This document shows, one piece after another, positions 1 to 64,000 of a stretch of 64,000 nt of DNA. The notes below the pieces were generated by a model. It did not search any database. It saw only the letters and a program-made list of their open reading frames with translations, and had not been told where the DNA came from. The DNA comes from Qipengyuania pacifica (GTDB taxonomy: Bacteria; Pseudomonadota; Alphaproteobacteria; Sphingomonadales; Sphingomonadaceae), in contig NZ_JAHWXO010000008.1 of assembly GCF_019857205.1 (NCBI RefSeq), positions 1-64,000 of the forward strand, given 5' to 3'. Position 1 is the stretch's first letter. Every line of letters starts with the position of its first letter. The position numbers and the translations under genes were made by a program.

Positions 1-296
1 CCTTCCTTTCGCTCGGTCTTTTCTCCGGGGAATAGCCAGGCGCTGCCCGGAGGGCCCGACCCATTATGGCAGCGATCATCTGAAACGGTCGTTTGAGGTG
101 GACTGGATTGGCCTGGCTTACCGCATTTCCAGCATGATGGTCCCGCGCCGCCCGCATCAAGGACGGCAGGGGCCCCACCATTTTGTCCGCCGCCGGATTG
201 CATCCGGCACCGGACAAAACCGTTTCCCCCTGCGCCGCTTCGCGGTCGCCCTGTCAGGCGATCCTGTGACCCGGTCTGCCCGGGCCCATCGGCCAA
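1..296. other. Non-coding lead-in, no supported gene
   Basis: I see no convincing gene here. An open frame runs through it on the plus strand into the small gene at 335, but the upstream part has no ribosome binding site and reads as low-complexity Arg/Pro-rich translation. The stretch probably holds the promoter and 5' leader of that small gene. Confidence 0.4.
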
Positions 297-328
297 CCTC
301 CTGTCGTCTCGCGACAGATTTCAGGAGG
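297..328 (+). promoter_or_regulatory. Leader hairpin that can mask the ribosome binding site
   Basis: CCTCCTG at 297-303 is the exact reverse complement of CAGGAGG at 322-328, which contains the Shine-Dalgarno sequence of the gene starting at 335. Inside it, CTGTCG (301-306) and CGACAG (312-317) form a second, competing or nested stem around a five-base loop. The mRNA could therefore switch between a masked and an open ribosome binding site, as in RNA thermometers or simple riboswitches. The pairing is seen; the regulatory role is inferred. Confidence 0.45.
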
Positions 329-334
329 ATTATC

Positions 335-556
335 ATGACCTATTTCACGAAATGCACACTGCCTTCGCGCAATTATTTCGAGGCTCTGGAAACAGCTGAG
401 CAACGGGCCTTGCACAGCTTCTTCGACCAGCATGTTATCGAGGATGACGAACTCGGATATCGCGCGGTCGACGAAGGCGACTACAATGCGCTGCCCCCGC
501 ATCTTGCGATCCGGGTCGTTCATACCGTCCATGGCGGAATGCTCGACGAATTCTGA
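335..556 (+). CDS. Small hypothetical protein (73 aa)
   Basis: I do not recognise this protein. It is 73 residues, acidic, with no signal peptide or membrane segment, and ends VHGGMLDEF. The start at 335 was chosen because a perfect AGGAGG lies six bases upstream; an in-frame start further upstream at 98 has no such site and would add an unlikely Arg/Pro-rich extension. A strong intrinsic terminator follows directly, so it is probably a monocistronic unit. Its leader can fold so as to hide the ribosome binding site, which suggests post-transcriptional control. A short stress or regulatory protein is possible but unproven. Confidence 0.6.
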   Translation: MTYFTKCTLPSRNYFEALETAEQRALHSFFDQHVIEDDELGYRAVDEGDYNALPPHLAIRVVHTVHGGMLDEF

Positions 557-567
557 GGCATTCTGCA

Positions 568-601
568 GGGCAGGGACCGGCAGCGGTTCCTGCCCTTTTT
601 T
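568..601 (+). terminator. Intrinsic terminator
   Basis: A 12-base stem (568-579 against 584-595, one G-T pair) with a short loop is followed by a run of six T (596-601). It lies 12 bases after the stop codon of the 73-residue gene. Confidence 0.85.
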
Positions 602-1128
602 CGTGTCTCTTATGGGCTGAGCTACAGGTTCAAGTTTCGATCCAGCAGCAATCGGCGGTTCTCCAAACATCGGCTTGGCCAACTGGCGATCGGGATAAAT
701 GGAGCGGGGCTGGGGACGCACTCTGTCCCGCGCATCTGGCGATACGCTCCTGAGGGTGCGGCATTACGTGTTTTTGGGGCCCCGCATGCACTTGCGAACC
801 GGCAGCGGGTCGGGCGAGCGGGAAGCTACGGCCGCGACAGGTCCCGCTTGCCTTGCTTCCCACAGGCCCTTGGCCACTGCCTCTCTCGCAGGTGCGGTTC
901 ATTGCTCTGAGCCTTCGGCATTGCAGCCGAAAGCCTGCCGGGCAGCGCGATAGCGTCGGGTTCTGCGCGGATGCCGCCCCTCCTCGATCCTGCCGAGCTC
1001 AGATCGGTAGGGGCGACAAATCCGAACGCGGCATCGTGTCGCTCCCCCCATTGCCAGGGCATGCGCCATCACCCTCCGCAATCAGCGGCAGTTAGCCGCA
1101 GCCACCCAAGCCTCCTGGAGCTAACCCC
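602..1128. other. Intergenic stretch without supported gene
   Basis: Several overlapping open frames occur on both strands, but none has a ribosome binding site or a recognisable translation, so I call no gene. The stretch separates the isolated small gene from the element's AlpA/RepA genes and probably contains their promoter. A GGAG eight bases before 1129 serves the next gene. Confidence 0.4.
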
Positions 1129-1401
1129 ATGCCCGCCGTTCCCGATCCGGTCCGTCCCCGCTACCTGCGCACCCCGGATGCCGCGGTGCATCTGGGGCTT
1201 TCGCCGCGCACGCTCGAAAAGCACCGATGCTATGGAACAGGGCCGGTCTACCACAAGCTCGGCGGCCGCATCGTTTACCGGCCCGAAGATCTCGACGCCT
1301 GGGCCGAGCAGGGCTTGCGCCGTTCCACCAGCGATCCGGGCAAGGGCGTCGTTCATCCTGCCAAGCGGATCGACGGCTACACCGGTCCGGTCCGGCGCTG
1401 A
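1129..1401 (+). CDS. AlpA/RdfS-like helix-turn-helix protein
   Basis: This 90-residue protein has a winged helix-turn-helix of the AlpA/HTH_17 type: YLRTPDAAVHLGLSPRTLEKHR, then a GPVYHKLGGRIVYRPEDLDAW wing. Proteins of this type act as excisionases (recombination directionality factors such as RdfS of ICEMlSymR7A) or as small transcription factors. It sits nine bases before repA and at the head of the transfer genes, as expected for an excision/transfer switch protein. A GGAG lies eight bases before the ATG. The fold is clear from sequence; the RdfS-like job is inferred from position and from the FseA-like gene at 53.3 kb. Confidence 0.75.
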   Translation: MPAVPDPVRPRYLRTPDAAVHLGLSPRTLEKHRCYGTGPVYHKLGGRIVYRPEDLDAWAEQGLRRSTSDPGKGVVHPAKRIDGYTGPVRR

Positions 1402-1410
1402 AGCGGTACC

Positions 1411-2292
1411 ATGCGCTCCTTGAAGACATCGGACGGCGGGGCCGGACAGCTCGACCTGTTCGTCGGCGCGGGCAGCGACATCGCCGCGCGCGATGCGCAG
1501 GATCTGATGGCCTGGCCTTTCTTCAGCCTCGCCAAGTCGAAGCGAGTGAAGCCGATCGACTTTCGTATGGGCGAGGTCGCCATCCTGGTCGAAGCGACCG
1601 CCGAGCATGGCATGGCCACGATCTGGGATGCCGATGTGCTGATCTGGGTAGCCAGCCAGATCGTCGAAGCGCGCGATGCCGGCAAAGCCACCTCGCGCCT
1701 GATCGCAGCAACGCCCCATGAAATCTTGACCTTCACCCGGCGCGGAACCGGAAAAGCAGGCTATGAGCGCCTGAAGGCCGCGCTCGATCGCTTGCAGTCG
1801 ACCAGCATCGCCACCTCGATCCGGCAGGCCGGGGCGCGGCGGCGGAGACGATTTTCCTGGATCAACGAATGGCGCGAACGGCTCGATGACAAGGGGCGCG
1901 CACTCGGTATCGAAATGATCGTGCCAGACTGGCTCTACGAGGGCGTGCTCGACCGTGCGCTCGTCCTGACCATCGATCCGGCTTATTTCGCGCTCACCGG
2001 CGGTCTCGAGCGCTGGCTCTATCGCATCGTACGCAAGCATGGCGGGAAACAGAAGGGCGGATGGAGTTTCGACATTTCGCACTTGCATGTGAAGTCGGGC
2101 GCGCTGTCGCCATTGAAGCGCTTCGCATTCGAAGTGCGGACCATCGTCCGCCGCCAGTCCCTCCCGGGCTACAGTCTCGCACTTGAGCACCAGTTCGGCC
2201 GCGAGCGTCTCCTGTTCGTCGCGACGCCTGTCGATCCCTTTACAGCTGCGCGCCGCCGCATCGGTCTGCCCCCTGTGGAAAAGGGCGTGTGA
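1411..2292 (+). CDS. repA: Replication initiator protein A
   Basis: This 293-residue protein matches the RPA-type initiator family (replication initiator protein A) carried by alphaproteobacterial plasmids and integrative elements. The N-terminal half (QDLMAWPFFSLAKSKR, then DADVLIWVASQIVEA and RFSWINEW) and the conserved ALTGGLERWLYRIVRKH block near residue 200 are typical. It should bind iterons and open the origin; three iterons lie directly after its stop codon. The gene follows the AlpA-like gene by nine bases and overlaps the next frame by one base (TGATG). No parA partner gene is present beside it. It could allow the excised circle to replicate before or after transfer. Confidence 0.85.
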   Translation: MRSLKTSDGGAGQLDLFVGAGSDIAARDAQDLMAWPFFSLAKSKRVKPIDFRMGEVAILVEATAEHGMATIWDADVLIWVASQIVEARDAGKATSRLIAATPHEILTFTRRGTGKAGYERLKAALDRLQSTSIATSIRQAGARRRRRFSWINEWRERLDDKGRALGIEMIVPDWLYEGVLDRALVLTIDPAYFALTGGLERWLYRIVRKHGGKQKGGWSFDISHLHVKSGALSPLKRFAFEVRTIVRRQSLPGYSLALEHQFGRERLLFVATPVDPFTAARRRIGLPPVEKGV

Positions 2293-2981
2293 TGTTCGGA
2301 CTATCAGGAACCATAACGTTCGGACGATCGGGAACCCGATGCCCGGACTATCAGGAACCAAAAGCCTGCTCGACTCGCCGGAAACGCAGCGCTCGCGGAG
2401 CCCTTAACAATGCTAACAAGGAATCTTCCAGATTCCTGCTAACACAGCCACGCCTGTGCAAAAGCGCAGCGAGCGCTTCGCTTTCGCCCACGGAAAGGGT
2501 CGACGCAGGTGCCGGTGATCCGCCACTCACGCATGTCACACTGGTGTGGCGCGGCGGCGTGCAGGAAGACTGGCTTCGGTTCGGCAAGCCCGTTGAAGAG
2601 CGCATTATTGATCGCCGGACGCGTATCGAAAGCTATGCTCCGGGACAGGTTTTTGCCTTGGTTCGGTGGGCTTCGAACGATTACGGGACTATCCGCTCGG
2701 CGTTCGCAATCGCCCGCGCCGTCGGCATCGGCGACCCGTTGACCACATTGCCGCAGGTCGATCCCGGCGCGCAAATCCTGTTGTCGGTGAAAGGCTGGCC
2801 CAAAGTCCGCCAGGCCTTTGCGCTGATCGATGCGATCGAGGAGCACGGCATCGATCCCTGCGATGTGGCTCCGGACCACTGGCGTCATGTCCACAACAGG
2901 CTGGCAGCGGGCATGCAGGCACGTTCCTATTCCCCTGCGCGCCATCGCGACTGGATGCGGCGGCGAAAGCTGCAATCATGA
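2292..2981 (+). CDS. DUF2840 domain protein
   Basis: The region from about residue 75 to the end (LTHVTLVWRGG, VEERIIDRRTRIESYAPG, FALVRWASNDYGT, WRHVHNRLAAGM) is a clear DUF2840 domain, a family of unknown function found between repA and traF in conjugative elements of alphaproteobacteria. The start is uncertain. The only in-frame ATG is at 2292, overlapping the repA stop, but the first 50 codons from there consist of iterons and a palindrome. The family normally starts just before LTHV, where no ATG or good ribosome binding site exists in frame. Either a rare start codon is used, or translation is coupled to repA and reads through the origin. The stop overlaps traF by ATGA. Confidence 0.75.
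   Translation: MFGLSGTITFGRSGTRCPDYQEPKACSTRRKRSARGALNNANKESSRFLLTQPRLCKSAASASLSPTERVDAGAGDPPLTHVTLVWRGGVQEDWLRFGKPVEERIIDRRTRIESYAPGQVFALVRWASNDYGTIRSAFAIARAVGIGDPLTTLPQVDPGAQILLSVKGWPKVRQAFALIDAIEEHGIDPCDVAPDHWRHVHNRLAAGMQARSYSPARHRDWMRRRKLQS
2295..2359 (+). repeat. Three iterons, candidate replication origin
   Basis: Three directly repeated 18-base units lie right after repA: TTCGGACTATCAGGAACC at 2295-2312, a two-mismatch copy at 2319-2336 and a copy with changed first two bases at 2342-2359. The period is 23-24 bases, about two helical turns, as for RepA-binding iterons. They fall inside the 5' end of the reading frame annotated as DUF2840, which makes that part of the frame doubtful as coding sequence. 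Confidence 0.8.
2411..2444. repeat. Palindrome flanked by TGCTAACA direct repeats
   Basis: GGAATCT (2420-2426) and AGATTCC (2430-2436) form a perfect inverted repeat around TCC, and the palindrome is flanked on each side by the same octamer TGCTAACA (2411-2418 and 2437-2444). It lies about 50 bases after the iterons and could be an origin element, a partition site or an operator. Confidence 0.6.
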
Positions 2982-3559
2982 AGCGGCGCACCGTCTTTCT
3001 GGCAGGCATGGTTGCGGCAGCGACACTGACCAGCACTGCATTCCCGCTCGCGCGACTTTTCGTCTGGAACGCGACTGCCAGCGTGCCGGTTGGCCTGTAC
3101 TCTATCGGCGGAAAGACTGGTCTTGAAAGAGGCGACCGCGTCGCGATCGAACCTGCATCCAGGCTGCAGCGATACCTCGCCTCGAGGGGTTATCTTCCCG
3201 CAGGCGTCCCGCTCATCAAGGAGGTTGCGGCGTTTGGCGGGGATACGGTCTGCCGGCACGACCTTCTGGTCACAATCAATGGGACGGCTGCGGGAGCGGC
3301 GCGCCGGCTCGACAGCCTTGGACGCGAACTGCCTGTCTGGGAAGGGTGCCGGACGATCGCTGCGGATGAACTGTTCGTGATGAACAGGCGCGCCCCCGGC
3401 AGCTTTGACGGGCGTTATTTCGGGCCTGTCGCACGCGCCGATGTCATCGGGCGGGCGCGGCCTGTCTGGACCGATGAAGCGGGCGGCGGAGACTATGTCC
3501 TGCTTGCCCCGCTCGCCGACTTTCCCATCCCCAACGTCACTGAAGGAGACGCACAATGA
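2978..3559 (+). CDS. traF: S26 family signal peptidase TraF
   Basis: This 193-residue protein is a TraF-type S26 peptidase, which processes and cyclises the conjugative pilin TrbC in the periplasm. A single N-terminal membrane segment (about residues 6-24) precedes the catalytic serine in ASVPVGLYSI (Ser35), and the general-base lysine is in PLIKEVAAFGGD (Lys81). The GDTVC box and the closing RSFDGRYFGPV-like segment (residues about 150-160) are in family order. The ATG overlaps the DUF2840 stop by four bases and its own stop overlaps the DUF736 start, so the genes are translationally coupled. Its substrate TrbC is encoded 33 kb downstream, so the transfer genes have been split by cargo. Confidence 0.9.
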   Translation: MKRRTVFLAGMVAAATLTSTAFPLARLFVWNATASVPVGLYSIGGKTGLERGDRVAIEPASRLQRYLASRGYLPAGVPLIKEVAAFGGDTVCRHDLLVTINGTAAGAARRLDSLGRELPVWEGCRTIAADELFVMNRRAPGSFDGRYFGPVARADVIGRARPVWTDEAGGGDYVLLAPLADFPIPNVTEGDAQ

Positions 3560-3888
3560 CCTGTATCGGCACTTTTACAGCCACACCCGACGGCTTCGAG
3601 GGGCGGCTGAAAACCCTGACTATCGATAGACCACTGACCCTCGTGGCCGCCGACCCCGGCGACACCGAGAACGCCCCGGATTATCGCATCATGGCGGGCA
3701 ACGGCGAGGAAACCTACGAAGTGGGCGCAGGCTGGAAGCATGTCGGCGACAAGGCTGGCAGCTTCGTTACACTATTGATCGACGATCCTGCGTTGGCGCG
3801 GCCCTTGCGTGCCAATCTGTTCAGTTCTGACGACCAGAGCCATGTCCTGATATGGTCGCGCGGCGCGCGCCGCCCGGCAAAGGGCTGA
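3556..3888 (+). CDS. DUF736 family protein
   Basis: This 110-residue protein shows the DUF736 pattern: an IGTFTATPDGFEG start, ENAPDYRI, then a GAGWKHVGD segment and a LIDDPALARPLRANLF strand. DUF736 proteins are small cytoplasmic proteins of unknown function that accompany the relaxase genes of alphaproteobacterial conjugative elements. The gene is translationally coupled to traF (ATGA overlap) and followed after four bases by the transglycosylase gene, so it belongs to the same transfer operon. Confidence 0.85.
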   Translation: MTCIGTFTATPDGFEGRLKTLTIDRPLTLVAADPGDTENAPDYRIMAGNGEETYEVGAGWKHVGDKAGSFVTLLIDDPALARPLRANLFSSDDQSHVLIWSRGARRPAKG

Positions 3889-3892
3889 TTCC

Positions 3893-4573
3893 GTGCTCCG
3901 CCCGTATCTTCTGCAGGGACTTCTGGCCGCCATGCTGGCGGCGAGTCCGGCACAGGTTTTTGCGCAATCGCCGCAATTCATCCGGCTGTCGCCGCGTATC
4001 GAGATTGCAGCGCATGTCAGCGAAGCATCGCAGCAATTCGGCATTCCCGAGCACTGGATCTACGCGGTGATCCGGGTCGAAAGTGCGGGCCGGGTGCGAG
4101 CCGTTTCCAGAGCAGGAGCGATGGGTCTCATGCAGCTCATGCCCGGAACCTGGTCGCGGCAGCGCGCCCGGTTCTCGCTCGGGCAAGACCCGTTCGACCC
4201 GCGCGATAACATTCTGGCCGGCACGTCTTACCTGCGCGAAATGTATGATCGCTACGGCGCGCAAGGTTTCCTCGCGGCATACAATGCAGGTCCGGGACGC
4301 TACGAAGACTGGCTTGCCGGACGGCGTTCGCTGCCACTCGAAACGCGCCGCTATGTCGCCCGGATTGCGCCGCTGTTGCAGTCCGAGCGCATGTTTGCGG
4401 CGGCGCCTCTACAAGCCAGGAATGTTCCGGCTGGCGCCTTGCAGCCTCCCGGCGCAGCGCGAAAAGAGTTGGACGAGGTGGCTATGCCCGGCCCCGCGGC
4501 GAACCCCTTCGCGCGACCGGAACAAGCCGCGCACGATCTATTCGCGCCCGTCTCGACGGCTTCCTCCCAATGA
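3893..4573 (+). CDS. Conjugative lytic transglycosylase (SLT domain)
   Basis: This 226-residue protein begins with a signal peptide (cleavage probably after AQVFAQ, residue 25) and carries a soluble lytic transglycosylase domain at residues about 40-160. The catalytic glutamate is in VIRVESAG (Glu63); GAMGLMQLMPGTW and AAYNAGPG are the remaining family boxes. It should locally cut peptidoglycan to let the transfer channel pass, the role of VirB1/TrbN-type proteins. The start is a GTG at 3893, four bases after the DUF736 stop. The C-terminal 60 residues are Pro/Ala-rich and not conserved. Confidence 0.9.
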   Translation: MLRPYLLQGLLAAMLAASPAQVFAQSPQFIRLSPRIEIAAHVSEASQQFGIPEHWIYAVIRVESAGRVRAVSRAGAMGLMQLMPGTWSRQRARFSLGQDPFDPRDNILAGTSYLREMYDRYGAQGFLAAYNAGPGRYEDWLAGRRSLPLETRRYVARIAPLLQSERMFAAAPLQARNVPAGALQPPGAARKELDEVAMPGPAANPFARPEQAAHDLFAPVSTASSQ

Positions 4574-4813
4574 AAGCGAGCCTCGCACCTTCGCGCAGCC
4601 ATGCGTTCCCTGGCGAAAGCGGGCGAAGGACGGGAGGCTTGCGCACCAAAGGAAGGGAGGGATGGCGAGATAAAAGCACCGCCGTCGGTCGGGGTGCAGG
4701 TGGTTGGTTTTGCGGGAGATTATGCGCCATCTCTGCTGTGCGCCTGCAGGCGCTTGGACCGAAATCCTTAGGCTTTTCAATGCTGAAAGCGCCGTCTGCC
4801 GATTTTCCAGTCT
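4574..4813. other. Intergenic region before the relaxase, possible oriT
   Basis: The 240-base gap between the transglycosylase and relaxase genes contains imperfect inverted repeats, for instance GCTTTTCA/TGAAAGC around 4772-4790 and GCACC/GGTGC near 4677-4700. Origins of transfer commonly lie next to the relaxase gene, so this is the best local candidate, but no nic site is recognisable by eye. Confidence 0.3.
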
Positions 4814-6556
4814 ATGGCTGACGATGAAATCAACATCAGGCGGGGTCGGTCGCGAGACAGCGATGCGCGCGCCTATCGCAAGGCCGGTTCGCTGGTCGGA
4901 CGCGTGCTGCAGGTTTCGCGCCGGTCAGGCTATACACCGCTCACGCGAGGCCGGGCTGGCGGCGGAACCGGACATCTGGGACGCGGCAAAAGGGCTGCGT
5001 TCCGAGGCCGCCCCCATGCTTTCCAGCGGCGGGTCATCATCAAGGCGCGCGTCGTTCGTCATGGCGGCAGCCGCTTCCGCTCTGCACCGCTCGCTCGCCA
5101 CATCGCCTATCTCGAACGCGACGGCGTCACCCGTGACGGATCGGATGCCCAGATGTTCGATGCCTCGTCGGATGAGGTCGATGGCGATGCCTTCGCCGCG
5201 CGCTGCGAAGACGACCGGCATCACTTCCGCTTCATCGTGTCGCCGGAAGACGCGAGCGAGATGGCTCACCTGCGCGCTTTCACGCGCGAACTGCTTGAAG
5301 ATATGGCGAGCGACCTCGACACCAGCCTCGACTGGGTAGCGGTCGATCACTGGAATACCGATAACCCGCACGTCCATGTTCTGGTCCGCGGAGTTGCCTC
5401 GGACGGCAGGGACCTGGTGATTGATCGCTCTTATATCAGCGAAGGCATGCGTGCCCGTGCCCAGGAGCGCGTCACTATCGAACTCGGGCCGCGCAGCGAG
5501 CGCGATATTCAGCTAGCGCTTCGCCGCGAGGTCGATGCCGAGCGCTGGACCTCACTCGACCGCCGGCTGCAAAAGCAACGCGACGATCTCGGCGTGGTCG
5601 ATTTGTCCCCCGAAGTCGATGCGACACGCCGCAGCAACCGCGCATTCCTTATCGGCCGCGCACGAACGCTCGAACGCATGGGATTGGCCGAGCGGATCGG
5701 GGCGGCGCGCTGGACCTTGGCCGCAGATTGCGAACCGACCTTGCGCGCGCTTGGCGAGCGCGGCGACATTATCAAGACCTTGCACAAGGCGATGAGTGGA
5801 CGCGGCGCGCAGGGCGCCCTTGCACCTTTAGCGTTGCATGGAGAAAACGAGAACCGCCGAGTCATTGGAAGGTTGGTCGAGCGCGGTCTTCATAATGAGC
5901 TAACAGGCGAGGCCTATGCGATCATCGAAGGAGTTGACGGCCGCGCGCACTATCTTCGCTTCCCCGATCTGGACCAGACGAGCGATGCAGAGCCTGGAGC
6001 CATCGTCGAAACAAGCGAATGGACCGACCGCAAGGGGCGACGGCGCAGCAGCCTGCTGGTGCGTTCGGACCTGCCGCTCGAGCGGCAGGTCGACGCTCGC
6101 GGCGCAACTTGGCTCGATCGGCAGATGTTGTCGCCTCGAGCCGAGACACTGGGATGCGGGTTTGGCAACGAAGTCCGCCAGGCTCTGGATGAGCGCCGTG
6201 CCTGGCTTGTCGATCAAGGGCTGGCGAAGCGGCATGGGAAGAGCGTGACCCTGGACCGCAATCTGCTGGGAACGCTTCGCAAGCAGGAACTGGACGCAGC
6301 GGGCGAAGCGTTGGCCGCGCGTCACGGCCGTTTGGCAAGACCGATTGCGGAGGACGAACATGTTTCCGGCCTCTACCGCGAGCGCATCACGCTCGCCTCG
6401 GGCCGTTTTGCCATGGTCGATGACGGAGTGGGCTTCCAGCTCGTGCCTTGGAGGCGCGACCTTGAGCGGCATCTGGGAGAAGAAATCACAGGCAAGGCCA
6501 ATGCGCGCGGAGGTATCGATTGGAGCTTTGCGCGCTCTCCGCAAAAGGGAATCTGA
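4814..6556 (+). CDS. DUF3363-type relaxase/mobilisation nuclease
   Basis: This 580-residue protein is a VirD2-like relaxase of the DUF3363 family. The N-terminal third is the nuclease: HIAYLERDGV, then the metal-binding histidine triad in HWNTDNPHVHV (His179, His186, His188). The C-terminal part (from about residue 280) is the DUF3363 region. The enzyme should nick the transfer origin, stay bound to the 5' end and be carried through the Trb channel. Normally traG follows at once; here 12.5 kb of unrelated cargo separates the two, so coupling-protein expression depends on a different promoter. The Arg-rich N-terminal extension (first 60 residues) is variable in the family. Confidence 0.9.
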   Translation: MADDEINIRRGRSRDSDARAYRKAGSLVGRVLQVSRRSGYTPLTRGRAGGGTGHLGRGKRAAFRGRPHAFQRRVIIKARVVRHGGSRFRSAPLARHIAYLERDGVTRDGSDAQMFDASSDEVDGDAFAARCEDDRHHFRFIVSPEDASEMAHLRAFTRELLEDMASDLDTSLDWVAVDHWNTDNPHVHVLVRGVASDGRDLVIDRSYISEGMRARAQERVTIELGPRSERDIQLALRREVDAERWTSLDRRLQKQRDDLGVVDLSPEVDATRRSNRAFLIGRARTLERMGLAERIGAARWTLAADCEPTLRALGERGDIIKTLHKAMSGRGAQGALAPLALHGENENRRVIGRLVERGLHNELTGEAYAIIEGVDGRAHYLRFPDLDQTSDAEPGAIVETSEWTDRKGRRRSSLLVRSDLPLERQVDARGATWLDRQMLSPRAETLGCGFGNEVRQALDERRAWLVDQGLAKRHGKSVTLDRNLLGTLRKQELDAAGEALAARHGRLARPIAEDEHVSGLYRERITLASGRFAMVDDGVGFQLVPWRRDLERHLGEEITGKANARGGIDWSFARSPQKGI

Positions 6557-6656
6557 TGAAGACACAATTCGCAACTTCATCACGAAGGGTCAGGATAGTT
6601 GCGCAAATTGGCAAGGAGGCAGCGAAGCTGGACCACCGTCACCAGGGCGGTCGGAC

Positions 6657-7115
6657 TTACCTGTCGCGGCGTGTATTGAATGGCTGAAGCTGATGGTCCA
6701 GCGCCCAGCGACCGGGCCCGCGAACGAATAGATAGATAAGTGATCCCAGGATCGCTACGTTTTTGAACAATGGCCCGGTGTGCCCGGGGGCGACATGGAC
6801 GGCGACGGTAATCGGAACGAGTGTCAGGAAAAGGGCTGCTGCCGAAATCCGCGTCATGTATCCCAGGGCCAGTGTAATTCCCGCCGCTATGAAAATCGCA
6901 CCGGAAAGCCACAAAAGGACTGAGGGGTTGCCGATAATCTCGACGTGGGACCTCCACGGCGAGAGATGCATTCTACCGAGCATGTGCTGGTGAGCGAAGA
7001 AATGCCCAAGGCCACCGATAATAAAGATCAGGCTGATCGATAGACGGAAGACTGGATCGACTACTGTGACCTTCTCGGCCATTCGAGCAAGCGCGTTGTC
7101 CAGCTTCCTGAGCAT
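6657..7115 (-). CDS. DoxX family membrane protein
   Basis: This 152-residue protein has four predicted membrane segments (from LSISLIFIIGGLGHFF near residue 27 to IAILGSLIYLFVRG near residue 125) and the DoxX-type layout. DoxX-like proteins are associated with thiosulfate/sulfide or redox metabolism, but the exact role is unknown. It lies downstream of, and on the same strand as, the persulfide dioxygenase-like and DUF442 genes, so it probably belongs to the BigR-controlled sulfur unit. It is the first cargo gene after the relaxase. Confidence 0.75.
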   Translation of the reverse strand: MLRKLDNALARMAEKVTVVDPVFRLSISLIFIIGGLGHFFAHQHMLGRMHLSPWRSHVEIIGNPSVLLWLSGAIFIAAGITLALGYMTRISAAALFLTLVPITVAVHVAPGHTGPLFKNVAILGSLIYLFVRGPGRWALDHQLQPFNTRRDR

Positions 7116-7174
7116 GCGTATTCTCTCATCCTGCTATTGGCATTCGATTTGGGGCAATTCGGGAGCGGCCGGGA

Positions 7175-8089
7175 CTACTGCGTCCGGGGGCCGGCTTCTT
7201 CAGGTGAATGGGGGGTGCCCAGCACATTGACGGGCAACTTGAGGTATACGGTGCCATTGTCTTCGGCTGGCGGCATCCTGCCGGCTCTTATATTCACCTG
7301 GATCGAAGGCAGGATCAGTTTGGGCATTCCAAGCTGGCTATCCCTCGCTTCGCGCATCGCGACGAACTCGTCTTCGGTGACATCATCGCGCATGTGGACG
7401 TTGCCGCGCCGTTGCTCTCCAACGGTCGTTTCCCAGCGATGTTCGGTCCGGCCTTCGGGCAAATAGTCGTGACACATGAACAGGCGGGTCTCCGGGGCCA
7501 GCGCATAGATCTTGCGGATCGAGCGATAGAGCGTCCGCGCGTCTCCGCCGGGAAAATCGGCCCTCGCAGTTCCGAAGTCGGGCATAAAGAGCGTGTCTCC
7601 TACGAATGCCGCGTCGCCGATCAGATACGTCATGCACGCGGGCGTGTGGCCGGGCGTGTGGATCGCGCGGGCAGATAGGGCCCCGACCGAGAATTGATCG
7701 CCATCCTCGAAAAGGTGATCGAACTGGCTGCCATCGCTGGCAAGGTCCTGTCCGGCATTGAAGATTGGACCGAACGTTTCCTGAGTCAGGGAAATTCGGC
7801 TGCCTATTGCGAGCTGCCCGCCGAGGCGTTCGCGAATATACGGGGCCGCCGAAAGGTGATCCGCGTGCACATGCGTTTCAAGTATCCATTGGCAGTCTAG
7901 TCCGTGGGACTCCACGTAGTCGATCACCGCGTCAGCGGATTTCGTATCTGTACGGGCAGAGGCCGGATCAAAGTCCAACACGGGATCGACAATGGCGCAG
8001 GCTGTCGATTCCGGGTCGCGCACGACATAACTTATCGTGTTCGTAAACTCGTCGAAGAATGGCTGGATCTGGGGGTGCATGTCGGTCAT
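7175..8089 (-). CDS. MBL-fold hydrolase, persulfide dioxygenase-like
   Basis: This 304-residue protein is a metallo-beta-lactamase fold enzyme with THVHADHLSAA (residues about 71-81) and HTPGHTPAC, the iron/zinc ligands of the ETHE1/Blh branch. These enzymes oxidise glutathione persulfide to sulfite and glutathione, clearing hydrogen sulfide. In the bigR operons of Agrobacterium and Xylella the same domain is fused to a DUF442 phosphatase-like domain as Blh; here the two are separate adjacent genes, 33 bases apart. The sulfite exporter at 8992 would remove its product. The start could instead be the methionine at residue 4. Confidence 0.85.
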   Translation of the reverse strand: MTDMHPQIQPFFDEFTNTISYVVRDPESTACAIVDPVLDFDPASARTDTKSADAVIDYVESHGLDCQWILETHVHADHLSAAPYIRERLGGQLAIGSRISLTQETFGPIFNAGQDLASDGSQFDHLFEDGDQFSVGALSARAIHTPGHTPACMTYLIGDAAFVGDTLFMPDFGTARADFPGGDARTLYRSIRKIYALAPETRLFMCHDYLPEGRTEHRWETTVGEQRRGNVHMRDDVTEDEFVAMREARDSQLGMPKLILPSIQVNIRAGRMPPAEDNGTVYLKLPVNVLGTPHSPEEAGPRTQ

Positions 8090-8122
8090 CTTTATGTGCA
8101 GGAGGAGATGCGGGTCGCTCGT

Positions 8123-8575
8123 TTAGCCACGCTGCGCGTCGATATAATCGCGTACGAATTCTGCGAGCGCGGGTTGATCGCAGGCAAAGCCCATTTCTTG
8201 TGCTTGCGCGAGCGCGGCGTCGCCGCTGAGGTCATTTTCAGCCGCGACATGCATTATTGTGAAAGCGCCCGCTCGTTTTCCGGACGCGCAATGTACAAAG
8301 AGCGGGCCCGGTAGTGATTTGACGCAATCTCGGAAGCGGTCGACGAGGTCACCGGTCAGCGCATCGCCTGCGACGGGAATGTTGCGGTATTCCAAGCCAA
8401 GCGCAGTGGCTTTCTCACCCTCGAGCTGGGGAGTCATGGGCGCGTCGGGCTCGTTTTCGCAGCGCAGGTTTACCACCGACTTGTAGCCGGTTCGGGCCAG
8501 CTGCGACAGGTCTTCGCTCGAGGGGGGAGCCATGCCGACCGCATAGCGGTTACCGATCTGTTTCACGTCGTTCAT
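8123..8575 (-). CDS. DUF442 / Blh-type phosphatase-like protein
   Basis: This 150-residue protein has the dual-specificity phosphatase-like DUF442 fold, with the active-site loop FVHCASGKRAG. In Blh fusions this domain is thought to act as a sulfur transferase or rhodanese-like partner of the persulfide dioxygenase. I chose the start at 8575 because GAAGG lies eight bases upstream; a start at 8596 is in frame but lacks a site. The gene is the first of the minus-strand sulfur operon and shares a short regulatory region with the divergent bigR. Confidence 0.8.
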   Translation of the reverse strand: MNDVKQIGNRYAVGMAPPSSEDLSQLARTGYKSVVNLRCENEPDAPMTPQLEGEKATALGLEYRNIPVAGDALTGDLVDRFRDCVKSLPGPLFVHCASGKRAGAFTIMHVAAENDLSGDAALAQAQEMGFACDQPALAEFVRDYIDAQRG

Positions 8576-8620
8576 ATTCTCGCCTTCGTTTTGCAATGAC
8601 GCAACTTAGCGCCGTCAGAC

Positions 8621-8652
8621 TTGACTATATATGCATACCTTCGCATATATGC
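8621..8652 (+). promoter_or_regulatory. bigR promoter with two operator palindromes
   Basis: A TTGACT (8621-8626) and an ATATAT (8645-8650) fit a sigma-70 promoter with an 18-base spacer. Overlapping it are two AT-rich palindromes, TATGCATA (8630-8637) and GCATATATGC (8643-8652), likely BigR sites. The promoter lies so close to the ATG at 8657 that the message may be leaderless. The same region should repress the divergent DUF442 gene. Confidence 0.55.
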
Positions 8653-8656
8653 AACT

Positions 8657-8995
8657 ATGAAACCTGAAGACATGTATGAGCAGGCTGGCAAAGCACTTGC
8701 CCTTCTCAAGGCGCTGGGCAGTCACAACCGGCTGATGATTGCCTGCCAGCTGGTCGAAGGCGAGCGCAGCGTAGGTGATCTCGCCGATCTGCTGGACATC
8801 CGCGAGGCCGCTGCCTCGCAGCAGCTTGCGCTGCTGCGCAAGGATGGTCTGGTCACCCCGCGACGCGAAGGGCGAACCATTTACTACTCGCTTGCCGGAG
8901 ATGCGCCGCGCCGAGTGCTCGAAACGCTTTATGATCTCTACTGCAAGGAGCCAGGAGAGACCTTGTCGCCGGCCTCTGAATTGCCGCCTGAATGA
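8657..8995 (+). CDS. bigR: BigR/SqrR-type ArsR repressor
   Basis: This 112-residue ArsR-family winged-helix repressor has the recognition region DIREAAASQQLALLRKDGLV. It carries exactly two cysteines of note, Cys30 and Cys96, spaced 66 residues apart, the spacing of the persulfide-sensing pair in BigR (Cys42/Cys108) and SqrR. Formation of a polysulfide bridge releases it from DNA, switching on sulfide detoxification genes. The neighbours are the matching targets: DUF442, persulfide dioxygenase-like and TauE exporter genes. The start at 8657 is chosen over an upstream TTG at 8621 because the latter lies inside the promoter. Confidence 0.85.
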   Translation: MKPEDMYEQAGKALALLKALGSHNRLMIACQLVEGERSVGDLADLLDIREAAASQQLALLRKDGLVTPRREGRTIYYSLAGDAPRRVLETLYDLYCKEPGETLSPASELPPE

Positions 8996-9795
8996 TGGAG
9001 GCATCGTTCCTGCAGTATATGCTGTCGATAGGTTCGGGCGGACTGGTTGGCTTTGCGCTCGGCCTGATCGGCGGCGGCGGTTCGATCCTTGCCGTTCCCT
9101 TGCTGCTGTATGTCGTGGGGGTACGGGATATGCATGTCGCTATTGCGACCTCCGCTGCGGCAGTGACGGCAAGCGCCCTATTCAATTTGGTGTTTCATGC
9201 CAGAAACGGGACGGTGAAATGGCGCTGTGCCGGAACTTTCGCCACCTTCGGCGTCATCGGTGCGGCGATTGGATCGACGCTCGGTAAATTGACCTCGGGG
9301 GATCTCCTGCTGGGACTGTTCGGTCTGGTGATGGTCGCCGTCGGACTTGCAATGTTGCGTGATCGCAAGGGTGGCAGCGATCCCGACGTGAAGCTGACAT
9401 CGCAAACAGCGCTTCGACTTACACCGCGCCTTGCGCTGGGCGGCGTGTTGGTCGGTGCTCTCGCTGGTTTTTTCGGTATCGGTGGCGGGTTTCTGGTGGT
9501 CCCCGGCCTTGTCGCTGCAACGGCGATGCCAATCCTGAACGCGATCGGATCCTCTCTTGTCTCAGTCTCGGCGCTGGGCGCGACAACCGCCGCCAATTAT
9601 GCGCTTGACGGTCTGGTCGACTGGCACATCGCGGTGAGCTTTATCGTTGGAGGAGCAATCGGCGGTTTCCTGGGCTCACTGGCGTCTCGTCGCCTGGGTG
9701 ACCGCAAGCAGGCACTTACCCGCGTCTTTTCCTACACGATCATCGCGGTTGGAATATTTATTGTCGGCCAATGGCTGTTCTTCACGTCAACGTGA
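8992..9795 (+). CDS. TauE/SafE sulfite exporter family protein
   Basis: This 267-residue inner-membrane protein has about eight membrane segments and two GIGGG-type boxes (ALGLIGGGGSI near residue 25 and GFFGIGGGFLVVPG near residue 160), the hallmark of TauE/SafE exporters. It probably expels sulfite made by the persulfide dioxygenase. The ATG overlaps the bigR stop (ATGA), so the two are co-transcribed. Confidence 0.85.
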   Translation: MMEASFLQYMLSIGSGGLVGFALGLIGGGGSILAVPLLLYVVGVRDMHVAIATSAAAVTASALFNLVFHARNGTVKWRCAGTFATFGVIGAAIGSTLGKLTSGDLLLGLFGLVMVAVGLAMLRDRKGGSDPDVKLTSQTALRLTPRLALGGVLVGALAGFFGIGGGFLVVPGLVAATAMPILNAIGSSLVSVSALGATTAANYALDGLVDWHIAVSFIVGGAIGGFLGSLASRRLGDRKQALTRVFSYTIIAVGIFIVGQWLFFTST

Positions 9796-9916
9796 GCTGA
9801 CAGGCTGCGCACCATATAGCTGCCCGTCTGCATTCGCTGGTCGGATAGAGCAAAAACTGTGGTTCTGGGTCGTCCCTTATCTTCAGGGATCAGGCTCATC
9901 GCAGTCGCAAGTAGAT

Positions 9917-9946
9917 TTGACAAAAGCACCACGTGATGCCTATATA
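9917..9946 (+). promoter_or_regulatory. Promoter of the toxin-antitoxin pair
   Basis: TTGACA (9917-9922) and TATATA (9941-9946), with an 18-base spacer, precede a CAGGAGA ribosome binding site at 9952-9958 and the ATG at 9965. A short AT-rich region like this is typical for an autoregulated antitoxin promoter. Confidence 0.65.
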
Positions 9947-9964
9947 AGCGTCAGGAGATGCGAT

Positions 9965-10396
9965 ATGGCCAATGCGGCAGTTCAGCATGCCAAGGCTCCC
10001 ACGGGGCTTCAGACCTTTGCAGGCGACGGTGATCGCAATCGCCTCACTGGCGCTGCGGTCAAAGCCGTGTTGCGCCTTGCCGATGCTTGGGGTGCGAGCA
10101 ACGCTGAAGGCGCCGCGCTGCTTGGCGTCTCCGAAAGCACCTGGGACCGGATGAAAGCCGGAACATGGGAGGGCTCGCTCGGTCAGGACCAGTTGACCCG
10201 CGCGTCGGCGCTGATCGGCCTGTTCAAGGGGCTGCACCTGCTGTTTGCTAACGACATGGCCGACCGCTGGCCGAAGCTTGAAAACAGGGCGCCGGTCTTC
10301 GATCGCCGCTCGCCCATCCAGGCAATGATCGAAGGCGGTATTCCGCGCATGCTCGAGACCAGACAATATATCGACGCTCTTCGTGGCGGGCTCTGA
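9965..10396 (+). CDS. MbcA/ParS/Xre-type antitoxin
   Basis: This 143-residue protein has an Xre-like helix-turn-helix (LADAWGASNAEGAALLGVSESTWDRMKAG, about residues 38-66) followed by the MbcA/ParS C-terminal domain (LFANDMADRWPKLENRAPVFDRRSPIQAMIEGG). Such antitoxins bind a RES toxin and repress their own promoter. The stop overlaps the start of the RES gene by 14 bases. I chose the ATG at 9965 because it follows a clear promoter and ribosome binding site; the upstream open frame is read-through. Confidence 0.85.
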   Translation: MANAAVQHAKAPTGLQTFAGDGDRNRLTGAAVKAVLRLADAWGASNAEGAALLGVSESTWDRMKAGTWEGSLGQDQLTRASALIGLFKGLHLLFANDMADRWPKLENRAPVFDRRSPIQAMIEGGIPRMLETRQYIDALRGGL

Positions 10397-11159
10397 GGAG
10401 GCAGGCGCGCCGCCGCAGATTCGCGAAGCGTTCGAGCGGACGGTCCGACTCGTTTCGAGCGCGCGTTTGCGCGAAGCGGTCATGGCTCCGCTTGCCGACA
10501 GTAACGAAGATCTCGCGCTGCTCGCTGAAATAGAGGGGGCGACGAGCTCGCGGCTAATTGCTGAAGAGCGCGGGTTTGGCGAACTGACAGCCGACGAACT
10601 GGTTCACGGCGTGCCGCATGCCAGATTTATCAATGCGAGCTTTGCTTATGCCAAACCGCGCGAGCCCAATCGCTTCAACCCCGCGAACCGCGGGGCATGG
10701 TATGCCGCGCTCGGTGTCGAGACCTGTATTGCCGAGGTCGGCCATCACCTGACACAGGCGCTCGCCGATGCCGGCGATTTCGATGCCGTTGTCGAATATG
10801 GCGAGATGATTGCCAGCATGGCGGGCGTCTTCATCGATTTGCGCGACCTGCCTGGTCACCCGGCCCTCGATCCGGACAAGACGAAAGGCTATCCTGTCGG
10901 CAATGCTCTAGCGGCGCAGTCACGCGCCGCCGGCCATAACGGCATTATCTATCCTTCGGTCCGCCATGCGGGCGGAACCTGCATCGCGGCCTTGTGGCCC
11001 AATGTCGTGCAATCGGTCGCGCAAGGAGCAATGTACCGGCTGACTTGGTCTGGCAATCCTGCCTTTGATTGGGAAGCAATCAAGCCGCGTGCATCACCAT
11101 TACTAAAAGGTCCCTATGAATCGGACGGTCAAGGCAAGCGATCTGGTCGGATTGTTTAG
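10383..11159 (+). CDS. RES-domain toxin
   Basis: This 258-residue protein has the RES domain: FAYAKPREPNRFNPANRGAWYAA, then CIAEVGHH and, near residue 190, the HNGIIYPSVRHAGG segment holding the serine. RES toxins related to ParT and MbcT modify NAD+ or a PRPP-related protein and stop growth unless bound by the Xre-type antitoxin. The start is a GTG at 10383 inside the antitoxin gene. A stabilisation role for the element is likely. Confidence 0.85.
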   Translation: MAGSEEAGAPPQIREAFERTVRLVSSARLREAVMAPLADSNEDLALLAEIEGATSSRLIAEERGFGELTADELVHGVPHARFINASFAYAKPREPNRFNPANRGAWYAALGVETCIAEVGHHLTQALADAGDFDAVVEYGEMIASMAGVFIDLRDLPGHPALDPDKTKGYPVGNALAAQSRAAGHNGIIYPSVRHAGGTCIAALWPNVVQSVAQGAMYRLTWSGNPAFDWEAIKPRASPLLKGPYESDGQGKRSGRIV

Positions 11160-11487
11160 TTGATATGATTTATCGAACCCAAAGCTTCTGCAACCAAGTG
11201 GGATGCTGACCGGTGGCGTTTAGATCTTCGCGCGTAGGAACGAGCATTGGCCAATGACGAGAGTGGGGCCGTGAGCTGACCTTCCGCTTGTGGCGAGAAG
11301 GGCTGCAGAGCTGACGCTCACCAATGAGATTTGATGATTCTCAAAATTCAAAGGAAGCGCGCATTTAACGTGCACTTCCCCTGGTCAGACCCGCCGTACT
11401 CCGTCTGCGTTACCAAATTCACCTCACCGATTGTCTGAACGCAACAGCCGACAAAAAATATCAACATAGACTTTTCTTGGGGGGATA
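11160..11487. other. Intergenic region before the TonB receptor
   Basis: I see no gene and no lasso precursor in these 328 bases. The last part is AT-rich and ends in a GGGGGGAT ribosome binding site immediately before the ATG at 11488. It should contain a FecI-type promoter for the receptor gene, but I cannot place one with confidence. Confidence 0.4.
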
Positions 11488-14049
11488 ATGATCCGAACAC
11501 TCGCAGCCGCACTAGCCACGACATCCTGCATCGTTGCCCTGGCAACGCCTGCTGCCGCGCAGACTCGGGAGTACGACATCGCCCAAGGCACACTGAAAGA
11601 TGCACTCGACGCCTACATACGTCAATCCGGACGGCAGGTTGTCTACCGTGCCGACCAGGTCCGAACAGCACGATCATCTGGTGTTCGCGGTTCATTCTCG
11701 CCCGAGGCGGCATTGGCAGCGCTGCTGGAGGGAAGCGGATTTGCATCGCGTATTGATGGGGAACTGATTGCGATTGTGCAGCTGGGGCGGAATGATCGCA
11801 GCACGTCCCCGGTGGCGGCAGAGGACAGCGAAAACACGACTGATAACGAGATCGTTGTTACCGGATCGCGAATCCGGGGGGCGCGGAGCACGGGCGAGGT
11901 CACGACTGTCGAGCGAGAACAGATCTTGGAGGCAGGCCAAGTCGATCTTGGGGAGACCCTCCGATCCTTGCCCCAAAACTTTTCCGGAGGTCAGAATCCC
12001 GGTGTCGGCTCGGGCGGTGGCCTGGTAAACGAGAACGTGAGTTCGGCGTCCAGTGCAAACCTAAGAGGTTTGGGGCCAGACGCTACACTTACTCTCCTGA
12101 ATGGGCACCGTCTGCCATACAACTCGGCGTTTCAGGGTGTCGATATCTCGGCCATCCCGATTGCGGCGGTCGAAAGGATCGAGGTCGTTCCGGATGGAGC
12201 ATCTGCGGTATATGGGTCTGACGCGGTTGGTGGCGTCATCAACGTGATCCTGCGTCGTGACTTCGAGGGCGTAACCACCTCGGGTCAAATCGGTACGAGC
12301 ACAGATGGCGGCTACTTCCGAAAGCAGGTCGACGTAGTGGCCGGGACCGTCTGGGACCAGGGCGGACTGGTGCTGGCGTATGACTTTGCTGACAACTCCC
12401 GGATCGAAGCGAGAGATCGCGATTATACCAGCATCCTTCTGCCCGAAACTACACTCTTCCCACCGATGACCCGCCATGCGGCGACGCTTGCAGGACACCA
12501 TAGAATTACGCCGGACGTAGAGATCGCGCTCGACGCATTGTACTCGTATCGGGAGTCAACAGTCGCCGGAGGTACGCCGACGCAGAAGTTCGAGCGCGAC
12601 AATTTGCTTGAAACATTTGCCGTAACACCTTCTGTCAAGTTCGATCTGGGTTCTCACTGGCGGGCGAACCTCGTCGCGGTGTACGGAAGCGATCGAACCG
12701 AGGTCTTTCGTGACACGATTCCTGCGGTAGGCGCCACAACTACGAACACCGTAAGATATACCCATGAGATTTTCTCGATGGAAGGTGGTGTGGAAGGGCC
12801 GTTGTTCAGCATTCCGGGTGGCGATGTCCGACTGGCGGCGGGAGCGGGATTTCGCAACAATCGTCTTGATTATGCTTTGATCACTCCCGGCCTGACCCCC
12901 GAGTTTGACGTCACTCAACGTTCGCGCTTCGCATATTCGGAATTGTACGTTCCGATTTTCTCCGATCAGAACTCCATCGACGGAATTGAGCTCCTGACTC
13001 TTTCTGCCGCCGTGCGATACGAGGATTATGAATCGCTCGATCGTCTCGCCACTCCACGGATCGGCGCGGTGTACTCACCGGTCGAGGGGCTGGTGTTCCG
13101 CGGAAGCTGGGCGCGGTCCTTCAAGGCACCGACACTGTATCAACAGAATTTCATTACCGAAGCCATCCTCATCCCGTCCACATTCTTTGGAGTGGGTTCG
13201 GGCTCGGATGCTCTGCTGCTGATCGGTGGCGGAAACCCCGATCTTACGCCTGAAAAATCGGAGAGTTGGACCCTAGGGTTCGAGTTCACACCCGATGCAC
13301 TGCCCGGCCTTTCCATTTCGGCATCCTGGTTCGATATCGACTACGAGGACCGTGTTGTAAGGCCAATATCCGGGAGTATCTCAGCTGCGCTGAGGAATCC
13401 GGGCTATGCAAGCTTGATCGACTTCTCACCTGATCCGATGGAATTGAATGCATTGATCGCCAGTGCCCAGTTTGGTTTGGAAAATTTCACGGGACAGCCA
13501 TACGATCCGGCGAATGTTGTCGTTCTCTACGACAATCGTAACATCAACGTCGCAGCCTGGAAGATCAAAGGAATTGACGCAAACATCGCTTGGCGTCGCG
13601 ATTTCGAAGGCGACAGGTCGTTTGGCATTGATCTGTCTGGTAGTTGGCTGAAAAGCGAGCAGCAGATCACGCCGGACTTGCCGCCTGTCCGGCTCGCAGG
13701 GACTATTTTCAATCCACCGCGCTTCAGAGGCAGGGGCACCGTTCGCTATCAAGCAGGTCCAATCACAACCAACGCAGCTGTCAATTACATCGGCGCGCTT
13801 GAAGATCGGCGTATTGCTCAAATCGAGCGCCTTTCGCCGAGCGCCACGATTGATTTCGGGCTGCACTACGAGCTAATCTCCGGCGAGAAGCGCGATCCAG
13901 GGCTCGAAATATCGATTACTGTTCAAAATGTTTTGAACGATAAGCCGAACACCATTAGCCAGACAGGCCCTACGGACACTCCATACGACTCAACCAATTA
14001 TTCGCCGATCGGTCGATTCATCGCGTTTGGTATAAGACGACATTGGTAA
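11488..14049 (+). CDS. TonB-dependent receptor with STN signalling domain
   Basis: This 853-residue outer-membrane receptor has a signal peptide (to about residue 24), a secretin/TonB N-terminal STN domain (residues about 28-95, QGTLKDALDAYIRQSGRQV), a TonB box region (NEIVVTGSRIRGARS), a plug and a beta-barrel ending IAFGIRRHW with terminal aromatic residue. The STN domain lets ligand binding signal to the FecR-like protein encoded downstream. Its barrel is closely similar to the receptor at 49.9-52.2 kb, which belongs to the lasso peptide locus. With the isopeptidase at 15833 this suggests import of a lasso peptide. A siderophore ligand is the alternative. Confidence 0.85.
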   Translation: MIRTLAAALATTSCIVALATPAAAQTREYDIAQGTLKDALDAYIRQSGRQVVYRADQVRTARSSGVRGSFSPEAALAALLEGSGFASRIDGELIAIVQLGRNDRSTSPVAAEDSENTTDNEIVVTGSRIRGARSTGEVTTVEREQILEAGQVDLGETLRSLPQNFSGGQNPGVGSGGGLVNENVSSASSANLRGLGPDATLTLLNGHRLPYNSAFQGVDISAIPIAAVERIEVVPDGASAVYGSDAVGGVINVILRRDFEGVTTSGQIGTSTDGGYFRKQVDVVAGTVWDQGGLVLAYDFADNSRIEARDRDYTSILLPETTLFPPMTRHAATLAGHHRITPDVEIALDALYSYRESTVAGGTPTQKFERDNLLETFAVTPSVKFDLGSHWRANLVAVYGSDRTEVFRDTIPAVGATTTNTVRYTHEIFSMEGGVEGPLFSIPGGDVRLAAGAGFRNNRLDYALITPGLTPEFDVTQRSRFAYSELYVPIFSDQNSIDGIELLTLSAAVRYEDYESLDRLATPRIGAVYSPVEGLVFRGSWARSFKAPTLYQQNFITEAILIPSTFFGVGSGSDALLLIGGGNPDLTPEKSESWTLGFEFTPDALPGLSISASWFDIDYEDRVVRPISGSISAALRNPGYASLIDFSPDPMELNALIASAQFGLENFTGQPYDPANVVVLYDNRNINVAAWKIKGIDANIAWRRDFEGDRSFGIDLSGSWLKSEQQITPDLPPVRLAGTIFNPPRFRGRGTVRYQAGPITTNAAVNYIGALEDRRIAQIERLSPSATIDFGLHYELISGEKRDPGLEISITVQNVLNDKPNTISQTGPTDTPYDSTNYSPIGRFIAFGIRRHW

Positions 14050-14221
14050 GCAATGAACTCTCAAGCCAATCTAGATAGCCCTTTTCACATTGGCGCAAGC
14101 AGCCGCGCGACCGTATCGTGGCTAGCTTTCCTCGCTGTCATTCTAATTCAGGGTGCCAACATGTTTCGGTTTTGCTTGTTCAAGGCTGAAGAGGTCTCCG
14201 TTCGCGGTTGCCGGCGATTAA

Positions 14222-14794
14222 ATGATTGACGACGACACTCTTCACTCATGGTTCGTGCGAGATATCCTGCCTCTCGAGAGAGGTTTGACAGGATATATCC
14301 GTCGGAATTGGAGGACTGCAGAAGACGTACTCGAACTGCGACAGGATATTTATGAGAGGGCATTGACTGGAGCACGAAGAGGCATCCCATCTAACTCACG
14401 TGCCTATCTGTATACTGTGGCCCGCAACCATCTGATCAACCAAGCGACAAAATCGCAGATCGTGAGTATTGAGGCGGTGGCCGATCTCGATACCGTCGAC
14501 CGGTCGCTCGACCTCTTCGAAGCCGAGCGGGTTTTGGATGCTCGAGACAAACTAAGGCTTGCCCAGACCGGTATCGACAAGCTTCCACCAAAGTGTCGTG
14601 AGATCGTGATCCTTCAAAAGGTGAAAGGATTTACCGATCGTGAGGCGGCAGAGATATTGGGCGTGTCTGTGGAGACCGTCCGCAGACAGATCAAGCTGGG
14701 AATGAAGGCGCTCATCGACCACATGCTGGGCGGATCAGGGCGGATCGTGCGAAGCGATTACCGAGCGCGCAAAAAGCGGGTGAAGAAGCCATGA
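14222..14794 (+). CDS. FecI-like ECF sigma factor
   Basis: This 190-residue sigma factor has region 2 (about residues 20-85, DVLELRQDIYERAL, NSRAYLYTVARNHLINQ) and region 4 (LPPKCREIVILQKVKGFTDREAAEILGVSVETVRRQI). FecI-type factors are released by a FecR-like protein when the outer-membrane receptor is loaded. It overlaps the fecR-like gene by four bases. No strong ribosome binding site is visible at 14222. Confidence 0.85.
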   Translation: MIDDDTLHSWFVRDILPLERGLTGYIRRNWRTAEDVLELRQDIYERALTGARRGIPSNSRAYLYTVARNHLINQATKSQIVSIEAVADLDTVDRSLDLFEAERVLDARDKLRLAQTGIDKLPPKCREIVILQKVKGFTDREAAEILGVSVETVRRQIKLGMKALIDHMLGGSGRIVRSDYRARKKRVKKP

Positions 14795-15765
14795 GGCGAC
14801 AGGCAAGCATCGAAAATCAGGCGCTCGACTGGCTTGTTAAGCGCCAAAGCCCGGAATGGGCGAGCGACGACCATGACGATCTCGACGCTTGGCTTAATGA
14901 GTCGATCGCGCACAAGGCTGCGTTCTGGCGAGCCGAGTATGGATGGCGGCAAACAGATAGGCTGCAGTCACTCGGCCTGAAGGCTGGTCTGGTCGCCGCT
15001 CGTAGCCAGGCTCGATTCCGGTGGATTCCTTTTGCAGCAGCTGCGAGTCTCGTCGCCTTTCTGGCGATCGGCGCCTTTGCCTTCGGACCCGACCTCGCCA
15101 ATCAGCCCCGTACGATTGTGCAGCAGGTCCAGCATCAGACTGCAATTGGCGGTCGTGAGGAGTTTGAGCTGCCGGATGGAAGCCGAGTGGAGCTGAACAC
15201 GAGTACTACGGTGCGCGCCGCAGTGTCTGAAGCGCGAAGAGAGGTCTGGCTGGATTCAGGAGAAGCATTCTTCGATGTTGTCCACGATCCAGATCGCCCA
15301 TTTATCGTTCATGCCGGGGGCAAAACGATAACCGTTCTCGGCACCAAGTTCTCTGTCCGGCGCGATGAGAGCCACGCGATAGTGAGCGTGCTTGAGGGCA
15401 GAGTGCGTATCGATGAGCTCGCCGGTCCTTCACACAAGGTGACGATTGTCGAAGATGGGGGCACTGCTTACTCGCGAAATTCGTCGATTCTTTTGGCGGC
15501 AAAGTCAGCGAAAAGAGTCAGAAATTCACTCGCGTGGCGAAAAGGGGAGCTGAGCTTTGAACAAGCGCCCCTAAGTGAAGTAGTATCAGAATTCAATCGC
15601 TACAATGAGACAAAGTTGTTAGTATCCGACGACGATGCGGCAAATATACTTATAGGTGGCTCGTTCAAGACATCGAGTACCGATTCTTTCGTGCGCTTGC
15701 TTCGCGATGCCTATGGGCTCAACATTCAGCGTGAAGGCGATACGGTGCGAATTTCGACCTACTGA
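14791..15765 (+). CDS. FecR-like anti-sigma/sigma regulator
   Basis: This 324-residue protein has the three FecR parts: an N-terminal cytoplasmic DUF4880-type region (ALDWLVKRQSPEW, DDLDAWLNESIAHKAAFW), one membrane segment (about residues 75-97) and a periplasmic FecR domain (EFELPDGSRVELNTSTTV, VWLDSGEAFFDV, VLGTKFSVRRDE) with a C-terminal STN-binding domain (LSFEQAPLSEVVSEFNRYN). It should pass the receptor signal to the sigma factor encoded just upstream, with which it overlaps by four bases. Confidence 0.88.
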   Translation: MRRQASIENQALDWLVKRQSPEWASDDHDDLDAWLNESIAHKAAFWRAEYGWRQTDRLQSLGLKAGLVAARSQARFRWIPFAAAASLVAFLAIGAFAFGPDLANQPRTIVQQVQHQTAIGGREEFELPDGSRVELNTSTTVRAAVSEARREVWLDSGEAFFDVVHDPDRPFIVHAGGKTITVLGTKFSVRRDESHAIVSVLEGRVRIDELAGPSHKVTIVEDGGTAYSRNSSILLAAKSAKRVRNSLAWRKGELSFEQAPLSEVVSEFNRYNETKLLVSDDDAANILIGGSFKTSSTDSFVRLLRDAYGLNIQREGDTVRISTY

Positions 15766-15832
15766 CGTTACCCAAATTGAAGCCAGGTTTGTCCTCTAAA
15801 CCAATGAAGTAGGTACCGAAGTAGGGGACAAA

Positions 15833-18217
15833 ATGATCCGCGCCATCCTGACTGCACTCGTCCTAAATCTCTGCATCACCTTGTTTGCTGCGCCCTTGTC
15901 GGCGCAGCAGCTTTCCCATGATTATGATCCTGCGATGTCGGCCGTTGCATATGGTGCAGACCGTGCTGGACCGAACCGTACCGTAGAGCCTGAAGCAAAG
16001 CGCCTTGATGTAGATGCGATGTTGAAGATCGCGACGATTGGTGACCCCAAGGTCATTGGTTGGCTCGGAAGCGACACCACTATCGCGCATCTCTCGCCAG
16101 ACGAATCACAGGTTGTAGTTGTCGTTCAGGAGGGCGATCCGGATGGAAATTCGTTCCGCGGTCGGCTCCTCCTATTCCAGACCTCCGCCATCCTCGCTGG
16201 AAAAGAAACGCCGAGCCCTGAAACGCTTGTCGAATTCGAGTCGCGAACGAATTTCCAGCCAATCGCTGGGTTGCGATGGGTCGACAACACCACACTTGTT
16301 TTTGCGGGTGTCGAAGGTGACGACCCCGTCCAGATCTACCGATTTGACTTGCAAACAAGGTCGCTTGCAAGAATCACCAGTGAAGATCGTCCTGTCGTTA
16401 CATTCTCGACGACGAAAGATTTAGAAGATGTCTTGGTCCTCACCTACGCGGATCAGGTGCAGGCCAAGGACAAGCCAGAATGTCTGACTGTCGGGTGTCT
16501 TGTAAGCCCCGGTCGCTTGACGGACGCAATCAACTCGGCCGGAACAAGTGTCTGGTATCCGGGGGAAATCACCCACTATGGTGCTGATAGCACGAGGAGG
16601 CAGCTGACATCGCTATACGATATTGACGGCATCAGCGACTGCTTTCCGAACCACATAATACCTGGGGGTCTGTCACCGGATGGTGGTTACGCTCTGTTTT
16701 TTTGTGGCGTGTCCCACTGGCCGGAATGGTGGTCTGAATATACGGTAGATCCACAATTTTCAGAGAGGATTGATGCCGAAGACGAGGGCTATGCACACCA
16801 GTACATGCTTCTCGATGTTCGCTCTGACGAAATAAGGCCGCTTTCTTCGGCTCCCTTCTTGAGATTTTCTCAGCCATTCAGCCCGATATGGATTGATGGT
16901 GGTGAACGCGTCCTTCTGCTTGGCGCAGTTGAACCACTAGTCGATGTCAGTGAGACGGAACGAAAAACACGCGCGTCGCGACTAGGGGTCATCGCGGTTG
17001 ATCCTCGAACGGGCGAAACCGAATTTGCTTTTGAGCTGGATAACAAGCGCTATCGAAGAGTCGCCAATGCCGAATGGAACCAGTCCGACCGGATCTTGAA
17101 AGTCGATTTGATCGGTCGCGACGGCTCTCCTGATCTCACTCTCGCATTACAGGCCTCCGCGAAGGGCTGGACTCGGGTTAAGCAGCCGAAGGCTGCTGAA
17201 GCTCCTCGTCGCGTGACATTCGAGGTCTCCGAATCGCCCAATGATCGACCCGTTTTGTTCGCTACAGATACGAGCACGGGTGCTCGCTATCAGGTTTTTG
17301 ACCCCAATCCATGGCTCGCGGGATATGATCTAGGCCATGTCGAAGAGATCAAGTGGCAAAGCGCGGGAGGGTACAATTGGGATGGTGCGATTTATTATCC
17401 AACCGACTATATCGAGGGGCAGCGCTATCCGCTTGTGATCCTCACGCACGGATATCGTCCCGGCAAGTTTTCGCCTTACGGCTATCAGAGAAATTATGCG
17501 GCTCAACCGCTTGCCTCAGCCGGAATGATTGTCCTTCAGATGGCGGAAACGGGCCTTAACGATGTGATCGGCACGCCTGCTGAGCTACCGCGCAGTCGTG
17601 AGGGCTATGAAAGCGCAATTGATGAGTTGGCGAGTCGGGGCCTGATCGACCGCGAACGTGTCGGCTTAGTCGGTTTTAGCAGAACAGCCTGGTATTCAAA
17701 TTTCATGGCGACCCACTCGGAATACCCGATTGCAGCCACCATGATAACTGACGGCGGCGATATCGGGTGGTGGGGCTACATGTCGTACAACGTTATCGAA
17801 GAAATGGATCAGGTGCTGGGTGCCTCATCTTTCGGTGAAGGTCTTGAGGCGATGTTGGAAACGGCACCTACGTTCAGCCTGAATCGCTGGCGTGCCCCGA
17901 TGCTCATGTGGTCAGCCGGTGAAGACGTGATCGACCTTTGGGACGTGTACGTTGGATTGCGCCATCTCCAAGTTCCGGTTGAATTCTGGCACTTTCCGGA
18001 TGGAACCCATGATTTGATCAAGATGTCCCACCGCAGAGTTGGCAGTGAACTTATGGTCGACTGGTTCGGCTTCTGGCTCAAAGACGAGCTGAGTGGTGAC
18101 CATGCTAAATCAGAACAGAACGCGAGATGGCAGGAAATGAGAATTCTCGCCGATCGCGTCGCTTCGGAACCGCGACCACCGCTGTTAGACTGGAGTGCAG
18201 AGCCCCGCCCCCGGTAA
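15833..18217 (+). CDS. Lasso peptide isopeptidase-like S9 peptidase (orphan)
   Basis: This 794-residue protein is a prolyl-oligopeptidase (S9) with a signal peptide, a beta-propeller and a C-terminal alpha/beta hydrolase domain. The nucleophile lies in VGFSRTAW (Ser616), with candidate Asp in SAGEDVIDLWD and His in FPDGTHDL. Length, domain order and neighbours (TonB receptor, FecI, FecR) match the Atxe2 family, which opens the isopeptide bond of lasso peptides after uptake. No lasso precursor or A-B-C genes lie beside it, unlike the second isopeptidase at 47739. It may serve to import and degrade foreign lasso peptides. A general dipeptidyl peptidase is the alternative. Confidence 0.75.
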   Translation: MIRAILTALVLNLCITLFAAPLSAQQLSHDYDPAMSAVAYGADRAGPNRTVEPEAKRLDVDAMLKIATIGDPKVIGWLGSDTTIAHLSPDESQVVVVVQEGDPDGNSFRGRLLLFQTSAILAGKETPSPETLVEFESRTNFQPIAGLRWVDNTTLVFAGVEGDDPVQIYRFDLQTRSLARITSEDRPVVTFSTTKDLEDVLVLTYADQVQAKDKPECLTVGCLVSPGRLTDAINSAGTSVWYPGEITHYGADSTRRQLTSLYDIDGISDCFPNHIIPGGLSPDGGYALFFCGVSHWPEWWSEYTVDPQFSERIDAEDEGYAHQYMLLDVRSDEIRPLSSAPFLRFSQPFSPIWIDGGERVLLLGAVEPLVDVSETERKTRASRLGVIAVDPRTGETEFAFELDNKRYRRVANAEWNQSDRILKVDLIGRDGSPDLTLALQASAKGWTRVKQPKAAEAPRRVTFEVSESPNDRPVLFATDTSTGARYQVFDPNPWLAGYDLGHVEEIKWQSAGGYNWDGAIYYPTDYIEGQRYPLVILTHGYRPGKFSPYGYQRNYAAQPLASAGMIVLQMAETGLNDVIGTPAELPRSREGYESAIDELASRGLIDRERVGLVGFSRTAWYSNFMATHSEYPIAATMITDGGDIGWWGYMSYNVIEEMDQVLGASSFGEGLEAMLETAPTFSLNRWRAPMLMWSAGEDVIDLWDVYVGLRHLQVPVEFWHFPDGTHDLIKMSHRRVGSELMVDWFGFWLKDELSGDHAKSEQNARWQEMRILADRVASEPRPPLLDWSAEPRPR

Positions 18218-18327
18218 GCTAAAAGGGAGTTTTCGCTTCAACGTCGCTCTCCGTGAAGCCTTGATGCGTGGGGTGCTAAGATAGAAAGTGGACGGAATGG
18301 CTGAATTCTCCAGCTAAAAAACGCGGT

Positions 18328-18822
18328 TCAATGCACTCGATCGTTCTCGTGATGCTTGCCGCCCTTAAAGCAAGCTCCATCGTCGTCTACATGGCTCGAG
18401 CAGATCAGCCCAGTAAAGCTTGATGCATTTGGATCGACGTCGGCTTTGAAGGTTGTCGGGAGCACTACTCTGTGGCTGTAATTGGGGCGCAAATTTGACG
18501 AGAGTATTTCTTCGTGACGGACTGTTTCCAGAATTGGCTTGGCCACTACGCTATGAGCGAGGTTGGAGGTCGTACGGCTGACGGATGATTGCCAGATCTT
18601 GGTATTTTGAGAATATCGTATCAAGCCTTCGATTTCCGTGATCGCAGAGTTATCAATGCAGAACGTCAAACGTAGATTGAATCTCTTAAACCCCACACAC
18701 CTGCGATCGGAGATCGAAAGGGCAATGCAGTTTGCTCCTCTCAGTTTGGCAACTCCGGCTTTTCTACGTGGGCGCTGAGATAGGCGGTCTTGATAGGAAG
18801 GAAGCGGTCGATCGTTCTTCAT
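18328..18822 (-). CDS. Hypothetical protein, doubtful
   Basis: A 164-codon frame on the minus strand starts at 18822. I do not recognise it; it is rich in Ser, Arg and Asn, has scattered cysteines and no signal peptide or membrane segment. There is no good ribosome binding site. It sits between the orphan isopeptidase and traG, in DNA with lower GC than the transfer genes, so it may be a remnant or chance frame at the cargo junction. Confidence 0.25.
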   Translation of the reverse strand: MKNDRPLPSYQDRLSQRPRRKAGVAKLRGANCIALSISDRRCVGFKRFNLRLTFCIDNSAITEIEGLIRYSQNTKIWQSSVSRTTSNLAHSVVAKPILETVRHEEILSSNLRPNYSHRVVLPTTFKADVDPNASSFTGLICSSHVDDDGACFKGGKHHENDRVH

Positions 18823-19051
18823 CGTGTCGAGGCGAGCCCGGTGTGGGCAGTTTCGGGACGGATTTTGTCTCAAATGTGTAGTCAGACCATCGGAGCTTCT
18901 CGATATAAGAGGGCTTCCACTGTGCCCGGAAACGCGAAGCGTCGGGCCATACCCCAAACCTTCTAATGCTACGCCGTTGTGCGATCCACGAATTCGCACC
19001 TTGCATATCGGTGATCCCTACGTCGACCTGCTTTGGCAAAAGGAGGACATC
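18823..19051 (+). other. Region upstream of traG, cargo junction
   Basis: An open frame extends upstream of traG through here, but its translation does not resemble the family and has no ribosome binding site. A perfect AAAGGAGG at 19039-19046 fixes the traG start at 19052. The right-hand edge of the first cargo block must lie in or just before this stretch. Confidence 0.4.
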
Positions 19052-21046
19052 GTGTCTGCGACGAGAATTTTGTGGGGCCAGATCGTAGCTGTGTTTGCCT
19101 TGACGCTCGCAGGCATCTGGGCGGGCACTCAGTGGACGGCGCACGCGCTCGGCTATCAGGCGCAATTGGGCCCGCCGTGGTTCAGCTTTTCCGGAGCGCC
19201 TGTCTATCCGCCTTATGCCATTTTCTGGTGGTGGTTCAGCTACGAAGCCTATGCGCCGCGCATCTTCGAGACCGGCGGAATGATTGCTGCATCGGGCGGT
19301 CTCGTGTCGGTAGTTGTCGCGATCGGCATGTCGGTCTGGCGCGCCCGAGAAATCAGGAACAGTGCGACCTATGGCTCGGCGCGCTGGGCGACCCGTTCCG
19401 AAATAGCACGCGCTGGCCTTCTGGCAGGCAAGGGCGTCATTATCGGCCAGCACGCCAATCTCTATCTTCGCCACGACGGGCCCGAACATGTGCTCTGCTT
19501 CGCGCCGACGCGCAGCGGCAAGGGGGTCGGCCTTGTCGTGCCGACGCTGCTGACCTGGCCGCACTCGGCGATCGTCCATGACATCAAGGGCGAGAACTGG
19601 GAGCTGACCGCTGGGTTCCGGTCCAGCTTCAGCCGCACGCTTCTGTTCGATCCGACCAATGAGGCATCGGCAGCCTACAACCCGCTGATGGAAGTGCGAC
19701 GCGGCATCAACGAAGTGCGCGACGTGCAGAACATCGCCGATGTACTGGTCGATCCCGAAGGCTCGCTTGAACGGCGCAACCACTGGGAGAAGACCAGCCA
19801 TGCGCTGCTCGTCGGGGCCATTCTACATGTGCTTTATGCCGAGCCTGACAAGACGCTCGCCGGGGTGGCGAACTTCCTCTCCGATCCGCGCCGATCGATC
19901 GAGGCGACATTGACCGCCATGATGCACACGCCGCATCTGGGGGAAGACGGCATCCATCCGGTTGTCGCGAGCGCGGCGAGAGAATTGCTCAACAAGTCGG
20001 AGAACGAACGCTCGGGCGTGCTCTCGACCGCCATGTCGTTCCTTGGGCTGTACCGCGATCCGGTGATCGCCAGGGTCACCCGGCATTGCGAATGGCGCAT
20101 CGCGGACCTGGTGGCACAGGGCCGACCGGTCACACTCTATCTCGTCGTCCCGCCCTCCGACATCAGCCGCACCAAGCCGCTCATCCGGCTCATCCTCAAC
20201 CAACTCGGAAGACGCCTGACCGAGGACCTGCAGGAGGGTGCCGATCGCGAGCGGCTTCTCCTTATGCTCGACGAGTTTCCGGCCTTGGGCCGACTCGACT
20301 TTTTCGAAAGCGCGCTCGCCTTCATGGCGGGCTACGGCATCAAGGCGTTCCTGATCGCGCAGTCGTTGAACCAGATCGAGAAAGCCTATGGGCAAAACAA
20401 TGCCATCCTCGACAATTGCCATGTGCGGGTGTGCTTCGCGACCAATGACGAGCGCACTGCCAAGCGCGTTTCGGAATCACTCGGGACCGCGACCGAAACC
20501 CGGGCGATGCGCAATTATGCCGGACACCGCCTCTCGCCCTGGCTTGGTCACCTGATGGTCTCGCGCTCGGAGACGGCGCGCGCTCTTCTGACCCAGGGCG
20601 AAATTATGCAGCTTCCCGATACCGACGAAATCGTGATGCTCGCAGGCGTGCATCCGATCCGTGCCAGGAAAGCGCGCTACTACCACGACCCCCGGCTCAG
20701 CAAACGGGTAGAGCGTCCACCAACGGTCCAAAAGGGCGAGTTTGCGGCGGATGAGAGCGAATGGCACGGGAGACTTGTGACCGCGCCTGCGCAATCCGCG
20801 AAATTGCTGACCGGGTCTGAAGAGTACGAGGTCGATGATCGCCAGTCCGATGGCGGGATCCGCCAATCGCCTGAATTGCCGGACTACGAAGATGTCGCGC
20901 CGCCGCCCGTCGATATCCCCAACGAATTTGAGTTTGCCGACCGAACGGACGACGATCAGGCAAACCGCAATCGCAGAATGGCCGAGCGGATGCAGGCCAA
21001 TGCGCGGCGGGCTGCACTCGATCCTGGCGACGGGATCGAGCTATGA
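19052..21046 (+). CDS. traG: Type IV coupling protein TraG (VirD4-like)
   Basis: This 664-residue coupling protein has two N-terminal membrane segments (about residues 5-25 and 75-95), a Walker A motif in CFAPTRSGKGVGLVV (from about residue 151) and a Walker B motif in LLMLDEFPALGRLDF (about residue 405). It feeds the relaxase-DNA complex into the Trb channel. The GTG start is preceded by a strong AAGGAGG. The gene overlaps copG-like gene by four bases. The acidic C-terminal tail (after residue 560) is typical for specificity of substrate binding. Confidence 0.93.
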   Translation: MSATRILWGQIVAVFALTLAGIWAGTQWTAHALGYQAQLGPPWFSFSGAPVYPPYAIFWWWFSYEAYAPRIFETGGMIAASGGLVSVVVAIGMSVWRAREIRNSATYGSARWATRSEIARAGLLAGKGVIIGQHANLYLRHDGPEHVLCFAPTRSGKGVGLVVPTLLTWPHSAIVHDIKGENWELTAGFRSSFSRTLLFDPTNEASAAYNPLMEVRRGINEVRDVQNIADVLVDPEGSLERRNHWEKTSHALLVGAILHVLYAEPDKTLAGVANFLSDPRRSIEATLTAMMHTPHLGEDGIHPVVASAARELLNKSENERSGVLSTAMSFLGLYRDPVIARVTRHCEWRIADLVAQGRPVTLYLVVPPSDISRTKPLIRLILNQLGRRLTEDLQEGADRERLLLMLDEFPALGRLDFFESALAFMAGYGIKAFLIAQSLNQIEKAYGQNNAILDNCHVRVCFATNDERTAKRVSESLGTATETRAMRNYAGHRLSPWLGHLMVSRSETARALLTQGEIMQLPDTDEIVMLAGVHPIRARKARYYHDPRLSKRVERPPTVQKGEFAADESEWHGRLVTAPAQSAKLLTGSEEYEVDDRQSDGGIRQSPELPDYEDVAPPPVDIPNEFEFADRTDDDQANRNRRMAERMQANARRAALDPGDGIEL

Positions 21047-21519
21047 GCAAGGGCAACCGTATCAAGCACACCTTTCGCTTGCTGCCGGCCCTTTCCAGGC
21101 AACTCGCCGACTATGCCGGCCGCAAGCGCGTCTCGCAGGCTTCGGTAGTGGAGGCCGCCATTGCCTCTTTTCTCTCTCCCGATGGATCGGAACGCATGGA
21201 AGCGGCCTTCAGTCGCCGACTTGATCGCATAAGCCGACAGATCGGCAAGCTCGACTATCATATCGAGGTCGGGAATGAGGCCTTCGCCCTTTATCTCAGG
21301 CGATGGCTGGCGGTGACGCCGGCAATCCCGGCCGAAACCGGTGCCGCCGCGCGTGCTGATGCTGAAAAGCGGTTCGACTTCTTCGTCGAAGCGCTCGCGC
21401 GGCGCATGGAGACGGGCAGGCATCTCGCTGACGATCTCATTCGCGCGGCTCCGGAACCAGAGCTGGGTGAGATTGAGAATGAAAACGGAAACGGTCCGGA
21501 GTCTCCGGCGCAGCCCTGA
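21043..21519 (+). CDS. CopG-like ribbon-helix-helix protein
   Basis: This 158-residue protein begins with a ribbon-helix-helix (KHTFRLLPALSRQLADYAGRKRVSQASVVEAAIASFL) and continues with a helical region with a conserved FFVEALARRME box. Such proteins follow traG in Trb-type elements and may regulate transfer genes or help at the transfer origin. The ATG overlaps the traG stop. In unbroken elements trbB comes next; here the HEPN fusion and the Ssp operon lie between. Confidence 0.85.
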   Translation: MSKGNRIKHTFRLLPALSRQLADYAGRKRVSQASVVEAAIASFLSPDGSERMEAAFSRRLDRISRQIGKLDYHIEVGNEAFALYLRRWLAVTPAIPAETGAAARADAEKRFDFFVEALARRMETGRHLADDLIRAAPEPELGEIENENGNGPESPAQP

Positions 21520-21648
21520 CAAAGACCTTCGATAGTCCGGCAGGGAAACCCTACGAATAGAGGAGAGGGACGCTCTCTTGGATGCGCCGCCGCACTGTAC
21601 AGCAATGCGAGGGTGCAACAATTCCAAGTGCTTGCTAAAGGTTCAGTA

Positions 21649-22575
21649 ATGCGCACCGAACTCGATCATCTGCCTCCACAAAAACAACGCGAACTTGAGC
21701 GCGTGGTGCAGCTGATCTTCGAAGAATTCGATGATGCCTTTGCGCTCGCCAAGCACGAATGGAAAAAGGCCGGGCGCATTCTCAAGGTCGTGCTCTACGG
21801 CAGCTATGCGCGCGGCACCTGGGTCGACGAACCTCACACCGCCAAAGGCTACCAGTCGGATTATGATCTGCTGGTTATCGTCAACGACAAGCGGCTGGTC
21901 GACCGGGTGAAATACTGGTCCAACCTCGATGAGCGGCTCATGCGCGAATACGGCGTTACCAAGACGCTCAAGACTCCGGTCAATTTCATCGTTCACACGT
22001 TGCAGGAAGTGAACGATGGTCTGGCGCATGGACGCTACTTCTTCATGGACGTCGCGAAGGACGGGATCGCGCTCTACGAATCCGACGATACCGAATTGCA
22101 CACGCCCAAGCCCAAGACACCTGAACAGGCACTTTGCATGGCGCAGGAGTATTTCGATGAATGGTATTCCGCAGCGCTAAAGCGCTACGAAATCGCGAAG
22201 TTCGACATATCACGAGAGTTTTTCAAAGATGCCGCGTTCGATCTGCATCAAGCGACAGAGCGCCTCTATCATTGCGTGCTGTTGGTCTGCACCTTCTACA
22301 CTCCGCACGTGCACAACCTTGGGTTCCTGCGCACCCAGGCGGAACGGATCGACCCCCGCCTGACCTATGTTTGGCCGCGCGAAACTAAGCGTGATCGCGC
22401 GCGCTTTGAGAAACTCAAAGAAGCCTACGTCAAGGCTCGTTACTCGAAGCACTACCGCATCACCAAGGAAGAGCTCGAATGGCTCGGTGAGCAAGTCGAG
22501 GAGCTCGGCCGCGTAGTGCACGAGGTGTGTTCGGAGCGGCTGGAAAAGCTGAAAACCGAACTGGATATTAAATAG
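21649..22575 (+). CDS. Nucleotidyltransferase-HEPN fusion protein
   Basis: This 308-residue protein joins a minimal nucleotidyltransferase (LYGSYARGTWVD at residues about 49-60, then YQSDYDLLVIV with Asp71 and Asp73) to a C-terminal HEPN domain (about residues 150-300, including AFDLHQATERLYHCVLL and ARYSKHYRI). MNT and HEPN proteins usually form two-gene toxin-antitoxin systems in which the transferase AMPylates or inactivates the HEPN RNase; here both sit on one chain. A canonical RX4-6H RNase motif is not obvious, so activity is uncertain. The start is at 21649 (MRTELDHLPP). It borders the defence operon end to end. Confidence 0.8.
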   Translation: MRTELDHLPPQKQRELERVVQLIFEEFDDAFALAKHEWKKAGRILKVVLYGSYARGTWVDEPHTAKGYQSDYDLLVIVNDKRLVDRVKYWSNLDERLMREYGVTKTLKTPVNFIVHTLQEVNDGLAHGRYFFMDVAKDGIALYESDDTELHTPKPKTPEQALCMAQEYFDEWYSAALKRYEIAKFDISREFFKDAAFDLHQATERLYHCVLLVCTFYTPHVHNLGFLRTQAERIDPRLTYVWPRETKRDRARFEKLKEAYVKARYSKHYRITKEELEWLGEQVEELGRVVHEVCSERLEKLKTELDIK

Positions 22576-22614
22576 CCCTCTTTGTGATGCAGGACCTAGG
22601 TTTCGACAATCCGA

Positions 22615-23802
22615 CTAGCTGTGTGGAACAAAGTCGGGCATCTCGCGCCGCATGAACTCGTCGAATAGGGGGACCGTAAAGCAAATGTCACCGTACGCCG
22701 GAGAGTAAATCATCGCCTTCTTGATTAACGTTGTACGCTGTTGGTTCGCCTTATCCATATCGCAGCCAAGTTGGACGGCTACTTCCGAGGAGCGTTGTGT
22801 GCCTTTGCCTAGCTCAGCAAGTCCGCGAAGATAGTTTTTCTCGGCAGGAGTACAGCGATCATAACGGACGCGAAAAAAGCTTTCGTCCAATTTTTCCCGC
22901 GCTACGTCGGTTGCTTCAACAACATCGTTCCACGTTATTGTTTTCTCGTCTTGCGCGATATTCCAAGCGCAATATGACCATTGCTGAAGGAAGTATGGGT
23001 AGCGCTCGGTCACGCGGAGTATCTCAGCGACGGCATCAGCCTCAAATTGAACGCCGAGAGCATTTGCTGGGTGTTCAATAGCGCAAGCAGCCTCCTCCTC
23101 ACCCAAGGCGTCTATACGCGGGAAGATGAAAAGGCGTTCGGCATAGGATTTCGCCGATCCAGCAAGCCCCAGGACTTGAGGTAGACCGGCACCGATGATG
23201 GTTACTGGCAGCCCTTGCTGGCTGATCCGATGGATCGCGGCGATCAATGCACCTAGCTCTGTTTTTTCGAGTATTTGTAGTTCGTCGACAAACAAGACGA
23301 CGCATTTGTTGGCCGCGGCAGCCGCTTCGCCAACCTCTGCGAAAATATCACCAAGGTCGGTTTCGAGATCCCCGCTATCGGCTACTCCAAGAGTTGGGTC
23401 GTAAGTTAAGGCATACTCGCCGATCGAAACCCCGAAGCCGGCGACGAAAGCTTTGAGCGCTCCAAGACTGCGTTTTGCTCTATCCTTTGCCGCCTCTATC
23501 ATGCTGAGGTTGAGAAGCGCTTTTCTTAACCCGACCACGAGAAGATCGGGAAGCGGCTTGCCCTCCGTCGCTTCAGCGAAAACCACTTCATAACCCGATG
23601 CCTTTGCCGCATCGTGCATACGTCTAAGCAGGACGGTCTTTCCGACTCCCCTAAGCCCATTGAGGATCATCGGTTGCACGGAATTTCCGGCCCGCATTCG
23701 CTCGAACATGAGGTCGGCTTGTTCGATTACGTTTTCGCGACCGGCAAGTTCTGGAGGCTTATTTCCCGCGCCCGGCGAGTATGGGTTGCGGATTGGGTTC
23801 AC
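22615..23802 (-). CDS. AAA ATPase at the end of the Ssp operon
   Basis: This 395-residue protein has an Orc/STAND-like AAA module: Walker A in NGLRGVGKTVLLRR (Gly49-Thr56), Walker B in CVVLFVDELQILEK (about residues 165-178), and a C-terminal winged-helix region (CTPAEKNYLRGLAELG). Proteins of this form occur as stand-alone ATP-binding proteins near mobile and defence loci. It lies 31 bases after the preceding gene on the same strand, a wider gap than elsewhere in the operon, so it may be an added unit. A role as sensor or regulator of the defence module is inferred only from position. Confidence 0.65.
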   Translation of the reverse strand: MNPIRNPYSPGAGNKPPELAGRENVIEQADLMFERMRAGNSVQPMILNGLRGVGKTVLLRRMHDAAKASGYEVVFAEATEGKPLPDLLVVGLRKALLNLSMIEAAKDRAKRSLGALKAFVAGFGVSIGEYALTYDPTLGVADSGDLETDLGDIFAEVGEAAAAANKCVVLFVDELQILEKTELGALIAAIHRISQQGLPVTIIGAGLPQVLGLAGSAKSYAERLFIFPRIDALGEEEAACAIEHPANALGVQFEADAVAEILRVTERYPYFLQQWSYCAWNIAQDEKTITWNDVVEATDVAREKLDESFFRVRYDRCTPAEKNYLRGLAELGKGTQRSSEVAVQLGCDMDKANQQRTTLIKKAMIYSPAYGDICFTVPLFDEFMRREMPDFVPHS

Positions 23803-23833
23803 AGTGCAGCCTGCCGCTGAGCGAGACGATTAC

Positions 23834-24280
23834 TCATTGACCGATCATTGCAACTACAGTTTCCGAAAGATGGTCCAGCGCTGTGTCACCCCCTCGGCTT
23901 TCCAGGATGTCGAGCAATTCCGGAAAGCCTACATTGGCGTAACCGTTTGCAATCCGCATCATCTCCCCTGGACGATCCACTACAGATGCGTCCGCGGTTT
24001 CTGCGATGGCGAGGAGGGTAAGGGCGGTGGGCCTCCAATCAGGGGACCCAATGGCGACGCCTTCTGCGGCCTTGTATGTCTTTCCGCTGGGGAGTGTAGG
24101 TTTCAAGCCCCTCTTCGCCGCTATGCATATAGCAGCGAACCAAAAGTCGACATTCCGGTCAAAGGGTTGATGTTCCGGCCGGGCGGTTTTTCCCTCGCGG
24201 CGCTGGACAAAGGAGTCGAAGTGCTTGCGAAAATCGTCAGCAACGACGACGTCCTGCCCGGCAAAGGGATTCTCAGCCAT
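23834..24280 (-). CDS. Hypothetical protein of the Ssp operon (148 aa)
   Basis: I do not recognise this 148-residue protein. It starts MAENPFAGQDVVVADDFRKHFDSFV and contains DFWFAAICIAAKRGLKP and a long helical C-terminal half; no signal or membrane segment is seen. Its ATG overlaps the stop of the SMC-like ATPase gene by one base, so the two are translationally coupled and may form a complex. DNA-binding or adaptor function is possible but not shown. Confidence 0.7.
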   Translation of the reverse strand: MAENPFAGQDVVVADDFRKHFDSFVQRREGKTARPEHQPFDRNVDFWFAAICIAAKRGLKPTLPSGKTYKAAEGVAIGSPDWRPTALTLLAIAETADASVVDRPGEMMRIANGYANVGFPELLDILESRGGDTALDHLSETVVAMIGQ

Positions 24281-26364
24281 CAGGCAGCCTCCGCTTTCTT
24301 ACTAGGACCACCCGGAGATTTGCGTTCACAGATTGCGCACGACGACAAGTGGTCGCATTGACAGACAATTACCCGTGCATCTGTCGTCCCTGGGTTATGT
24401 TTGAGCATCACCGGATAATGAGCCGGGTTGGTCATAGTGAAGATTTTCCCAGAAACTTCTTCAAGGATATCTTCGCATCCGTGTATCTCGTCCGGCGTGA
24501 GTAAGAGAACGAGCTGCGAGCTCGAAGCAGCCGCAACTTTGACTACCTCCCGTTTGACGAAGCCGGTCATCATGCCGAGCGGTGTGTCGATCACGTTCGG
24601 TGCCTCTACTCCGCTGACTTGGGTCAGAGCCAAGATAAAGGCGATGGTCAGCGCTCGGCGCGACGCTCCATTCAGATCTTGAGAGGGGTCGAGCAGCCGT
24701 TCGTTTCGACCGAACACGATGATGTTGAACTCTGATGTTATCGCTGCGCGGCGGATCATTGCTCGGTCCGGATCCGCACCAATCATTTGTATGAACAATT
24801 CGTTCATTCGACGCGAGACTGCATCGACCTCGCGGGTCTTCATGGTGTTCAATGTCTGCTCGAGTATTTCGCGGATATCGCCTGCGGCGGCGAGTTCGGC
24901 TGCGAATTTCTTACCTTTCGTCTCTCTTGCGAGAAGAGTTTCATGCTTTTTGCTGAGCTCCCCACGCTGACTCCGCAAGTTGCGCAATGCCACATCAAGA
25001 CGCGTCGCTTGGTCTCGCTTGTCAGTCAGCTGTTGCAAGTAGGTGTCGCGCATTTCTCGTGCTGATTGGACATCGTTATCTTTCACCTTGCTCAAGCGAG
25101 CTTCAAGTTCAGCCGCTTGACGGCCAAGCTCGTCGTAGGTCGCCTGCTCGCGCTCTCTTGCGCCATAGGCCTCGATGTATTTGTCTCGCCAATGCAATTC
25201 GCCATCGGTGAGATGGCTGCTCTCGTAGTAGAGCGATGAAATGCGGGACTTCAAAGCGTCGGTCGCACGGCTGTCCTCGATAAGGCTTTCGATTGCGTCA
25301 CGGCGCCGCTTCCCATCTGTGGTATTGGGATCGAGAGTTTCTCCGCATATGCAATCCGCGTGGTTCAGCCTGTCTTCCAGCACGGGGATAGTCGAATTGG
25401 GAATTTGCCCCTTTTTCCGCAGGCCTTCCAAAATACCGCTCGCTACCGTAAGTTTGTCGCCCAGCATTTCTTTGGCAAAATCCAGACCACTTAAGAGCTC
25501 GGATTGAACGAGGTCTGCACGACGCTTGCGCGCCTCAGCATCCGTTAGCTGTTTGCCGATTGATTCTAGCGCTGCCGCAATCTCCTCGCGATTGCCCTTT
25601 TTTAGCGCGTCTTGGAGCGCGCGGTCGGCCCGGCTGTATAGATCGCCCAGGTTGGCAATCTCTTCCTTCGCAGTGGCGAGCTTCGCCTCGTTTTCCGGAA
25701 TCGCAATGTCCACGGCCTCAAGCTGCGAGCGCACCTCCTTCAGCTCGTCACTACCCGCAATGCTATCGGCCTTTGTGCGGATACCGCGTTCTGCTTTTTT
25801 GGTATGCTCAAGACCCGCTTCAAGCAGTGGTAAACCCATGAGCTGCTCAATCGCACCGCGGACACGTTTTTGACGATCAGCAGCGCGCACTCCCTCGATA
25901 AAACTGAGCGCACGATCCCCATCAGTAAAGAAAACTTCCCTCAAATCGGCAGGCATATGCTGTCCAAGGTAACTTTCGACATTTGGTATCGAATCATTGC
26001 CTGTAGGCTTGATTTCCTCGAGCTCGACGGTGGACTTGGGCCTGTTCGAGGAGCCCGCGCGATCACTAAGCGATCGCGTCAGGCGATAACGTCGAGAACC
26101 CTTGGCGGTTTCCACTTCATAGGTCACTTCGGCGGTGGTTGTCCCGACCTGCCCATCAGGTATGTCCATCGAGATTGTTGAATAGCTGCTTGGCAACGCA
26201 TCATCGCCGAACAAAGCCCATTGCAGTGCGCTGAGGAGAGTCGTTTTCCCACTTTCGTTCGCAGCGCGAATGACCGTGACGTTTTTAGATTTATCGACGG
26301 AGAAAGTAAGTTCAACTTCGTCGAGGAGACGAAAACCATCGAAGCGCGCTTTGATCAAACGCAT
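24280..26364 (-). CDS. DndD/Rad50-like SMC ATPase, SspH-like
   Basis: This 694-residue protein has a Rad50/DndD layout: Walker A in RAANESGKTTLLSALQW (Asn36-Thr42), two long coiled-coil arms, a CxC element in DCICGETLD near the middle resembling half a zinc hook, then the signature LNGASRRALTIAFILAL and VIDTPLGMM near residues 590-620. It ends with an extra Cys cluster (VIVCQCDHLSSCAIC) that could bind zinc or an Fe-S cluster. In known phosphorothioate-linked restriction modules such an ATPase works with a helicase. Its name as SspH rests on operon position and my memory of the SspFGH module. Confidence 0.75.
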   Translation of the reverse strand: MRLIKARFDGFRLLDEVELTFSVDKSKNVTVIRAANESGKTTLLSALQWALFGDDALPSSYSTISMDIPDGQVGTTTAEVTYEVETAKGSRRYRLTRSLSDRAGSSNRPKSTVELEEIKPTGNDSIPNVESYLGQHMPADLREVFFTDGDRALSFIEGVRAADRQKRVRGAIEQLMGLPLLEAGLEHTKKAERGIRTKADSIAGSDELKEVRSQLEAVDIAIPENEAKLATAKEEIANLGDLYSRADRALQDALKKGNREEIAAALESIGKQLTDAEARKRRADLVQSELLSGLDFAKEMLGDKLTVASGILEGLRKKGQIPNSTIPVLEDRLNHADCICGETLDPNTTDGKRRRDAIESLIEDSRATDALKSRISSLYYESSHLTDGELHWRDKYIEAYGAREREQATYDELGRQAAELEARLSKVKDNDVQSAREMRDTYLQQLTDKRDQATRLDVALRNLRSQRGELSKKHETLLARETKGKKFAAELAAAGDIREILEQTLNTMKTREVDAVSRRMNELFIQMIGADPDRAMIRRAAITSEFNIIVFGRNERLLDPSQDLNGASRRALTIAFILALTQVSGVEAPNVIDTPLGMMTGFVKREVVKVAAASSSQLVLLLTPDEIHGCEDILEEVSGKIFTMTNPAHYPVMLKHNPGTTDARVIVCQCDHLSSCAICERKSPGGPSKKAEAA

Positions 26365-26366
26365 TG

Positions 26367-26591
26367 TTATTCCGAGGCCTTTGAGCGAGTATTCAGAAAT
26401 GTCCCGACGCGGCCGACGATATCGGCCACCTTGACGGCGACATTGGTTCTGGCAAATTTGTTCTGACGCTCTAGCATGATGATGTCCGCGACGGCCTCCT
26501 TCAACTCTTCGCGATAGCCAGGAACCCTCTCGTCGATGGCTTCGGACTGCTCCAACAGAATGCTAATCACACGCTCGTCTTTGTATGCCAT
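26367..26591 (-). CDS. Small protein of the Ssp operon (74 aa), SspG-like?
   Basis: This 74-residue, mostly helical protein (MAYKDERVISILLEQSEAI, ending TFLNTRSKASE) is unrecognised. The ATG at 26591 is preceded by AGGTG at a nine-base spacing and comes one base after the helicase stop; a GTG four codons earlier is less likely. It sits between the helicase and SMC-like genes, where a small third component would be expected. Its size suits an adaptor between them. Confidence 0.65.
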   Translation of the reverse strand: MAYKDERVISILLEQSEAIDERVPGYREELKEAVADIIMLERQNKFARTNVAVKVADIVGRVGTFLNTRSKASE

Positions 26592-26592
26592 C

Positions 26593-28752
26593 TTAATTTG
26601 CACCTAAAAGTGCGGTCCGCAAACGCTCAACTTGCTCAAAAGGACCGCCGGTCCGCGCCCCATTTCTGCTCAAACGCGCAAATTCCCAGATGCGTTCAAG
26701 CTCTGAACGAATGATCTTCTTCGCATCCTCGTCCATGTGCTCCCCCTCAATCGTGCCCGGCGGCAATGTCACCAAGTCATGAATGATCGCATGCGTTTTG
26801 CCAATCTCTTTACACATTCTCAGCAATCTACCGCGACGCTGAACCCATTGACGGCGTACCGTGGTGCTTGCGAGAATATAGGCTCGCTCAATTTGCGGAA
26901 CATTAACCCCTTCATCGAGCACTCGCTTGGCAGTAAGTACCTGGAGTTTGCCCGACTGGAAACGCTCTAAAACCCGAGCAGATAATTTGGAGTCGCTGGT
27001 TTCTGACGCAGTAAGTTGATGGAATGAAAGATTCTTCTGGGTAAGTATGGCATTGACGCGATTGAGTTGGTTGGGGTCCTTGTCGGTGGCGTAGATGAGA
27101 GTGTACTGAAGCCTATTGAGGTCTTCGTTATCGAGCAATTGATCTAACGAACCAATTTTAGCATTCGCCGTTTCTAAAACACGGCGGCGACGCAAGAATA
27201 GATTATTGAGATAATCGTCATTTGCTCTGGCTTCAATTCTCCAGGAATGTCGGGCGATCTGTTCGCTCAATTCTCGCCACTCTTCCATCTCGCCTGCCTC
27301 GAGAGAAACGAAATGGACAAAATAATCATAGGGCGTCAGACAGCGTCCGATCGCCTGATCGAGACCAAACTCGAAACACGGCTTGCCGAAGTAAGCGAAT
27401 AGTTTTCCGGTTCCCTCATCATCGTGCTGTCGAACTGGTGTCGCAGAAAGACCGAGACGATAGTCAAACATCTCCGGTGGAGACTCCACGAATCCGGCCG
27501 ATCCGAGATTGTGGCATTCGTCGGCGATCAGCAGCTTGGGTCCGTCGATCGTTCCGATCTGTGATTGAAATTCTGAGGAAACCAAGGTGTCGTTTGACAC
27601 CACGACAATTTCCAGTGGTGTTATGTTCATAGAAAGTCGGCGCCGTGCCTGCGCAATTTCTTTTCCTCGCCCCTTCGAACCGGGACAAGAGGACATATTG
27701 ATTGGCCGCAGACCGAATTGAGCTATTTCGTCGCACCACTGGTGAATTAAGACGTTGTAAGGCGCAGTGACTACGACCAGCAGCGAACCAACTTGCCGGT
27801 GCAGTTCATGAGCTCCAACCATGGCCGTGAGCGTCTTGCCTGATCCCGTGCACATTTCCAGGATCCCTCGCCACTCAGACGCCCGCCATGCGTCCACCGC
27901 ATCGCCTTGATGCGCGTAGTCACCCGCGCGGTATTCGAGCCATTTCGGGATTTTGAATTCAACTGGTCGAACAGTAACCTTTGGTGACTCGGCAGTATTC
28001 AAATTGGGTATTGCTTGATGCCACAGCGTACGAAAGTCGGCCTCTGACGGCATGCTGTCAGTGCGATAGTCGCGTAGAAGACGATCCCTAAACGCACGAG
28101 GTAGGTCGAGCGTGATGCATGTGTCATCACCACCGCCCCACAACATCTCGAATTCGTCCTGCAAGCGTTGGCAGACCAGCTGTCCTTCGTGACTGTGCCA
28201 AGACCGAGAAAGACTCAGTTGTTCGCGGTTTCGGCCAAGGCCCGCGGCCGTAAGGTTCGCCGAGCCATGCAGTGCGGCGAGTTCGCTATCAGCATGAAAA
28301 AGCCAAACTTTGGGGTGAAAGAGTGCGTCGCGCATCAGCGCGATTTTGAACTCAAGTCTTCCTTCTGCAATCAGCCAAGCGAGGCATTTTAAAGTGTGGT
28401 GTGCCAATGCGTTCGCATCGGGAATGGATGAGTCAAGGCTGCGCTTGGCGAGAGATGCTGCCGTAAGTTGGCCTTCACGTAACGCAGCCTGATCTTCCTC
28501 CGTCAGAAAAGGGCTGACGATTAGTCGCAACGATTGTTGCGACTGGCGGAGAAACGAAGCTAAACCGGGAGCAATTTCTGCCAGCGCGTGACTTGAGAAG
28601 AAGCCCACCATCAGATCTGCCCTTTCACAGGCCGCTAGCGCAGGAGAAAGAACTGACTCGGCGACATCGTCTTTGGGCAGAAGGTAAAGGGGTTCAGCAT
28701 CACGAAGGGCAAACTTGAGCGCATCGCCTCGATGTTTGGCAGGCTTCGTCAC
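26593..28752 (-). CDS. PLD-nuclease/superfamily 2 helicase fusion, SspF-like
   Basis: This 719-residue protein joins an N-terminal phospholipase D-type nuclease domain (HPKVWLFHADSELAALHGSANLT, about residues 146-170, with the HxK and downstream Asn) to an SF2 helicase: Walker A CTGSGKTLTA, motif II in LIADECHNLG, LGLSATP and motif VI VQRRGRLLR. It should translocate on and cut DNA. The ATG overlaps the sspD stop (ATGA), tying it to the modification genes. A helicase effector that damages unmodified phage DNA is known for SspABCD-SspFGH systems; this gene is placed as that effector. Confidence 0.8.
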   Translation of the reverse strand: MTKPAKHRGDALKFALRDAEPLYLLPKDDVAESVLSPALAACERADLMVGFFSSHALAEIAPGLASFLRQSQQSLRLIVSPFLTEEDQAALREGQLTAASLAKRSLDSSIPDANALAHHTLKCLAWLIAEGRLEFKIALMRDALFHPKVWLFHADSELAALHGSANLTAAGLGRNREQLSLSRSWHSHEGQLVCQRLQDEFEMLWGGGDDTCITLDLPRAFRDRLLRDYRTDSMPSEADFRTLWHQAIPNLNTAESPKVTVRPVEFKIPKWLEYRAGDYAHQGDAVDAWRASEWRGILEMCTGSGKTLTAMVGAHELHRQVGSLLVVVTAPYNVLIHQWCDEIAQFGLRPINMSSCPGSKGRGKEIAQARRRLSMNITPLEIVVVSNDTLVSSEFQSQIGTIDGPKLLIADECHNLGSAGFVESPPEMFDYRLGLSATPVRQHDDEGTGKLFAYFGKPCFEFGLDQAIGRCLTPYDYFVHFVSLEAGEMEEWRELSEQIARHSWRIEARANDDYLNNLFLRRRRVLETANAKIGSLDQLLDNEDLNRLQYTLIYATDKDPNQLNRVNAILTQKNLSFHQLTASETSDSKLSARVLERFQSGKLQVLTAKRVLDEGVNVPQIERAYILASTTVRRQWVQRRGRLLRMCKEIGKTHAIIHDLVTLPPGTIEGEHMDEDAKKIIRSELERIWEFARLSRNGARTGGPFEQVERLRTALLGAN

Positions 28753-29588
28753 TTGTGACAGACGAGGCAGCCGCTGTCCTCGTCCGCAAGCATCTGCTCC
28801 ACCGTCTCATCGGTGATCCGTGCTCTTAGCGGGTTTGGCATTCTGCGCGCGAGGGCCTGCGCCTTGCGCTCTTCATGATTGCGCTCGATCTCGGCAACCC
28901 GCTCCGGCCGCGCCAGTTCTTCGAGACTTTCGTTTTGGGTCCAGGTGAACGGCGAACCGTGCTCGATGGCTGATTTCTCGTAGCGCTTGGCTTCTTCGAA
29001 CGCATCGGGGTGCTCGCGCATTAGCCGCACCCATTCGATCTTCTGCTGGTAAAAACAGAACGTGCAGCCGCTGCGTGAGCGCCAGCGATAGTAGTCCGGG
29101 AGGCCGAGCCCGGAGTTTTCCAGCAGACCGATGACCGATGCCTTGTCGAGACCGGCCTCCCTAAGGGGAAAGTGGACGTGCATGTTGGGATGGGTCGTGA
29201 TCATGCCCGAACGGTTCGGCTCGTCGGCCCGGATCGCGACATAGGAATGAACCTCAACTCCCGCATCAAGATGGGGTTTGAGCCACTTTTGGAACGGCTG
29301 AATCTTGAGCTGCCGGGTGCACCAGCGGGTACGCGGGGAGGGTAGAAAATGGCCGTATTCCGCAAGCCAGAAATCGAAATCCCGACCAGGGTTGAGCATT
29401 TCAATGGTGTTGCCAAGGAAGCCTTCAAGGCGGCCGAGATAATCGTAGACCTCGGGTAGCTCCTTGCCGGTGTCGGTGAAGAAATACCGCACATCGATGT
29501 CCGGACGGTGATCGCGCATCCAGACCGCGAGGGCAGCGCTGTCTCGCCCACCAGACAGGCCCAGAACATGCATCGCCTCGCCGGTCAC
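28749..29588 (-). CDS. sspD: SspD/DndC-like PAPS reductase-family protein
   Basis: This 279-residue protein is an ATP pyrophosphatase of the PAPS-reductase family, with the PP-loop LSGGRDSA (residues 11-18). Cysteines at 90 (RWCTRQLK), 175 and 178 (GCTFCF), 274 and 277 (GCLVC) can hold an Fe-S cluster as in DndC. It should activate the DNA backbone for sulfur insertion in phosphorothioate modification. The ATG overlaps the sspC stop. A stand-alone sulfate-assimilation reductase is ruled out by the context of a cysteine desulfurase, DUF4007 and a large ATPase. Confidence 0.88.
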   Translation of the reverse strand: MTGEAMHVLGLSGGRDSAALAVWMRDHRPDIDVRYFFTDTGKELPEVYDYLGRLEGFLGNTIEMLNPGRDFDFWLAEYGHFLPSPRTRWCTRQLKIQPFQKWLKPHLDAGVEVHSYVAIRADEPNRSGMITTHPNMHVHFPLREAGLDKASVIGLLENSGLGLPDYYRWRSRSGCTFCFYQQKIEWVRLMREHPDAFEEAKRYEKSAIEHGSPFTWTQNESLEELARPERVAEIERNHEERKAQALARRMPNPLRARITDETVEQMLADEDSGCLVCHK

Positions 29589-32500
29589 GCTTCCTTCTCC
29601 GCGCTGATGGGCACAGTGACATCGCGCTCACCGTCGTCCTCGATATGACGCTGTGCGAGCTCCGCTATCACGGCGAGCACCATATCGGGCTCGAGCTGTG
29701 CGGCGTCGAGAGTCTTGCCGATCTCGTCGAGGATTGGCTCGAGGCGCTTCTGCGCCTCGGTTGCAATCTGTGCCCTGCGGACGACGCTTCGCCCGGTCGA
29801 CCCGACACCTGCCATTACCATGACCGCGGTCTGGGTCGGTTGCTGGTCACTGTCGCCGAACAGTTCCACGCGGCGAAACCTGTAGGCATATTCCGAAAGC
29901 TGCATCGCCGCGCGGCTTGGCTCGAGATCGTGCCACGTCGTCACCGGCTTGCCCATCACGAGACCGCAAATGTCCGCCATGTTTTGCGTCGACCCGTCGA
30001 ACTCGGCCAACCTGGTGATGAAGCCCCGGAGCTTGAGGTCGTCTCCGCCGTGACCCGCTATTCGCTTGGCGCGCTCCCCCAACTCGGCGAGATTTCCTGC
30101 GTCGCGGTGTTTCAGACCCTCGAGCATCCGGGCTTTCAGATCCTCGATCATGTTTGGGTAAGCGTGATCAAGTTCGCTCAGGACCGTGCGCAGCGCAGGG
30201 GCGGCGCTTTTGCCCGAAGCATCGAGCGCTTCGGGAATGTCGACGAAGAGGAGCTGGTAGGGATCGTCCGCATCAAGCAGCAGGCGGCGCACGTCAATGG
30301 CCTGCTTGGAGAGCGTGGCTTGCGCCTTGCGCGACCAGTTGGGAAGCGTGTACGCGAACTGCACGAGCGCCTGCGCTATCTCGAGCGGCTCCTCCGACGG
30401 AGCCTCTTCGACGAATTCGCCGGCAACGGCTGCAAACTGCTTCAGCGCGGCCGCATTCGCGGCATCGGTCGGAACCGATCTTAGCGCAATATGTTCGGCG
30501 TCCTGCAGCAGAAGATCCATGACCAGATCGGATATGGCCGGCTGGAAGGCCTCTTTCGCATAGACCGCGGTGCTGTGACGGCGCGAGAATAGATAGGTCA
30601 CAAGTAATAGGGGCATCACGCCTTGCTGCACGCCGTAAGGCGGCTCGCCCCACGCCCGGTAAATGTCGGCAACACAAACCTGCTCGCCGGCTTCGAGCAG
30701 GCCATCGGTCAGCGACCAGAGAGGGGCGAAGGTGCTGGTTTCGCTGGGCGGAACGAAGTCCCACCGCTCGCCTTGCCGAACATAGAGACCCGCGCGTTCC
30801 AGAACGGTGACCGCTAGGCCCTTTTCGGCCGGATAGCCCGTGATCCCGAAGTGCTGCTCGCCGCGGCCGACTACGATAGCATGCAGCAGGGCTCGCAGCG
30901 CCGCATTGGAATTGCTCGACGGACGCCGACGATTGATGAGTTCGGAATGCACGATCGGAGCCTGCCGGAAAGTCCGCCGGGCGATATCGCTCGCTGCCTG
31001 CGACAGGCCGTAGGAAAGCGAGTCCAAATCGAGCGGCTTACCCGTGTCGAACCAGTGCGCGCGCTCGAAACCCTCTCTCAGGAGACCTTCCAGCTGCGCG
31101 GACAAGTGGGCAATCCGGGCATCGATCTCGCGGCGGGCGGCTGCATCGCCGGCCAGTTCGGGGCTTTCGTTGCGCACGTCGCGCGCAGCTTCGAGCTCGA
31201 TCGCTGTTTTGCGGATATCCGCACTGTTCGAGGCGAGACCGACAATCACGGGCAGACCGTGCCGATGCTTCGTGCGCGTGGCTTCGATCACGCTCGCCTC
31301 CGCTTCGTCGGGATCGACGTCGATCCCAGGCAGTAGCAGCAGGAACTTGCCAGCTGCCCCGGCGCTCACCCGGCCGTCTTTCGGACCCAGCCCCTGCGGC
31401 GCCAGTTCGCCGATTTGCGCGTCGAACCAGCGCGGAGTGCCGTATTCGGCGTAGTGCCGCTTGGCCAAGATCGGCTGCAGCGAGGCAAGGTCGTTCAGCG
31501 CCGCTATCTCGAGCCGTCCGCGTTCGGCGATGCGGGCCTCGATTTCGCCCTCGATGTCGAAATCGCTTCCGGCGTAGATTGCATAGGCGCCGAGGTGGCG
31601 ACGGTAGACCAGCGCAGAAATCTTGACGAGATTGGCAAGCTGCTCTTCGACTTCGGTATCGGATTGCTCGAGGCTTGCCGCAATCGTCCGGGACGAGGCT
31701 GCCAGCCCCGATCCATTGCTGAACAGATCGATGACCGCCACGGTCTTCGCGATCTGCAAGCGCAGGTAGTTGCCGTCGCGGGCCGCCCTCGCGATCGCCT
31801 CTGCGGCCTGTGCCCAGCGATGGCCGTCGGGCGAAGCCATGATCGCCGGTTCAAGATTGACCTGCAGATAGTCCCACAGTTCTGCCGGGCCGAAGGTTCT
31901 TCCCGAGGCGAGTGTCGTGCGCTGGAGGAATTCGGTGAAGCCATTGGGTTCGGCCGAGGCAAGGAAACCGAACAGGCTGCGTTCGTTCTGGCTGAAACGC
32001 CGCCGGGTGATCGGCCCAAGCAGCGCTGCCGCCGCAGGGTTGAGAGGCCAGCAATCGCCGAGCCTTTCCGCAAGGTCTTTGGGCACACCCGGTCGCCGTT
32101 CGGCAATTTCGCTCGCAACAACGGCAGCAATCGCATGCGACTGAGGGTGCGAACGCTCTGTCGTGACAGCACGACCGACGAGTTCGATGACCTCGTCGAC
32201 AGCCGTTATGATCGGGACATCCGCGAAGCGGCCCTGAATCTTGCGCCATTCGTCCTGGACGCTTTGTCCGAGGCGATCCGCATAGCGCTCGAAAGCCTGG
32301 TGCAGCACGCCCACGACGATAAGTCTTCCCTCGCTGCGATTGGCGGCCTCTGCGAGATCCTGAAAGAAATGGATGTCGATGGCGTGATCGGCAGCACCTT
32401 CCAGATATTTGCCCAGTTCATCGACAATGACGAGAACCCCGCCCTTGGGACGCGCTTCAACCTCGCGCTGCAGCCGCTCGACGATATCGCGCCCGTCAGC

Positions 32501-32953
32501 GGCTTCCATCTTGGACCGCTTGGTCCGCGCGTGGCCCGGCTCGCCAGCGATTGCTGATGCGAGCGCTTCGCGCAGGTCGGCAACCGGATCGCCCCTCCGA
32601 CCGCTCAGCGGCACGCAGAGCCAGTCTTTGGGCGCCCGCCCGAAAACGGCGGTTACTTCGGGCACATCGCAAAGGAGTTGTTTCGCTTCTTTGAAGGCAG
32701 GTCCGCGCCCGAGCGAGTAGGAGGCAAGCGCGAGCGCGAGGCTCGACTTGCCGCCGCCATAAGGGCCCGTCCAGGTGAACGCGCCCTGGCCATTTGTCGC
32801 GAGGCGGAGCGTGGTGGTCAACGCATCGCGCGCCGATCCTTGCAGTACATAACCGGACAGGGGGTCGGCCTGGCCAAAATCGGCGTCGATTCTGACCGAT
32901 CGCTGGTAGCGCGGCGCGACCGAAACATGGTCTGCGAGATAGGTCTGGGTCAT
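29585..32953 (-). CDS. sspC: SspC-like large ATPase
   Basis: This 1122-residue ATPase has Walker A in TGPYGGGKSSLA (Gly63-Ser70) and Walker B in GGVLVIVDELGKYLE (Asp178-Glu179), then an arginine-rich central region and a long helical C-terminal part. Large P-loop ATPases of this kind are the SspC component of single-strand phosphorothioation systems and are needed for modification. It overlaps sspB by four bases and sspD by four bases. It is the longest gene of the window; a long open frame antisense to it (about 31.4-32.6 kb) is a codon-bias artefact. Confidence 0.85.
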   Translation of the reverse strand: MTQTYLADHVSVAPRYQRSVRIDADFGQADPLSGYVLQGSARDALTTTLRLATNGQGAFTWTGPYGGGKSSLALALASYSLGRGPAFKEAKQLLCDVPEVTAVFGRAPKDWLCVPLSGRRGDPVADLREALASAIAGEPGHARTKRSKMEAADGRDIVERLQREVEARPKGGVLVIVDELGKYLEGAADHAIDIHFFQDLAEAANRSEGRLIVVGVLHQAFERYADRLGQSVQDEWRKIQGRFADVPIITAVDEVIELVGRAVTTERSHPQSHAIAAVVASEIAERRPGVPKDLAERLGDCWPLNPAAAALLGPITRRRFSQNERSLFGFLASAEPNGFTEFLQRTTLASGRTFGPAELWDYLQVNLEPAIMASPDGHRWAQAAEAIARAARDGNYLRLQIAKTVAVIDLFSNGSGLAASSRTIAASLEQSDTEVEEQLANLVKISALVYRRHLGAYAIYAGSDFDIEGEIEARIAERGRLEIAALNDLASLQPILAKRHYAEYGTPRWFDAQIGELAPQGLGPKDGRVSAGAAGKFLLLLPGIDVDPDEAEASVIEATRTKHRHGLPVIVGLASNSADIRKTAIELEAARDVRNESPELAGDAAARREIDARIAHLSAQLEGLLREGFERAHWFDTGKPLDLDSLSYGLSQAASDIARRTFRQAPIVHSELINRRRPSSNSNAALRALLHAIVVGRGEQHFGITGYPAEKGLAVTVLERAGLYVRQGERWDFVPPSETSTFAPLWSLTDGLLEAGEQVCVADIYRAWGEPPYGVQQGVMPLLLVTYLFSRRHSTAVYAKEAFQPAISDLVMDLLLQDAEHIALRSVPTDAANAAALKQFAAVAGEFVEEAPSEEPLEIAQALVQFAYTLPNWSRKAQATLSKQAIDVRRLLLDADDPYQLLFVDIPEALDASGKSAAPALRTVLSELDHAYPNMIEDLKARMLEGLKHRDAGNLAELGERAKRIAGHGGDDLKLRGFITRLAEFDGSTQNMADICGLVMGKPVTTWHDLEPSRAAMQLSEYAYRFRRVELFGDSDQQPTQTAVMVMAGVGSTGRSVVRRAQIATEAQKRLEPILDEIGKTLDAAQLEPDMVLAVIAELAQRHIEDDGERDVTVPISAEKEA

Positions 32954-33906
32954 GCCGCGAGCGCCTTAGTGTGCGGATAGGCGCTGGCGATGAAGGAGGC
33001 CGGATCGGGCAAGCTTTCTCCCCGCCTCGCAATCGCGCGCACGCCTGCGCTATCGGTCCACAGAAAGGCGCCCTTGGCGGCCCTTTCGATATCGACAAGC
33101 CGGTCGATCAGCGCGTCCTCGTCTAGCTTGAAGATCCGCCCCGGCGATCCCGGCTCGTACGCCAGCGTATCGATGGCGAGCGTTGCCTGTTCGGGCGCAC
33201 GCCTTGCCCAGAAATCGGCAAGGGCAAAAAGGAAGATGCCGTCGGGCAGACCGGGCTTGGGTCCGTGGCGGAAAGCGAAAGATCGCGATGACACTTCGCG
33301 CATGAGGCCTAGTTCGCCAAGTACGGTTTCTACCTGATCGTCGACCGCGCCCGCGCCGACCTTGGCGACATAGGATCTGATAAAGCATTCCACGTCGCGC
33401 TTGATCGTTGTGGAGGAGGCCCGCGACCGGTCGAGTTGGGCACACAGCAGCCGGATCGGCTCGGCAATGCCGTCGCGGTCGAACCCGTGTGCATTCAGAT
33501 GGTTGAACGCATAATACCACGTCGTGGCGCGCTCGAAATTGCTGGCGATCTGCCAATGGAGCAGCCATGTGGTCGCGAGGCTTTCCATGAACGGATCGAG
33601 ACCTGAATCGCGGTCAAAGATGAGATCTCCGAAGGGCGTTGCCTTCAAGGCACCGACACCCCTCTCCGGGTCTTCTTCAATGATTCGGCACGCGAGCGCC
33701 CAATGCTTGATCGCCGCAACCATATTCTTGCCGACCCCGAACCGGATGATCCCTTCGTCCTTGTCGAAGGTATTGGGGACCGGCGCCGCCGCATCCTCGC
33801 AGACAGCATCGTAAGCCTTGCGCAGCCACAGCCGCCTCAGCGGGAAGGTTTCATGTCCCGCGAAGCGTGTCTTGACGCCGGGTTGTCCAAGGGGTCCTCT
33901 GAGCAT
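32950..33906 (-). CDS. sspB: SspB-like DUF4007 protein
   Basis: This 318-residue protein has the DUF4007 signature: RFAGHETFPLRRLWLRKAYDAV near the N-terminus, FGVGKNMVAAIKHWALA, then GDLIFDRDSGLDPFMES and TWLLHWQIASN. In SspABCD systems the protein at this position (SspB) nicks DNA to allow sulfur insertion in one strand. The order sspA-sspB-sspC-sspD is kept exactly. The ATGA overlap with sspC indicates coupling. Confidence 0.88.
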   Translation of the reverse strand: MLRGPLGQPGVKTRFAGHETFPLRRLWLRKAYDAVCEDAAAPVPNTFDKDEGIIRFGVGKNMVAAIKHWALACRIIEEDPERGVGALKATPFGDLIFDRDSGLDPFMESLATTWLLHWQIASNFERATTWYYAFNHLNAHGFDRDGIAEPIRLLCAQLDRSRASSTTIKRDVECFIRSYVAKVGAGAVDDQVETVLGELGLMREVSSRSFAFRHGPKPGLPDGIFLFALADFWARRAPEQATLAIDTLAYEPGSPGRIFKLDEDALIDRLVDIERAAKGAFLWTDSAGVRAIARRGESLPDPASFIASAYPHTKALAA

Positions 33907-33975
33907 GATTTGTTCCTACTGGGGATTTCCCCCAGTTGGCAACCCTGTCGCGGCTCTTGTGCGAACATTTAGGCC

Positions 33976-35133
33976 TCAGGCAGCGGCGCGGTAGGCTTTT
34001 TCGTGCGCGGCCAAGAGCGCACTGACGGCACGGTCGATATCGGCCTCGGAAGTGGTTCGGCCAATCCCGATGCGAACGGACGACGAAGCCTCGTCAAAGG
34101 AAAGCCCTTGCGCCAACAGGACGTAAGACGGCTCGATGCTGCCCGAGTTGCAGGCGGAGCCTGTCGATGCCGATAGTTCGCCGCGGGCATGCAAGAGCAT
34201 GTCTTCCGCATTCACTCCCTCGGCCCTGAGGCTTGTGCAACCCGGGATGCGCTCGGCATGCGGATTGATAGTGAAAGGACATCCCTTCCTGGTGACCCGA
34301 TCTTCGAAAAGTCTTTGTAATGATTGAATATGTGTGCGTGCCGACTGGCCGTGGCGCTCGTAAAGCCGCGCCGCCGCTGCAAGCCCGGCGCAAAGCGGAA
34401 CCGGCACTGTACCGCTGCGTCCGAGAGGCTGCTGTCCACCGCCATCAAGCTGCGGAACGAGCCGTAACCGCGCGGCGCGCGACACGACAAGGCCGCCGAT
34501 GCCTTTTGGACCGTAGAACTTGTGACCGGAGAAACTCAGCAGATCGGCACCGGTATGGTTGAAGTCGACATCGATCTTTCCGACGGTCTGCGCCGCATCT
34601 GTGTGAAACAGGACACCTTGGCGATGACAGATTTCGGCAATCTCGCGCACGGGTTGAATGACGCCGGTTTCGTTGTTGGCGTGCATGACCGATACGAGCG
34701 CCGTGTCGGGCCTCAGGGCCTGCGCGATGGCTTCTGCGCGAACGCGGCCATCTGCCCCCGGTTTGACTTCGGTGACCTCGATCCCGGTTTTCACGAGCGA
34801 ACGGGCGGCCTCCAGCACGCATTTGTGCTCGATCGATGACACCACCAGATGGTTTCCGCGTCGTTCCGCTGAGCTCATGACACCTTTGATGGCGAGGTTG
34901 TTCGCCTCGGTTGCTCCGCTGGTGAAGAGGATTTCGTCCTCTCCGGCACCGAGCAGCGTTGCGAGCGCTTCGCGCGATCGTTCGACAATTTTCGAGGCCT
35001 GCAGGCCATGCGCATGATCCGAATGCGGATTGCCCCAGTCATTGCTCATCGCATCCGCCATCGCATCGATCACCGAGGGATCGACCGGAGTTGAGGCCAT
35101 GAAATCGAGATAGGCGGGGCCGGGTCTGCGCAA
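33976..35133 (-). CDS. sspA: SspA/DndA-like cysteine desulfurase
   Basis: This PLP enzyme of the IscS/NifS class has the cofactor lysine in SFSGHKFYGPKGIGG, the ATEANNLAIKG box and the persulfide-forming cysteine in SASTGSACNSGSIEPS. It supplies sulfur for DNA phosphorothioation. I chose the TTG at 35133 (385 residues) because GAAGG lies seven bases upstream and the YLDF motif then falls at residue 8 as in IscS; ATGs at 35196 and 35283 give longer N-termini without family match. It is the first gene of the minus-strand Ssp operon and diverges from trbB. Confidence 0.88.
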   Translation of the reverse strand: MRRPGPAYLDFMASTPVDPSVIDAMADAMSNDWGNPHSDHAHGLQASKIVERSREALATLLGAGEDEILFTSGATEANNLAIKGVMSSAERRGNHLVVSSIEHKCVLEAARSLVKTGIEVTEVKPGADGRVRAEAIAQALRPDTALVSVMHANNETGVIQPVREIAEICHRQGVLFHTDAAQTVGKIDVDFNHTGADLLSFSGHKFYGPKGIGGLVVSRAARLRLVPQLDGGGQQPLGRSGTVPVPLCAGLAAAARLYERHGQSARTHIQSLQRLFEDRVTRKGCPFTINPHAERIPGCTSLRAEGVNAEDMLLHARGELSASTGSACNSGSIEPSYVLLAQGLSFDEASSSVRIGIGRTTSEADIDRAVSALLAAHEKAYRAAA

Positions 35134-35375
35134 GGAACAACCTTCATTGAAATCGGTGCACCGATAAGACCAAACCTGGCCATGCAAAGCAACCATGATC
35201 GCGCGGCGTTGGAGCTTGGACGGCGGCGACCTTCCGATTTGGCCTTTTCCTTTCTTTCTTATTCTTCGCTCTTCTACCCTCATCGCAGATCGCTATTGCC
35301 TGAGGGCAAAGTAATGTCTTTTTGATCTGCCTCGCGAATGCAGCCGATGGTCGGTTGCCGCATCCGAGGCAGTCC
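35134..35375. promoter_or_regulatory. Divergent control region between the Ssp operon and trbB
   Basis: The Ssp operon leaves to the left and trb genes to the right, so both promoters must lie in these 242 bases. A pyrimidine-rich run (about 35242-35276) and an inverted CAGATC/GATCTG pair (near 35285 and 35331) are visible, but I cannot assign promoter boxes with confidence. Confidence 0.4.
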
Positions 35376-36356
35376 ATGAGGGTCATCCCCCTTCGATCCG
35401 AAGTCTCATCGCGCGGCGCGCGCATGCTGCGCACTGCGCTTGGCGGCGACATCGCCCGCTGGCTCGACGAGCCCGATGTCATCGAAGTCATGCTCAACCC
35501 CGACGGGCGTCTCTGGGTGGACCGGTTGGGCGAGGGTCTCGCGGCGAGCGAATGTCTGATGAGCGCAGCCGATGGCGAGCGGATCATCCGGCTGGTCGCC
35601 CATCATGTCGGCGCCGAGGTGCATGCAAGCGTACCGCGTGTGTCCGCCGAACTGCCGGAAGGCGGCGAGCGCTTCGAAGGTCTGCTGCCACCGGTGGTTG
35701 CCGCCCCGAGCTTCGCCATCCGCAAACCAGCCATCGCGGTGTTCTCGCTGGCCGATTACGTGACGACCGGGATCATGAGCAAATGGCAGGCCGAAGCGCT
35801 TGCCGGTGCGGTCGCTGCGAGAAAGAACATTCTGGTCGTCGGCGGCACCTCGACCGGCAAGACGACGCTCACCAATGCGTTGCTCGCCGAGGTCGCAGCC
35901 ACGTCCGACCGTGTCGTCCTCATCGAGGATACGCTGGAGCTGCAATGTGCAGCGCCCAATCTGGTATCGCTGCGAACCAAGGACGGCGTTGCGACTTTGT
36001 CCGATCTTGTCCGGTCGGCGCTGCGCCTGCGGCCCGATCGCATTCCCATCGGAGAGGTGCGCGGTGCCGAGGCGCTCGATCTGCTGAAAGCCTGGGGCAC
36101 CGGTCATCCAGGCGGGGTCGGCACGCTTCACGCCGGCTCGGCGCTTGGCACACTGCGGCGGCTCGAACAGCTTATCCAGGAAAGCGTGGTCACCGTGCCG
36201 CGCGCGCTGATCGCCGAGACCATCGATATTATCGCCGTGCTTGTGCGCGACGGCACCGGGCGGCGCCTTGCCGAACTCGCCGAGGTGCGCGGACTCGATG
36301 CCGCGGGCGAATACGTCCTCGCACCCCTTCCATCCACAACAGGAGACCATTCGTGA
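35376..36356 (+). CDS. trbB: TrbB, VirB11-like traffic ATPase
   Basis: This 326-residue hexameric ATPase powers the type IV secretion channel. Walker A is [15 protein letters not shown] (Gly156 onward), followed by the Asp box [10 protein letters not shown] and a Walker B-type segment in [19 protein letters not shown], with the His box [14 protein letters not shown]. The start at 35376 follows a GAGG; an upstream in-frame ATG at 35322 lies within the divergent promoter. Downstream trbC overlaps the stop. Confidence 0.92.
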
Positions 36357-36685
36357 CCCATATCTTTTCGCGGGCGCGACCGCGCCTGTCCGCTTTGATC
36401 GTTGGGAGCGTCATTGCGCTGGCATTTGCGGCGCCCGCCCAGGCCGCCGGCTCGTCGATGCCGTGGGAAGCGCCGCTCCAGGCGATCCTCGAATCAATCC
36501 AGGGCCCGGTCGCCAAGATTGTCGCGGTGATCATCATCATCGCCACCGGGCTGGCGCTCGCTTTCGGGGATACATCGGGAGGCTTCAGGCGCCTGATCCA
36601 GATCGTCTTCGGGCTTTCGATCGCCTTTGCCGCGTCCTCCTTCTTCCTTTCGTTCTTCTCCTTCGGCGGCGGAGCGCTGGTCTGA
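36353..36685 (+). CDS. trbC: TrbC, conjugative pilin (VirB2-like)
   Basis: This 110-residue pilin precursor has a long signal peptide ending APAQA, then two membrane segments (IVAVIIIIATGLALAFG and LIQIVFGLSIAFAASSFFLSFF). It is the substrate of TraF. The start is a GTG at 36353 with AGGAGA nearby upstream and a four-base overlap with trbB. Confidence 0.9.
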   Translation: MTHIFSRARPRLSALIVGSVIALAFAAPAQAAGSSMPWEAPLQAILESIQGPVAKIVAVIIIIATGLALAFGDTSGGFRRLIQIVFGLSIAFAASSFFLSFFSFGGGALV

Positions 36686-36960
36686 TGGACAGCGGTCAAT
36701 CTCCTCTGCCGAACGGCTTTGCTGTTCCAGTTCACCGGGCGCTGACCGAGCATATCCTGCTCGGCGGTGCGCCGCGCGGGCTCGCTATCGCCAATGCGAC
36801 GTTGGCGGGCGCAATCGGACTGGGTCTGCAGCTGTGGATCGCAGGCGCCGCGTTTTTCGCGCTCGGCCACATGGTCGCGGTCTGGGCCGCCCGGCACGAT
36901 CCTCAATTCGTCGATGTCGCGCGGCGGCATCTGCGGTTCCCCGCGCATCTGCAGGTCTGA
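36685..36960 (+). CDS. trbD: TrbD (VirB3-like)
   Basis: This 91-residue inner-membrane protein begins VPVHRALTEHILLGGAPRGLAIAN (after a short leader) with two adjacent membrane segments and ends in a short cytoplasmic tail, the VirB3 pattern. It assists TrbE assembly. The start is coupled to trbC by TGATG. Confidence 0.88.
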   Translation: MDSGQSPLPNGFAVPVHRALTEHILLGGAPRGLAIANATLAGAIGLGLQLWIAGAAFFALGHMVAVWAARHDPQFVDVARRHLRFPAHLQV

Positions 36961-36963
36961 GCC

Positions 36964-39426
36964 ATGCTGAGCTTGCGCGAATATCGGAACAAGGCCGACC
37001 GGCTTGCGGACTTCCTGCCATGGGCGGCGCTCGTCGCCCCCGGCGTCGTGCTCAACAAGGACGGCAGCTTCCAGCGCACGTCTCGCTTTCGCGGGCCGGA
37101 TCTCGACAGCGCGACCCCTGCCGAACTGGTTGCAACGACGGCGCGCCTGAACAGTGCGCTGCGCCGGCTCGGTTCGGGCTGGTCGATCTTCGTCGAGGCC
37201 GTGCGCCGTCCGGCACTGGATTATCCCGTCTGCGCATTTCCCGATCCGGCCTCGGCACTGGTCGAACGAGAGCGCGCCGCGCAGTTCGCAGAGGAGGGCG
37301 CGCATTTCGAGAGCCGCTATTTTCTGACCTTCCTATGGATGCCGCCTGCCGAGGATGCCGCGCGGGCTGAAAGCTGGCTCTACGAAGGAAAGGCCGAGAA
37401 AGGCGTGGATCCGCGCGAGCTTCTCGAGGGCTTCGCCGATCGGACCGACCGGCTGCTGCGCCTGTTCGAAGGGTTCTTTCCTGAGGTCCAATGGCTCGAT
37501 GATGGCGAGACCCTGAGCTATCTTCACAGCTGCATCTCGACGCGACTGCACGATGTACGCGTTCCCGAAACCCCGATGCATCTCGATGCGCTGCTTGCCG
37601 ACGAGCCGCTGACCGGCGGTCTCGAACCGCGCCTGGGTGCGGCCCATCTGCGGACACTGACCGTGATCGGCTTTCCGAGCGCGACATTCCCCGGCCTGCT
37701 CGATGAACTCAATGCGCTAGGCTTTGCCTATCGCTGGTCGACGCGGGCAATCATGCTCGACAAATCCGATGCGACGAAGCTGCTTTCGAAAATTCGCCGC
37801 CAGTGGTTCGCCAAGCGCAAATCGGTCGCCGCGATCCTCAAGGAAGTGATGACCAACGAGGCTTCGGTGCTGGTCGACAGCGATGCCGCCAACAAGGCCG
37901 AGGATGCCGATGCCGCGCTGCAGGAGCTGGGCGCCGACCATGTCGGGCTCGCGCTGGTCACCGCGACCGTTACGGTGTGGGACGAGGAACCGGCGCTTGC
38001 CGCCGAGAAGCTGCGGCTGGTCGAAAAGGTCATCCAGGGCCGCGATTTTACCTGCGTGACCGAAGGCATGAATGCGATCGAGGCCTGGCTCGGATCGCTG
38101 CCCGGCCATGTCTATGCCAATGTTCGCCAGCCTCCGGTCTCTACCCTGAACCTCGCGCATATGATGCCGCTTTCGGCGGTGTGGGCCGGACCCGAACGCG
38201 ATGCGCATTTTGACGCGCCGCCGCTGTTTTACGCAAAGACCGAAGGCTCGACCCCATTTCGCTTTGCGCTTCATGTCGGCGATGTCGGACACAGCCTCGT
38301 CGTCGGTCCGACCGGGGCGGGCAAGTCGGTGTTGCTGGCGATGATGGCGATGCAGTTTCGCCGATATGCCGGGTCGCAGATTTTCGCTTTCGATTTCGGC
38401 GGCTCGATCCGTGCGGCGGCGCTCGCCTGCGGCGGCGACTGGCAGGATCTGGGATCGAGTCTTTCCGAGGACAGCGATGAGGCGGTCCTGCTGCAACCGC
38501 TGGCGCGGATCGATGAGCCGGCGGAGCGGAACTGGGCCTCAGAATGGCTCCAGGCGATCCTCGCTGCGGAGGGCGTCACAGTCGATCCGGAGACCAAGGA
38601 CCGTCTGTGGTCGGCGCTGAGCTCGCTGGCGAGCGCGCCGGTCGCCGAACGCACGCTCACCGGGCTCGCTGTTCTTTTGCAATCACAGGCATTGAAGCAG
38701 GCGCTTGCCCCCTACTGCGTCGGTGGGCCGTTCGGACGGCTGCTCGATGCCGAGTGCGAACGGCTGGGCGAAGCGAGTTTCCAGGCGTTCGAGACCGAAG
38801 GGCTGACCGGATCGGCGGCTGCGCCTGCCGTGCTGTCCTATCTGTTTCACAGGATCGAAGGACGCCTTGATGGCTCGCCGACGCTCATCATCATCGACGA
38901 AGGCTGGCTGGTGCTCGACAGTCCAGCTTTTGCCGCGCAATTGCGCGAATGGCTCAAGACCCTGCGCAAGAAGAATGCGAGCGTCGTTTTCGCCACCCAA
39001 AGCCTTGCCGATATCGAGACCTCGGCAATCGCGCCCGCGATTATCGAAAGCTGCCCGACGCGCATCTTCCTGCCCAATGACCGGGCAGTCGAACCCCAGA
39101 TTTTGGGTATCTATCGCCGCTTCGGACTGAACGACCGCCAGATTGAAATCCTCAGCCGGGCAACGGCCAAGCGCGATTATTACTGTCAGTCCTCTCGCGG
39201 CAATCGCCTGTTCGAACTGGGCCTTGGCGAAGTGGCGCTCGCCTTTACCGCCGCATCTTCCAAGAGCGACCAGCTCACCATTTCCCGCATCGTCGAAGAG
39301 CAAGGCCGGAGCGGCTTTGCCGCGCACTGGCTGCGGCATCGCGGCCTCGACTGGGCCGCCGAATTGCTCGGCAACAATGCGCACTCTTCCGACCCCCCAA
39401 GCCCCCCAGAAGGAGACCTGAAATGA
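36964..39426 (+). CDS. trbE: TrbE, VirB4-like conjugation ATPase
   Basis: This 820-residue cytoplasmic ATPase has an N-terminal CagE/TrbE domain (to about residue 420) and a C-terminal P-loop domain with Walker A in VGPTGAGKSVLLAMM (about residue 447) and Walker B in LIIIDEGWLVLDSP. It drives pilus assembly and substrate transfer. It follows trbD by three bases and overlaps trbJ by four. Confidence 0.93.
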   Translation: MLSLREYRNKADRLADFLPWAALVAPGVVLNKDGSFQRTSRFRGPDLDSATPAELVATTARLNSALRRLGSGWSIFVEAVRRPALDYPVCAFPDPASALVERERAAQFAEEGAHFESRYFLTFLWMPPAEDAARAESWLYEGKAEKGVDPRELLEGFADRTDRLLRLFEGFFPEVQWLDDGETLSYLHSCISTRLHDVRVPETPMHLDALLADEPLTGGLEPRLGAAHLRTLTVIGFPSATFPGLLDELNALGFAYRWSTRAIMLDKSDATKLLSKIRRQWFAKRKSVAAILKEVMTNEASVLVDSDAANKAEDADAALQELGADHVGLALVTATVTVWDEEPALAAEKLRLVEKVIQGRDFTCVTEGMNAIEAWLGSLPGHVYANVRQPPVSTLNLAHMMPLSAVWAGPERDAHFDAPPLFYAKTEGSTPFRFALHVGDVGHSLVVGPTGAGKSVLLAMMAMQFRRYAGSQIFAFDFGGSIRAAALACGGDWQDLGSSLSEDSDEAVLLQPLARIDEPAERNWASEWLQAILAAEGVTVDPETKDRLWSALSSLASAPVAERTLTGLAVLLQSQALKQALAPYCVGGPFGRLLDAECERLGEASFQAFETEGLTGSAAAPAVLSYLFHRIEGRLDGSPTLIIIDEGWLVLDSPAFAAQLREWLKTLRKKNASVVFATQSLADIETSAIAPAIIESCPTRIFLPNDRAVEPQILGIYRRFGLNDRQIEILSRATAKRDYYCQSSRGNRLFELGLGEVALAFTAASSKSDQLTISRIVEEQGRSGFAAHWLRHRGLDWAAELLGNNAHSSDPPSPPEGDLK

Positions 39427-40169
39427 CCCGTCTAAGAATTGTCCGCAGCATCGCCATGGGCACCGCGCTCGCCATGGCGAGTACGAGCGCCTTGGTATCA
39501 TCGCCCGCACACGCCCAGTTCGGCGGAATCGTCTACGATCCGTCCAATTACGCGCAGAACGTCCTGACCGCTGCGCGCACGCTCGAGCAGATCAACAACC
39601 AGATACGCATGCTCCAGAACCAGGCGGACTCGCTCATCAACGAAGCGAGAAATCTCGAAAGCCTGCCGCTCACGCTCGTGCAGCCCTTGCAGGACCAGAT
39701 CCAGCAGACCCAGCGACTGCTGAACGAAGCCCAGCGCATCGCCTACGATGTCCGCACCATCGAGGGCGCTTTCGACCTCCACTACAAGAACGTTCCGCTC
39801 GGTGCCTCGCAGCGGGCGATGGTCGACGGCGCCGAGGCGCGCTGGCAAAACAGCGTGGCGGCCTTCGAAGATGCCCTCAAGGTCCAGGCGGGCACAGTTG
39901 CCAATATCGACGGTTCGCGCGAAGCGCTCGGCAGCCTCGTTTCGGCGAGCCAGTCCGCCACGGGTGCCTTGCAGGCAGCACAGGCTGGCAACCAGCTGCT
40001 GGCATTGCAGGCCCGCCAGCTGGCCGACCTGACCGCCACGCTCGCCGCTACTGGCAGGGCGCAGGCGCTCGATGCGGCCGAGCGCGCGGCGGCCAAGGCG
40101 CAGGCGCGCGAACAGCTGAGGCGGTTTCTCGCTATTCGTCCGCGCTATCTGCCCGGCGGATCGGACTGA
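39423..40169 (+). CDS. trbJ: TrbJ (VirB5-like)
   Basis: This 248-residue periplasmic protein has a signal peptide ending SSPAHAQ and then a long helical, Gln-rich coiled-coil region (ARTLEQINNQIRMLQNQADSL), the TrbJ/VirB5 pattern. VirB5-type proteins sit at the pilus tip or assist its assembly. It is coupled to trbE by ATGA. Confidence 0.9.
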   Translation: MTRLRIVRSIAMGTALAMASTSALVSSPAHAQFGGIVYDPSNYAQNVLTAARTLEQINNQIRMLQNQADSLINEARNLESLPLTLVQPLQDQIQQTQRLLNEAQRIAYDVRTIEGAFDLHYKNVPLGASQRAMVDGAEARWQNSVAAFEDALKVQAGTVANIDGSREALGSLVSASQSATGALQAAQAGNQLLALQARQLADLTATLAATGRAQALDAAERAAAKAQAREQLRRFLAIRPRYLPGGSD

Positions 40170-40175
40170 TCCGCG

Positions 40176-40502
40176 ATGGACACCAAGCTCCTCGCGCGCA
40201 CCGGTGCCGCTGTGTTCGTCGGTCTCGCCATCGCGATGACGATCGTACAGCTGCGCGAGGAGCCCGCGCCGGTGCGGCAAGCCGACCGGCGCATATGGGT
40301 GCCCGACGGCGATCCGCTGCCGGCACAGCTGAGGGTTTGCGCTCAAATGGGCGAACTGGCGCTGTCCTCGCCCGATTGCCGCGCCGCCTGGGCCGAGAAG
40401 CGCCGCCGCTTCTTCGGCGTCGATCACCCCGAGGCTTATTCCGGGATCGGCGATCGGGCGTTGCCTGGGTCCTCTTCCGGCGAAGCGCGAGGGGAGGACT
40501 GA
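40176..40502 (+). CDS. TrbK-alt, putative entry-exclusion protein
   Basis: This 108-residue protein has one N-terminal membrane segment (AAVFVGLAIAMTIVQL) and a periplasmic part with two cysteines and a CRAAWAEKRRRFFG box, typical of the TrbK-alt family between trbJ and trbL. It is thought to block entry of a second copy of the element. It replaces the lipoprotein TrbK of IncP plasmids. Confidence 0.82.
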   Translation: MDTKLLARTGAAVFVGLAIAMTIVQLREEPAPVRQADRRIWVPDGDPLPAQLRVCAQMGELALSSPDCRAAWAEKRRRFFGVDHPEAYSGIGDRALPGSSSGEARGED

Positions 40503-40503
40503 C

Positions 40504-41817
40504 ATGGGCGGCACGGGCGTCGTCGATCGCTTTCTGGCGATCTTCTCGCAATATATCGACAGCGGCTTCGGGCTGCTTTCGGGCGAAGTGGCGTTCATCG
40601 CGACCACGCTGATCGTGATCGATGTCACGTTGGCGGCCCTGTTCTGGAGCTGGGGCGCGAACGACGACATCATCGCCCGGCTCGTCAAGAAGACGCTCTT
40701 TGTCGGGATCTTTGCCTACATCATCGGCAACTGGAGCGCGCTCGCCAACATCGTGTTCAACAGCTTTGCCGGGCTAGGCCTGAAGGCGAGCGGCTCGGGG
40801 CTCGGCGCGGGCGATCTGTTGCAGCCGGGAAGGGTGGCGCAGGTCGGCATCGATGCCGCCTGGCCGCTCCTCGAATCGATTGCCGATTTGATGGGCTATG
40901 TCGGCTTCTTCGAGAATTTTCTGCAGATCATCATCCTGCTTGTCGCCTGGGCGATTGTTATCATCGCCTTCTTCATTCTCTCCATCCAGCTGTTCGTCAC
41001 CCTGATCGAGTTCAAGCTGACGACCTTGGCGGGTTTCGTGCTCATTCCCTTTGGCCTGTTCGGCAAGACCGCTTTCCTCGCCGAACGCGTGCTCGGCAAT
41101 GTGGTCTCGTCGGGGATCAAGGTGCTCGTTCTTGCCGTCATCATCGGCATCGGTTCGACGCTCTTCGCCGAATTCACCGGCGCCATCCCCGGCGAGCCGA
41201 CCATCGAGGATGCGCTTGCCATCGTGCTCGCCAGCCTCACCCTACTCGGTCTCGGTATTTTTGGGCCAGGCATTGCCAATGGCATAGTTGCGGGCGGTCC
41301 GCAGCTCGGCGCAGGCGCTGCCGCAGGCACCGCGCTTCTGGCAAGCGGCGCTGCGGTCGGCGGCGTGGCCGGTGCCAAGCTCGCTGGCGGCGCGGTCGCC
41401 AGTGCAGCCTCTTCCGTCGCGCAAGGCACCTCACGCGCCGCCGGAGGTGCGACCATGGCCTATGCGACCGGTTCGGCGGGCAAGAGCGGCGGCGCCGCAG
41501 TTGCGGGCGGAATGGCGGGTGTTGGCCGCGCAGCAGGGGGAGCGGCAATGTCTCCGCTGCGCAAGGCGGCAGACAGCGCCAGGAGCAATTTCCGCGAGGG
41601 CGCGCGTGCATCGGTCGGGAATATGGGTGGGCGCATCTTGCCCGCTTCCGGTGCATCGTCACCAGATCCGGAACAGACAAACGGCCCGCCAGCCTGGGCG
41701 CGGTCCATGAAGCACAGGCAGAGCCTTGGCCATTCGGCCTCGCTTGCCGCGCACACCGTGCGTGCCGGCGACGGCTCCGGCGCAGGCGCTTCCATCGACA
41801 CCAAAGAGAAGGATTAG
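40504..41817 (+). CDS. trbL: TrbL (VirB6-like) channel protein
   Basis: This 437-residue polytopic inner-membrane protein has about six membrane segments in residues 25-265 and a Gly/Ala/Ser-rich cytoplasmic tail, as in TrbL. It forms part of the inner-membrane channel. The gene starts two bases after trbK-alt and is followed six bases on by trbF. Confidence 0.9.
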   Translation: MGGTGVVDRFLAIFSQYIDSGFGLLSGEVAFIATTLIVIDVTLAALFWSWGANDDIIARLVKKTLFVGIFAYIIGNWSALANIVFNSFAGLGLKASGSGLGAGDLLQPGRVAQVGIDAAWPLLESIADLMGYVGFFENFLQIIILLVAWAIVIIAFFILSIQLFVTLIEFKLTTLAGFVLIPFGLFGKTAFLAERVLGNVVSSGIKVLVLAVIIGIGSTLFAEFTGAIPGEPTIEDALAIVLASLTLLGLGIFGPGIANGIVAGGPQLGAGAAAGTALLASGAAVGGVAGAKLAGGAVASAASSVAQGTSRAAGGATMAYATGSAGKSGGAAVAGGMAGVGRAAGGAAMSPLRKAADSARSNFREGARASVGNMGGRILPASGASSPDPEQTNGPPAWARSMKHRQSLGHSASLAAHTVRAGDGSGAGASIDTKEKD

Positions 41818-41823
41818 CTTCCA

Positions 41824-42504
41824 ATGTTCAAACGGCCTTCGATCCGGTACGCAAAGACGCCTCAAGCAGAGACGCCCTACCAGCGCGCGGCGCAGGTCTG
41901 GGACGAGCGCATCGGCTCGGCCCGCGTCCAGGCAAAGAGCTGGCGTTATGCCTTTTTCGGCGCGCTCGGCCTGTCCGCCGTGCTGACCGGCGGTCTCCTG
42001 TGGCAGAATGCACGCGGCACCATCGTTCCATGGGTGGTCGAGGTCGACAGGCTGGGCGAGGCCCGCACCGTTGCTCCCGCTGCCGCGGATTTCGAGCCGA
42101 CCGATCCGCAAATCGCCTTCCACCTTGCCCGCTTTATTGAGCATGTCCGCGCCATCCCCGACGATCCTATTGTGGTGCGCGAGAACTGGCTCAGAGCCTA
42201 CCAGTTCGCCAGCGACAAGGGTGCCTTGGCGCTCAACGATTATGCGCGGGCCAACGACCCGTTCGCGAACATTGGCCGCGAACAGGTGGCGGTCGATGTC
42301 ACCAGCGTGATCCGCGCCTCGCCGCGCAGCTTCCGCGTGGCCTGGGTCGAGCGGCGCTACCGCGACGGCGCGCTCGCTGAAACCACTCGCTGGACCGCCA
42401 TTCTCGGCGTTGCCGTCCAGCCTCCCCGAACACCCGACGCGCTCACCAGCAATCCGCTCGGAATCTTCGTCACATCGATCAACTGGTCAAAGGAGCTTGG
42501 CTGA
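41824..42504 (+). CDS. trbF: TrbF (VirB8-like)
   Basis: This 226-residue bitopic protein has a cytoplasmic N-terminus (TPYQRAAQVWDERIGSARVQAKSWR), one membrane segment (about residues 42-60) and a VirB8-like periplasmic domain. It scaffolds the inner-membrane complex. Its stop overlaps the trbG start by one base (TGATG). Confidence 0.9.
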   Translation: MFKRPSIRYAKTPQAETPYQRAAQVWDERIGSARVQAKSWRYAFFGALGLSAVLTGGLLWQNARGTIVPWVVEVDRLGEARTVAPAAADFEPTDPQIAFHLARFIEHVRAIPDDPIVVRENWLRAYQFASDKGALALNDYARANDPFANIGREQVAVDVTSVIRASPRSFRVAWVERRYRDGALAETTRWTAILGVAVQPPRTPDALTSNPLGIFVTSINWSKELG

Positions 42505-43493
42505 TGACCCACCTACTTGCATTCTTCCGTCCGGCGCTGCTCGCAGCCGGCCTTCTGCTCTTTGCCGGGTCGCCGGCAGTCGCGACGCCTGCTCCGCAGG
42601 CACAGGCCGCATCGCGCGCGATCGCGGCCATCGGCATCTCCGATGCATCCCGCCTTGTTCAGGCCCTTGCATATGCCACCACTCCCTCGCGGCAGGCCTC
42701 CCCCACCGCCGCGCGCCGCTCCCCTGCCTCTGACCCCGAGGGGCATGTGGGAGCGGCGAATGAGGCCGCCAGGATCGAACCGGACAATGCAGGATTCGAC
42801 AATGCCATCCAGCGCTATGCCTATCGCGAAGGTGCATTGTTCCAGGTCTACGCAAAGCCCGGGCAAGTAACCGACATCGCCTTGCAGGAAGGCGAAACGC
42901 TGGTTGGCCCCGGACCGGTCGCTGCGGGTGATACCGTACGCTGGATGATCGGCGACACGCTGAGCGGCTCGGGAGCAACGCAGCGGGTTCATATCCTCAT
43001 CAAACCGACGCGGCCCGATATCGCCACCAATCTGGTCATCAATACCGACCGCCGCACCTACCACATCGAACTGCGCGCCAACCCGAACATCTATATGGCC
43101 TCGGTCAGCTGGTCCTATCCGGCAGACGAACTGATCGCGCTGCGCCGCGAAGAAGAGCGAGCGGTACGAGCCGCACCGGTCACCGAGGGGTTCACTCTGG
43201 AGGCGCTCAATTTCGATTACCGCATCTCGGGAGATGAGCCCGGCTGGCGGCCCATTCGCGTCTTCGACGACGGACGACGGACCCTGGTCGAGTTTCCACC
43301 CGACATCGCCCGGGGCGAAATGCCCCCATTCTTCGTGGTGGGCGCCGATGGCGCAGCCGAGCTGGTCAATTACCGGGTCTCCGGGCGCTATCTCATCATC
43401 GACCGTCTCTTCCACAAGGCCGAACTGCGCCTCGGTGCCGGTCGCAGACAGGTCCGCGTGAAGATTGAAAACCGCAAGCGGGGCCGGTCGTGA
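42504..43493 (+). CDS. trbG: TrbG (VirB9-like)
   Basis: This 329-residue periplasmic/outer-membrane protein has a signal peptide (ending about AVATPAPQAQA), a Pro-rich linker and a VirB9/CagX domain (TNLVINTDRRTYHIELRAN, YMASVSWSYP, ENFDYRISG-like box). It forms the outer-membrane core complex with TrbI. Confidence 0.9.
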   Translation: MTHLLAFFRPALLAAGLLLFAGSPAVATPAPQAQAASRAIAAIGISDASRLVQALAYATTPSRQASPTAARRSPASDPEGHVGAANEAARIEPDNAGFDNAIQRYAYREGALFQVYAKPGQVTDIALQEGETLVGPGPVAAGDTVRWMIGDTLSGSGATQRVHILIKPTRPDIATNLVINTDRRTYHIELRANPNIYMASVSWSYPADELIALRREEERAVRAAPVTEGFTLEALNFDYRISGDEPGWRPIRVFDDGRRTLVEFPPDIARGEMPPFFVVGADGAAELVNYRVSGRYLIIDRLFHKAELRLGAGRRQVRVKIENRKRGRS

Positions 43494-44668
43494 ACGAGGA
43501 AAGCAAGACCGAGCCGCCACCCGATGCCGAAAGTATCGTTCAATTGCGCGGGGAAGGGCTGCGCGTGGTCAGGCTGTCGCGCAAGGCTATCGGCATTGCC
43601 AGCGCCGCGGGTCTGACCGTCCTTGGCGGTATATTGCTCTACGGCCTGCAGCCGCCCTCACAGGACAGCGGCGAAGAGCTGGTGAACACCGACGGGATCG
43701 CTGTGGCAGACGGGCTTGCCGCAGCCCCGGCGGACTATTCCCAGGTTCCGAGGTTAGGGCCACCGCTGCCGGGCGATCTCGGTCAACCGATCCTCGAGGC
43801 GCAGGATCGCGGTGCTATTGCCGCGCTGCCCCCTGTCGGCGCGTCGCCTCCGGTCCCGCCCCAGCGGGCGGCGCCGAGCCCTGAAGAAATAGAGGGCGAA
43901 CGCCTGGAACAGGAACGCGAGGCGGCGCGCGGCAGCCGCCTGTTTTTCGGCGGCGGGACACAAGCTGCCAGTTCCGGTCCGGCAGCTTCGGGGACTGGGC
44001 CACAACCGGCAGTACCATTTCAGCCCTCCGTCTCGACCGCGCGGGCAAGTTTTCTCCAACAGCCTGCCGAGACGCGGACAGCGTCCGTGCAGCGGCTTGA
44101 GGCGGTGCCATCTGGCGCGCTGCTTCAGGCCGGGTCGATCATTCCGGCAGCGCTGATCACCGGCATCCGCTCAGACCAGCCCGGCCTCGTGACCGCGCAG
44201 GTTACCGAGAATGTCTATGACAGCCTGACCGGGCGGCACCTTCTGATCCCGCAGGGTGCGCGCCTGATCGGTGAGTACGAATCCGATGTTGGGTTCGGGC
44301 AACGCCGGGTGCTGCTGGCCTGGAACAGGCTCGTCCTGCCCGATGGTCGCTCGATTGTGCTGGATCGTCAGCCAGTCGCCGATCCGTCGGGCTATGCCGG
44401 ACTGGAGGACGGCGTCGATTACCATTGGGGCGGTGTCGTCAAGGCTGCGCTCGTTTCCACTTTGCTCGGGATTGGCGGCGAACTCGGCGCAGGCGGAGAT
44501 GATGATCTGATCCGCGCTGTTCGCCGCGGCAGCCAGGACAGCATTAATCGGGCGGGCGAGCAGGTCGTTGCACGCGAGCTTAATATCCGCCCGACGCTGA
44601 CCATTCGGCCCGGCTTTCCCGTACGCGTTCTGGTGACGCGCGATATTGTGCTGGAGGGTGGGGCATGA
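43490..44668 (+). CDS. trbI: TrbI (VirB10-like)
   Basis: This 392-residue protein has a short cytoplasmic N-terminus, one membrane segment (about residues 37-55), a Pro-rich periplasmic linker and a VirB10 C-terminal domain (AGSIIPAALITGIRSDQPG, LLIPQGARLIGEYESDVGFGQRRVLLAWNRLVLPDG is spread over residues about 255-290). It spans both membranes and senses ATPase energy. It overlaps trbG and the DUF2274 gene by four bases each. Confidence 0.92.
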   Translation: MNEESKTEPPPDAESIVQLRGEGLRVVRLSRKAIGIASAAGLTVLGGILLYGLQPPSQDSGEELVNTDGIAVADGLAAAPADYSQVPRLGPPLPGDLGQPILEAQDRGAIAALPPVGASPPVPPQRAAPSPEEIEGERLEQEREAARGSRLFFGGGTQAASSGPAASGTGPQPAVPFQPSVSTARASFLQQPAETRTASVQRLEAVPSGALLQAGSIIPAALITGIRSDQPGLVTAQVTENVYDSLTGRHLLIPQGARLIGEYESDVGFGQRRVLLAWNRLVLPDGRSIVLDRQPVADPSGYAGLEDGVDYHWGGVVKAALVSTLLGIGGELGAGGDDDLIRAVRRGSQDSINRAGEQVVARELNIRPTLTIRPGFPVRVLVTRDIVLEGGA

Positions 44669-44901
44669 CCCGGCTCAAGCTCTCCGACATCGCCGATGGC
44701 AAGCCCGTCAAGCTGACGATCGAGGTCCCTGCGCGGCTCCATCGCCGGCTCGTCGAATATGGGGTTGTCCTCAATGGCGGGGTATCAGAGGGTGCGCCTG
44801 TGCCTGAGCTGCTTATTCCGCCGATGATCGAGCGCTTCGTCGCAGGCGACCGGGATTTTGCCAAGGCACGCAGAGGATCGCGCGCACTATCCAAACAATA
44901 A
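44665..44901 (+). CDS. DUF2274 family protein
   Basis: This 78-residue protein (MTRLKLSDIADGKPVKLTIEVPA, LLIPPMIERFVAGDRDFAKARR split across its length) is a DUF2274 protein, found as the last gene of trb operons in alphaproteobacteria. A ribbon-helix-helix-like fold and regulatory role have been suggested by form only. It marks the end of the transfer block. Confidence 0.88.
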   Translation: MTRLKLSDIADGKPVKLTIEVPARLHRRLVEYGVVLNGGVSEGAPVPELLIPPMIERFVAGDRDFAKARRGSRALSKQ

Positions 44902-45239
44902 GCACCTTCAATATCGGAACTTTTTCTGGTTCTTCCAAGCCATAATTTAATACAAATTGCGCCAATAGGTAGAATTGCGCTGTCTCAGCAGGCATGATTG
45001 GCTTTATCGTGAAGAAGGGAACTCAGGTTCCTCGCGACCGGGTTGCGATGCGCATGTCCAGGCGTTCCAGCTAAAGGCGTCGCTGCACTTGCCAACGGGT
45101 GCTTCCATCGCCCGGTCGTACTTCGCGATCCCCAGCTCTATGTGTTTATAATACCATTATAAGTTGGCCTGATCTGTTGGCTTACTTCAAATTCGATGTT
45201 GCGACATTTGGAGTCGCAGTCGAACCAGAGGAGTGACCA
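44902..45239 (+). promoter_or_regulatory. Promoter region of the lasso operon with inverted repeat
   Basis: No gene is supported in these 338 bases between the trb operon and the lasso precursor. A perfect inverted repeat TTATAATACCATTATAA (45146-45162) lies 78 bases before the precursor start and may be an operator or contain a promoter core. An AGAGGAG ribosome binding site sits about ten bases before the ATG at 45240. Confidence 0.5.
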
Positions 45240-45377
45240 ATGAAGGATCTCGAAACACGTGAAGGCGAGATGATCGATCTCGGAAAGGCGTCGGTCGAAA
45301 CAAAGGGAGCGGGCATCGTCTTCGCAGACGATAGCGGCGGTCAGCGTAATGCGGTGGCCGGAACTCTCGAAGACTGA
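45240..45377 (+). CDS. Lasso peptide precursor
   Basis: This 45-codon gene encodes a leader of 22 residues ending LGKASVETK and a 23-residue core. The leader ending matches astexin-type precursors (ASxET-R/K before the core), with the required Thr at the position before last. The core begins GAGIVFADD, so a Gly1-Asp9 (or Asp8) macrolactam ring can form, and has a 14-residue tail that ends GTLED. The DDSG-GQ segment recalls the LDSVSGQ of astexins 2 and 3. AGAGGAG provides the ribosome binding site. The B and C genes follow on the same strand. The peptide sequence is not one I know. Confidence 0.9.
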   Translation: MKDLETREGEMIDLGKASVETKGAGIVFADDSGGQRNAVAGTLED

Positions 45378-45385
45378 CCTGGATT

Positions 45386-45412
45386 GGGGCGCGCGTCGGT
45401 GACCCGCGCCCC
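45386..45412 (+). promoter_or_regulatory. Hairpin between lasso genes A and B
   Basis: GGGGCGCG (45386-45393) and CGCGCCCC (45405-45412) form a perfect eight-base stem with an 11-base loop. No T-run follows, so it is not an intrinsic terminator. It may protect the short precursor message or limit read-through into B and C, giving more precursor than enzymes. Confidence 0.6.
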
Positions 45413-45432
45413 GATACTCTCGGCTGCGCCCG

Positions 45433-46050
45433 ATGATCGACCCCGACAATGCGACAACCGCCTGGTGTAACACTGGCGACAATTTCGTCTTTCTCGATCT
45501 GCAGCGAGACCGATATTTTCGTCTTTCTCCCGAGGCCGAAAAAGCTTGGCAGCAGGAACGGACCGCGAGCGGAGCACTCGACTGGCATCAGCCGCCAGAT
45601 TTCCCCCGCCCGAATAATTGGCGCTTTCCCAAATTATCATCTCCGGCGCGACACACAGGCGAGTTCCGACTGTCGAAAGTTGCCAAGGCGATATGGGTGC
45701 AGAAGCGCGTCGAGCGTCGGCTTTCCCACACCCCTTTCCTCTCCGTTCTGAATGATGTCCGACGCGCGCAAATTCGCATTGAAACCGACATCGAAGAGTT
45801 GAGCGACGTGGCCAACGATACCATCAGGGCCTTCGAGTATTCAAAGCTCCTGCGCACCGCGGCGGATCGATGCCTTGCCCGTTCGATCGCCCTCGCAGGT
45901 TGTCTCGCGGCAACGGGCGATCAATGCCAGGTCGTTCTCGGCGTAACATCTTTGCCGTTCAGTGCGCATTGCTGGGCCCAGAAAGGCGATGTCGTACTCA
46001 ACGACACGCACGAGGAGGTCCTGCGCTACACGCCGATCCTCGTCATATAA
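45433..46050 (+). CDS. Lasso peptide B protein (RRE fused to leader protease)
   Basis: This 205-residue protein fuses a PqqD-like RiPP recognition element (residues about 1-80: TGDNFVFLDLQRDRYFRLSPEAE) to a transglutaminase-like cysteine protease (residues about 85-205). Catalytic residues are Cys147 (ADRCLARS), His179 (FSAHCWAQ) and Asp191 (VLNDTHEEVL). It binds the leader peptide and removes it before cyclisation. The ATG at 45433 lies 55 bases after the precursor stop; its stop overlaps the C gene start by one base (TAATG). Confidence 0.9.
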   Translation: MIDPDNATTAWCNTGDNFVFLDLQRDRYFRLSPEAEKAWQQERTASGALDWHQPPDFPRPNNWRFPKLSSPARHTGEFRLSKVAKAIWVQKRVERRLSHTPFLSVLNDVRRAQIRIETDIEELSDVANDTIRAFEYSKLLRTAADRCLARSIALAGCLAATGDQCQVVLGVTSLPFSAHCWAQKGDVVLNDTHEEVLRYTPILVI

Positions 46051-47774
46051 TGCGCGTGCGTTTCGCCCTCGCGCTGCCTCGAACCCAAAGCACTGTAAGA
46101 GTGTTTGCGGATGCGGCGTCTCCAGAGGCGATCCTGACAAATCGCCCAACACTATGGATAGACGAGTGCACGCCCACAGTGACGCTGGCTAACCATGGCC
46201 GCGTGCTCGGCGTGCTGTTCGACAAATCAACCGGATCCACAAGCCTCGAACCCGGGCTGCACGTGCCGCAGCAATCCAGTGCACAGGATGTCGCGGAGTT
46301 CCTGATCAAGCAATATTGGGGGGCTTATGTGGCGATCCTCCATGACCCAGGTGACGGACCTGCGGCAATCCTTGTCGATCCGTCGGGGTTCTTACCGGTC
46401 TATCGTTACGAGGGTCGTGACCATATCATTCTCACGACCGATCCAGCATTGTTTTCGCTGCGCCCTTCCTACACGGACATTGGTGTTCATTTACTGCGTC
46501 CCGAACTTCGCCAAGCGAGTACATGCCTTATCGATGTGGACGAAATTCCCCCGGGTTCGATAAGTCCGTTGCGACCAATGCGGTCTGCGCCGCTCCAGCT
46601 TTGGAAGGCTGCCGACCACTTCCCAGTTTCGGTCCCGCACTTCGAAGACGCGACTGCGGTACTGCGCGAAGTATCTCGAAGTGTCCTGAAAAGCTGGTCC
46701 GGTGTATTCGGTCAGACGGTTGTGGCAGCGTCAGGTGGGGTCGATTCCTCGCTGATTTGCGCAGCGCTTGCCGAAGCCGATGCGACCTTCGATTGTGTCA
46801 CCGTGGGGACTGCAGATCGCAGCGGGGATGAACGGCCCTACGCCAGAGCAGTTGCGGAAAAACTGGGCGTGCAATGTCTCTTCCGGACGTTCGATCCCAC
46901 TCGCTTTGATCCTGACGGTTCCGCTTCGGGAAACATCCCCAGGCCAGCTCGTCGGGCATTTCTCAAAACACTCGATGGAGCGCTCGAAAGCGCGCGAGAG
47001 GAAGTCCGCGCGGCGGTGGTGATGGACGGCAATTTCGGAGACAACCTCTTCTGTCTCCTCCATTCTGCCGCGCCTGTTGCCGACCATCTGCGCACTGAAG
47101 GTTTGAAGGCCGGTTCAATTGCAACATTGCTTGATATGTGTCGCGTCACCGATTGCAGCATCGCTACCATGGTGGCAGCGACGGTTGGCCGCCTTCGCAA
47201 TCGCGAGGGCGGCGATCCCTGGCCGCCCGATATCCGCCTTCTCAATCCCGATCTGGTCCCTGCTGACCCAAAGCCCCTGACGGTTTGGCCTCACTGCGGA
47301 TCCGGACGCCGATCGGGGAGCCACGATCATTTACGGCTCTTGATGCATGCACAAAACCATGTGCACGGTGTCACGGGAGACCTGCGCCGGTTCTCCCCAC
47401 TCGCCAGCCAGCCGCTTGTCGAATTCTGTCTCTCTGTTCCCACCTGGCTCTGGGCCACGGGCGGTCGGAATCGCGCAGTTGCCAGAGCGGCGTACTCGGA
47501 CACTCTACCTCCCGCTATCGTTGCTCGGACGTCCAAGGCCGGTCCTGACAGCTATATCCGGGGCGCTTTTGTAGCTCACCGTAGCCGAATCCGCAGCCGG
47601 TTGCTCGATGGTCTGCTTGCCGCACACAATCTTCTCGACGTGCCCGCATTGGAAGTCGCCCTGCGGGTCGACGAGTCCAAAGACGACTTCCTGATAGATC
47701 GCGTCTTCGACCTTCTCGAGGCCGAAAACTGGGCACGCCTATGGCACGAGCACGGGAGTATCAGAACAGCGTAG
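46050..47774 (+). CDS. Lasso peptide C protein (asparagine synthetase-like cyclase)
   Basis: This 574-residue protein has an N-terminal glutaminase-like domain lacking the catalytic Cys and an ATP-PPase domain with the PP-loop ASGGVDSSLI (Ser228 onward). It activates the ring Asp of the core by adenylation and forms the macrolactam with Gly1. The start is coupled to the B gene. Its last 36 bases overlap the end of the convergent isopeptidase gene, so simultaneous expression of both could cause transcriptional interference. Confidence 0.92.
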   Translation: MRVRFALALPRTQSTVRVFADAASPEAILTNRPTLWIDECTPTVTLANHGRVLGVLFDKSTGSTSLEPGLHVPQQSSAQDVAEFLIKQYWGAYVAILHDPGDGPAAILVDPSGFLPVYRYEGRDHIILTTDPALFSLRPSYTDIGVHLLRPELRQASTCLIDVDEIPPGSISPLRPMRSAPLQLWKAADHFPVSVPHFEDATAVLREVSRSVLKSWSGVFGQTVVAASGGVDSSLICAALAEADATFDCVTVGTADRSGDERPYARAVAEKLGVQCLFRTFDPTRFDPDGSASGNIPRPARRAFLKTLDGALESAREEVRAAVVMDGNFGDNLFCLLHSAAPVADHLRTEGLKAGSIATLLDMCRVTDCSIATMVAATVGRLRNREGGDPWPPDIRLLNPDLVPADPKPLTVWPHCGSGRRSGSHDHLRLLMHAQNHVHGVTGDLRRFSPLASQPLVEFCLSVPTWLWATGGRNRAVARAAYSDTLPPAIVARTSKAGPDSYIRGAFVAHRSRIRSRLLDGLLAAHNLLDVPALEVALRVDESKDDFLIDRVFDLLEAENWARLWHEHGSIRTA

Positions 47775-49889
47775 CTCGCTTCGCATCGGTGCCCCTTCCA
47801 TGGCTAGCCAGCGCTCGTACTGAGCATCCTTTCCCGGCGTACAGTTCCGCTCGTTGTTGAGCCAGAATCCGAACCATTCGAGATTACGTTCGTAAATCGC
47901 GCGCCGATGCGCAGGCTGCCATTTGTAATGCGTTTCGTCCGGAAAGACCCTCAGCTCTATCGCCTTGTCGCGGTTTGTGAAGGCTTCAACGACATCGAGC
48001 CCGCCTTCGTATTCGCTGTCCGCAGCCTGGATCAGTATGGGAGTGTCTATTGCGCTGGCGTTTGCCAGCAGCGAGATTGGTTGCCAGAATCCTTCGTCGT
48101 CGCTTTCGAAATAGCGATAGCCCATAGCGCGAAAGTAGTCCGCGAAACGCGGTCCCGCAGCGAGTGGCTGAGCGGTCATGTCCTGGCAGCAGGTTCCGAA
48201 CGTTGCGACCTTGAACAGGTCGGAATTGATGAGCGCGAACTGGACGGTCGCACCGGCATCGCTGAAACCGTCGATCCCCAGGCGGTCGGGATCGACGGCG
48301 CCGGTAGCGATTGCCATGTCGATCGCCTCTTCGAGGGTGGCAAAGACATGCCGTCGATCCTCCCACGGATCGGCAAGAAGTGTGCGTGTCTCGATCTCGT
48401 TGCGCGCCTCGGAGGCCGCCGGGAGAAGGCCGGGGCGCTGGAAGCTCAGTACTGCGAAGCCGTGCGCGGCCAGGGGATATATCGGGACCTCGTCGCCCGT
48501 ACCTCCCCGAAGGAAACCATGACTGGAATATTGCACCACAACCATGGGGTGCTTTTGCCCTTCTTCTCGCCCGGGCGGGAGGACAAGGTCGGCAAAGCTC
48601 TCGATTCCATAGGTATTGCGGAAGCGTAACCTTCGGACTTCTCCAAAGTCCTTGTTTCGCAGTCTGGCGTTGGGATCATAAATCACCCGTTCGGTTCCGC
48701 TGCGCGTGTCGATAGCGACGAGGCGGCGGGGTTGAGTGGATGCTTCCTGGCCACAGACCAGTTCATATCTCAGGGTCACGCAGCCAATCAGCAAACCCTC
48801 GAAACCGAATATGCGGCGGGGAGCGCGGTCGTCCGCCTCCCAACGCAGCAAAGCAGTTTCGCCGCGCGCCCACCCGGTTCTCTGTTGAAGGATCAAAGTG
48901 CCGCCTTCATTCGACCACCACATATCCTGAACGCCGTTACACACTGCGCTTTCGCAGATCCTGCGTTGCCCATCCGGACCGACCATCACCACGTGGGTCG
49001 GGCTGACAATGCGGTCGGGGAAATCCGATTCGAGCCACGCCGAGCGGCCTCCGGACCCCGGTCGGTAAGCTTGTGCATTAGCAGGTGCCTGAGGAGGCAG
49101 GTCGGGTGCCAGCAGGGCTCTTTCAGCTTCGCTCGCGGCCCTGCGCGATCCGTCGCGCAAGTTGACGAACGTATAGATCCGAGCGAGCGGTCCAGACGCA
49201 ATCGGATGATCCGCGAACTGCGGCGAAAACCGCTCGTCGAAGAGATAGCCGCTTAGACCTTCTTCGCCGATATCGCTCATCGCGTCCCGCAAGCCTGGAC
49301 GAGTGATGACGACCAAGCCGCGTCCGTCCTCGGTCCAGGCAAAGTCGTCGACGTCGTCGGCCATTGCCGTGACCTGGGTGGGAAGTTTTTCGCCAGAAGG
49401 ATCGACGATCCAAACCTGGGTTGTCGGGCCTTCGCGGCGGAGATAGGCGATGCGATTTCCCGAAGGCGACCACCGAGGCGCATTGGCTACATCCCACCCT
49501 GCGCGCACGACCGAAAAATCGCGCAGTGCGAAATCCGCGTGCAGGTAGGCGCCGCCGCGAGCAACCTCCAGCACCTCCCCGGAACCCGAAGCGGAAACGA
49601 TGAGCAGCCGCTGACAATAGGCATTGGTTCGCGGATTCGCCCGCTTGACCACGAATGCAATTCGATCTCCGCTTGGCGAGATACCCACTGAACGCGCATT
49701 GTTTTCAGCGATCGCCGGCCCAATGTCCGCTACCGAGGCCAAATCGTCGATGCCGACTCGCCGATCCGTCCCATCAAGACTGCCTAGTTCCATAAAGTCT
49801 GCGCATGGATCCGTGTCTGTTGTTTCTAGGATCGGGGAGGGTACAATCGGTTGAACCGCCGCTGCCAGAGCAAGCACTACTGTCACCAA
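47739..49889 (-). CDS. Atxe2-like lasso peptide isopeptidase
   Basis: This 716-residue S9-family protein has a signal peptide, a beta-propeller (YLRREGPTTQVWIVDPSG and similar blades) and a C-terminal hydrolase with nucleophile Ser543 in IDGFSDAG. Candidate Asp and His lie in QAADSEYEGG and FPDETHYKW. Atxe2-type isopeptidases linearise imported lasso peptides in sphingomonads. The start is a GTG overlapping the receptor stop by seven bases. As sequenced the receptor is frameshifted, so translational coupling from it may be lost. It converges on the cyclase gene. Confidence 0.88.
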   Translation of the reverse strand: MVTVVLALAAAVQPIVPSPILETTDTDPCADFMELGSLDGTDRRVGIDDLASVADIGPAIAENNARSVGISPSGDRIAFVVKRANPRTNAYCQRLLIVSASGSGEVLEVARGGAYLHADFALRDFSVVRAGWDVANAPRWSPSGNRIAYLRREGPTTQVWIVDPSGEKLPTQVTAMADDVDDFAWTEDGRGLVVITRPGLRDAMSDIGEEGLSGYLFDERFSPQFADHPIASGPLARIYTFVNLRDGSRRAASEAERALLAPDLPPQAPANAQAYRPGSGGRSAWLESDFPDRIVSPTHVVMVGPDGQRRICESAVCNGVQDMWWSNEGGTLILQQRTGWARGETALLRWEADDRAPRRIFGFEGLLIGCVTLRYELVCGQEASTQPRRLVAIDTRSGTERVIYDPNARLRNKDFGEVRRLRFRNTYGIESFADLVLPPGREEGQKHPMVVVQYSSHGFLRGGTGDEVPIYPLAAHGFAVLSFQRPGLLPAASEARNEIETRTLLADPWEDRRHVFATLEEAIDMAIATGAVDPDRLGIDGFSDAGATVQFALINSDLFKVATFGTCCQDMTAQPLAAGPRFADYFRAMGYRYFESDDEGFWQPISLLANASAIDTPILIQAADSEYEGGLDVVEAFTNRDKAIELRVFPDETHYKWQPAHRRAIYERNLEWFGFWLNNERNCTPGKDAQYERWLAMEGAPMRSELRCSDTPVLVP

Positions 49890-52236
49890 TGCCTCCGGAT
49901 GCCGAATGCGATGAAACGACCGATCGGCGAATAATTGGTTGAATCATACGGCGTATCGTAGGGTCCGAGCTGACCGATCTCTCGAGGCTGTTCATTGAAA
50001 AGATTCTGTGCAGTCAGCGATATTTCGAGACCTGGGTCCCGGCCTTCTCCTCGAACGAGGGTATACGATACGCCGATATCGACAGTTGCAGTTGGTGCGA
50101 GTCGGCGGATCTCATCGAAGCGGCGGTCTTCGAGCCCCCCGGTATAGTTGAGAGCAAGGTTGGCGGTCAGTGGGCCTGTTACGAACCGCGCCGTGCTGCG
50201 CACCCGCAGCTTTGCGGGGTTGAAGATTGTCCCCGCAAGCTGGGTTGCCGGAAGCTCCGCTGTGATCCGCTGTTCACTGTCGATCCAGCTGCCGGCGATC
50301 TCGAGACCGAGCGACCGTCCCTCGCCAAGAGCCTGATCCCAAGTTAGCCGAGCATCGATACCTTTGAGCGCCCACGCCGCCACATTGGTATTCCGGTTGT
50401 CTGCCACAGCGACAACGCTGGCAGGATCGTAGGGCGCGCCGGTAAAATTGGCGAGGCCGAACTGCGCACTTCCAATAAGTGCCGCTAGGCTCGCAGGATC
50501 CGGCATAAAGTCGATCAGGCTGGCATATCCCGGATCGCCGAATGCGGCCAGAATGGACCCTGAAATCGGGCCGGTCACGCGATCGGTGTACCGGATATCG
50601 TACCAGGATGCGGAGAAGGTAAGCTCAGGAAGTGAAGGGGGCTGCAGCTCGAGACCCGCCGTCCAGCTGCGGGCCCGTTCGGGGCCGACATCGGGATTGC
50701 CCCCGGCAACCAACAGTATCGTATCCGTTCCGCTGCCCGCCCCGACGATCGAAGCAGGGAGCAGGACCGTCTCATAAAGATATACTGCTGATACAGGGTC
50801 GGCGCCTTGAACGAGCGCGACCAGCTGCCGCTCAGTGTCAAACCATCGACTGGCGAATAGATGACGCCAACTCGGGGGGTGGCGAGTTGGTCGAGTCCCG
50901 GATAATCCTCGTATCTTACCGCTGTGGAAATTGTGAATTCGTCCAGACCGGGACGCGCGTTTCGTCGAGCGACGAACGGCAGATAGAGTTCCGCATACCC
51001 GAAGCGGGCTCGGCGCGTGATGTCAAAGGCGGAATCGTAATTCGCGTCCTTACGCGCATAGTCGAGGCGGTTGTTTCGGAAGCCGGCTCCAATTGCGAGG
51101 CGGGCGTCCCCTCCCGGCAGGTCGAACAGCGGACCTTCGGCCCCCGCCTCCAGAGTCGCGATTTCGTTGAAGTATCGGCCTTGCGCTAGATTCGGTTCTG
51201 CGCCTTGCCTGACGATTGTCGTTCTGAAACGGCTCTGGTCTCGCCCATATACCCCCGAAATCTTGACCTGCCAGTCCCCCGCCAGATCGATCTCCATGGA
51301 CGGTGAGATCGCGTAGCCCTCAAGGCGAGGATCGCGCGAGATGCGGAAGACGGGTGCCCCGTTCGTGTCACTCGAGCGCCGCCTTGAGTAAAAGCCATCG
51401 ACGGCGATGCGGACAGCGTTCGATATCTCCTGATGGGCCGCAAGCGTCACGGCATGACGCTGCATCTTGGGATAGAGAGTTACCTGGGGATCCAGCGATT
51501 GCGTGTAGCTTCGCTGATCAGCAATGATGTCGGAATTGTTTGCGAAGTCGTAGGCGAGCATGACACCGCCTCCGTCCCAGATCGTGCCACCAACCAGATC
51601 GAATTGTTGACGGAAATAGCCGCCGTCAGTGCTGGCGCCGAGCTGCCCGGAGGTCGTCAATCCCTCGAAATCGCGACGCAGAACGACGTTGATTACACCG
51701 CCGACAGCGTCCGAGCCGTACAGGGCCGACGCACCATCGGGCAGGACTTCGACCCGGTCCACGGCAGCGAGCGGGATGGCAGAGATATCGACCCCTTGGT
51801 ACGCCGAATTGTAGGGAACACGGTGTCCGTTGATGAGCGTCAGGGTCGCATCGGGTCCCAGGCCGCGCAGGTCCGGGCTTGACGCCGAATTCACATTATC
51901 GTTCCCGAGGCCGGCTCCGGATCCAACTCCAGGGTTCTGGCCCCCAGCGAAGTTTTGAGGCAACGAGCGAATTGCTTCTCCCAGGTCTACCTGGCCTGCC
52001 TCGACAATTGTCTCTCGATCGAGTGCGATCACCTCGCCGACCACCCGGGCACCCCGAATGCGCGTTCCAGTGACCACGATCGCAGCATCATTCTCGTCTG
52101 AAGTATCTGTGCCAACTTCGGTGGTATCGTGCTCGTCCTCTTGTCCGGGCGCTTCTTGGGCGAAAAGCGGTGGAGCTGCGCCAAAAAGCGCGCTCCCGGC
52201 GAGCAGGATGGAAATTGTGCGAATGCTCAATGACAT
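49883..52236 (-). pseudogene. TonB-dependent receptor, frameshifted
   Basis: Read in one frame, residues 1 to about 485 give a signal peptide, TonB box (DAAIVVTGTRIRGAR), plug and first barrel strands up to SFKAPTLYQQ; the frame then continues as unrelated sequence and stops at 50575. The rest of the barrel (TDTILLVAGGNPDVG to FIAFGIRRHW) is in another frame. Comparison with the paralogue at 11488 places a one-base loss at about 50781-50790. Unlike the paralogue it lacks an STN domain. It should import the lasso peptide for the isopeptidase. A real mutation and a sequencing error cannot be told apart here. Confidence 0.8.
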
Positions 52237-52318
52237 TTGGGATCTCCCTGTTCTGACGCGGTCGGGCCGCTACAGGGAATGACGCTCGCTTTCGCGAACA
52301 CCTTAGTTTCAATAGAAA

Positions 52319-52936
52319 TTAAATTCCGCTTGAGATCCTGCTGGGATTCTCAGGTTCGCAGTTGTGGCCGAGCGCCTGTCGCAAATGCGCCAGAGCTTTC
52401 ATCATGTAATAGTCGACCGTCGGCAGTGCGATGCCGAGTTCGATATGTATCTCTCGGTAGGATTTCTTCTCGAAGCGGTTCATCGCGAAGATACGCGCGC
52501 ACTTTTCGGGGAGCTCTGCGAGCGCGATTTCCAGCGCTTGCCGGGTTTCGTGGACATGCACAGCATCTTCTTGCGCCGCGCGGCTTGGCGCGTCTGAGTT
52601 CTCCAGAAGTGGCTGGGTCCTGACCCGGCACTTTTGCCGCCGCGCCTCGTCCACGAGCAAGTTGAATGCAATCCGCCTCAGAAAGCCTGCCGGATTGACG
52701 AGTTTCGTTAGCTGCTTGCTGGTCGCTGCACGCAGAAACACGTCCTGTGCCAGGTCGCGAGCGCGTTCGGAGTCCACGCGGCGCGCAAGATATGCGATCA
52801 GTCCAGCCCGTTCCTCGCGGTAGAGGGCATCGAGTGTGCGGCGGCGGCCGACCGTTCGGCTTACCTTTGCAGCGCAATATGCGGGGCCCACGGACTGGGG
52901 GGGGTAGTGCCGAATTTCGGCGACAATTTGAGTCAT
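52319..52936 (-). CDS. ECF sigma factor of the lasso uptake unit
   Basis: This 205-residue sigma-70 family protein has region 2 (about residues 35-95, YREERAGLIAYLARRVDSERARDLAQDVFLRA in two parts) and region 4 (LPEKCARIFAMNRFEKKSYREIHIELGIALPTVDYYM). FecI-like factors control TonB receptor genes; this one is transcribed towards the receptor and isopeptidase. No FecR-like partner is present, and the receptor has no STN domain, so the usual surface-signalling route is incomplete. The start at 52936 (MTQIVAEIRH) avoids a Pro/Gly-rich extension. Confidence 0.8.
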   Translation of the reverse strand: MTQIVAEIRHYPPQSVGPAYCAAKVSRTVGRRRTLDALYREERAGLIAYLARRVDSERARDLAQDVFLRAATSKQLTKLVNPAGFLRRIAFNLLVDEARRQKCRVRTQPLLENSDAPSRAAQEDAVHVHETRQALEIALAELPEKCARIFAMNRFEKKSYREIHIELGIALPTVDYYMMKALAHLRQALGHNCEPENPSRISSGI

Positions 52937-53343
52937 GCTTCGAGCTTGGAGGCGGCCGCAACCTGAGTTCGCCGTGGCGAACTGCGTGCGGGTTCCAGGT
53001 CTGTGCCGCCGTCCGGGGCCTGGTTTGTGCCCCTTGATCGGTTCGGCCGCCGGGCCTGCGATGGACCGGCGTGCATGATGTCCGGCGGAAATATCCACGC
53101 GGACGGTGCCAGAATATCAATCCACGCGCCGTCAATCTGCCCAACATAGGAGTGGCTTGCAAGAGGCAATTGGAGCCATTTTGGACCCGCCCGTGGCAGC
53201 GGTCGTCGCCTTCGCTAAGAACGCCAGGGTTTGACGAACATCGGATCGAACATGCCCAATATTGGGGAGGCGGCCCCCTTGGTCTTGGAGTGTCGGCGCG
53301 GTGCTGGCGCCTCTAGCGCATTCGGCGAGAAAGGAGGTGCTTC
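52937..53343 (+). promoter_or_regulatory. Control region upstream of the FseA-like gene
   Basis: I support no gene in these 407 bases. They contain the promoters of the minus-strand sigma gene and of the fseA-like gene. A perfect 12-base palindrome CCCAATATTGGG (53255-53266) lies 78 bases before the ATG at 53344, and a near relative (CCCAACATAGG) occurs at about 53138-53149. An AAAGGAGGTG site at 53330-53339 precedes the start. Confidence 0.5.
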
Positions 53344-54124
53344 ATGGCTCGACCATTTGACAGCAACGACCGAACTGGCGGATACGACTTTTCGGATTTC
53401 GCGCAGGAGTTCTTGCGCCGCAATTCCGCTTACCGGCAACAATACGCCCGGATTGCGAGCGCGAGCGGTTTCGACGTGCATTCCCCAGCTTGCCGTCGAA
53501 TGGCGCGTTCATGGGGCCTTGAATTTCCCGATTGATCCCGAGCTTTCAGCTCGCAGCCATCCGGCGATCTGGCAAGCCGGAGAAAACCCCAATGTTGTAA
53601 TTCTTAGCGGTAGCGGCGCAGTGGCGGCGCGCGCAGCGTGCGACCTGATCGCCAAGCGAACGAGCAATGCGGGAGATCATCTGGTCCTCGCCGGTGGTGG
53701 CGCTCGCCATCGGTTGCTCGTTATGGCCTCCGCCCGGTTGGGTGGAGACACTTATCTGATCCCTCAAGACCAGTCGGTTCCGATCAGGCTAGCGGCGCTC
53801 GATGCGTTTCACTGCTGCGTCGCTGGCTCCGCTGTGCCCACCAAGCGATACCCGTTGCGGCCCACCACCTATCAGTCCCAACGCCTCCGCTTGCTGCTTA
53901 CCATACTCGATACTCTGGGCCGAGCGCATGAGGGTGTCACCCTCCGAGAGATTGCGGAAACCCTCGTCTATCGCGGATTGTCTGCGCAACGCGCCATAGA
54001 CTGGAAATCGTCATCGCAACGCCGACAGACCCAGCGTCTCATCGCCGAGGCACGGAGGATGGCATCTCACGGCTATCTCGGCCTGCTGCGTCAAAACCGG
54101 CTCCGACCTTTTCAAACGCACTGA
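53344..54124 (+). CDS. fseA: FseA-like excision activator made by +1 frameshift
   Basis: The first frame (53344-53535, 63 codons) encodes a DUF6499 domain (FSDFAQEFLRRNSAYRQQYARI, then RRMARSWGLEFP) and ends in TTT CCC GAT TGA. The DUF2285 domain (IDPELSARSHPAIWQAG to HGYLGLLRQNRLRPF) continues in the +1 frame to 54124. Skipping one base after CCC joins them as WGLEFP-IDPEL, the order found in single-chain family members. The second frame has no usable start codon of its own. ICEMlSymR7A makes FseA in this way by programmed frameshifting to activate rdfS and excision. A plain mutation is the alternative. Confidence 0.75.
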
Positions 54125-54307
54125 ATGCACTATGGTTTTTCTTGGGCAAGCCGCTGAATTCTGTGGTGCGCCCGGATTGGATCCAGACCTTCAGGGTCGC
54201 AACTGCAACTGCTGGAACAGGTGGAATGGAACCCTCTGATCAGGCACCGAGCAGGCGGTCGGGTGGCGGCGTGTTGGATTGCGTGCTGCCGATCGAACGG
54301 CAGGTCT

Positions 54308-55060
54308 ATGTACGCATATCTCGCGGAGGAATTCGCAACTGAACTTATCAATGTCCGTTCGGACACTGAACTCGACGGCGCCCTTAAACAGGTTTCCCGG
54401 CGCCTTGGCTTCGACCATTTCGCGCTTAGCCTGGAGATGCGTTCGACATCGTGCGAGGCACCGGGCCTGCTATTGCACGACTATCCCGACGAATGGGCGA
54501 AAGTCTATATCGCCTTCGACCTCGCAGGGCAGGATCCGGTGCGAAGAGCCTGCGACAAGACCATCATCGGTTTCGCCTGGGACTGGATTGACGAACTCGT
54601 CCCTCTCACGCGCGGCGACCGTCAAATGCTCAATGTCGGCCGGGAATGCGGAATTGGCAATGGTTATACTGTTCCGCGGCATTTGCCCGGGATAGGGCGC
54701 GGCACCTGCACCTTTGCTGTTCGACCCGAGCGAGAACTGCCCCGACGGCGCTTCGCCGTCGCGGAAATGATCGGGACGCTGGCTTTGAGCTGTGCGCTGG
54801 GCCTGAGTTCAGAAAAGTTCGATGAGAAGGTCCCTTCCCTGACCGATCGGCAGCGGGAGTGTCTGCTTTGGGTTGCAAGAGGGAAGACTGCAGCTGAAAC
54901 GGCCATGATACTCGAAATCAGCACCGAAACCGTCATTCAGCATCTTAAGATGGCCCGCGAGCGCTACCAGGTCCATTGTAAACAGTCCCTCGTCGTCGCG
55001 GCGCTGTTCGACGGGTTGATCGGGTTTGCCGACATCATCCGTTGGCGGGACACAGGCTAG
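54308..55060 (+). CDS. LuxR-family quorum-sensing regulator
   Basis: This 250-residue protein has an N-terminal AHL-binding domain (residues about 20-160, with DYPDEWAKVYIAFDLAGQD in two parts and DPVRRAC, including conserved Trp and Asp) and a C-terminal LuxR helix-turn-helix (LTDRQRECLLWVARGKTAAETAMILEIS). It follows the fseA-like gene on the same strand, as a TraR-type activator of conjugative transfer would. The start at 54308 is chosen by family length; an in-frame ATG at 54221 has a closer AGGTGG but adds an unmatched extension. The likely AHL synthase is at 62618. Confidence 0.85.
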   Translation: MYAYLAEEFATELINVRSDTELDGALKQVSRRLGFDHFALSLEMRSTSCEAPGLLLHDYPDEWAKVYIAFDLAGQDPVRRACDKTIIGFAWDWIDELVPLTRGDRQMLNVGRECGIGNGYTVPRHLPGIGRGTCTFAVRPERELPRRRFAVAEMIGTLALSCALGLSSEKFDEKVPSLTDRQRECLLWVARGKTAAETAMILEISTETVIQHLKMARERYQVHCKQSLVVAALFDGLIGFADIIRWRDTG

Positions 55061-55149
55061 TTTTCGCGCCACTGCCTCTCAATCACTCGAACATGGCCGT
55101 ACTGCCTATTTCGCAACCGTTCAGAAAGCAATTTGACTTCTCTCGGCAT

Positions 55150-55173
55150 TTCGATATTTTAATAGTTATCGAA
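55150..55173 (+). promoter_or_regulatory. ArsR operator
   Basis: TTCGATA (55150-55156) and TATCGAA (55167-55173) form a perfect seven-base inverted repeat with a ten-base AT-rich spacer, 15 bases before the arsR start. This is the expected form and place of an autoregulated ArsR site. Confidence 0.65.
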
Positions 55174-55188
55174 TCATTGGAGTGAGCG

Positions 55189-55527
55189 ATGCAAGCCGAC
55201 CGCGTGATCCGAGCCCTATCTGCTCTGGCACAGGAGCATCGCCTCGCCGCATTCCGCCTGCTCGTACAGGCCGGGGAGCAAGGCGTTGCCGCTGGGGTGC
55301 TAGCTGAGAAGCTCCAAGTGCCTCCGTCTTCAATGAGCTTTCACCTTGCCCAACTGGCCAATGCGGGGCTGGTCACCCAGCGGCGCGAAAGCCGCTCGAT
55401 CATCTATTCGGCGGACTATGCCGCGATGAATGGCCTGATGGGCTACCTCACCGAGAACTGCTGCGGTGGCATGTCCTGCTCCGAGGATGCAGCCTGCCTT
55501 CCTTCCCCTCAACGAAAGAGCGCCTGA
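55189..55527 (+). CDS. arsR: ArsR arsenic-responsive repressor
   Basis: This 112-residue ArsR-family repressor has the helix-turn-helix region EKLQVPPSSMSFHLAQLANAGLV and a C-terminal cysteine group (ENCCGGMSC) suited to As(III) binding. It represses the operon arsR-arsI-arsC-acr3; arsenite should release it. The stop overlaps the next gene start by one base. Confidence 0.88.
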   Translation: MQADRVIRALSALAQEHRLAAFRLLVQAGEQGVAAGVLAEKLQVPPSSMSFHLAQLANAGLVTQRRESRSIIYSADYAAMNGLMGYLTENCCGGMSCSEDAACLPSPQRKSA

Positions 55528-55997
55528 TGAAACGCTTCCATGTGCATGTCGGCGTTGCCGACATCGACAAGTCCGTTGCCTTTTATTCGAGCCTGTTCGG
55601 TGCCGAGCCTTCCGTGGTGAAGGCCGACTACGCCAAGTGGATGCTCGACGATCCCCGCATCAATTTTGCGATCTCGATGCGCGAGGATGCGGCCAAGGGC
55701 ATCGAGCACGTCGGCTTACAGGTCGAGGACAAGGCTAAACTCGAAGAGGTCTATGATCGCCTCAAGGCTGCTGATCGACCCGTGCTCGAAGAGGGCGCGA
55801 CCACCTGTTGCTATGCGCAATCGGAAAAGAGCTGGATCGCCGATCCCGATGGCGTGGTGTGGGAAGCCTTTCTTACCGATGGCGAGAGCACGACCTACGG
55901 CGGCAATCCTGATCTCCATCAACTTGCCTCCGCCGACGCCGCGTCGAGCGCTTGCTGTGCACCGCAGCTGACGCCCGCCAAGACCTCCTGCTGCTGA
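55527..55997 (+). CDS. arsI: ArsI/CadI-family dioxygenase
   Basis: This 156-residue vicinal-oxygen-chelate protein (FHVHVGVADIDKSVAFYSSLFG, then GIEHVGLQVED and a TTCCYAQSEKSW box) belongs to the ArsI/CadI group. ArsI uses Fe(II) and oxygen to cleave the carbon-arsenic bond of methylarsenite. The paired cysteines in the TTCC box match the substrate-binding pair, and the C-terminus has two more pairs (SACC, TSCC). Activity on organoarsenicals is inferred from the family. Confidence 0.82.
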   Translation: MKRFHVHVGVADIDKSVAFYSSLFGAEPSVVKADYAKWMLDDPRINFAISMREDAAKGIEHVGLQVEDKAKLEEVYDRLKAADRPVLEEGATTCCYAQSEKSWIADPDGVVWEAFLTDGESTTYGGNPDLHQLASADAASSACCAPQLTPAKTSCC

Positions 55998-56006
55998 GGT
56001 TACCAA

Positions 56007-56507
56007 ATGTCCGATCAACCGCTGAACGTGCTGTTCCTGTGCACGGGCAATTCCGCTCGCTCGATCTTGGGCGAAGCAATCCTCAACCTTGACGGCGAAG
56101 GGCGCTTCAAGGCTTACAGCGCGGGAAGCAATCCGATCGGCACAGTGAATCCCTGGGCGATCCATACGCTCAAGACACTGGGCTATCCGGCAGATGGCTA
56201 TTCCTCAAAGAGCTGGAGCGAGTTTGCCGAAGGACCAGAATTCGATCTGATCTTCACCGTCTGCGACAGCGCGGCGGCCGAGACTTGCCCAGTATGGCCG
56301 GGTCGTCCGACTTCCGCGCACTGGGGCATTCCTGATCCGGCGGCGGTCGAGGGCAGCGATGCAGAGAAGGCAGCGGCCTTCCTCGATGCGTTTCGCATGC
56401 TGAAGCGCCGTATCGACCTGATGCTGGCGCTGCCGATTGCCAGCTTCGAGCAGATTGCCCTGCGCGAAAAGCTGCAAGCCATTGGCCACGAGGCGGATGA
56501 ACAATGA
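56007..56507 (+). CDS. arsC: ArsC arsenate reductase (low-molecular-weight phosphatase type)
   Basis: This 166-residue protein has the phosphatase-like loop [12 protein letters not shown] (Cys about 12) and the redox cysteines in [15 protein letters not shown]. It reduces arsenate to arsenite for export. It lies nine bases after arsI and overlaps the pump gene by four bases. Confidence 0.9.
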
Positions 56508-57574
56508 CCGCTGCAGCTGCTGACATGGACGCCCGCGCGGCGGGGCTAGGCCTGTTCGAGAAATGGCTTTCGGTCTGGGTCGGCGGCGCGATCCTCGCCG
56601 GGATTGCGCTCGGCAATGCAGCGCCAGAGCTATTCGCCTCGCTAGCGGGCATCGAATACGCCTCGGTCAATCTTGTCGTCGCAGTACTGATCTGGGCGAT
56701 GATATTCCCGATGATGGTGGCGGTCGATTTCGGCGCGGTGCGTCGCGTCGGTGACAAGCCAAAGGGCCTGATCATCACGCTGGTAGTGAACTGGTTCATC
56801 AAGCCTTTCACGATGGCTGCACTTGGCGTGTTGTTCTTCGAGGTCGTCTTTGCCGACCTGATCGCGCCTGCCGATGCCCAGCAATACATCGCCGGGCTGA
56901 TCCTGCTGGGTGCGGCCCCTTGCACCGCGATGGTCTTCGTATGGTCGCAGCTCACCAGGGGCGATCCTGCCTATACGCTGGTGCAAGTCGCGGCGAATGA
57001 TCTCATCATGATCGTGGCCTTCGCGCCCATTGTCGCGCTGCTGCTGGGCGTGACCGACATTGCGGTCCCGTGGGAGACGCTGCTGCTCTCGGTCGCGCTC
57101 TATGTGGTCGTGCCGCTCGCAGCCGGTGCCATTGTGCGGCATCGGCTTCTCGCGACCCATGGCGGCGATGAAGCGGCGGTGTCCGAATTCACGGGGCGCA
57201 TGAAGCCGCTCTCGATCATCGGCCTGCTGCTGACGGTGTTGCTGCTGTTCGGCTTCCAGGCGGAAACCATTGTCGCCCGACCGCTGTTGATCGCGCTGAT
57301 TGCAGCGCCCATTGTTGTCCAAAGCTACGGCATCTTCTTCATCGCTTATGGCTGGGCCAAAGCGTGGAAGGTCCCGCACGCAGTAGCCGCGCCCTGCGCT
57401 CTTATCGGCACGTCCAATTTTTTCGAACTGGCGGTGGCGGTTGCGATCGGCCTGTTCGGCCTAGGGAGCGGAGCTGCTTTGGCTACGGTGGTAGGCGTCC
57501 TCGTAGAAGTGCCTGTCATGTTGTCGCTGGTAGCGATCGCCAATCGGACGCGTGGTATATTCCCTTTGGCTTGA
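56504..57574 (+). CDS. arsB: ACR3 arsenite efflux pump
   Basis: This 356-residue membrane protein has about ten membrane segments and the ACR3 boxes [19 protein letters not shown] (with the key Cys) and [18 protein letters not shown]. It exports arsenite. It ends the arsenic operon and faces the YnfA gene tail to tail with a 12-base gap. Confidence 0.92.
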
Positions 57575-57586
57575 TGCGGATGTGCC

Positions 57587-57913
57587 TCATACCGGTCTGG
57601 GGGCGAGCAAGATGACGCCGGCGCCTACAAGGCAGATCGCCACGCCCAGAGTGTCCCACCGATCGGGCTTCACGCCTTCTGCGATCCAAAGCCACAAAAG
57701 CGCGGACAGAATGTAGACCCCGCCGTAGGCAGCATAAGTTCGACCTGCATGCTCGGCATCGACCAGCGTTAGCAAATAGGCAAAAAGGACGAGTGAAGCC
57801 ACGCCCGGAACGAGCCACCAAGCCGACTTGTCCATACGCAACCACGCCCAGAAAGCGAAACAGCCCGCAATTTCAGCAATTGCAGCACCGAGATATGCGA
57901 GAAAGGTCATCAT
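57587..57913 (-). CDS. YnfA family small membrane protein
   Basis: This 108-residue protein has four membrane segments and the YnfA pattern ([55 protein letters not shown] in order), related to small multidrug-resistance transporters. It is the last gene of the minus-strand mercury unit, 80 bases after the reductase. The start at 57913 follows AGAGG; the next codon is also ATG. Confidence 0.82.
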
Positions 57914-57994
57914 CTGACCTCTATCGAGATTTCGACTGTCGATCGCAAACGGGATTACCCGGTTGATGGCTTTACTGGACCAAGCGAGGCGCAA

Positions 57995-59356
57995 CTACGA
58001 TAGCATGGAGCCAAGATCGGAGCCCACGCTCGGATACACCGATACCATTTTCTTGAGATCGCTTGTTGTCAGTCCAAGTCGGATGGCCAAACCGAAGAAA
58101 TTAATGATTTCGCCATATTCGGGTCCGAGCAGATGGGCGCCCAGGATAGTGTCGCTGTCCTTATCGATTATAACCTTGGTTGCAGCGCAGCTTTCGCCAA
58201 CGCGAAGGTTGGAATACCAGTCGCCGGTGTCATTCTCGACGACGCGGATATCGTGCCCGGCCTCTCGTGCATCCTGTTCGAGCATGCCAACGCGGGTTAG
58301 CTCCGGTACGGTAAATACAGCGCTCGGAACTCCCGAATAATCCGGCTTGGTCCGGTTGCCCTTGAGCATATTGGACGCAGCTACCTTGCCCTCGAAAACC
58401 GCGACAGGCGTAAGCGGGGCACCCTGCGTATCGGCGGCATCCCCGGCAGCGTAGATTTTCGGGTTGGACGTGCTTTGCAGGTAGGCGTTGACCGCAACGC
58501 CCTTGTCACCTGCCTCGACATTGGCTGCGGCCAGATCGAGCTGATCAATTGCCGCGACGCGGCCCGCGCCTTGGACGACGAGATCGGCGCGCAAATCTTT
58601 CGTTTCGCTACCCGTTTCTACCGTGACAAGAAAGTCCGTCCCGTCCTTCTTGATGGATTTGAGTGACGTGCGCCGTCGCAGTTGGACGCCGACTTCCTCG
58701 CCTCGCGCGACGAGTCTTTCAACAAGATCGGCATCGAAACCTTTAAGCGGTCTCTCGCCGCGATCGATCATGCACACCTCGCTGCCGGCGCGTGCTGCGA
58801 TATGGCCAAACTCGAACGAGATGAAGCCGCCGCCGATGAACAGGATGCGTTCGGGCAGCGCATCGAGCCGCATGAACTCGGTGCTGTCGGTAAGGTGTTC
58901 GGAGCCGGGAACATCTATCGTCCGCGGCTTGGCACCCGTTGCGATCAGGAAATGGTTTGCCTGAAACTGCCCCTCGCCGTCGATTTCGACGGTATCTTCG
59001 CCGACGAAGCGCGCTTTCCCGTGAAGGGTAGTGACGCCGTTGCTCTCCAGACCGTTTTCGATCCGACCGGGCATTTTGTCGGTGAACGTCTGCGTGAAGG
59101 CGACCAGATCGGGCCAGTTGATGGCGATGTCGTTCGGTTCGATGCCCTTGCCGTGCATGAGCCGCGCTGCGTCGATGATTTCCGCCCCGCGGCGGAGCAT
59201 TTTCTTCGGATCGCAGCCGCGCAGGGCGCAGGTGCCGCCATAAGGCAGTTCGTCGACCACCGCGACCGACCAACCGGCTGAGGCGCATTTGTTGGCGGCA
59301 TTTACGGCCGCCATACCAACACCCAGCACTATAAGATCGAAGTTTCGCGTACTCAT
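57995..59356 (-). CDS. MerA-like FAD/NAD(P) disulfide oxidoreductase
   Basis: This 453-residue flavoprotein has the FAD-binding start DLIVLGVGMAAVNAA, the redox disulfide GGTCALRGCDPKK, an NAD-binding GGGFISFEFGHIAAR and the AAGDAADTQGAPLTPVA box. Context (merT, merP, GDCCVxC) suggests mercuric reductase. But it lacks the NmerA domain and the C-terminal vicinal Cys pair of MerA, and the region of the His-Pro-Thr active-site motif reads VYPSVGSD. It may reduce another substrate or rely on partner cysteines (the GDCCVxC or MerP protein). The start at 59356 is taken because upstream codons overlap the GDCCVxC gene. Confidence 0.75.
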   Translation of the reverse strand: MSTRNFDLIVLGVGMAAVNAANKCASAGWSVAVVDELPYGGTCALRGCDPKKMLRRGAEIIDAARLMHGKGIEPNDIAINWPDLVAFTQTFTDKMPGRIENGLESNGVTTLHGKARFVGEDTVEIDGEGQFQANHFLIATGAKPRTIDVPGSEHLTDSTEFMRLDALPERILFIGGGFISFEFGHIAARAGSEVCMIDRGERPLKGFDADLVERLVARGEEVGVQLRRRTSLKSIKKDGTDFLVTVETGSETKDLRADLVVQGAGRVAAIDQLDLAAANVEAGDKGVAVNAYLQSTSNPKIYAAGDAADTQGAPLTPVAVFEGKVAASNMLKGNRTKPDYSGVPSAVFTVPELTRVGMLEQDAREAGHDIRVVENDTGDWYSNLRVGESCAATKVIIDKDSDTILGAHLLGPEYGEIINFFGLAIRLGLTTSDLKKMVSVYPSVGSDLGSMLS

Positions 59357-59357
59357 C

Positions 59358-59588
59358 TCACCGCCCTCCGCAACATGTGGCGCCCTTGCGATCGGCACGC
59401 GTTTCCTGGATCGGCGGGCAGGGGATGGTGCCGAATGAGCAGAAGACACAGCAATCGCCCGCATTGGGGCGGAGTTTCACACCGCAACCATTGCAATCGT
59501 AGAAAAACCAGCAGGCATCCGTCGGCATTCTTTCGAGCTTTTTGTACCCGCAAGTAGGGCATGTGATCTCGGACTTCAGTTCGATCAT
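59358..59588 (-). CDS. GDCCVxC domain protein
   Basis: This 76-residue cysteine-rich protein has a zinc-ribbon-like CPTCGYKK and the family motif GDCCVFCSFGTIPCPPIQ, and ends TCCGGR. These proteins occur in mer operons of alphaproteobacteria and may carry Hg(II) in the cytoplasm. It overlaps merP by four bases and sits one base before the reductase gene. Confidence 0.85.
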   Translation of the reverse strand: MIELKSEITCPTCGYKKLERMPTDACWFFYDCNGCGVKLRPNAGDCCVFCSFGTIPCPPIQETRADRKGATCCGGR

Positions 59589-59926
59589 AGCGCGCTCTCT
59601 GAAAGGATCGCCGGATATCCGGCCTCGGTCGACGCCGCGGCGATCGCGCTTGTGGTTGTTCGCTCAGGATCGAACTGCGCAGTCGCCGTCCTGGTCTCGT
59701 AATCGATAGTCACCTCGTGCACGCCTGCCACGCCTTCCATCGCGCGCCGAACCGTTATCGGGCAGGTCGCGCAGGTCATATTCTCGACCGCAAAACTTGC
59801 CGATTGCAGATGCGCGGAATTTTGTTGAACCCGTTCGTCGGAGTTTGGCGGAAACAAGGTCGCTGCCCAGATACCCGCTCCGGCCAGTCCCAGTATCGCA
59901 ACTGCGACGATCATCGTCTTCTTCAT
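59585..59926 (-). CDS. merP: MerP-like mercury-binding protein
   Basis: This 113-residue protein has a signal peptide or N-terminal membrane anchor (MIVAVAILGLAGAGIWAA) and a heavy-metal-associated domain with ENMTCATCPITVRRAM. It captures Hg(II) in the periplasm for MerT. AGGAG lies eight bases before the ATG at 59926. Confidence 0.88.
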   Translation of the reverse strand: MKKTMIVAVAILGLAGAGIWAATLFPPNSDERVQQNSAHLQSASFAVENMTCATCPITVRRAMEGVAGVHEVTIDYETRTATAQFDPERTTTSAIAAASTEAGYPAILSESAL

Positions 59927-59937
59927 CTTTCGAACTC

Positions 59938-60300
59938 CTAGTAGAATTGCGGCGCCCACCACTCGACCGTGGACGAGGCAGCGACCAATACGGTCGCCAG
60001 CCACAGGGAGCTTTTGACGAGCAGGTTTGCTCCGGGCCGCGCGCAATATGTTCCGTCTTCGCAAGGTTCGGCTTGCCGAAAATAGACGTGCCGGAATCCA
60101 AGGGCCAAAAAGACAACCGCAATGGCGATAAATACCCATTTGTACGGTTCGAGCGCAGTGAGATTGCCGATCCACGCGCCGCTGATGCCAAGGCTCAGCA
60201 ATAACAGCGGGGCAATACAGCAGGACGAGGCGAGTATCGCGCCGAGCGTCCCGCCGCTCGCCCATAAGCGCTGCGCGTTCTTGTGCATTTGATCGACCAT
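59938..60300 (-). CDS. merT: MerT mercuric transporter
   Basis: This 120-residue inner-membrane protein has three membrane segments and two cysteine pairs: Cys27-Cys28 in the first segment (ASSCCIAP) and Cys80/Cys86 in the cytoplasmic loop (EPCEDGTYC). It moves Hg(II) from MerP into the cytoplasm. The start at 60300 is chosen; an in-frame start at 60342 would overlap the promoter. Confidence 0.88.
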   Translation of the reverse strand: MVDQMHKNAQRLWASGGTLGAILASSCCIAPLLLLSLGISGAWIGNLTALEPYKWVFIAIAVVFLALGFRHVYFRQAEPCEDGTYCARPGANLLVKSSLWLATVLVAASSTVEWWAPQFY

Positions 60301-60307
60301 GGAAACC

Positions 60308-60338
60308 AATGTACTCCCTGTAGTAACTACAGGTTCAA
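60308..60338 (-). promoter_or_regulatory. MerR-controlled mer promoter and operator
   Basis: On the minus strand TTGAAC (60338-60333) and TACATT (60313-60308) are separated by 19 bases, the overlong spacer typical of MerR-activated promoters. The spacer holds the perfect dyad CCTGTAGTAACTACAGG (60317-60333). This drives merT-merP and following genes. Confidence 0.88.
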
Positions 60339-60359
60339 GCACTAATTGGCATATGGCTC

Positions 60360-60782
60360 ATGACAGCATCGCAAGTGATCAAACGGGGAGAACTGGCCAG
60401 ACGGTCGGGCTGCAACCTTGAGACAATCCGCTACTACGAGAACATCGGTCTGCTTCAGCCTCCCGAGCGTACGGCAAGCGGGCACAGGCTCTATCCACCC
60501 GGCGACCAGGCGCGGCTCGGCTTTATCTTGCGCGGCCGCGATCTGGGTTTTTCGATCGAGGAGCTCAAAAGCCTGCTCAGCCTCGTTGATTCGCACCCCT
60601 ACAGCTGCGGCGAGGTTCGGGATCTGACCAATAACCATCTGGCCAGCGTGCGAGCTAAAATTGCTGATTTGACTAGGTTGGAGCGCACGCTAGCCGATGT
60701 ATCAGCCCGCTGCGAAGGCGGTGATGTTCCGGAATGCCCCATCATAGCTACGCTCTTTGGTCGTGGTCCTGGCGCCCGATAG
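60360..60782 (+). CDS. merR: MerR mercury-responsive regulator
   Basis: This 140-residue regulator has the N-terminal MerR helix-turn-helix (ELARRSGCNLETIRYYENIGLLQPP) and Hg-binding cysteines at 83, 118 and 126 (YSCGE; CEGGDVPEC). It untwists the mer promoter when Hg(II) binds. It diverges from merT with the operator between them. Confidence 0.93.
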   Translation: MTASQVIKRGELARRSGCNLETIRYYENIGLLQPPERTASGHRLYPPGDQARLGFILRGRDLGFSIEELKSLLSLVDSHPYSCGEVRDLTNNHLASVRAKIADLTRLERTLADVSARCEGGDVPECPIIATLFGRGPGAR

Positions 60783-60921
60783 TGAAGCTATGCCGTCGGA
60801 ACGGGTGCGCGTCTTGAAGCTATTTCGATCGAAGCCGGATGCGACGAGGCGAGGGAACGAATATGCGCCCTGTCCGTCCCCTCACTACAGAGCCTCGTCA
60901 TTTAACTTTTGATAGCTTTCC

Positions 60922-61326
60922 ATGCCGACCACCATTCTGATTGTCGAAGACGAATTCCTCATAGCTGTCGAAATGGAGGCGGTGGTTCACGATCTCGGTC
61001 ATGAATCCGCAGGCATAGCCGACGACATGCAATCGGCATTGGCAAAGGCTTCAGACGCGATCGATGTGGCGCTCGTCGATGTCAATCTGGCCGATGGAGC
61101 CACTGGTCCGAGGATCGGCGAGAAGCTTGCTGCGGATTTCGGGATCGAGGTTATTTTCGTAACCGCCAATCCCGCACAACTCGGCGAAGGGGTGAGCGGA
61201 ACGCTGGGCGCGCTGGAAAAACCGGTCGATCTTAGCATTCTCAAGCAGGTTCTCGACTATGTCATTGCGGTCCGGAAGGGCGAAAAAATCGATCCGCCAG
61301 CCCGTCTTAGGCTCTTCTTTAACTAG
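60922..61326 (+). CDS. Single-domain response regulator
   Basis: This 134-residue protein is a lone receiver domain: acidic pair in ILIVEDEFLIAVEME, phosphoacceptor in VALVDVNLADG, and VIFVTANPAQ with LEKPVD at the end. It probably receives phosphate from the HWE kinase encoded tail to tail with it (eight-base overlap of the stops). Confidence 0.85.
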   Translation: MPTTILIVEDEFLIAVEMEAVVHDLGHESAGIADDMQSALAKASDAIDVALVDVNLADGATGPRIGEKLAADFGIEVIFVTANPAQLGEGVSGTLGALEKPVDLSILKQVLDYVIAVRKGEKIDPPARLRLFFN

Positions 61327-62398
61327 GCTCCTGCAACCTGCTTTTTCGGACATCCATGACGAGTTCAACGCCATCGTCATGCCAGGTTCTCTCGTAATTG
61401 CCTCCTAGCTGTTGCTTCACGGCCAACTCGATGAGGCGACTTCCGAAACCCGTTTGAGGCCCACTCGCCTTGTCGATGTGAGCTCCGTGTTCCCTCCAGC
61501 GGAAGCGGACCATCTCGTCCTCGGTTGAAAGGTCCAGCGAAATCCTTCCCTCGGGATTGGACAGAGCTCCGTACTTCATCGCGTTGGTAGCCAGCTCGTG
61601 GAACACCAATGCAACCGGCGTGGCGGCGCGGCTTTCGACCGCGATATCGGGGCCGGAAATAGCAATCCTTCTTTCGGAAAAGGCAGGATAGGTCTCGAAG
61701 ATCGTCGCAAGCAGCGTGGCGAGGGTCACTTCCTTGCCCTCGGGCTGGGACTTTTCGCTGTGGGGCCGGACGAATTCGTGCGCGCGCCCCAGCGCGGAAA
61801 TCCGGCCCAGCAGGTCGCGCGACGCTTCACCGAACGCTTCATTTGCGCGCGCTGTCAGGCTGATCAAACCGGAAACAATCGCGAAGATGTTCTTGATGCG
61901 ATGGCTGAGCTCTTGACTCAGGATTTCGTTTTGGAGGGCGGTGCGCTTCTGCTCGTCGATATCCGTACAAGTGCCGATCCAGCGCTGGATCTCACCCTCC
62001 TCGTTGAGGATCGGCAGCGCACGACCGATCATCCAGCGATAATCGCCGCTGTGATGCCTCAGGCGATATTCAACCTCGTACGGTTCGCCGGTAGCGAGGC
62101 TGTGGTTCCATTTCTTCCATGTGTCGGCCTGGTCATCCTCATGGAACATCCCGGCCCATCCTTCGCCGTCGGTTGATCCGACAGGGACACCCGTGAATTC
62201 ATACCAGCGCGCATTGTAATAATCGTGGGAGCCGTCGGGAAGAGTCGACCATACCATCTGCGGCATGGTGTCGGCGAGCGCATGGAAAGCAGCTCCGGCG
62301 GATTGCAGCGCATGCTCTGTAGCGAGGGGCAAGACATCAGGCGCCGAAGAGGATTCGCGGCTGCCAAGCTGGAAGTTCGTGATGACTTTTGCATTCAT
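61319..62398 (-). CDS. PAS-HWE sensor histidine kinase
   Basis: This 359-residue soluble kinase has a PAS domain (residues about 35-150: FHALADTMPQMVWSTLPDG, YYNARWYEFTGV) and an HWE/HisKA_2-type kinase core with phospho-His in ELSHRIKNIFAIVSGL, N box VFHELATNAMKYGALS and a WREHGA box. HWE kinases often act in light or general stress responses in this class. No chromophore-binding LOV cysteine is obvious in the PAS domain. Confidence 0.85.
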   Translation of the reverse strand: MNAKVITNFQLGSRESSSAPDVLPLATEHALQSAGAAFHALADTMPQMVWSTLPDGSHDYYNARWYEFTGVPVGSTDGEGWAGMFHEDDQADTWKKWNHSLATGEPYEVEYRLRHHSGDYRWMIGRALPILNEEGEIQRWIGTCTDIDEQKRTALQNEILSQELSHRIKNIFAIVSGLISLTARANEAFGEASRDLLGRISALGRAHEFVRPHSEKSQPEGKEVTLATLLATIFETYPAFSERRIAISGPDIAVESRAATPVALVFHELATNAMKYGALSNPEGRISLDLSTEDEMVRFRWREHGAHIDKASGPQTGFGSRLIELAVKQQLGGNYERTWHDDGVELVMDVRKSRLQEPS

Positions 62399-62441
62399 AG
62401 CCAGCTTGTGACCTTCCCGGGATGAACAGAATCGGACCGAT

Positions 62442-62460
62442 AAGATACCTGTCGTATCTT
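62442..62460. promoter_or_regulatory. 19-base palindrome upstream of luxI
   Basis: AAGATACctgtcGTATCTT is a perfect seven-base inverted repeat with a five-base spacer, 19 bases in all, the size of a lux box. It lies 158 bases before the luxI start and 44 bases from the start of the divergent kinase gene. Binding by the LuxR protein is inferred. Confidence 0.5.
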
Positions 62461-62617
62461 GATGATTTTCAAACGCTGACGCTCATCGCAAAGGTGGGAT
62501 GGCCAGTAAACTCTCCCCTGTAGAGCGCCAGATGTGGCCCTCCCCAGTTCTTGGTATGTCGCTGCCTATCCGGATTTGATGAGATGCGAGCAGTCATCAA
62601 GTTCACAGGTAATCTTC

Positions 62618-63244
62618 ATGCAGCAAAGCAGCGGTATAAATGGTGCAAACTTGGTCGATCCGGCACTTCGCGCCATGTTCGAGGCGCGCAAGCGCGTGTT
62701 CGTGGATCTTCTTGGGTGGGACGTTCCGGTGCTCGACGGGACCTTTGAAATCGACCAGTTCGATACGCCCTCGGCCGCCTATCTCGTCCTCACCGGCGAA
62801 AAGTGCGAGCATCGCGCATCGGCCCGGCTCCTGCGTTCTGATGGACCTCATATCTTACGCGATCTCTTTCCGCAGCTGTGCACCGGACCTGTTCCGCAGG
62901 ATGAGGCATTTCGCGAGATTACCCGATTCTGTATCGATCCCACGTTGCCGCGCGCTGATCGCCGGAGTGTCCGCAACCAGCTCGTCTCCGCACTCGCCGA
63001 TTTTGCAATATCGGAAGGGATCTCTGGTTATTCGGCGGTCGCCCCAGTGCCCTGGTTCCGTCAGATCGCCCAGTTCGGCTGGCGCTGCCAGCAGCTTGGA
63101 CCGTGCGTTTCTATCGATGGGCAGCAGCTTGTCGCTCTTCGGATCGACATCGACCAAGATACACGCGCGCAACTCGCCAACGCAGGGATCTACTGCCGCA
63201 ATCCTAAGCCGGAAGCCTATGGCGGCATGGAGCTGGCAGCATGA
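62618..63244 (+). CDS. luxI: Acyl-homoserine-lactone synthase
   Basis: This 208-residue LuxI-family protein has the conserved layout MFEARKRVFVDLLGWDVP, FEIDQFDTPSAAYLVL, SARLLRSDGPHILRDLFPQLC in two parts and EITRFCIDP. It makes an acyl-homoserine lactone from SAM and an acyl-ACP. The start at 62618 follows CAGGTAA. Its stop overlaps the PhyH gene by four bases. The only LuxR-type receptor in the window is at 54308. Confidence 0.9.
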   Translation: MQQSSGINGANLVDPALRAMFEARKRVFVDLLGWDVPVLDGTFEIDQFDTPSAAYLVLTGEKCEHRASARLLRSDGPHILRDLFPQLCTGPVPQDEAFREITRFCIDPTLPRADRRSVRNQLVSALADFAISEGISGYSAVAPVPWFRQIAQFGWRCQQLGPCVSIDGQQLVALRIDIDQDTRAQLANAGIYCRNPKPEAYGGMELAA

Positions 63245-64000
63245 CTGGGCCGAGGGAGGCGCATTGGCTCGATCAGCTGCAAGAGGATGGCTATTGCATC
63301 ATTCCGCAGCTTGTCGCCGAGCAACAGATCGCCGCACTCGATGCCGACCTGGAAGGTGCATTTGCGCAGGCGCCCCTCGGCAAGGGAGACTTCTATGGCC
63401 ATCGGACCAAACGGTTTGGAAGCCTGCTTCGCCGGTCGCAGGTCGCAGGCGATCTAGTCCTGCAGCCGCTAGTCCTATCGCTCGCCCGCGCAATTCTCGG
63501 CAGCGCCTGCGACCGGATACAGCTCAATGTCGCCCAGGCGATCGCGATCCATCCCGGCGAGATAGAACAGTTTCCGCATTGCGATCAGGATATGTGGGCA
63601 GGCCGCAAGGGCGATCACGAATATCTTCTCAACGTCATCTGGCCGCTGACCGAATTTACTCGCCTCAATGGCGCGACACGCATCTACCCCGGGACGCACA
63701 GGAAGCCTGTCGACAATCTCGAAAGTCTCGACGATCCCATAGTAGCTGTTTGCAAGCCCGGCGATGCGATCTGCTTTCTCGGCTCCACCGTCCATGGAGC
63801 GGGACCAAACCAGACCGAGGATGTCCGCCGCGGTGTCGTAATCGGCTACAGTCTCGGCTGGCTCAAACCCTACGAGAATCTCTGGCTGGCCTATCCACCA
63901 GCAGTAGCAAAAGAGTTCTCTCCCGAACTCGCCGAGCTCGCCGGATATGTGCAGCACCGTCCGAACCTGGGTAATTTCGAAGGGCAATGCCCGTCGGTTT
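63241..64000 (+). CDS. Phytanoyl-CoA dioxygenase (PhyH) family protein, partial
   Basis: The reading frame is open to the window end (253 codons visible). It encodes an Fe(II)/2-oxoglutarate dioxygenase with the metal-binding HxD in FPHCDQDMW (His113, Asp115), the distal His in GSTVHGAGPN and the 2-oxoglutarate Arg in VRRGVVIGY. The ATG overlaps the luxI stop, so the two are co-translated. luxI-phyH pairs are known in sphingomonads, and the enzyme may hydroxylate the acyl chain of the signal, though this is inference. Confidence 0.85.
   Translation, partial: MTGPREAHWLDQLQEDGYCIIPQLVAEQQIAALDADLEGAFAQAPLGKGDFYGHRTKRFGSLLRRSQVAGDLVLQPLVLSLARAILGSACDRIQLNVAQAIAIHPGEIEQFPHCDQDMWAGRKGDHEYLLNVIWPLTEFTRLNGATRIYPGTHRKPVDNLESLDDPIVAVCKPGDAICFLGSTVHGAGPNQTEDVRRGVVIGYSLGWLKPYENLWLAYPPAVAKEFSPELAELAGYVQHRPNLGNFEGQCPSV

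Follow-up and report, generated by a model that had tools for sequence, protein, structure and literature searches.

The lasso peptide locus

In this work, a lasso peptide gene cluster was delineated in a window of 64,000 nucleotides, which is the whole stretch of DNA that was analysed. The following features were assigned, in order of their coordinates.

35552–44901, + strand: trb conjugation genes that flank the cassette on the left, with TrbI (43490) and DUF2274 (44665) at their end (Pfam TrbC, VirB3, TrbL, VirB8, DUF2274)
45034–45119, + strand: 86-nt structured RNA element with three helices and a three-way junction (covariation)
45240–45377, + strand: lasso precursor A, 45 aa, leader 1–22 and core 23–45 (NF033522, PF24178, alignment)
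45433–46050, + strand: B, transglutaminase-like leader peptidase with a conserved N-terminal part of about 80 aa (NF033537, PF13471)
46050–47774, + strand: C, Asn-synthetase-like lasso cyclase (PF00733, invariant PP-loop and other residues)
47739–49889, − strand: E, AtxE2-type lasso isopeptidase, convergent with C over a 36-bp overlap (NF033523, 5txc/5txe)
49883–52236, − strand: TonB-dependent receptor in two frames, 50575–52236 and 49883–50713 (PF07715, PF00593)
52319–53098, − strand: ECF sigma factor of the FecI type (profile matches)
53231–54124, + strand: RovC/DUF2285-type DNA-binding protein of the element backbone (PF10074)
54221–55060, + strand: LuxR-type AHL receptor (PF03472, PF00196)
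62534–63244, + strand: LuxI (PF00765)
63241–64000, + strand: PhyH-type dioxygenase, running to about 64107 of the contig (PF05721)
L099:4105–4707, past the window edge: GntR-type regulator, from about 64104 of the contig (41% to the GntR of ES2-1)

The genes that we take to be TrbE, TrbG and TrbI were named by gene position. A lasso precursor, protease and cyclase had been proposed at 45240–47774 in a sequence-only reading, and family models and conserved residues bear this out. The mobile-element setting, the allelic exchange, the quorum-sensing genes and the structured RNA lay outside that description.

Precursor, protease and cyclase

The ORF at 45240–45377 on the + strand encodes the core GAGIVFADDSGGQRNAVAGTLED behind a leader that ends in ASVETK, with Thr at position −2. 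The 45-aa frame agrees with the 23-residue core and leader end proposed earlier. Precursor A scored 45.1 bits with NCBIfam NF033522 (cut-off 33, E 6.7e-12) and 47.1 bits with Pfam PF24178 (cut-off 27, E 2.3e-12), values far beyond chance. Since both curated cut-offs are exceeded, A is, as judged by these models, a member of the benenodin/subterisin lasso family, with which it shares the leader motif IDLG, Thr at −2, Gly1 and an acidic residue at core position 8. The precursor had been called unlisted; this holds for the sequence but not for the kind, because two curated models recognise it. The core differs from the known members in that its sequence was absent from the literature searched (GAGIVFADD was not found there), in agreement with the earlier view that it was undescribed. 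A was the only PF24178 match in its own genome in a profile search, and within the bacterial family its model has matches in 67 of 397 genomes.

The ring had been placed between Gly1 and either Asp9 or Asp8. T21, G23 and D30 (Asp8 of the core) are invariant in all nine aligned precursors (the L058 row carries four additional residues and a truncated tail), while core position 9 varies. Asp8 is therefore the most likely ring acceptor, and Asp9 was rejected. An identical core is present in a Citromicrobium MAG, and among the relatives read the core is common only to L039 and L040/G377. Between the window and G377, the core contains three nucleotide changes and no amino acid change; in the G128/G342 pair, both changes in A (n = 2) alter an amino acid. 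A copy of 44597–48286 with 99.9% identity occurs in an Erythrobacteraceae MAG.

The lasso B2 model NF033537 matched B with 57.2 bits (cut-off 33), and Cys147 and His179 of B are invariant in 13 of 13 aligned sequences. Its N-terminal part of about 80 aa is probably an RRE. RRE and PqqD models gave no match to B in profile searches of NCBIfam and Pfam, and L21, D22, D26, R27 and Y28 of this part are conserved in the alignment. B modelled alone by AlphaFold (AF2) reached a pLDDT of 38, which is too low for reading a fold. The start of C overlaps the stop of B by one base; a longer ORF for C from 45870 was dropped, since the homologous region begins at 46050. C matched Asn_synthase PF00733 with 68.8 bits (cut-off 21). 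The PP-loop S228-G-G-x-D232-S233, D331 and K496 are invariant (11/11 aligned), in line with the earlier claim that all catalytic residues of the cyclase are present. In-frame stops in some C homologs are not regarded as damage because, in the three checked (G128, G313 and G260), they fall no more than 8 codons from the end of the match. The dN/dS values for B, C and E were about 0.33, 0.23 and 0.24 between the window and G377, and about 0.30, 0.23 and 0.24 in the G128/G342 pair. These values indicate purifying selection on all three genes.

Isopeptidase, receptor and sigma factor

E matched NF033523 with 711.6 bits (cut-off 400) and the AtxE2 structures 5txc/5txe with an E-value of about 1e-139; the Ser replaced by Ala in 5txe corresponds to a Ser in E. 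The receptor gene beside E occupies two frames in the window and a single one in all six relatives checked, L040/L053 providing a single-frame relative of the window receptor. The frame break, located in a short run of T, is possibly a sequencing error. A second, related receptor is located at 11488–14049. The cluster had been described as complete; the isopeptidase, the receptor with its split frames and the sigma gene had gone unmentioned.

The sigma gene is present without a FecR partner, and a FecR match was obtained in one of 14 relatives (L063). The homology search alone is weak, because the ES2-1 FecR query also missed a distant FecR that the window itself encodes at 14791. The gap of only 82 bp between the sigma gene and the receptor start is the stronger evidence, as it leaves no room for FecR. 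FecR does occur in distant clusters, unlike in the cluster of the window. The astexin (AtxE2, 5txc) and sphingocin clusters, in the part of PMC11006600 consulted, share with the window A-B-C, a convergent E, the TonB receptor, sigma and GntR genes, and the lack of an ABC transporter. The window differs from them, as far as that part goes, by having no FecR and by its trb element setting; moreover, GntR, PhyH and LuxI are on the far side, parted from LuxR by an insert.

Quorum-sensing genes and the structured RNA

LuxI is the sole AHL synthase matched in this genome and lies about 7.5 kb from LuxR. A GntR-like regulator is present, though not immediately before A. LuxR homologs occur within 15 kb of 47 of the 78 lasso cyclases (C places) and 31 are without a match, the two rows of G342 not being independent in this count or in alignment A2. 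The set LuxR-LuxI-PhyH-GntR was present in 12 of 12 fetched downstream regions and also in the annotated Novosphingobium ES2-1 plasmid record. Inspection by eye revealed nothing convincing as a LuxR-binding site (lux box). The novI/novR-phyH loci of sphingomonads show the same order of LuxR, LuxI and PhyH in the portions of PMC3704786 and PMC4288048 consulted. The word lasso occurs 0 times in the main texts of these two papers, whereas the window genes accompany lasso clusters.

The 86-nt element ends 120 nt ahead of the precursor start, and its stems covary in the alignment (L100–L106 were excluded from the second RNA model, but their rows were included in one covariation count). Rfam gave 0 matches for it, at E ≤ 10 over 501 bases and at the gathering score over the whole window. 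With models R1/R2, most of the clusters that were read at length show the element again, ahead of either A or the sigma gene. In many of them, including clusters outside the trb element, it is on the coding strand, either about 100–133 nt before A or at a short distance upstream of the sigma gene. Two plasmids carry it next to a sigma-70 gene and a GGDEF gene, in fetched stretches (8 and 6 kb) without a lasso gene. Further copies adjoin two LuxR genes in G384, and G326 and G320 also hold copies at other places; these occurrences together with those on the plasmids rule out a lasso-specific element. Three tandem motif copies on the viral contig L100 scored only 30–32 bits and look like an unrelated repeat.

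Exchange of the cassette on a trb conjugative element

Trb-type integrative and conjugative elements carry RepA, a relaxase, TraG, a trb operon, DUF2274 and DUF2285/RovC. All of these are common to the window, which differs by carrying a lasso cassette where the trb operon ends; no such topic appeared among the literature matches listed (titles and abstract openings). Of the 14 nearest relatives that were fetched, 12 carry the cassette at one site of the trb conjugative element, the exceptions being L063, with a different arrangement, and L064, with the right half only. Conjugation genes are present, and seven relatives are in contigs of 3.1–3.8 Mb; the 162-kb contig of the window is unplaced. 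An apparent second lasso copy in G342 was rejected, since the two ends of the contig (its first 18 kb and its last 19 kb) agree at 99.4–99.8%, with numerous small gaps. A single stretch was most likely assembled twice, once at each end of the contig, and for this reason the split frames of G342 are also suspect.

In five relatives, A-B-C-E-receptor is 44–65% identical to the window and the flanks from TrbI to LuxR are 81–99% identical. An identity valley across the cassette was seen against four relatives, and the opposite pattern at the right edge against G377. Thus, low identity between high-identity flanks, together with the reverse on the right in one relative, indicates that the cassette is exchanged. 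The cassette is absent from seven trb regions that belong to the same family (one of them ends 1.5 kb past DUF2274), so the element does not need it.

Proposed function and alternatives

The locus is very probably an isopeptidase-type lasso system that forms an exchangeable cassette on a trb-type conjugative element of Erythrobacteraceae/Sphingomonadaceae. Family models and conserved residues support that A is made with a leader ending in Thr-Lys. B would cut before Gly1, in keeping with its leader-peptidase Cys and His, and C, which has the conserved ATP-site motif of the cyclases, would link Gly1 to the side chain of Asp8. The remaining 15 residues would thread the ring, and the predicted product has a monoisotopic mass of 2201.035 Da, to which hydroxylation by PhyH, more speculatively, would add about 16 Da. 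The peptide would then leave the cell; no ABC transporter was seen. By gene order and known families, the cognate TonB receptor would re-import the peptide and E, of the AtxE2 family, would open it, while LuxR and LuxI would probably switch the locus on with cell density. GntR, the sigma factor and the structured RNA may tune it. Since A, B, C, E and the receptor move and diverge together while the conjugation and regulatory genes are nearly constant, the data suggest that peptide and receptor are a matched specificity pair.

It is also possible, although we lean away from it, that the locus is ordinary cargo, one more secondary-metabolite cluster beside trb genes, and that the identity valley is old homologous recombination without functional meaning. 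The seven trb regions without the cassette fit this, as do most of the 78 C places, which have no TrbI of at least 65% identity alongside, and natural-product clusters are reported on conjugative plasmids of cyanobacteria in the part of PMC8600333 consulted. On the other hand, all six places with a TrbI of at least 90% identity hold the cassette at the same site, in three different alleles, and the purifying selection on B, C and E also argues against a meaningless passenger.

A polymorphic peptide and receptor between constant flanks would likewise fit toxin and immunity, and the receptor and sigma genes resemble iron-uptake systems. The product could then be a narrow-spectrum bacteriocin of element carriers, or a siderophore-like scavenger, with the receptor and isopeptidase serving uptake or immunity. 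We consider this unlikely: isopeptidase-type lasso peptides are not known to be toxic. Their function is called enigmatic in the part of PMC9266682 consulted, which also reports isopeptidases acting on the cognate peptide only, a point in favour of the bacteriocin reading.

It is quite improbable that the split receptor marks a decaying, non-functional copy in the window strain. The receptor is spread over two frames, and the locus can decay, as shown by G162, where A, B and a portion of C are missing. However, A, B, C and E are intact in the window, a second MAG has near-identical A, B and C on a contig that stops before the receptor, the break in the T-run may be an error, and the receptor at 11488–14049 is related. 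Very unlikely is the view that the structured element acts as single-stranded DNA, for example as a replication or transfer site, which its presence on conjugative elements and plasmids without a lasso cluster in the fetched stretches would fit, but not its coding-strand position before A or near the sigma gene in clusters off the trb element as well.

Beyond the exchangeable lasso cassette itself, we propose, as a long shot, that peptide, receptor and isopeptidase act as the polymorphic recognition module of a conjugative element under quorum-sensing control. An allele-specific knotted peptide, released by carriers and imported and opened only where the matching receptor and isopeptidase are present, would mark carriers or suitable recipients, and a new structured RNA class would coordinate the process. 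If true, isopeptidase-type lasso peptides would gain a role in the communication of mobile elements. Taken by itself, the peptide simply adds to a common family, and its setting matters more. Three testable handles on lasso function are offered by the link to LuxR/LuxI-PhyH-GntR, the allelic exchange within a conjugative element and the structured RNA outside Rfam. The locus may also connect two reports, in the parts consulted: disruption of a lasso B gene abolished phenanthrene use (PMC11006600), and phenanthrene degradation is under LuxI control (PMC7432010).

Precursor, maturation proteins and predicted product

The 45-codon gene at 45240-45377, followed by the leader peptidase gene (B, 45433-46050) and the cyclase gene (C, 46050-47774), bears out on sequence the description of a lasso peptide cluster in the sequence-only reading. 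The precursor (A) scored 45.1 bits against NF033522 (curated cut-off 33) and 47.1 bits against PF24178 (curated cut-off 27), B scored 57.2 bits against NF033537 (cut-off 33), and C scored 68.8 bits against PF00733 (cut-off 21). In a PDB sequence search, no chain was matched by A (E≤10) or by C (E≤0.01). In a precursor alignment of nine rows (the window and eight relatives, one row being cut), Leu14-Gly15, Ala17-Ser18, Glu20-Thr21-Lys22, Gly23, Asp30, Gly34, and Gly41 were invariant. Asp30 falls at core position 8, whereas core position 9 is occupied by D, A, V, or L; the product is therefore predicted to have a Gly1-Asp8 ring with a 15-residue remainder. Of the earlier proposal of closure at Asp9 (or Asp8) with a 14-residue tail, the Asp8 alternative is thus the more likely, with a tail of 15 residues. 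The rings of benenodin-1 and subterisin are also closed at residue 8. The computed mass is 2219.045 Da for the linear core and 2201.035 Da after loss of water. The core of L053, a stretch on the same contig as L040 (below), is identical in sequence, with DNA differing at three core positions, which is evidence of purifying selection. The core start GAGIVFADD was found in no paper of the literature searched. The peptide is a new sequence within a known lasso family, and the locus is new by its setting.

PF24178 matched 67 of 397 same-family genomes (the window's own included), 65 of them over the cut-off, and none of 14 control genomes; C homologs at E≤1e-40 were present in 65 of the 397. Neither a PF24178 match nor a C homolog was found in the nine other listed genomes of the window's genus. 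The nearest copies are in an uncultured Erythrobacteraceae MAG (L039, 99.9% over 3690 nt) and in a Citromicrobium MAG (L040, same contig as G377:C44, 93% over 44407-52084). A C homolog also occurs in 25 plasmid records, all below 60% identity, the best among the matches listed being 39.7%.

An AtxE2-type isopeptidase (E) is convergent with C, overlapping it by 36 bp, and reached 711.6 bits in the profile search (cut-off 400). Residues 50-704 of E align with 5txc/5txe, including the Ser replaced by Ala in 5txe; Asp and His are kept too, at what we take to be the triad positions. Beyond E lie a TonB receptor gene and then an ECF sigma gene. The 82-bp gap between these two means that there is no FecR between them, and a FecR match was obtained in one of 14 relatives (L063). 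The window's receptor is split over two overlapping frames, whereas that of L040 is one 811-codon frame and none of the six relatives examined has a stop inside it. By nucleotide alignment, the break is a one-base length difference within a short T-run, which could be genuine or could stem from a sequencing error.

Cassette site in a conjugative element

To the left of the cassette (A-B-C, E, receptor), the window carries RepA, DUF2840, DUF3363 relaxase, TraG, trb genes, and DUF2274, and to the right RovC/DUF2285. Of the 14 genomes whose C homologs ranked highest, 12 have the order TrbI-DUF2274-[A-B-C, E, receptor]-sigma-RovC-LuxR. L063 is arranged differently and L064 (genome G162) has the right part of the locus alone. 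In G260 (L065), A was missed by tblastn, and a PF24178 match of 24.8 bits, below the cut-off, was found there. Seven relatives (G283, G342, G128, G164, G162, G260, and G036) have the locus in contigs of 3.1-3.8 Mb, which suggests that the element is integrated in their chromosomes; the window's contig is 162 kb. TrbI places were listed down to about 45% identity. At the 19 places with TrbI of at least 65% identity, the cassette adjoins 11, is about 8.5 kb off in G361, and is absent from seven, one of which (L067) ends 1.5 kb beyond DUF2274. The cassette is present at all six places with TrbI of at least 90%.

L064 lacks A, B, and the opening part of C, with TraG, relaxase, and RepA genes directly after, and E, receptor, sigma, RovC, and LuxR are kept; it is a cluster that has lost its synthesis half. 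The G342 contig C1 carries the cassette region at both ends, with 99.4-99.8% identity and numerous small gaps; this is probably a circular assembly left untrimmed, not a true duplication. An SspABCD-PbeA/PbeC phosphorothioation-type defence island (PADLOC matches) lies at 24280-35283, between TraG and the trb operon. A nucleotidyltransferase and a HEPN protein adjoin TraG at 21613-22575, and on plasmid p2 of Novosphingobium ES2-1 a protein with these domains in its annotation lies just before the lasso cluster.

Allele exchange

By comparing the window with G283, protein identity of the flanks was 97% for TrbI, 94% for DUF2274, 94% for sigma, 81% for RovC, 99% for LuxR, and 100% for LuxI, and that of the cassette was 51% for A, 48% for B and C, 55% for E, and 64% for the receptor. 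G211, G128, G342, and G036 resemble G283 (cassette 44-65%, TrbI to LuxR 81-99%); the LuxI of G036 is only 68% identical. In 300-bp steps against G283, G128, G342, and G036, nucleotide identity was 48-75% for 44990 to 52189 and 78-100% outside. On the right, the profile against G377 is reversed, with 81-98% for 44390 to 51889 and 46-76% thereafter (sigma 57%, RovC 43%, and LuxR 82% at the protein level); the G377 contig ends left of 44390. The cassette and the right flank thus have separate histories. Three cassette alleles occur on backbones with TrbI of at least 91%.

Quorum-sensing genes

At E≤1e-40, 89 LuxR places and 78 C places were counted. With a limit of 15 kb, a LuxR homolog was near 47 of the C places and none was near 31 (G342 counted twice). 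All 15 LuxR places of at least 60% identity were near a C, against about 0.9% expected per random site, and below 39% identity the proportion was 10 of 38. LuxR was followed by LuxI and PhyH in 12/12 downstream regions, at once in seven and past a 6-8 kb insert in five, and PhyH is in turn followed by a GntR gene, both in these regions and in the window's contig. LuxR, LuxI, PhyH, and GntR also accompany seven distant clusters (L076-L082), picked for LuxR near C, and LuxR, LuxI, and PhyH lie within the fetched stretch in 13 of 20 further lasso loci picked by PF24178. Plasmid p2 of Novosphingobium ES2-1 carries the whole set in its annotation, and the window's LuxI is the sole LuxI match in its genome. 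In the window, the stretch between LuxR and LuxI (55150-62400) encodes a glyoxalase, a low-MW phosphatase, a bile-acid-symporter family protein, a pyridine-disulphide oxidoreductase, and an HMA protein, which we take to resemble arsenic/mercury resistance. The adjacency of LuxI and PhyH is already known (PMC3704786, PMC4288048); among the titles and abstract starts of the best literature matches, none tied LuxI-PhyH to lasso clusters.

Structured RNA before the precursor

An 86-nt element precedes the precursor gene:

45034-45119, forward strand: structured RNA, helices 2-9/79-86, 14-19/45-50, and 53-59/64-70 (alignment A2)

In the 12 sequences of A2 (of which the two from G342 are not independent), pairing holds in 95.2% of cells, and the covariation score was 0.271, compared with 0.165 (sd 0.016) after shuffling and no more than 0.087 after sliding. 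Alignments fitted to the RNA model, which are biased towards the structure, gave 94.5% pairing, double changes at 19/21 pairs, and 0.586 vs 0.187 (slid ≤0.115) for 27 rows, and 93.5%, 17/21, and 0.520 vs 0.237 (slid ≤0.156) for 32 rows. The single-sequence fold of the window's element is unremarkable (z -1.63), so the case for a structured RNA is built on covariation. Almost no variation is seen in the loop AUGUCCAGGC...GCUAAAG. Rfam 15 gave no match at E≤10 for 501 bases and none at gathering level for the whole window, and no paper on such an RNA was among the best 10 of 431 literature matches.

The element is present, by pattern, in 13 of the window's 14 relatives (absent from L064) and, by model, in all seven distant clusters, in 15 of the 20 further loci (13 first, two more once extended), and in both plasmid clusters examined (L108 and L109), themselves found via the element. 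It was not found in the G287, G085, G163, G201, and G331 loci, the last of which stops at a contig end; no sigma gene was matched in those of G287, G163, and G201. In eight clusters whose first ORF is A, about 100-133 nt separate the end of the element from A, and 13 of the 20 loci have it on the strand of the sigma gene (assigned by eye from its ORF in L136), about 25-270 nt from the start of sigma similarity. It lies before A in L133, 1.7 kb from A in L140, and before RovC in G260. A position before A is not general, as the element was near A in just one of 24 short loci centred on A. No match was obtained in four whole cluster-free genomes (G078, G146, G198, and G292; 150 candidates scored in each) or in seven trb regions without a cluster. 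With a single copy in each cluster, lying at either of two usual positions, a trans-acting small RNA would fit somewhat better than a riboswitch; in G326 there is another copy at a distance of 1.8 kb. The element is also present without a lasso cluster nearby.

On sphingomonad plasmids, the RNA or a motif match is flanked by a sigma-70 gene on one side and a GGDEF gene on the other (L107:4000-4086, L110:3001-3048), near sensor-kinase/response-regulator genes; the stretches fetched contain no lasso gene, and the element is perhaps a wider stress-related small RNA. In several clusters, the region between the RNA and the precursor start (45140-45240) has a conserved AT-rich stretch, TTATAAT...ATTATAA, and a second hairpin, GCGAC..GTCGC, varying yet paired by eye.

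Proposed working and a second receptor operon

Because the protein families imply these steps, we hypothesize that leader removal would be followed by ring closure at Asp8 and release, and that the peptide would be taken up by the receptor and opened by E. Gene order and co-divergence suggest that the system may be under density control and that peptide and receptor may be matched. According to one review (PMC9266682), published isopeptidases act on cognate peptides and not on others tried, which would agree with matched alleles.

An orphan operon at 11488-18217 encodes a TonB receptor, FecI, FecR, and a 794 aa S9-like protein, the last scoring 124.6 bits against the lasso isopeptidase model, below the cut-off. 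The receptor of this operon shares 57-67% identity with the lasso receptors in 13 of the 14 relatives and 49% with that of L063. The window's genome has one A and one C match only, both at 45-48 kb. The operon is possibly an eavesdropper on the lasso peptides of others. The S9-like protein occurs in three of 397 genomes at E≤1e-60, its own included, and in G303 it is found with receptor and FecR, beside a relaxase.
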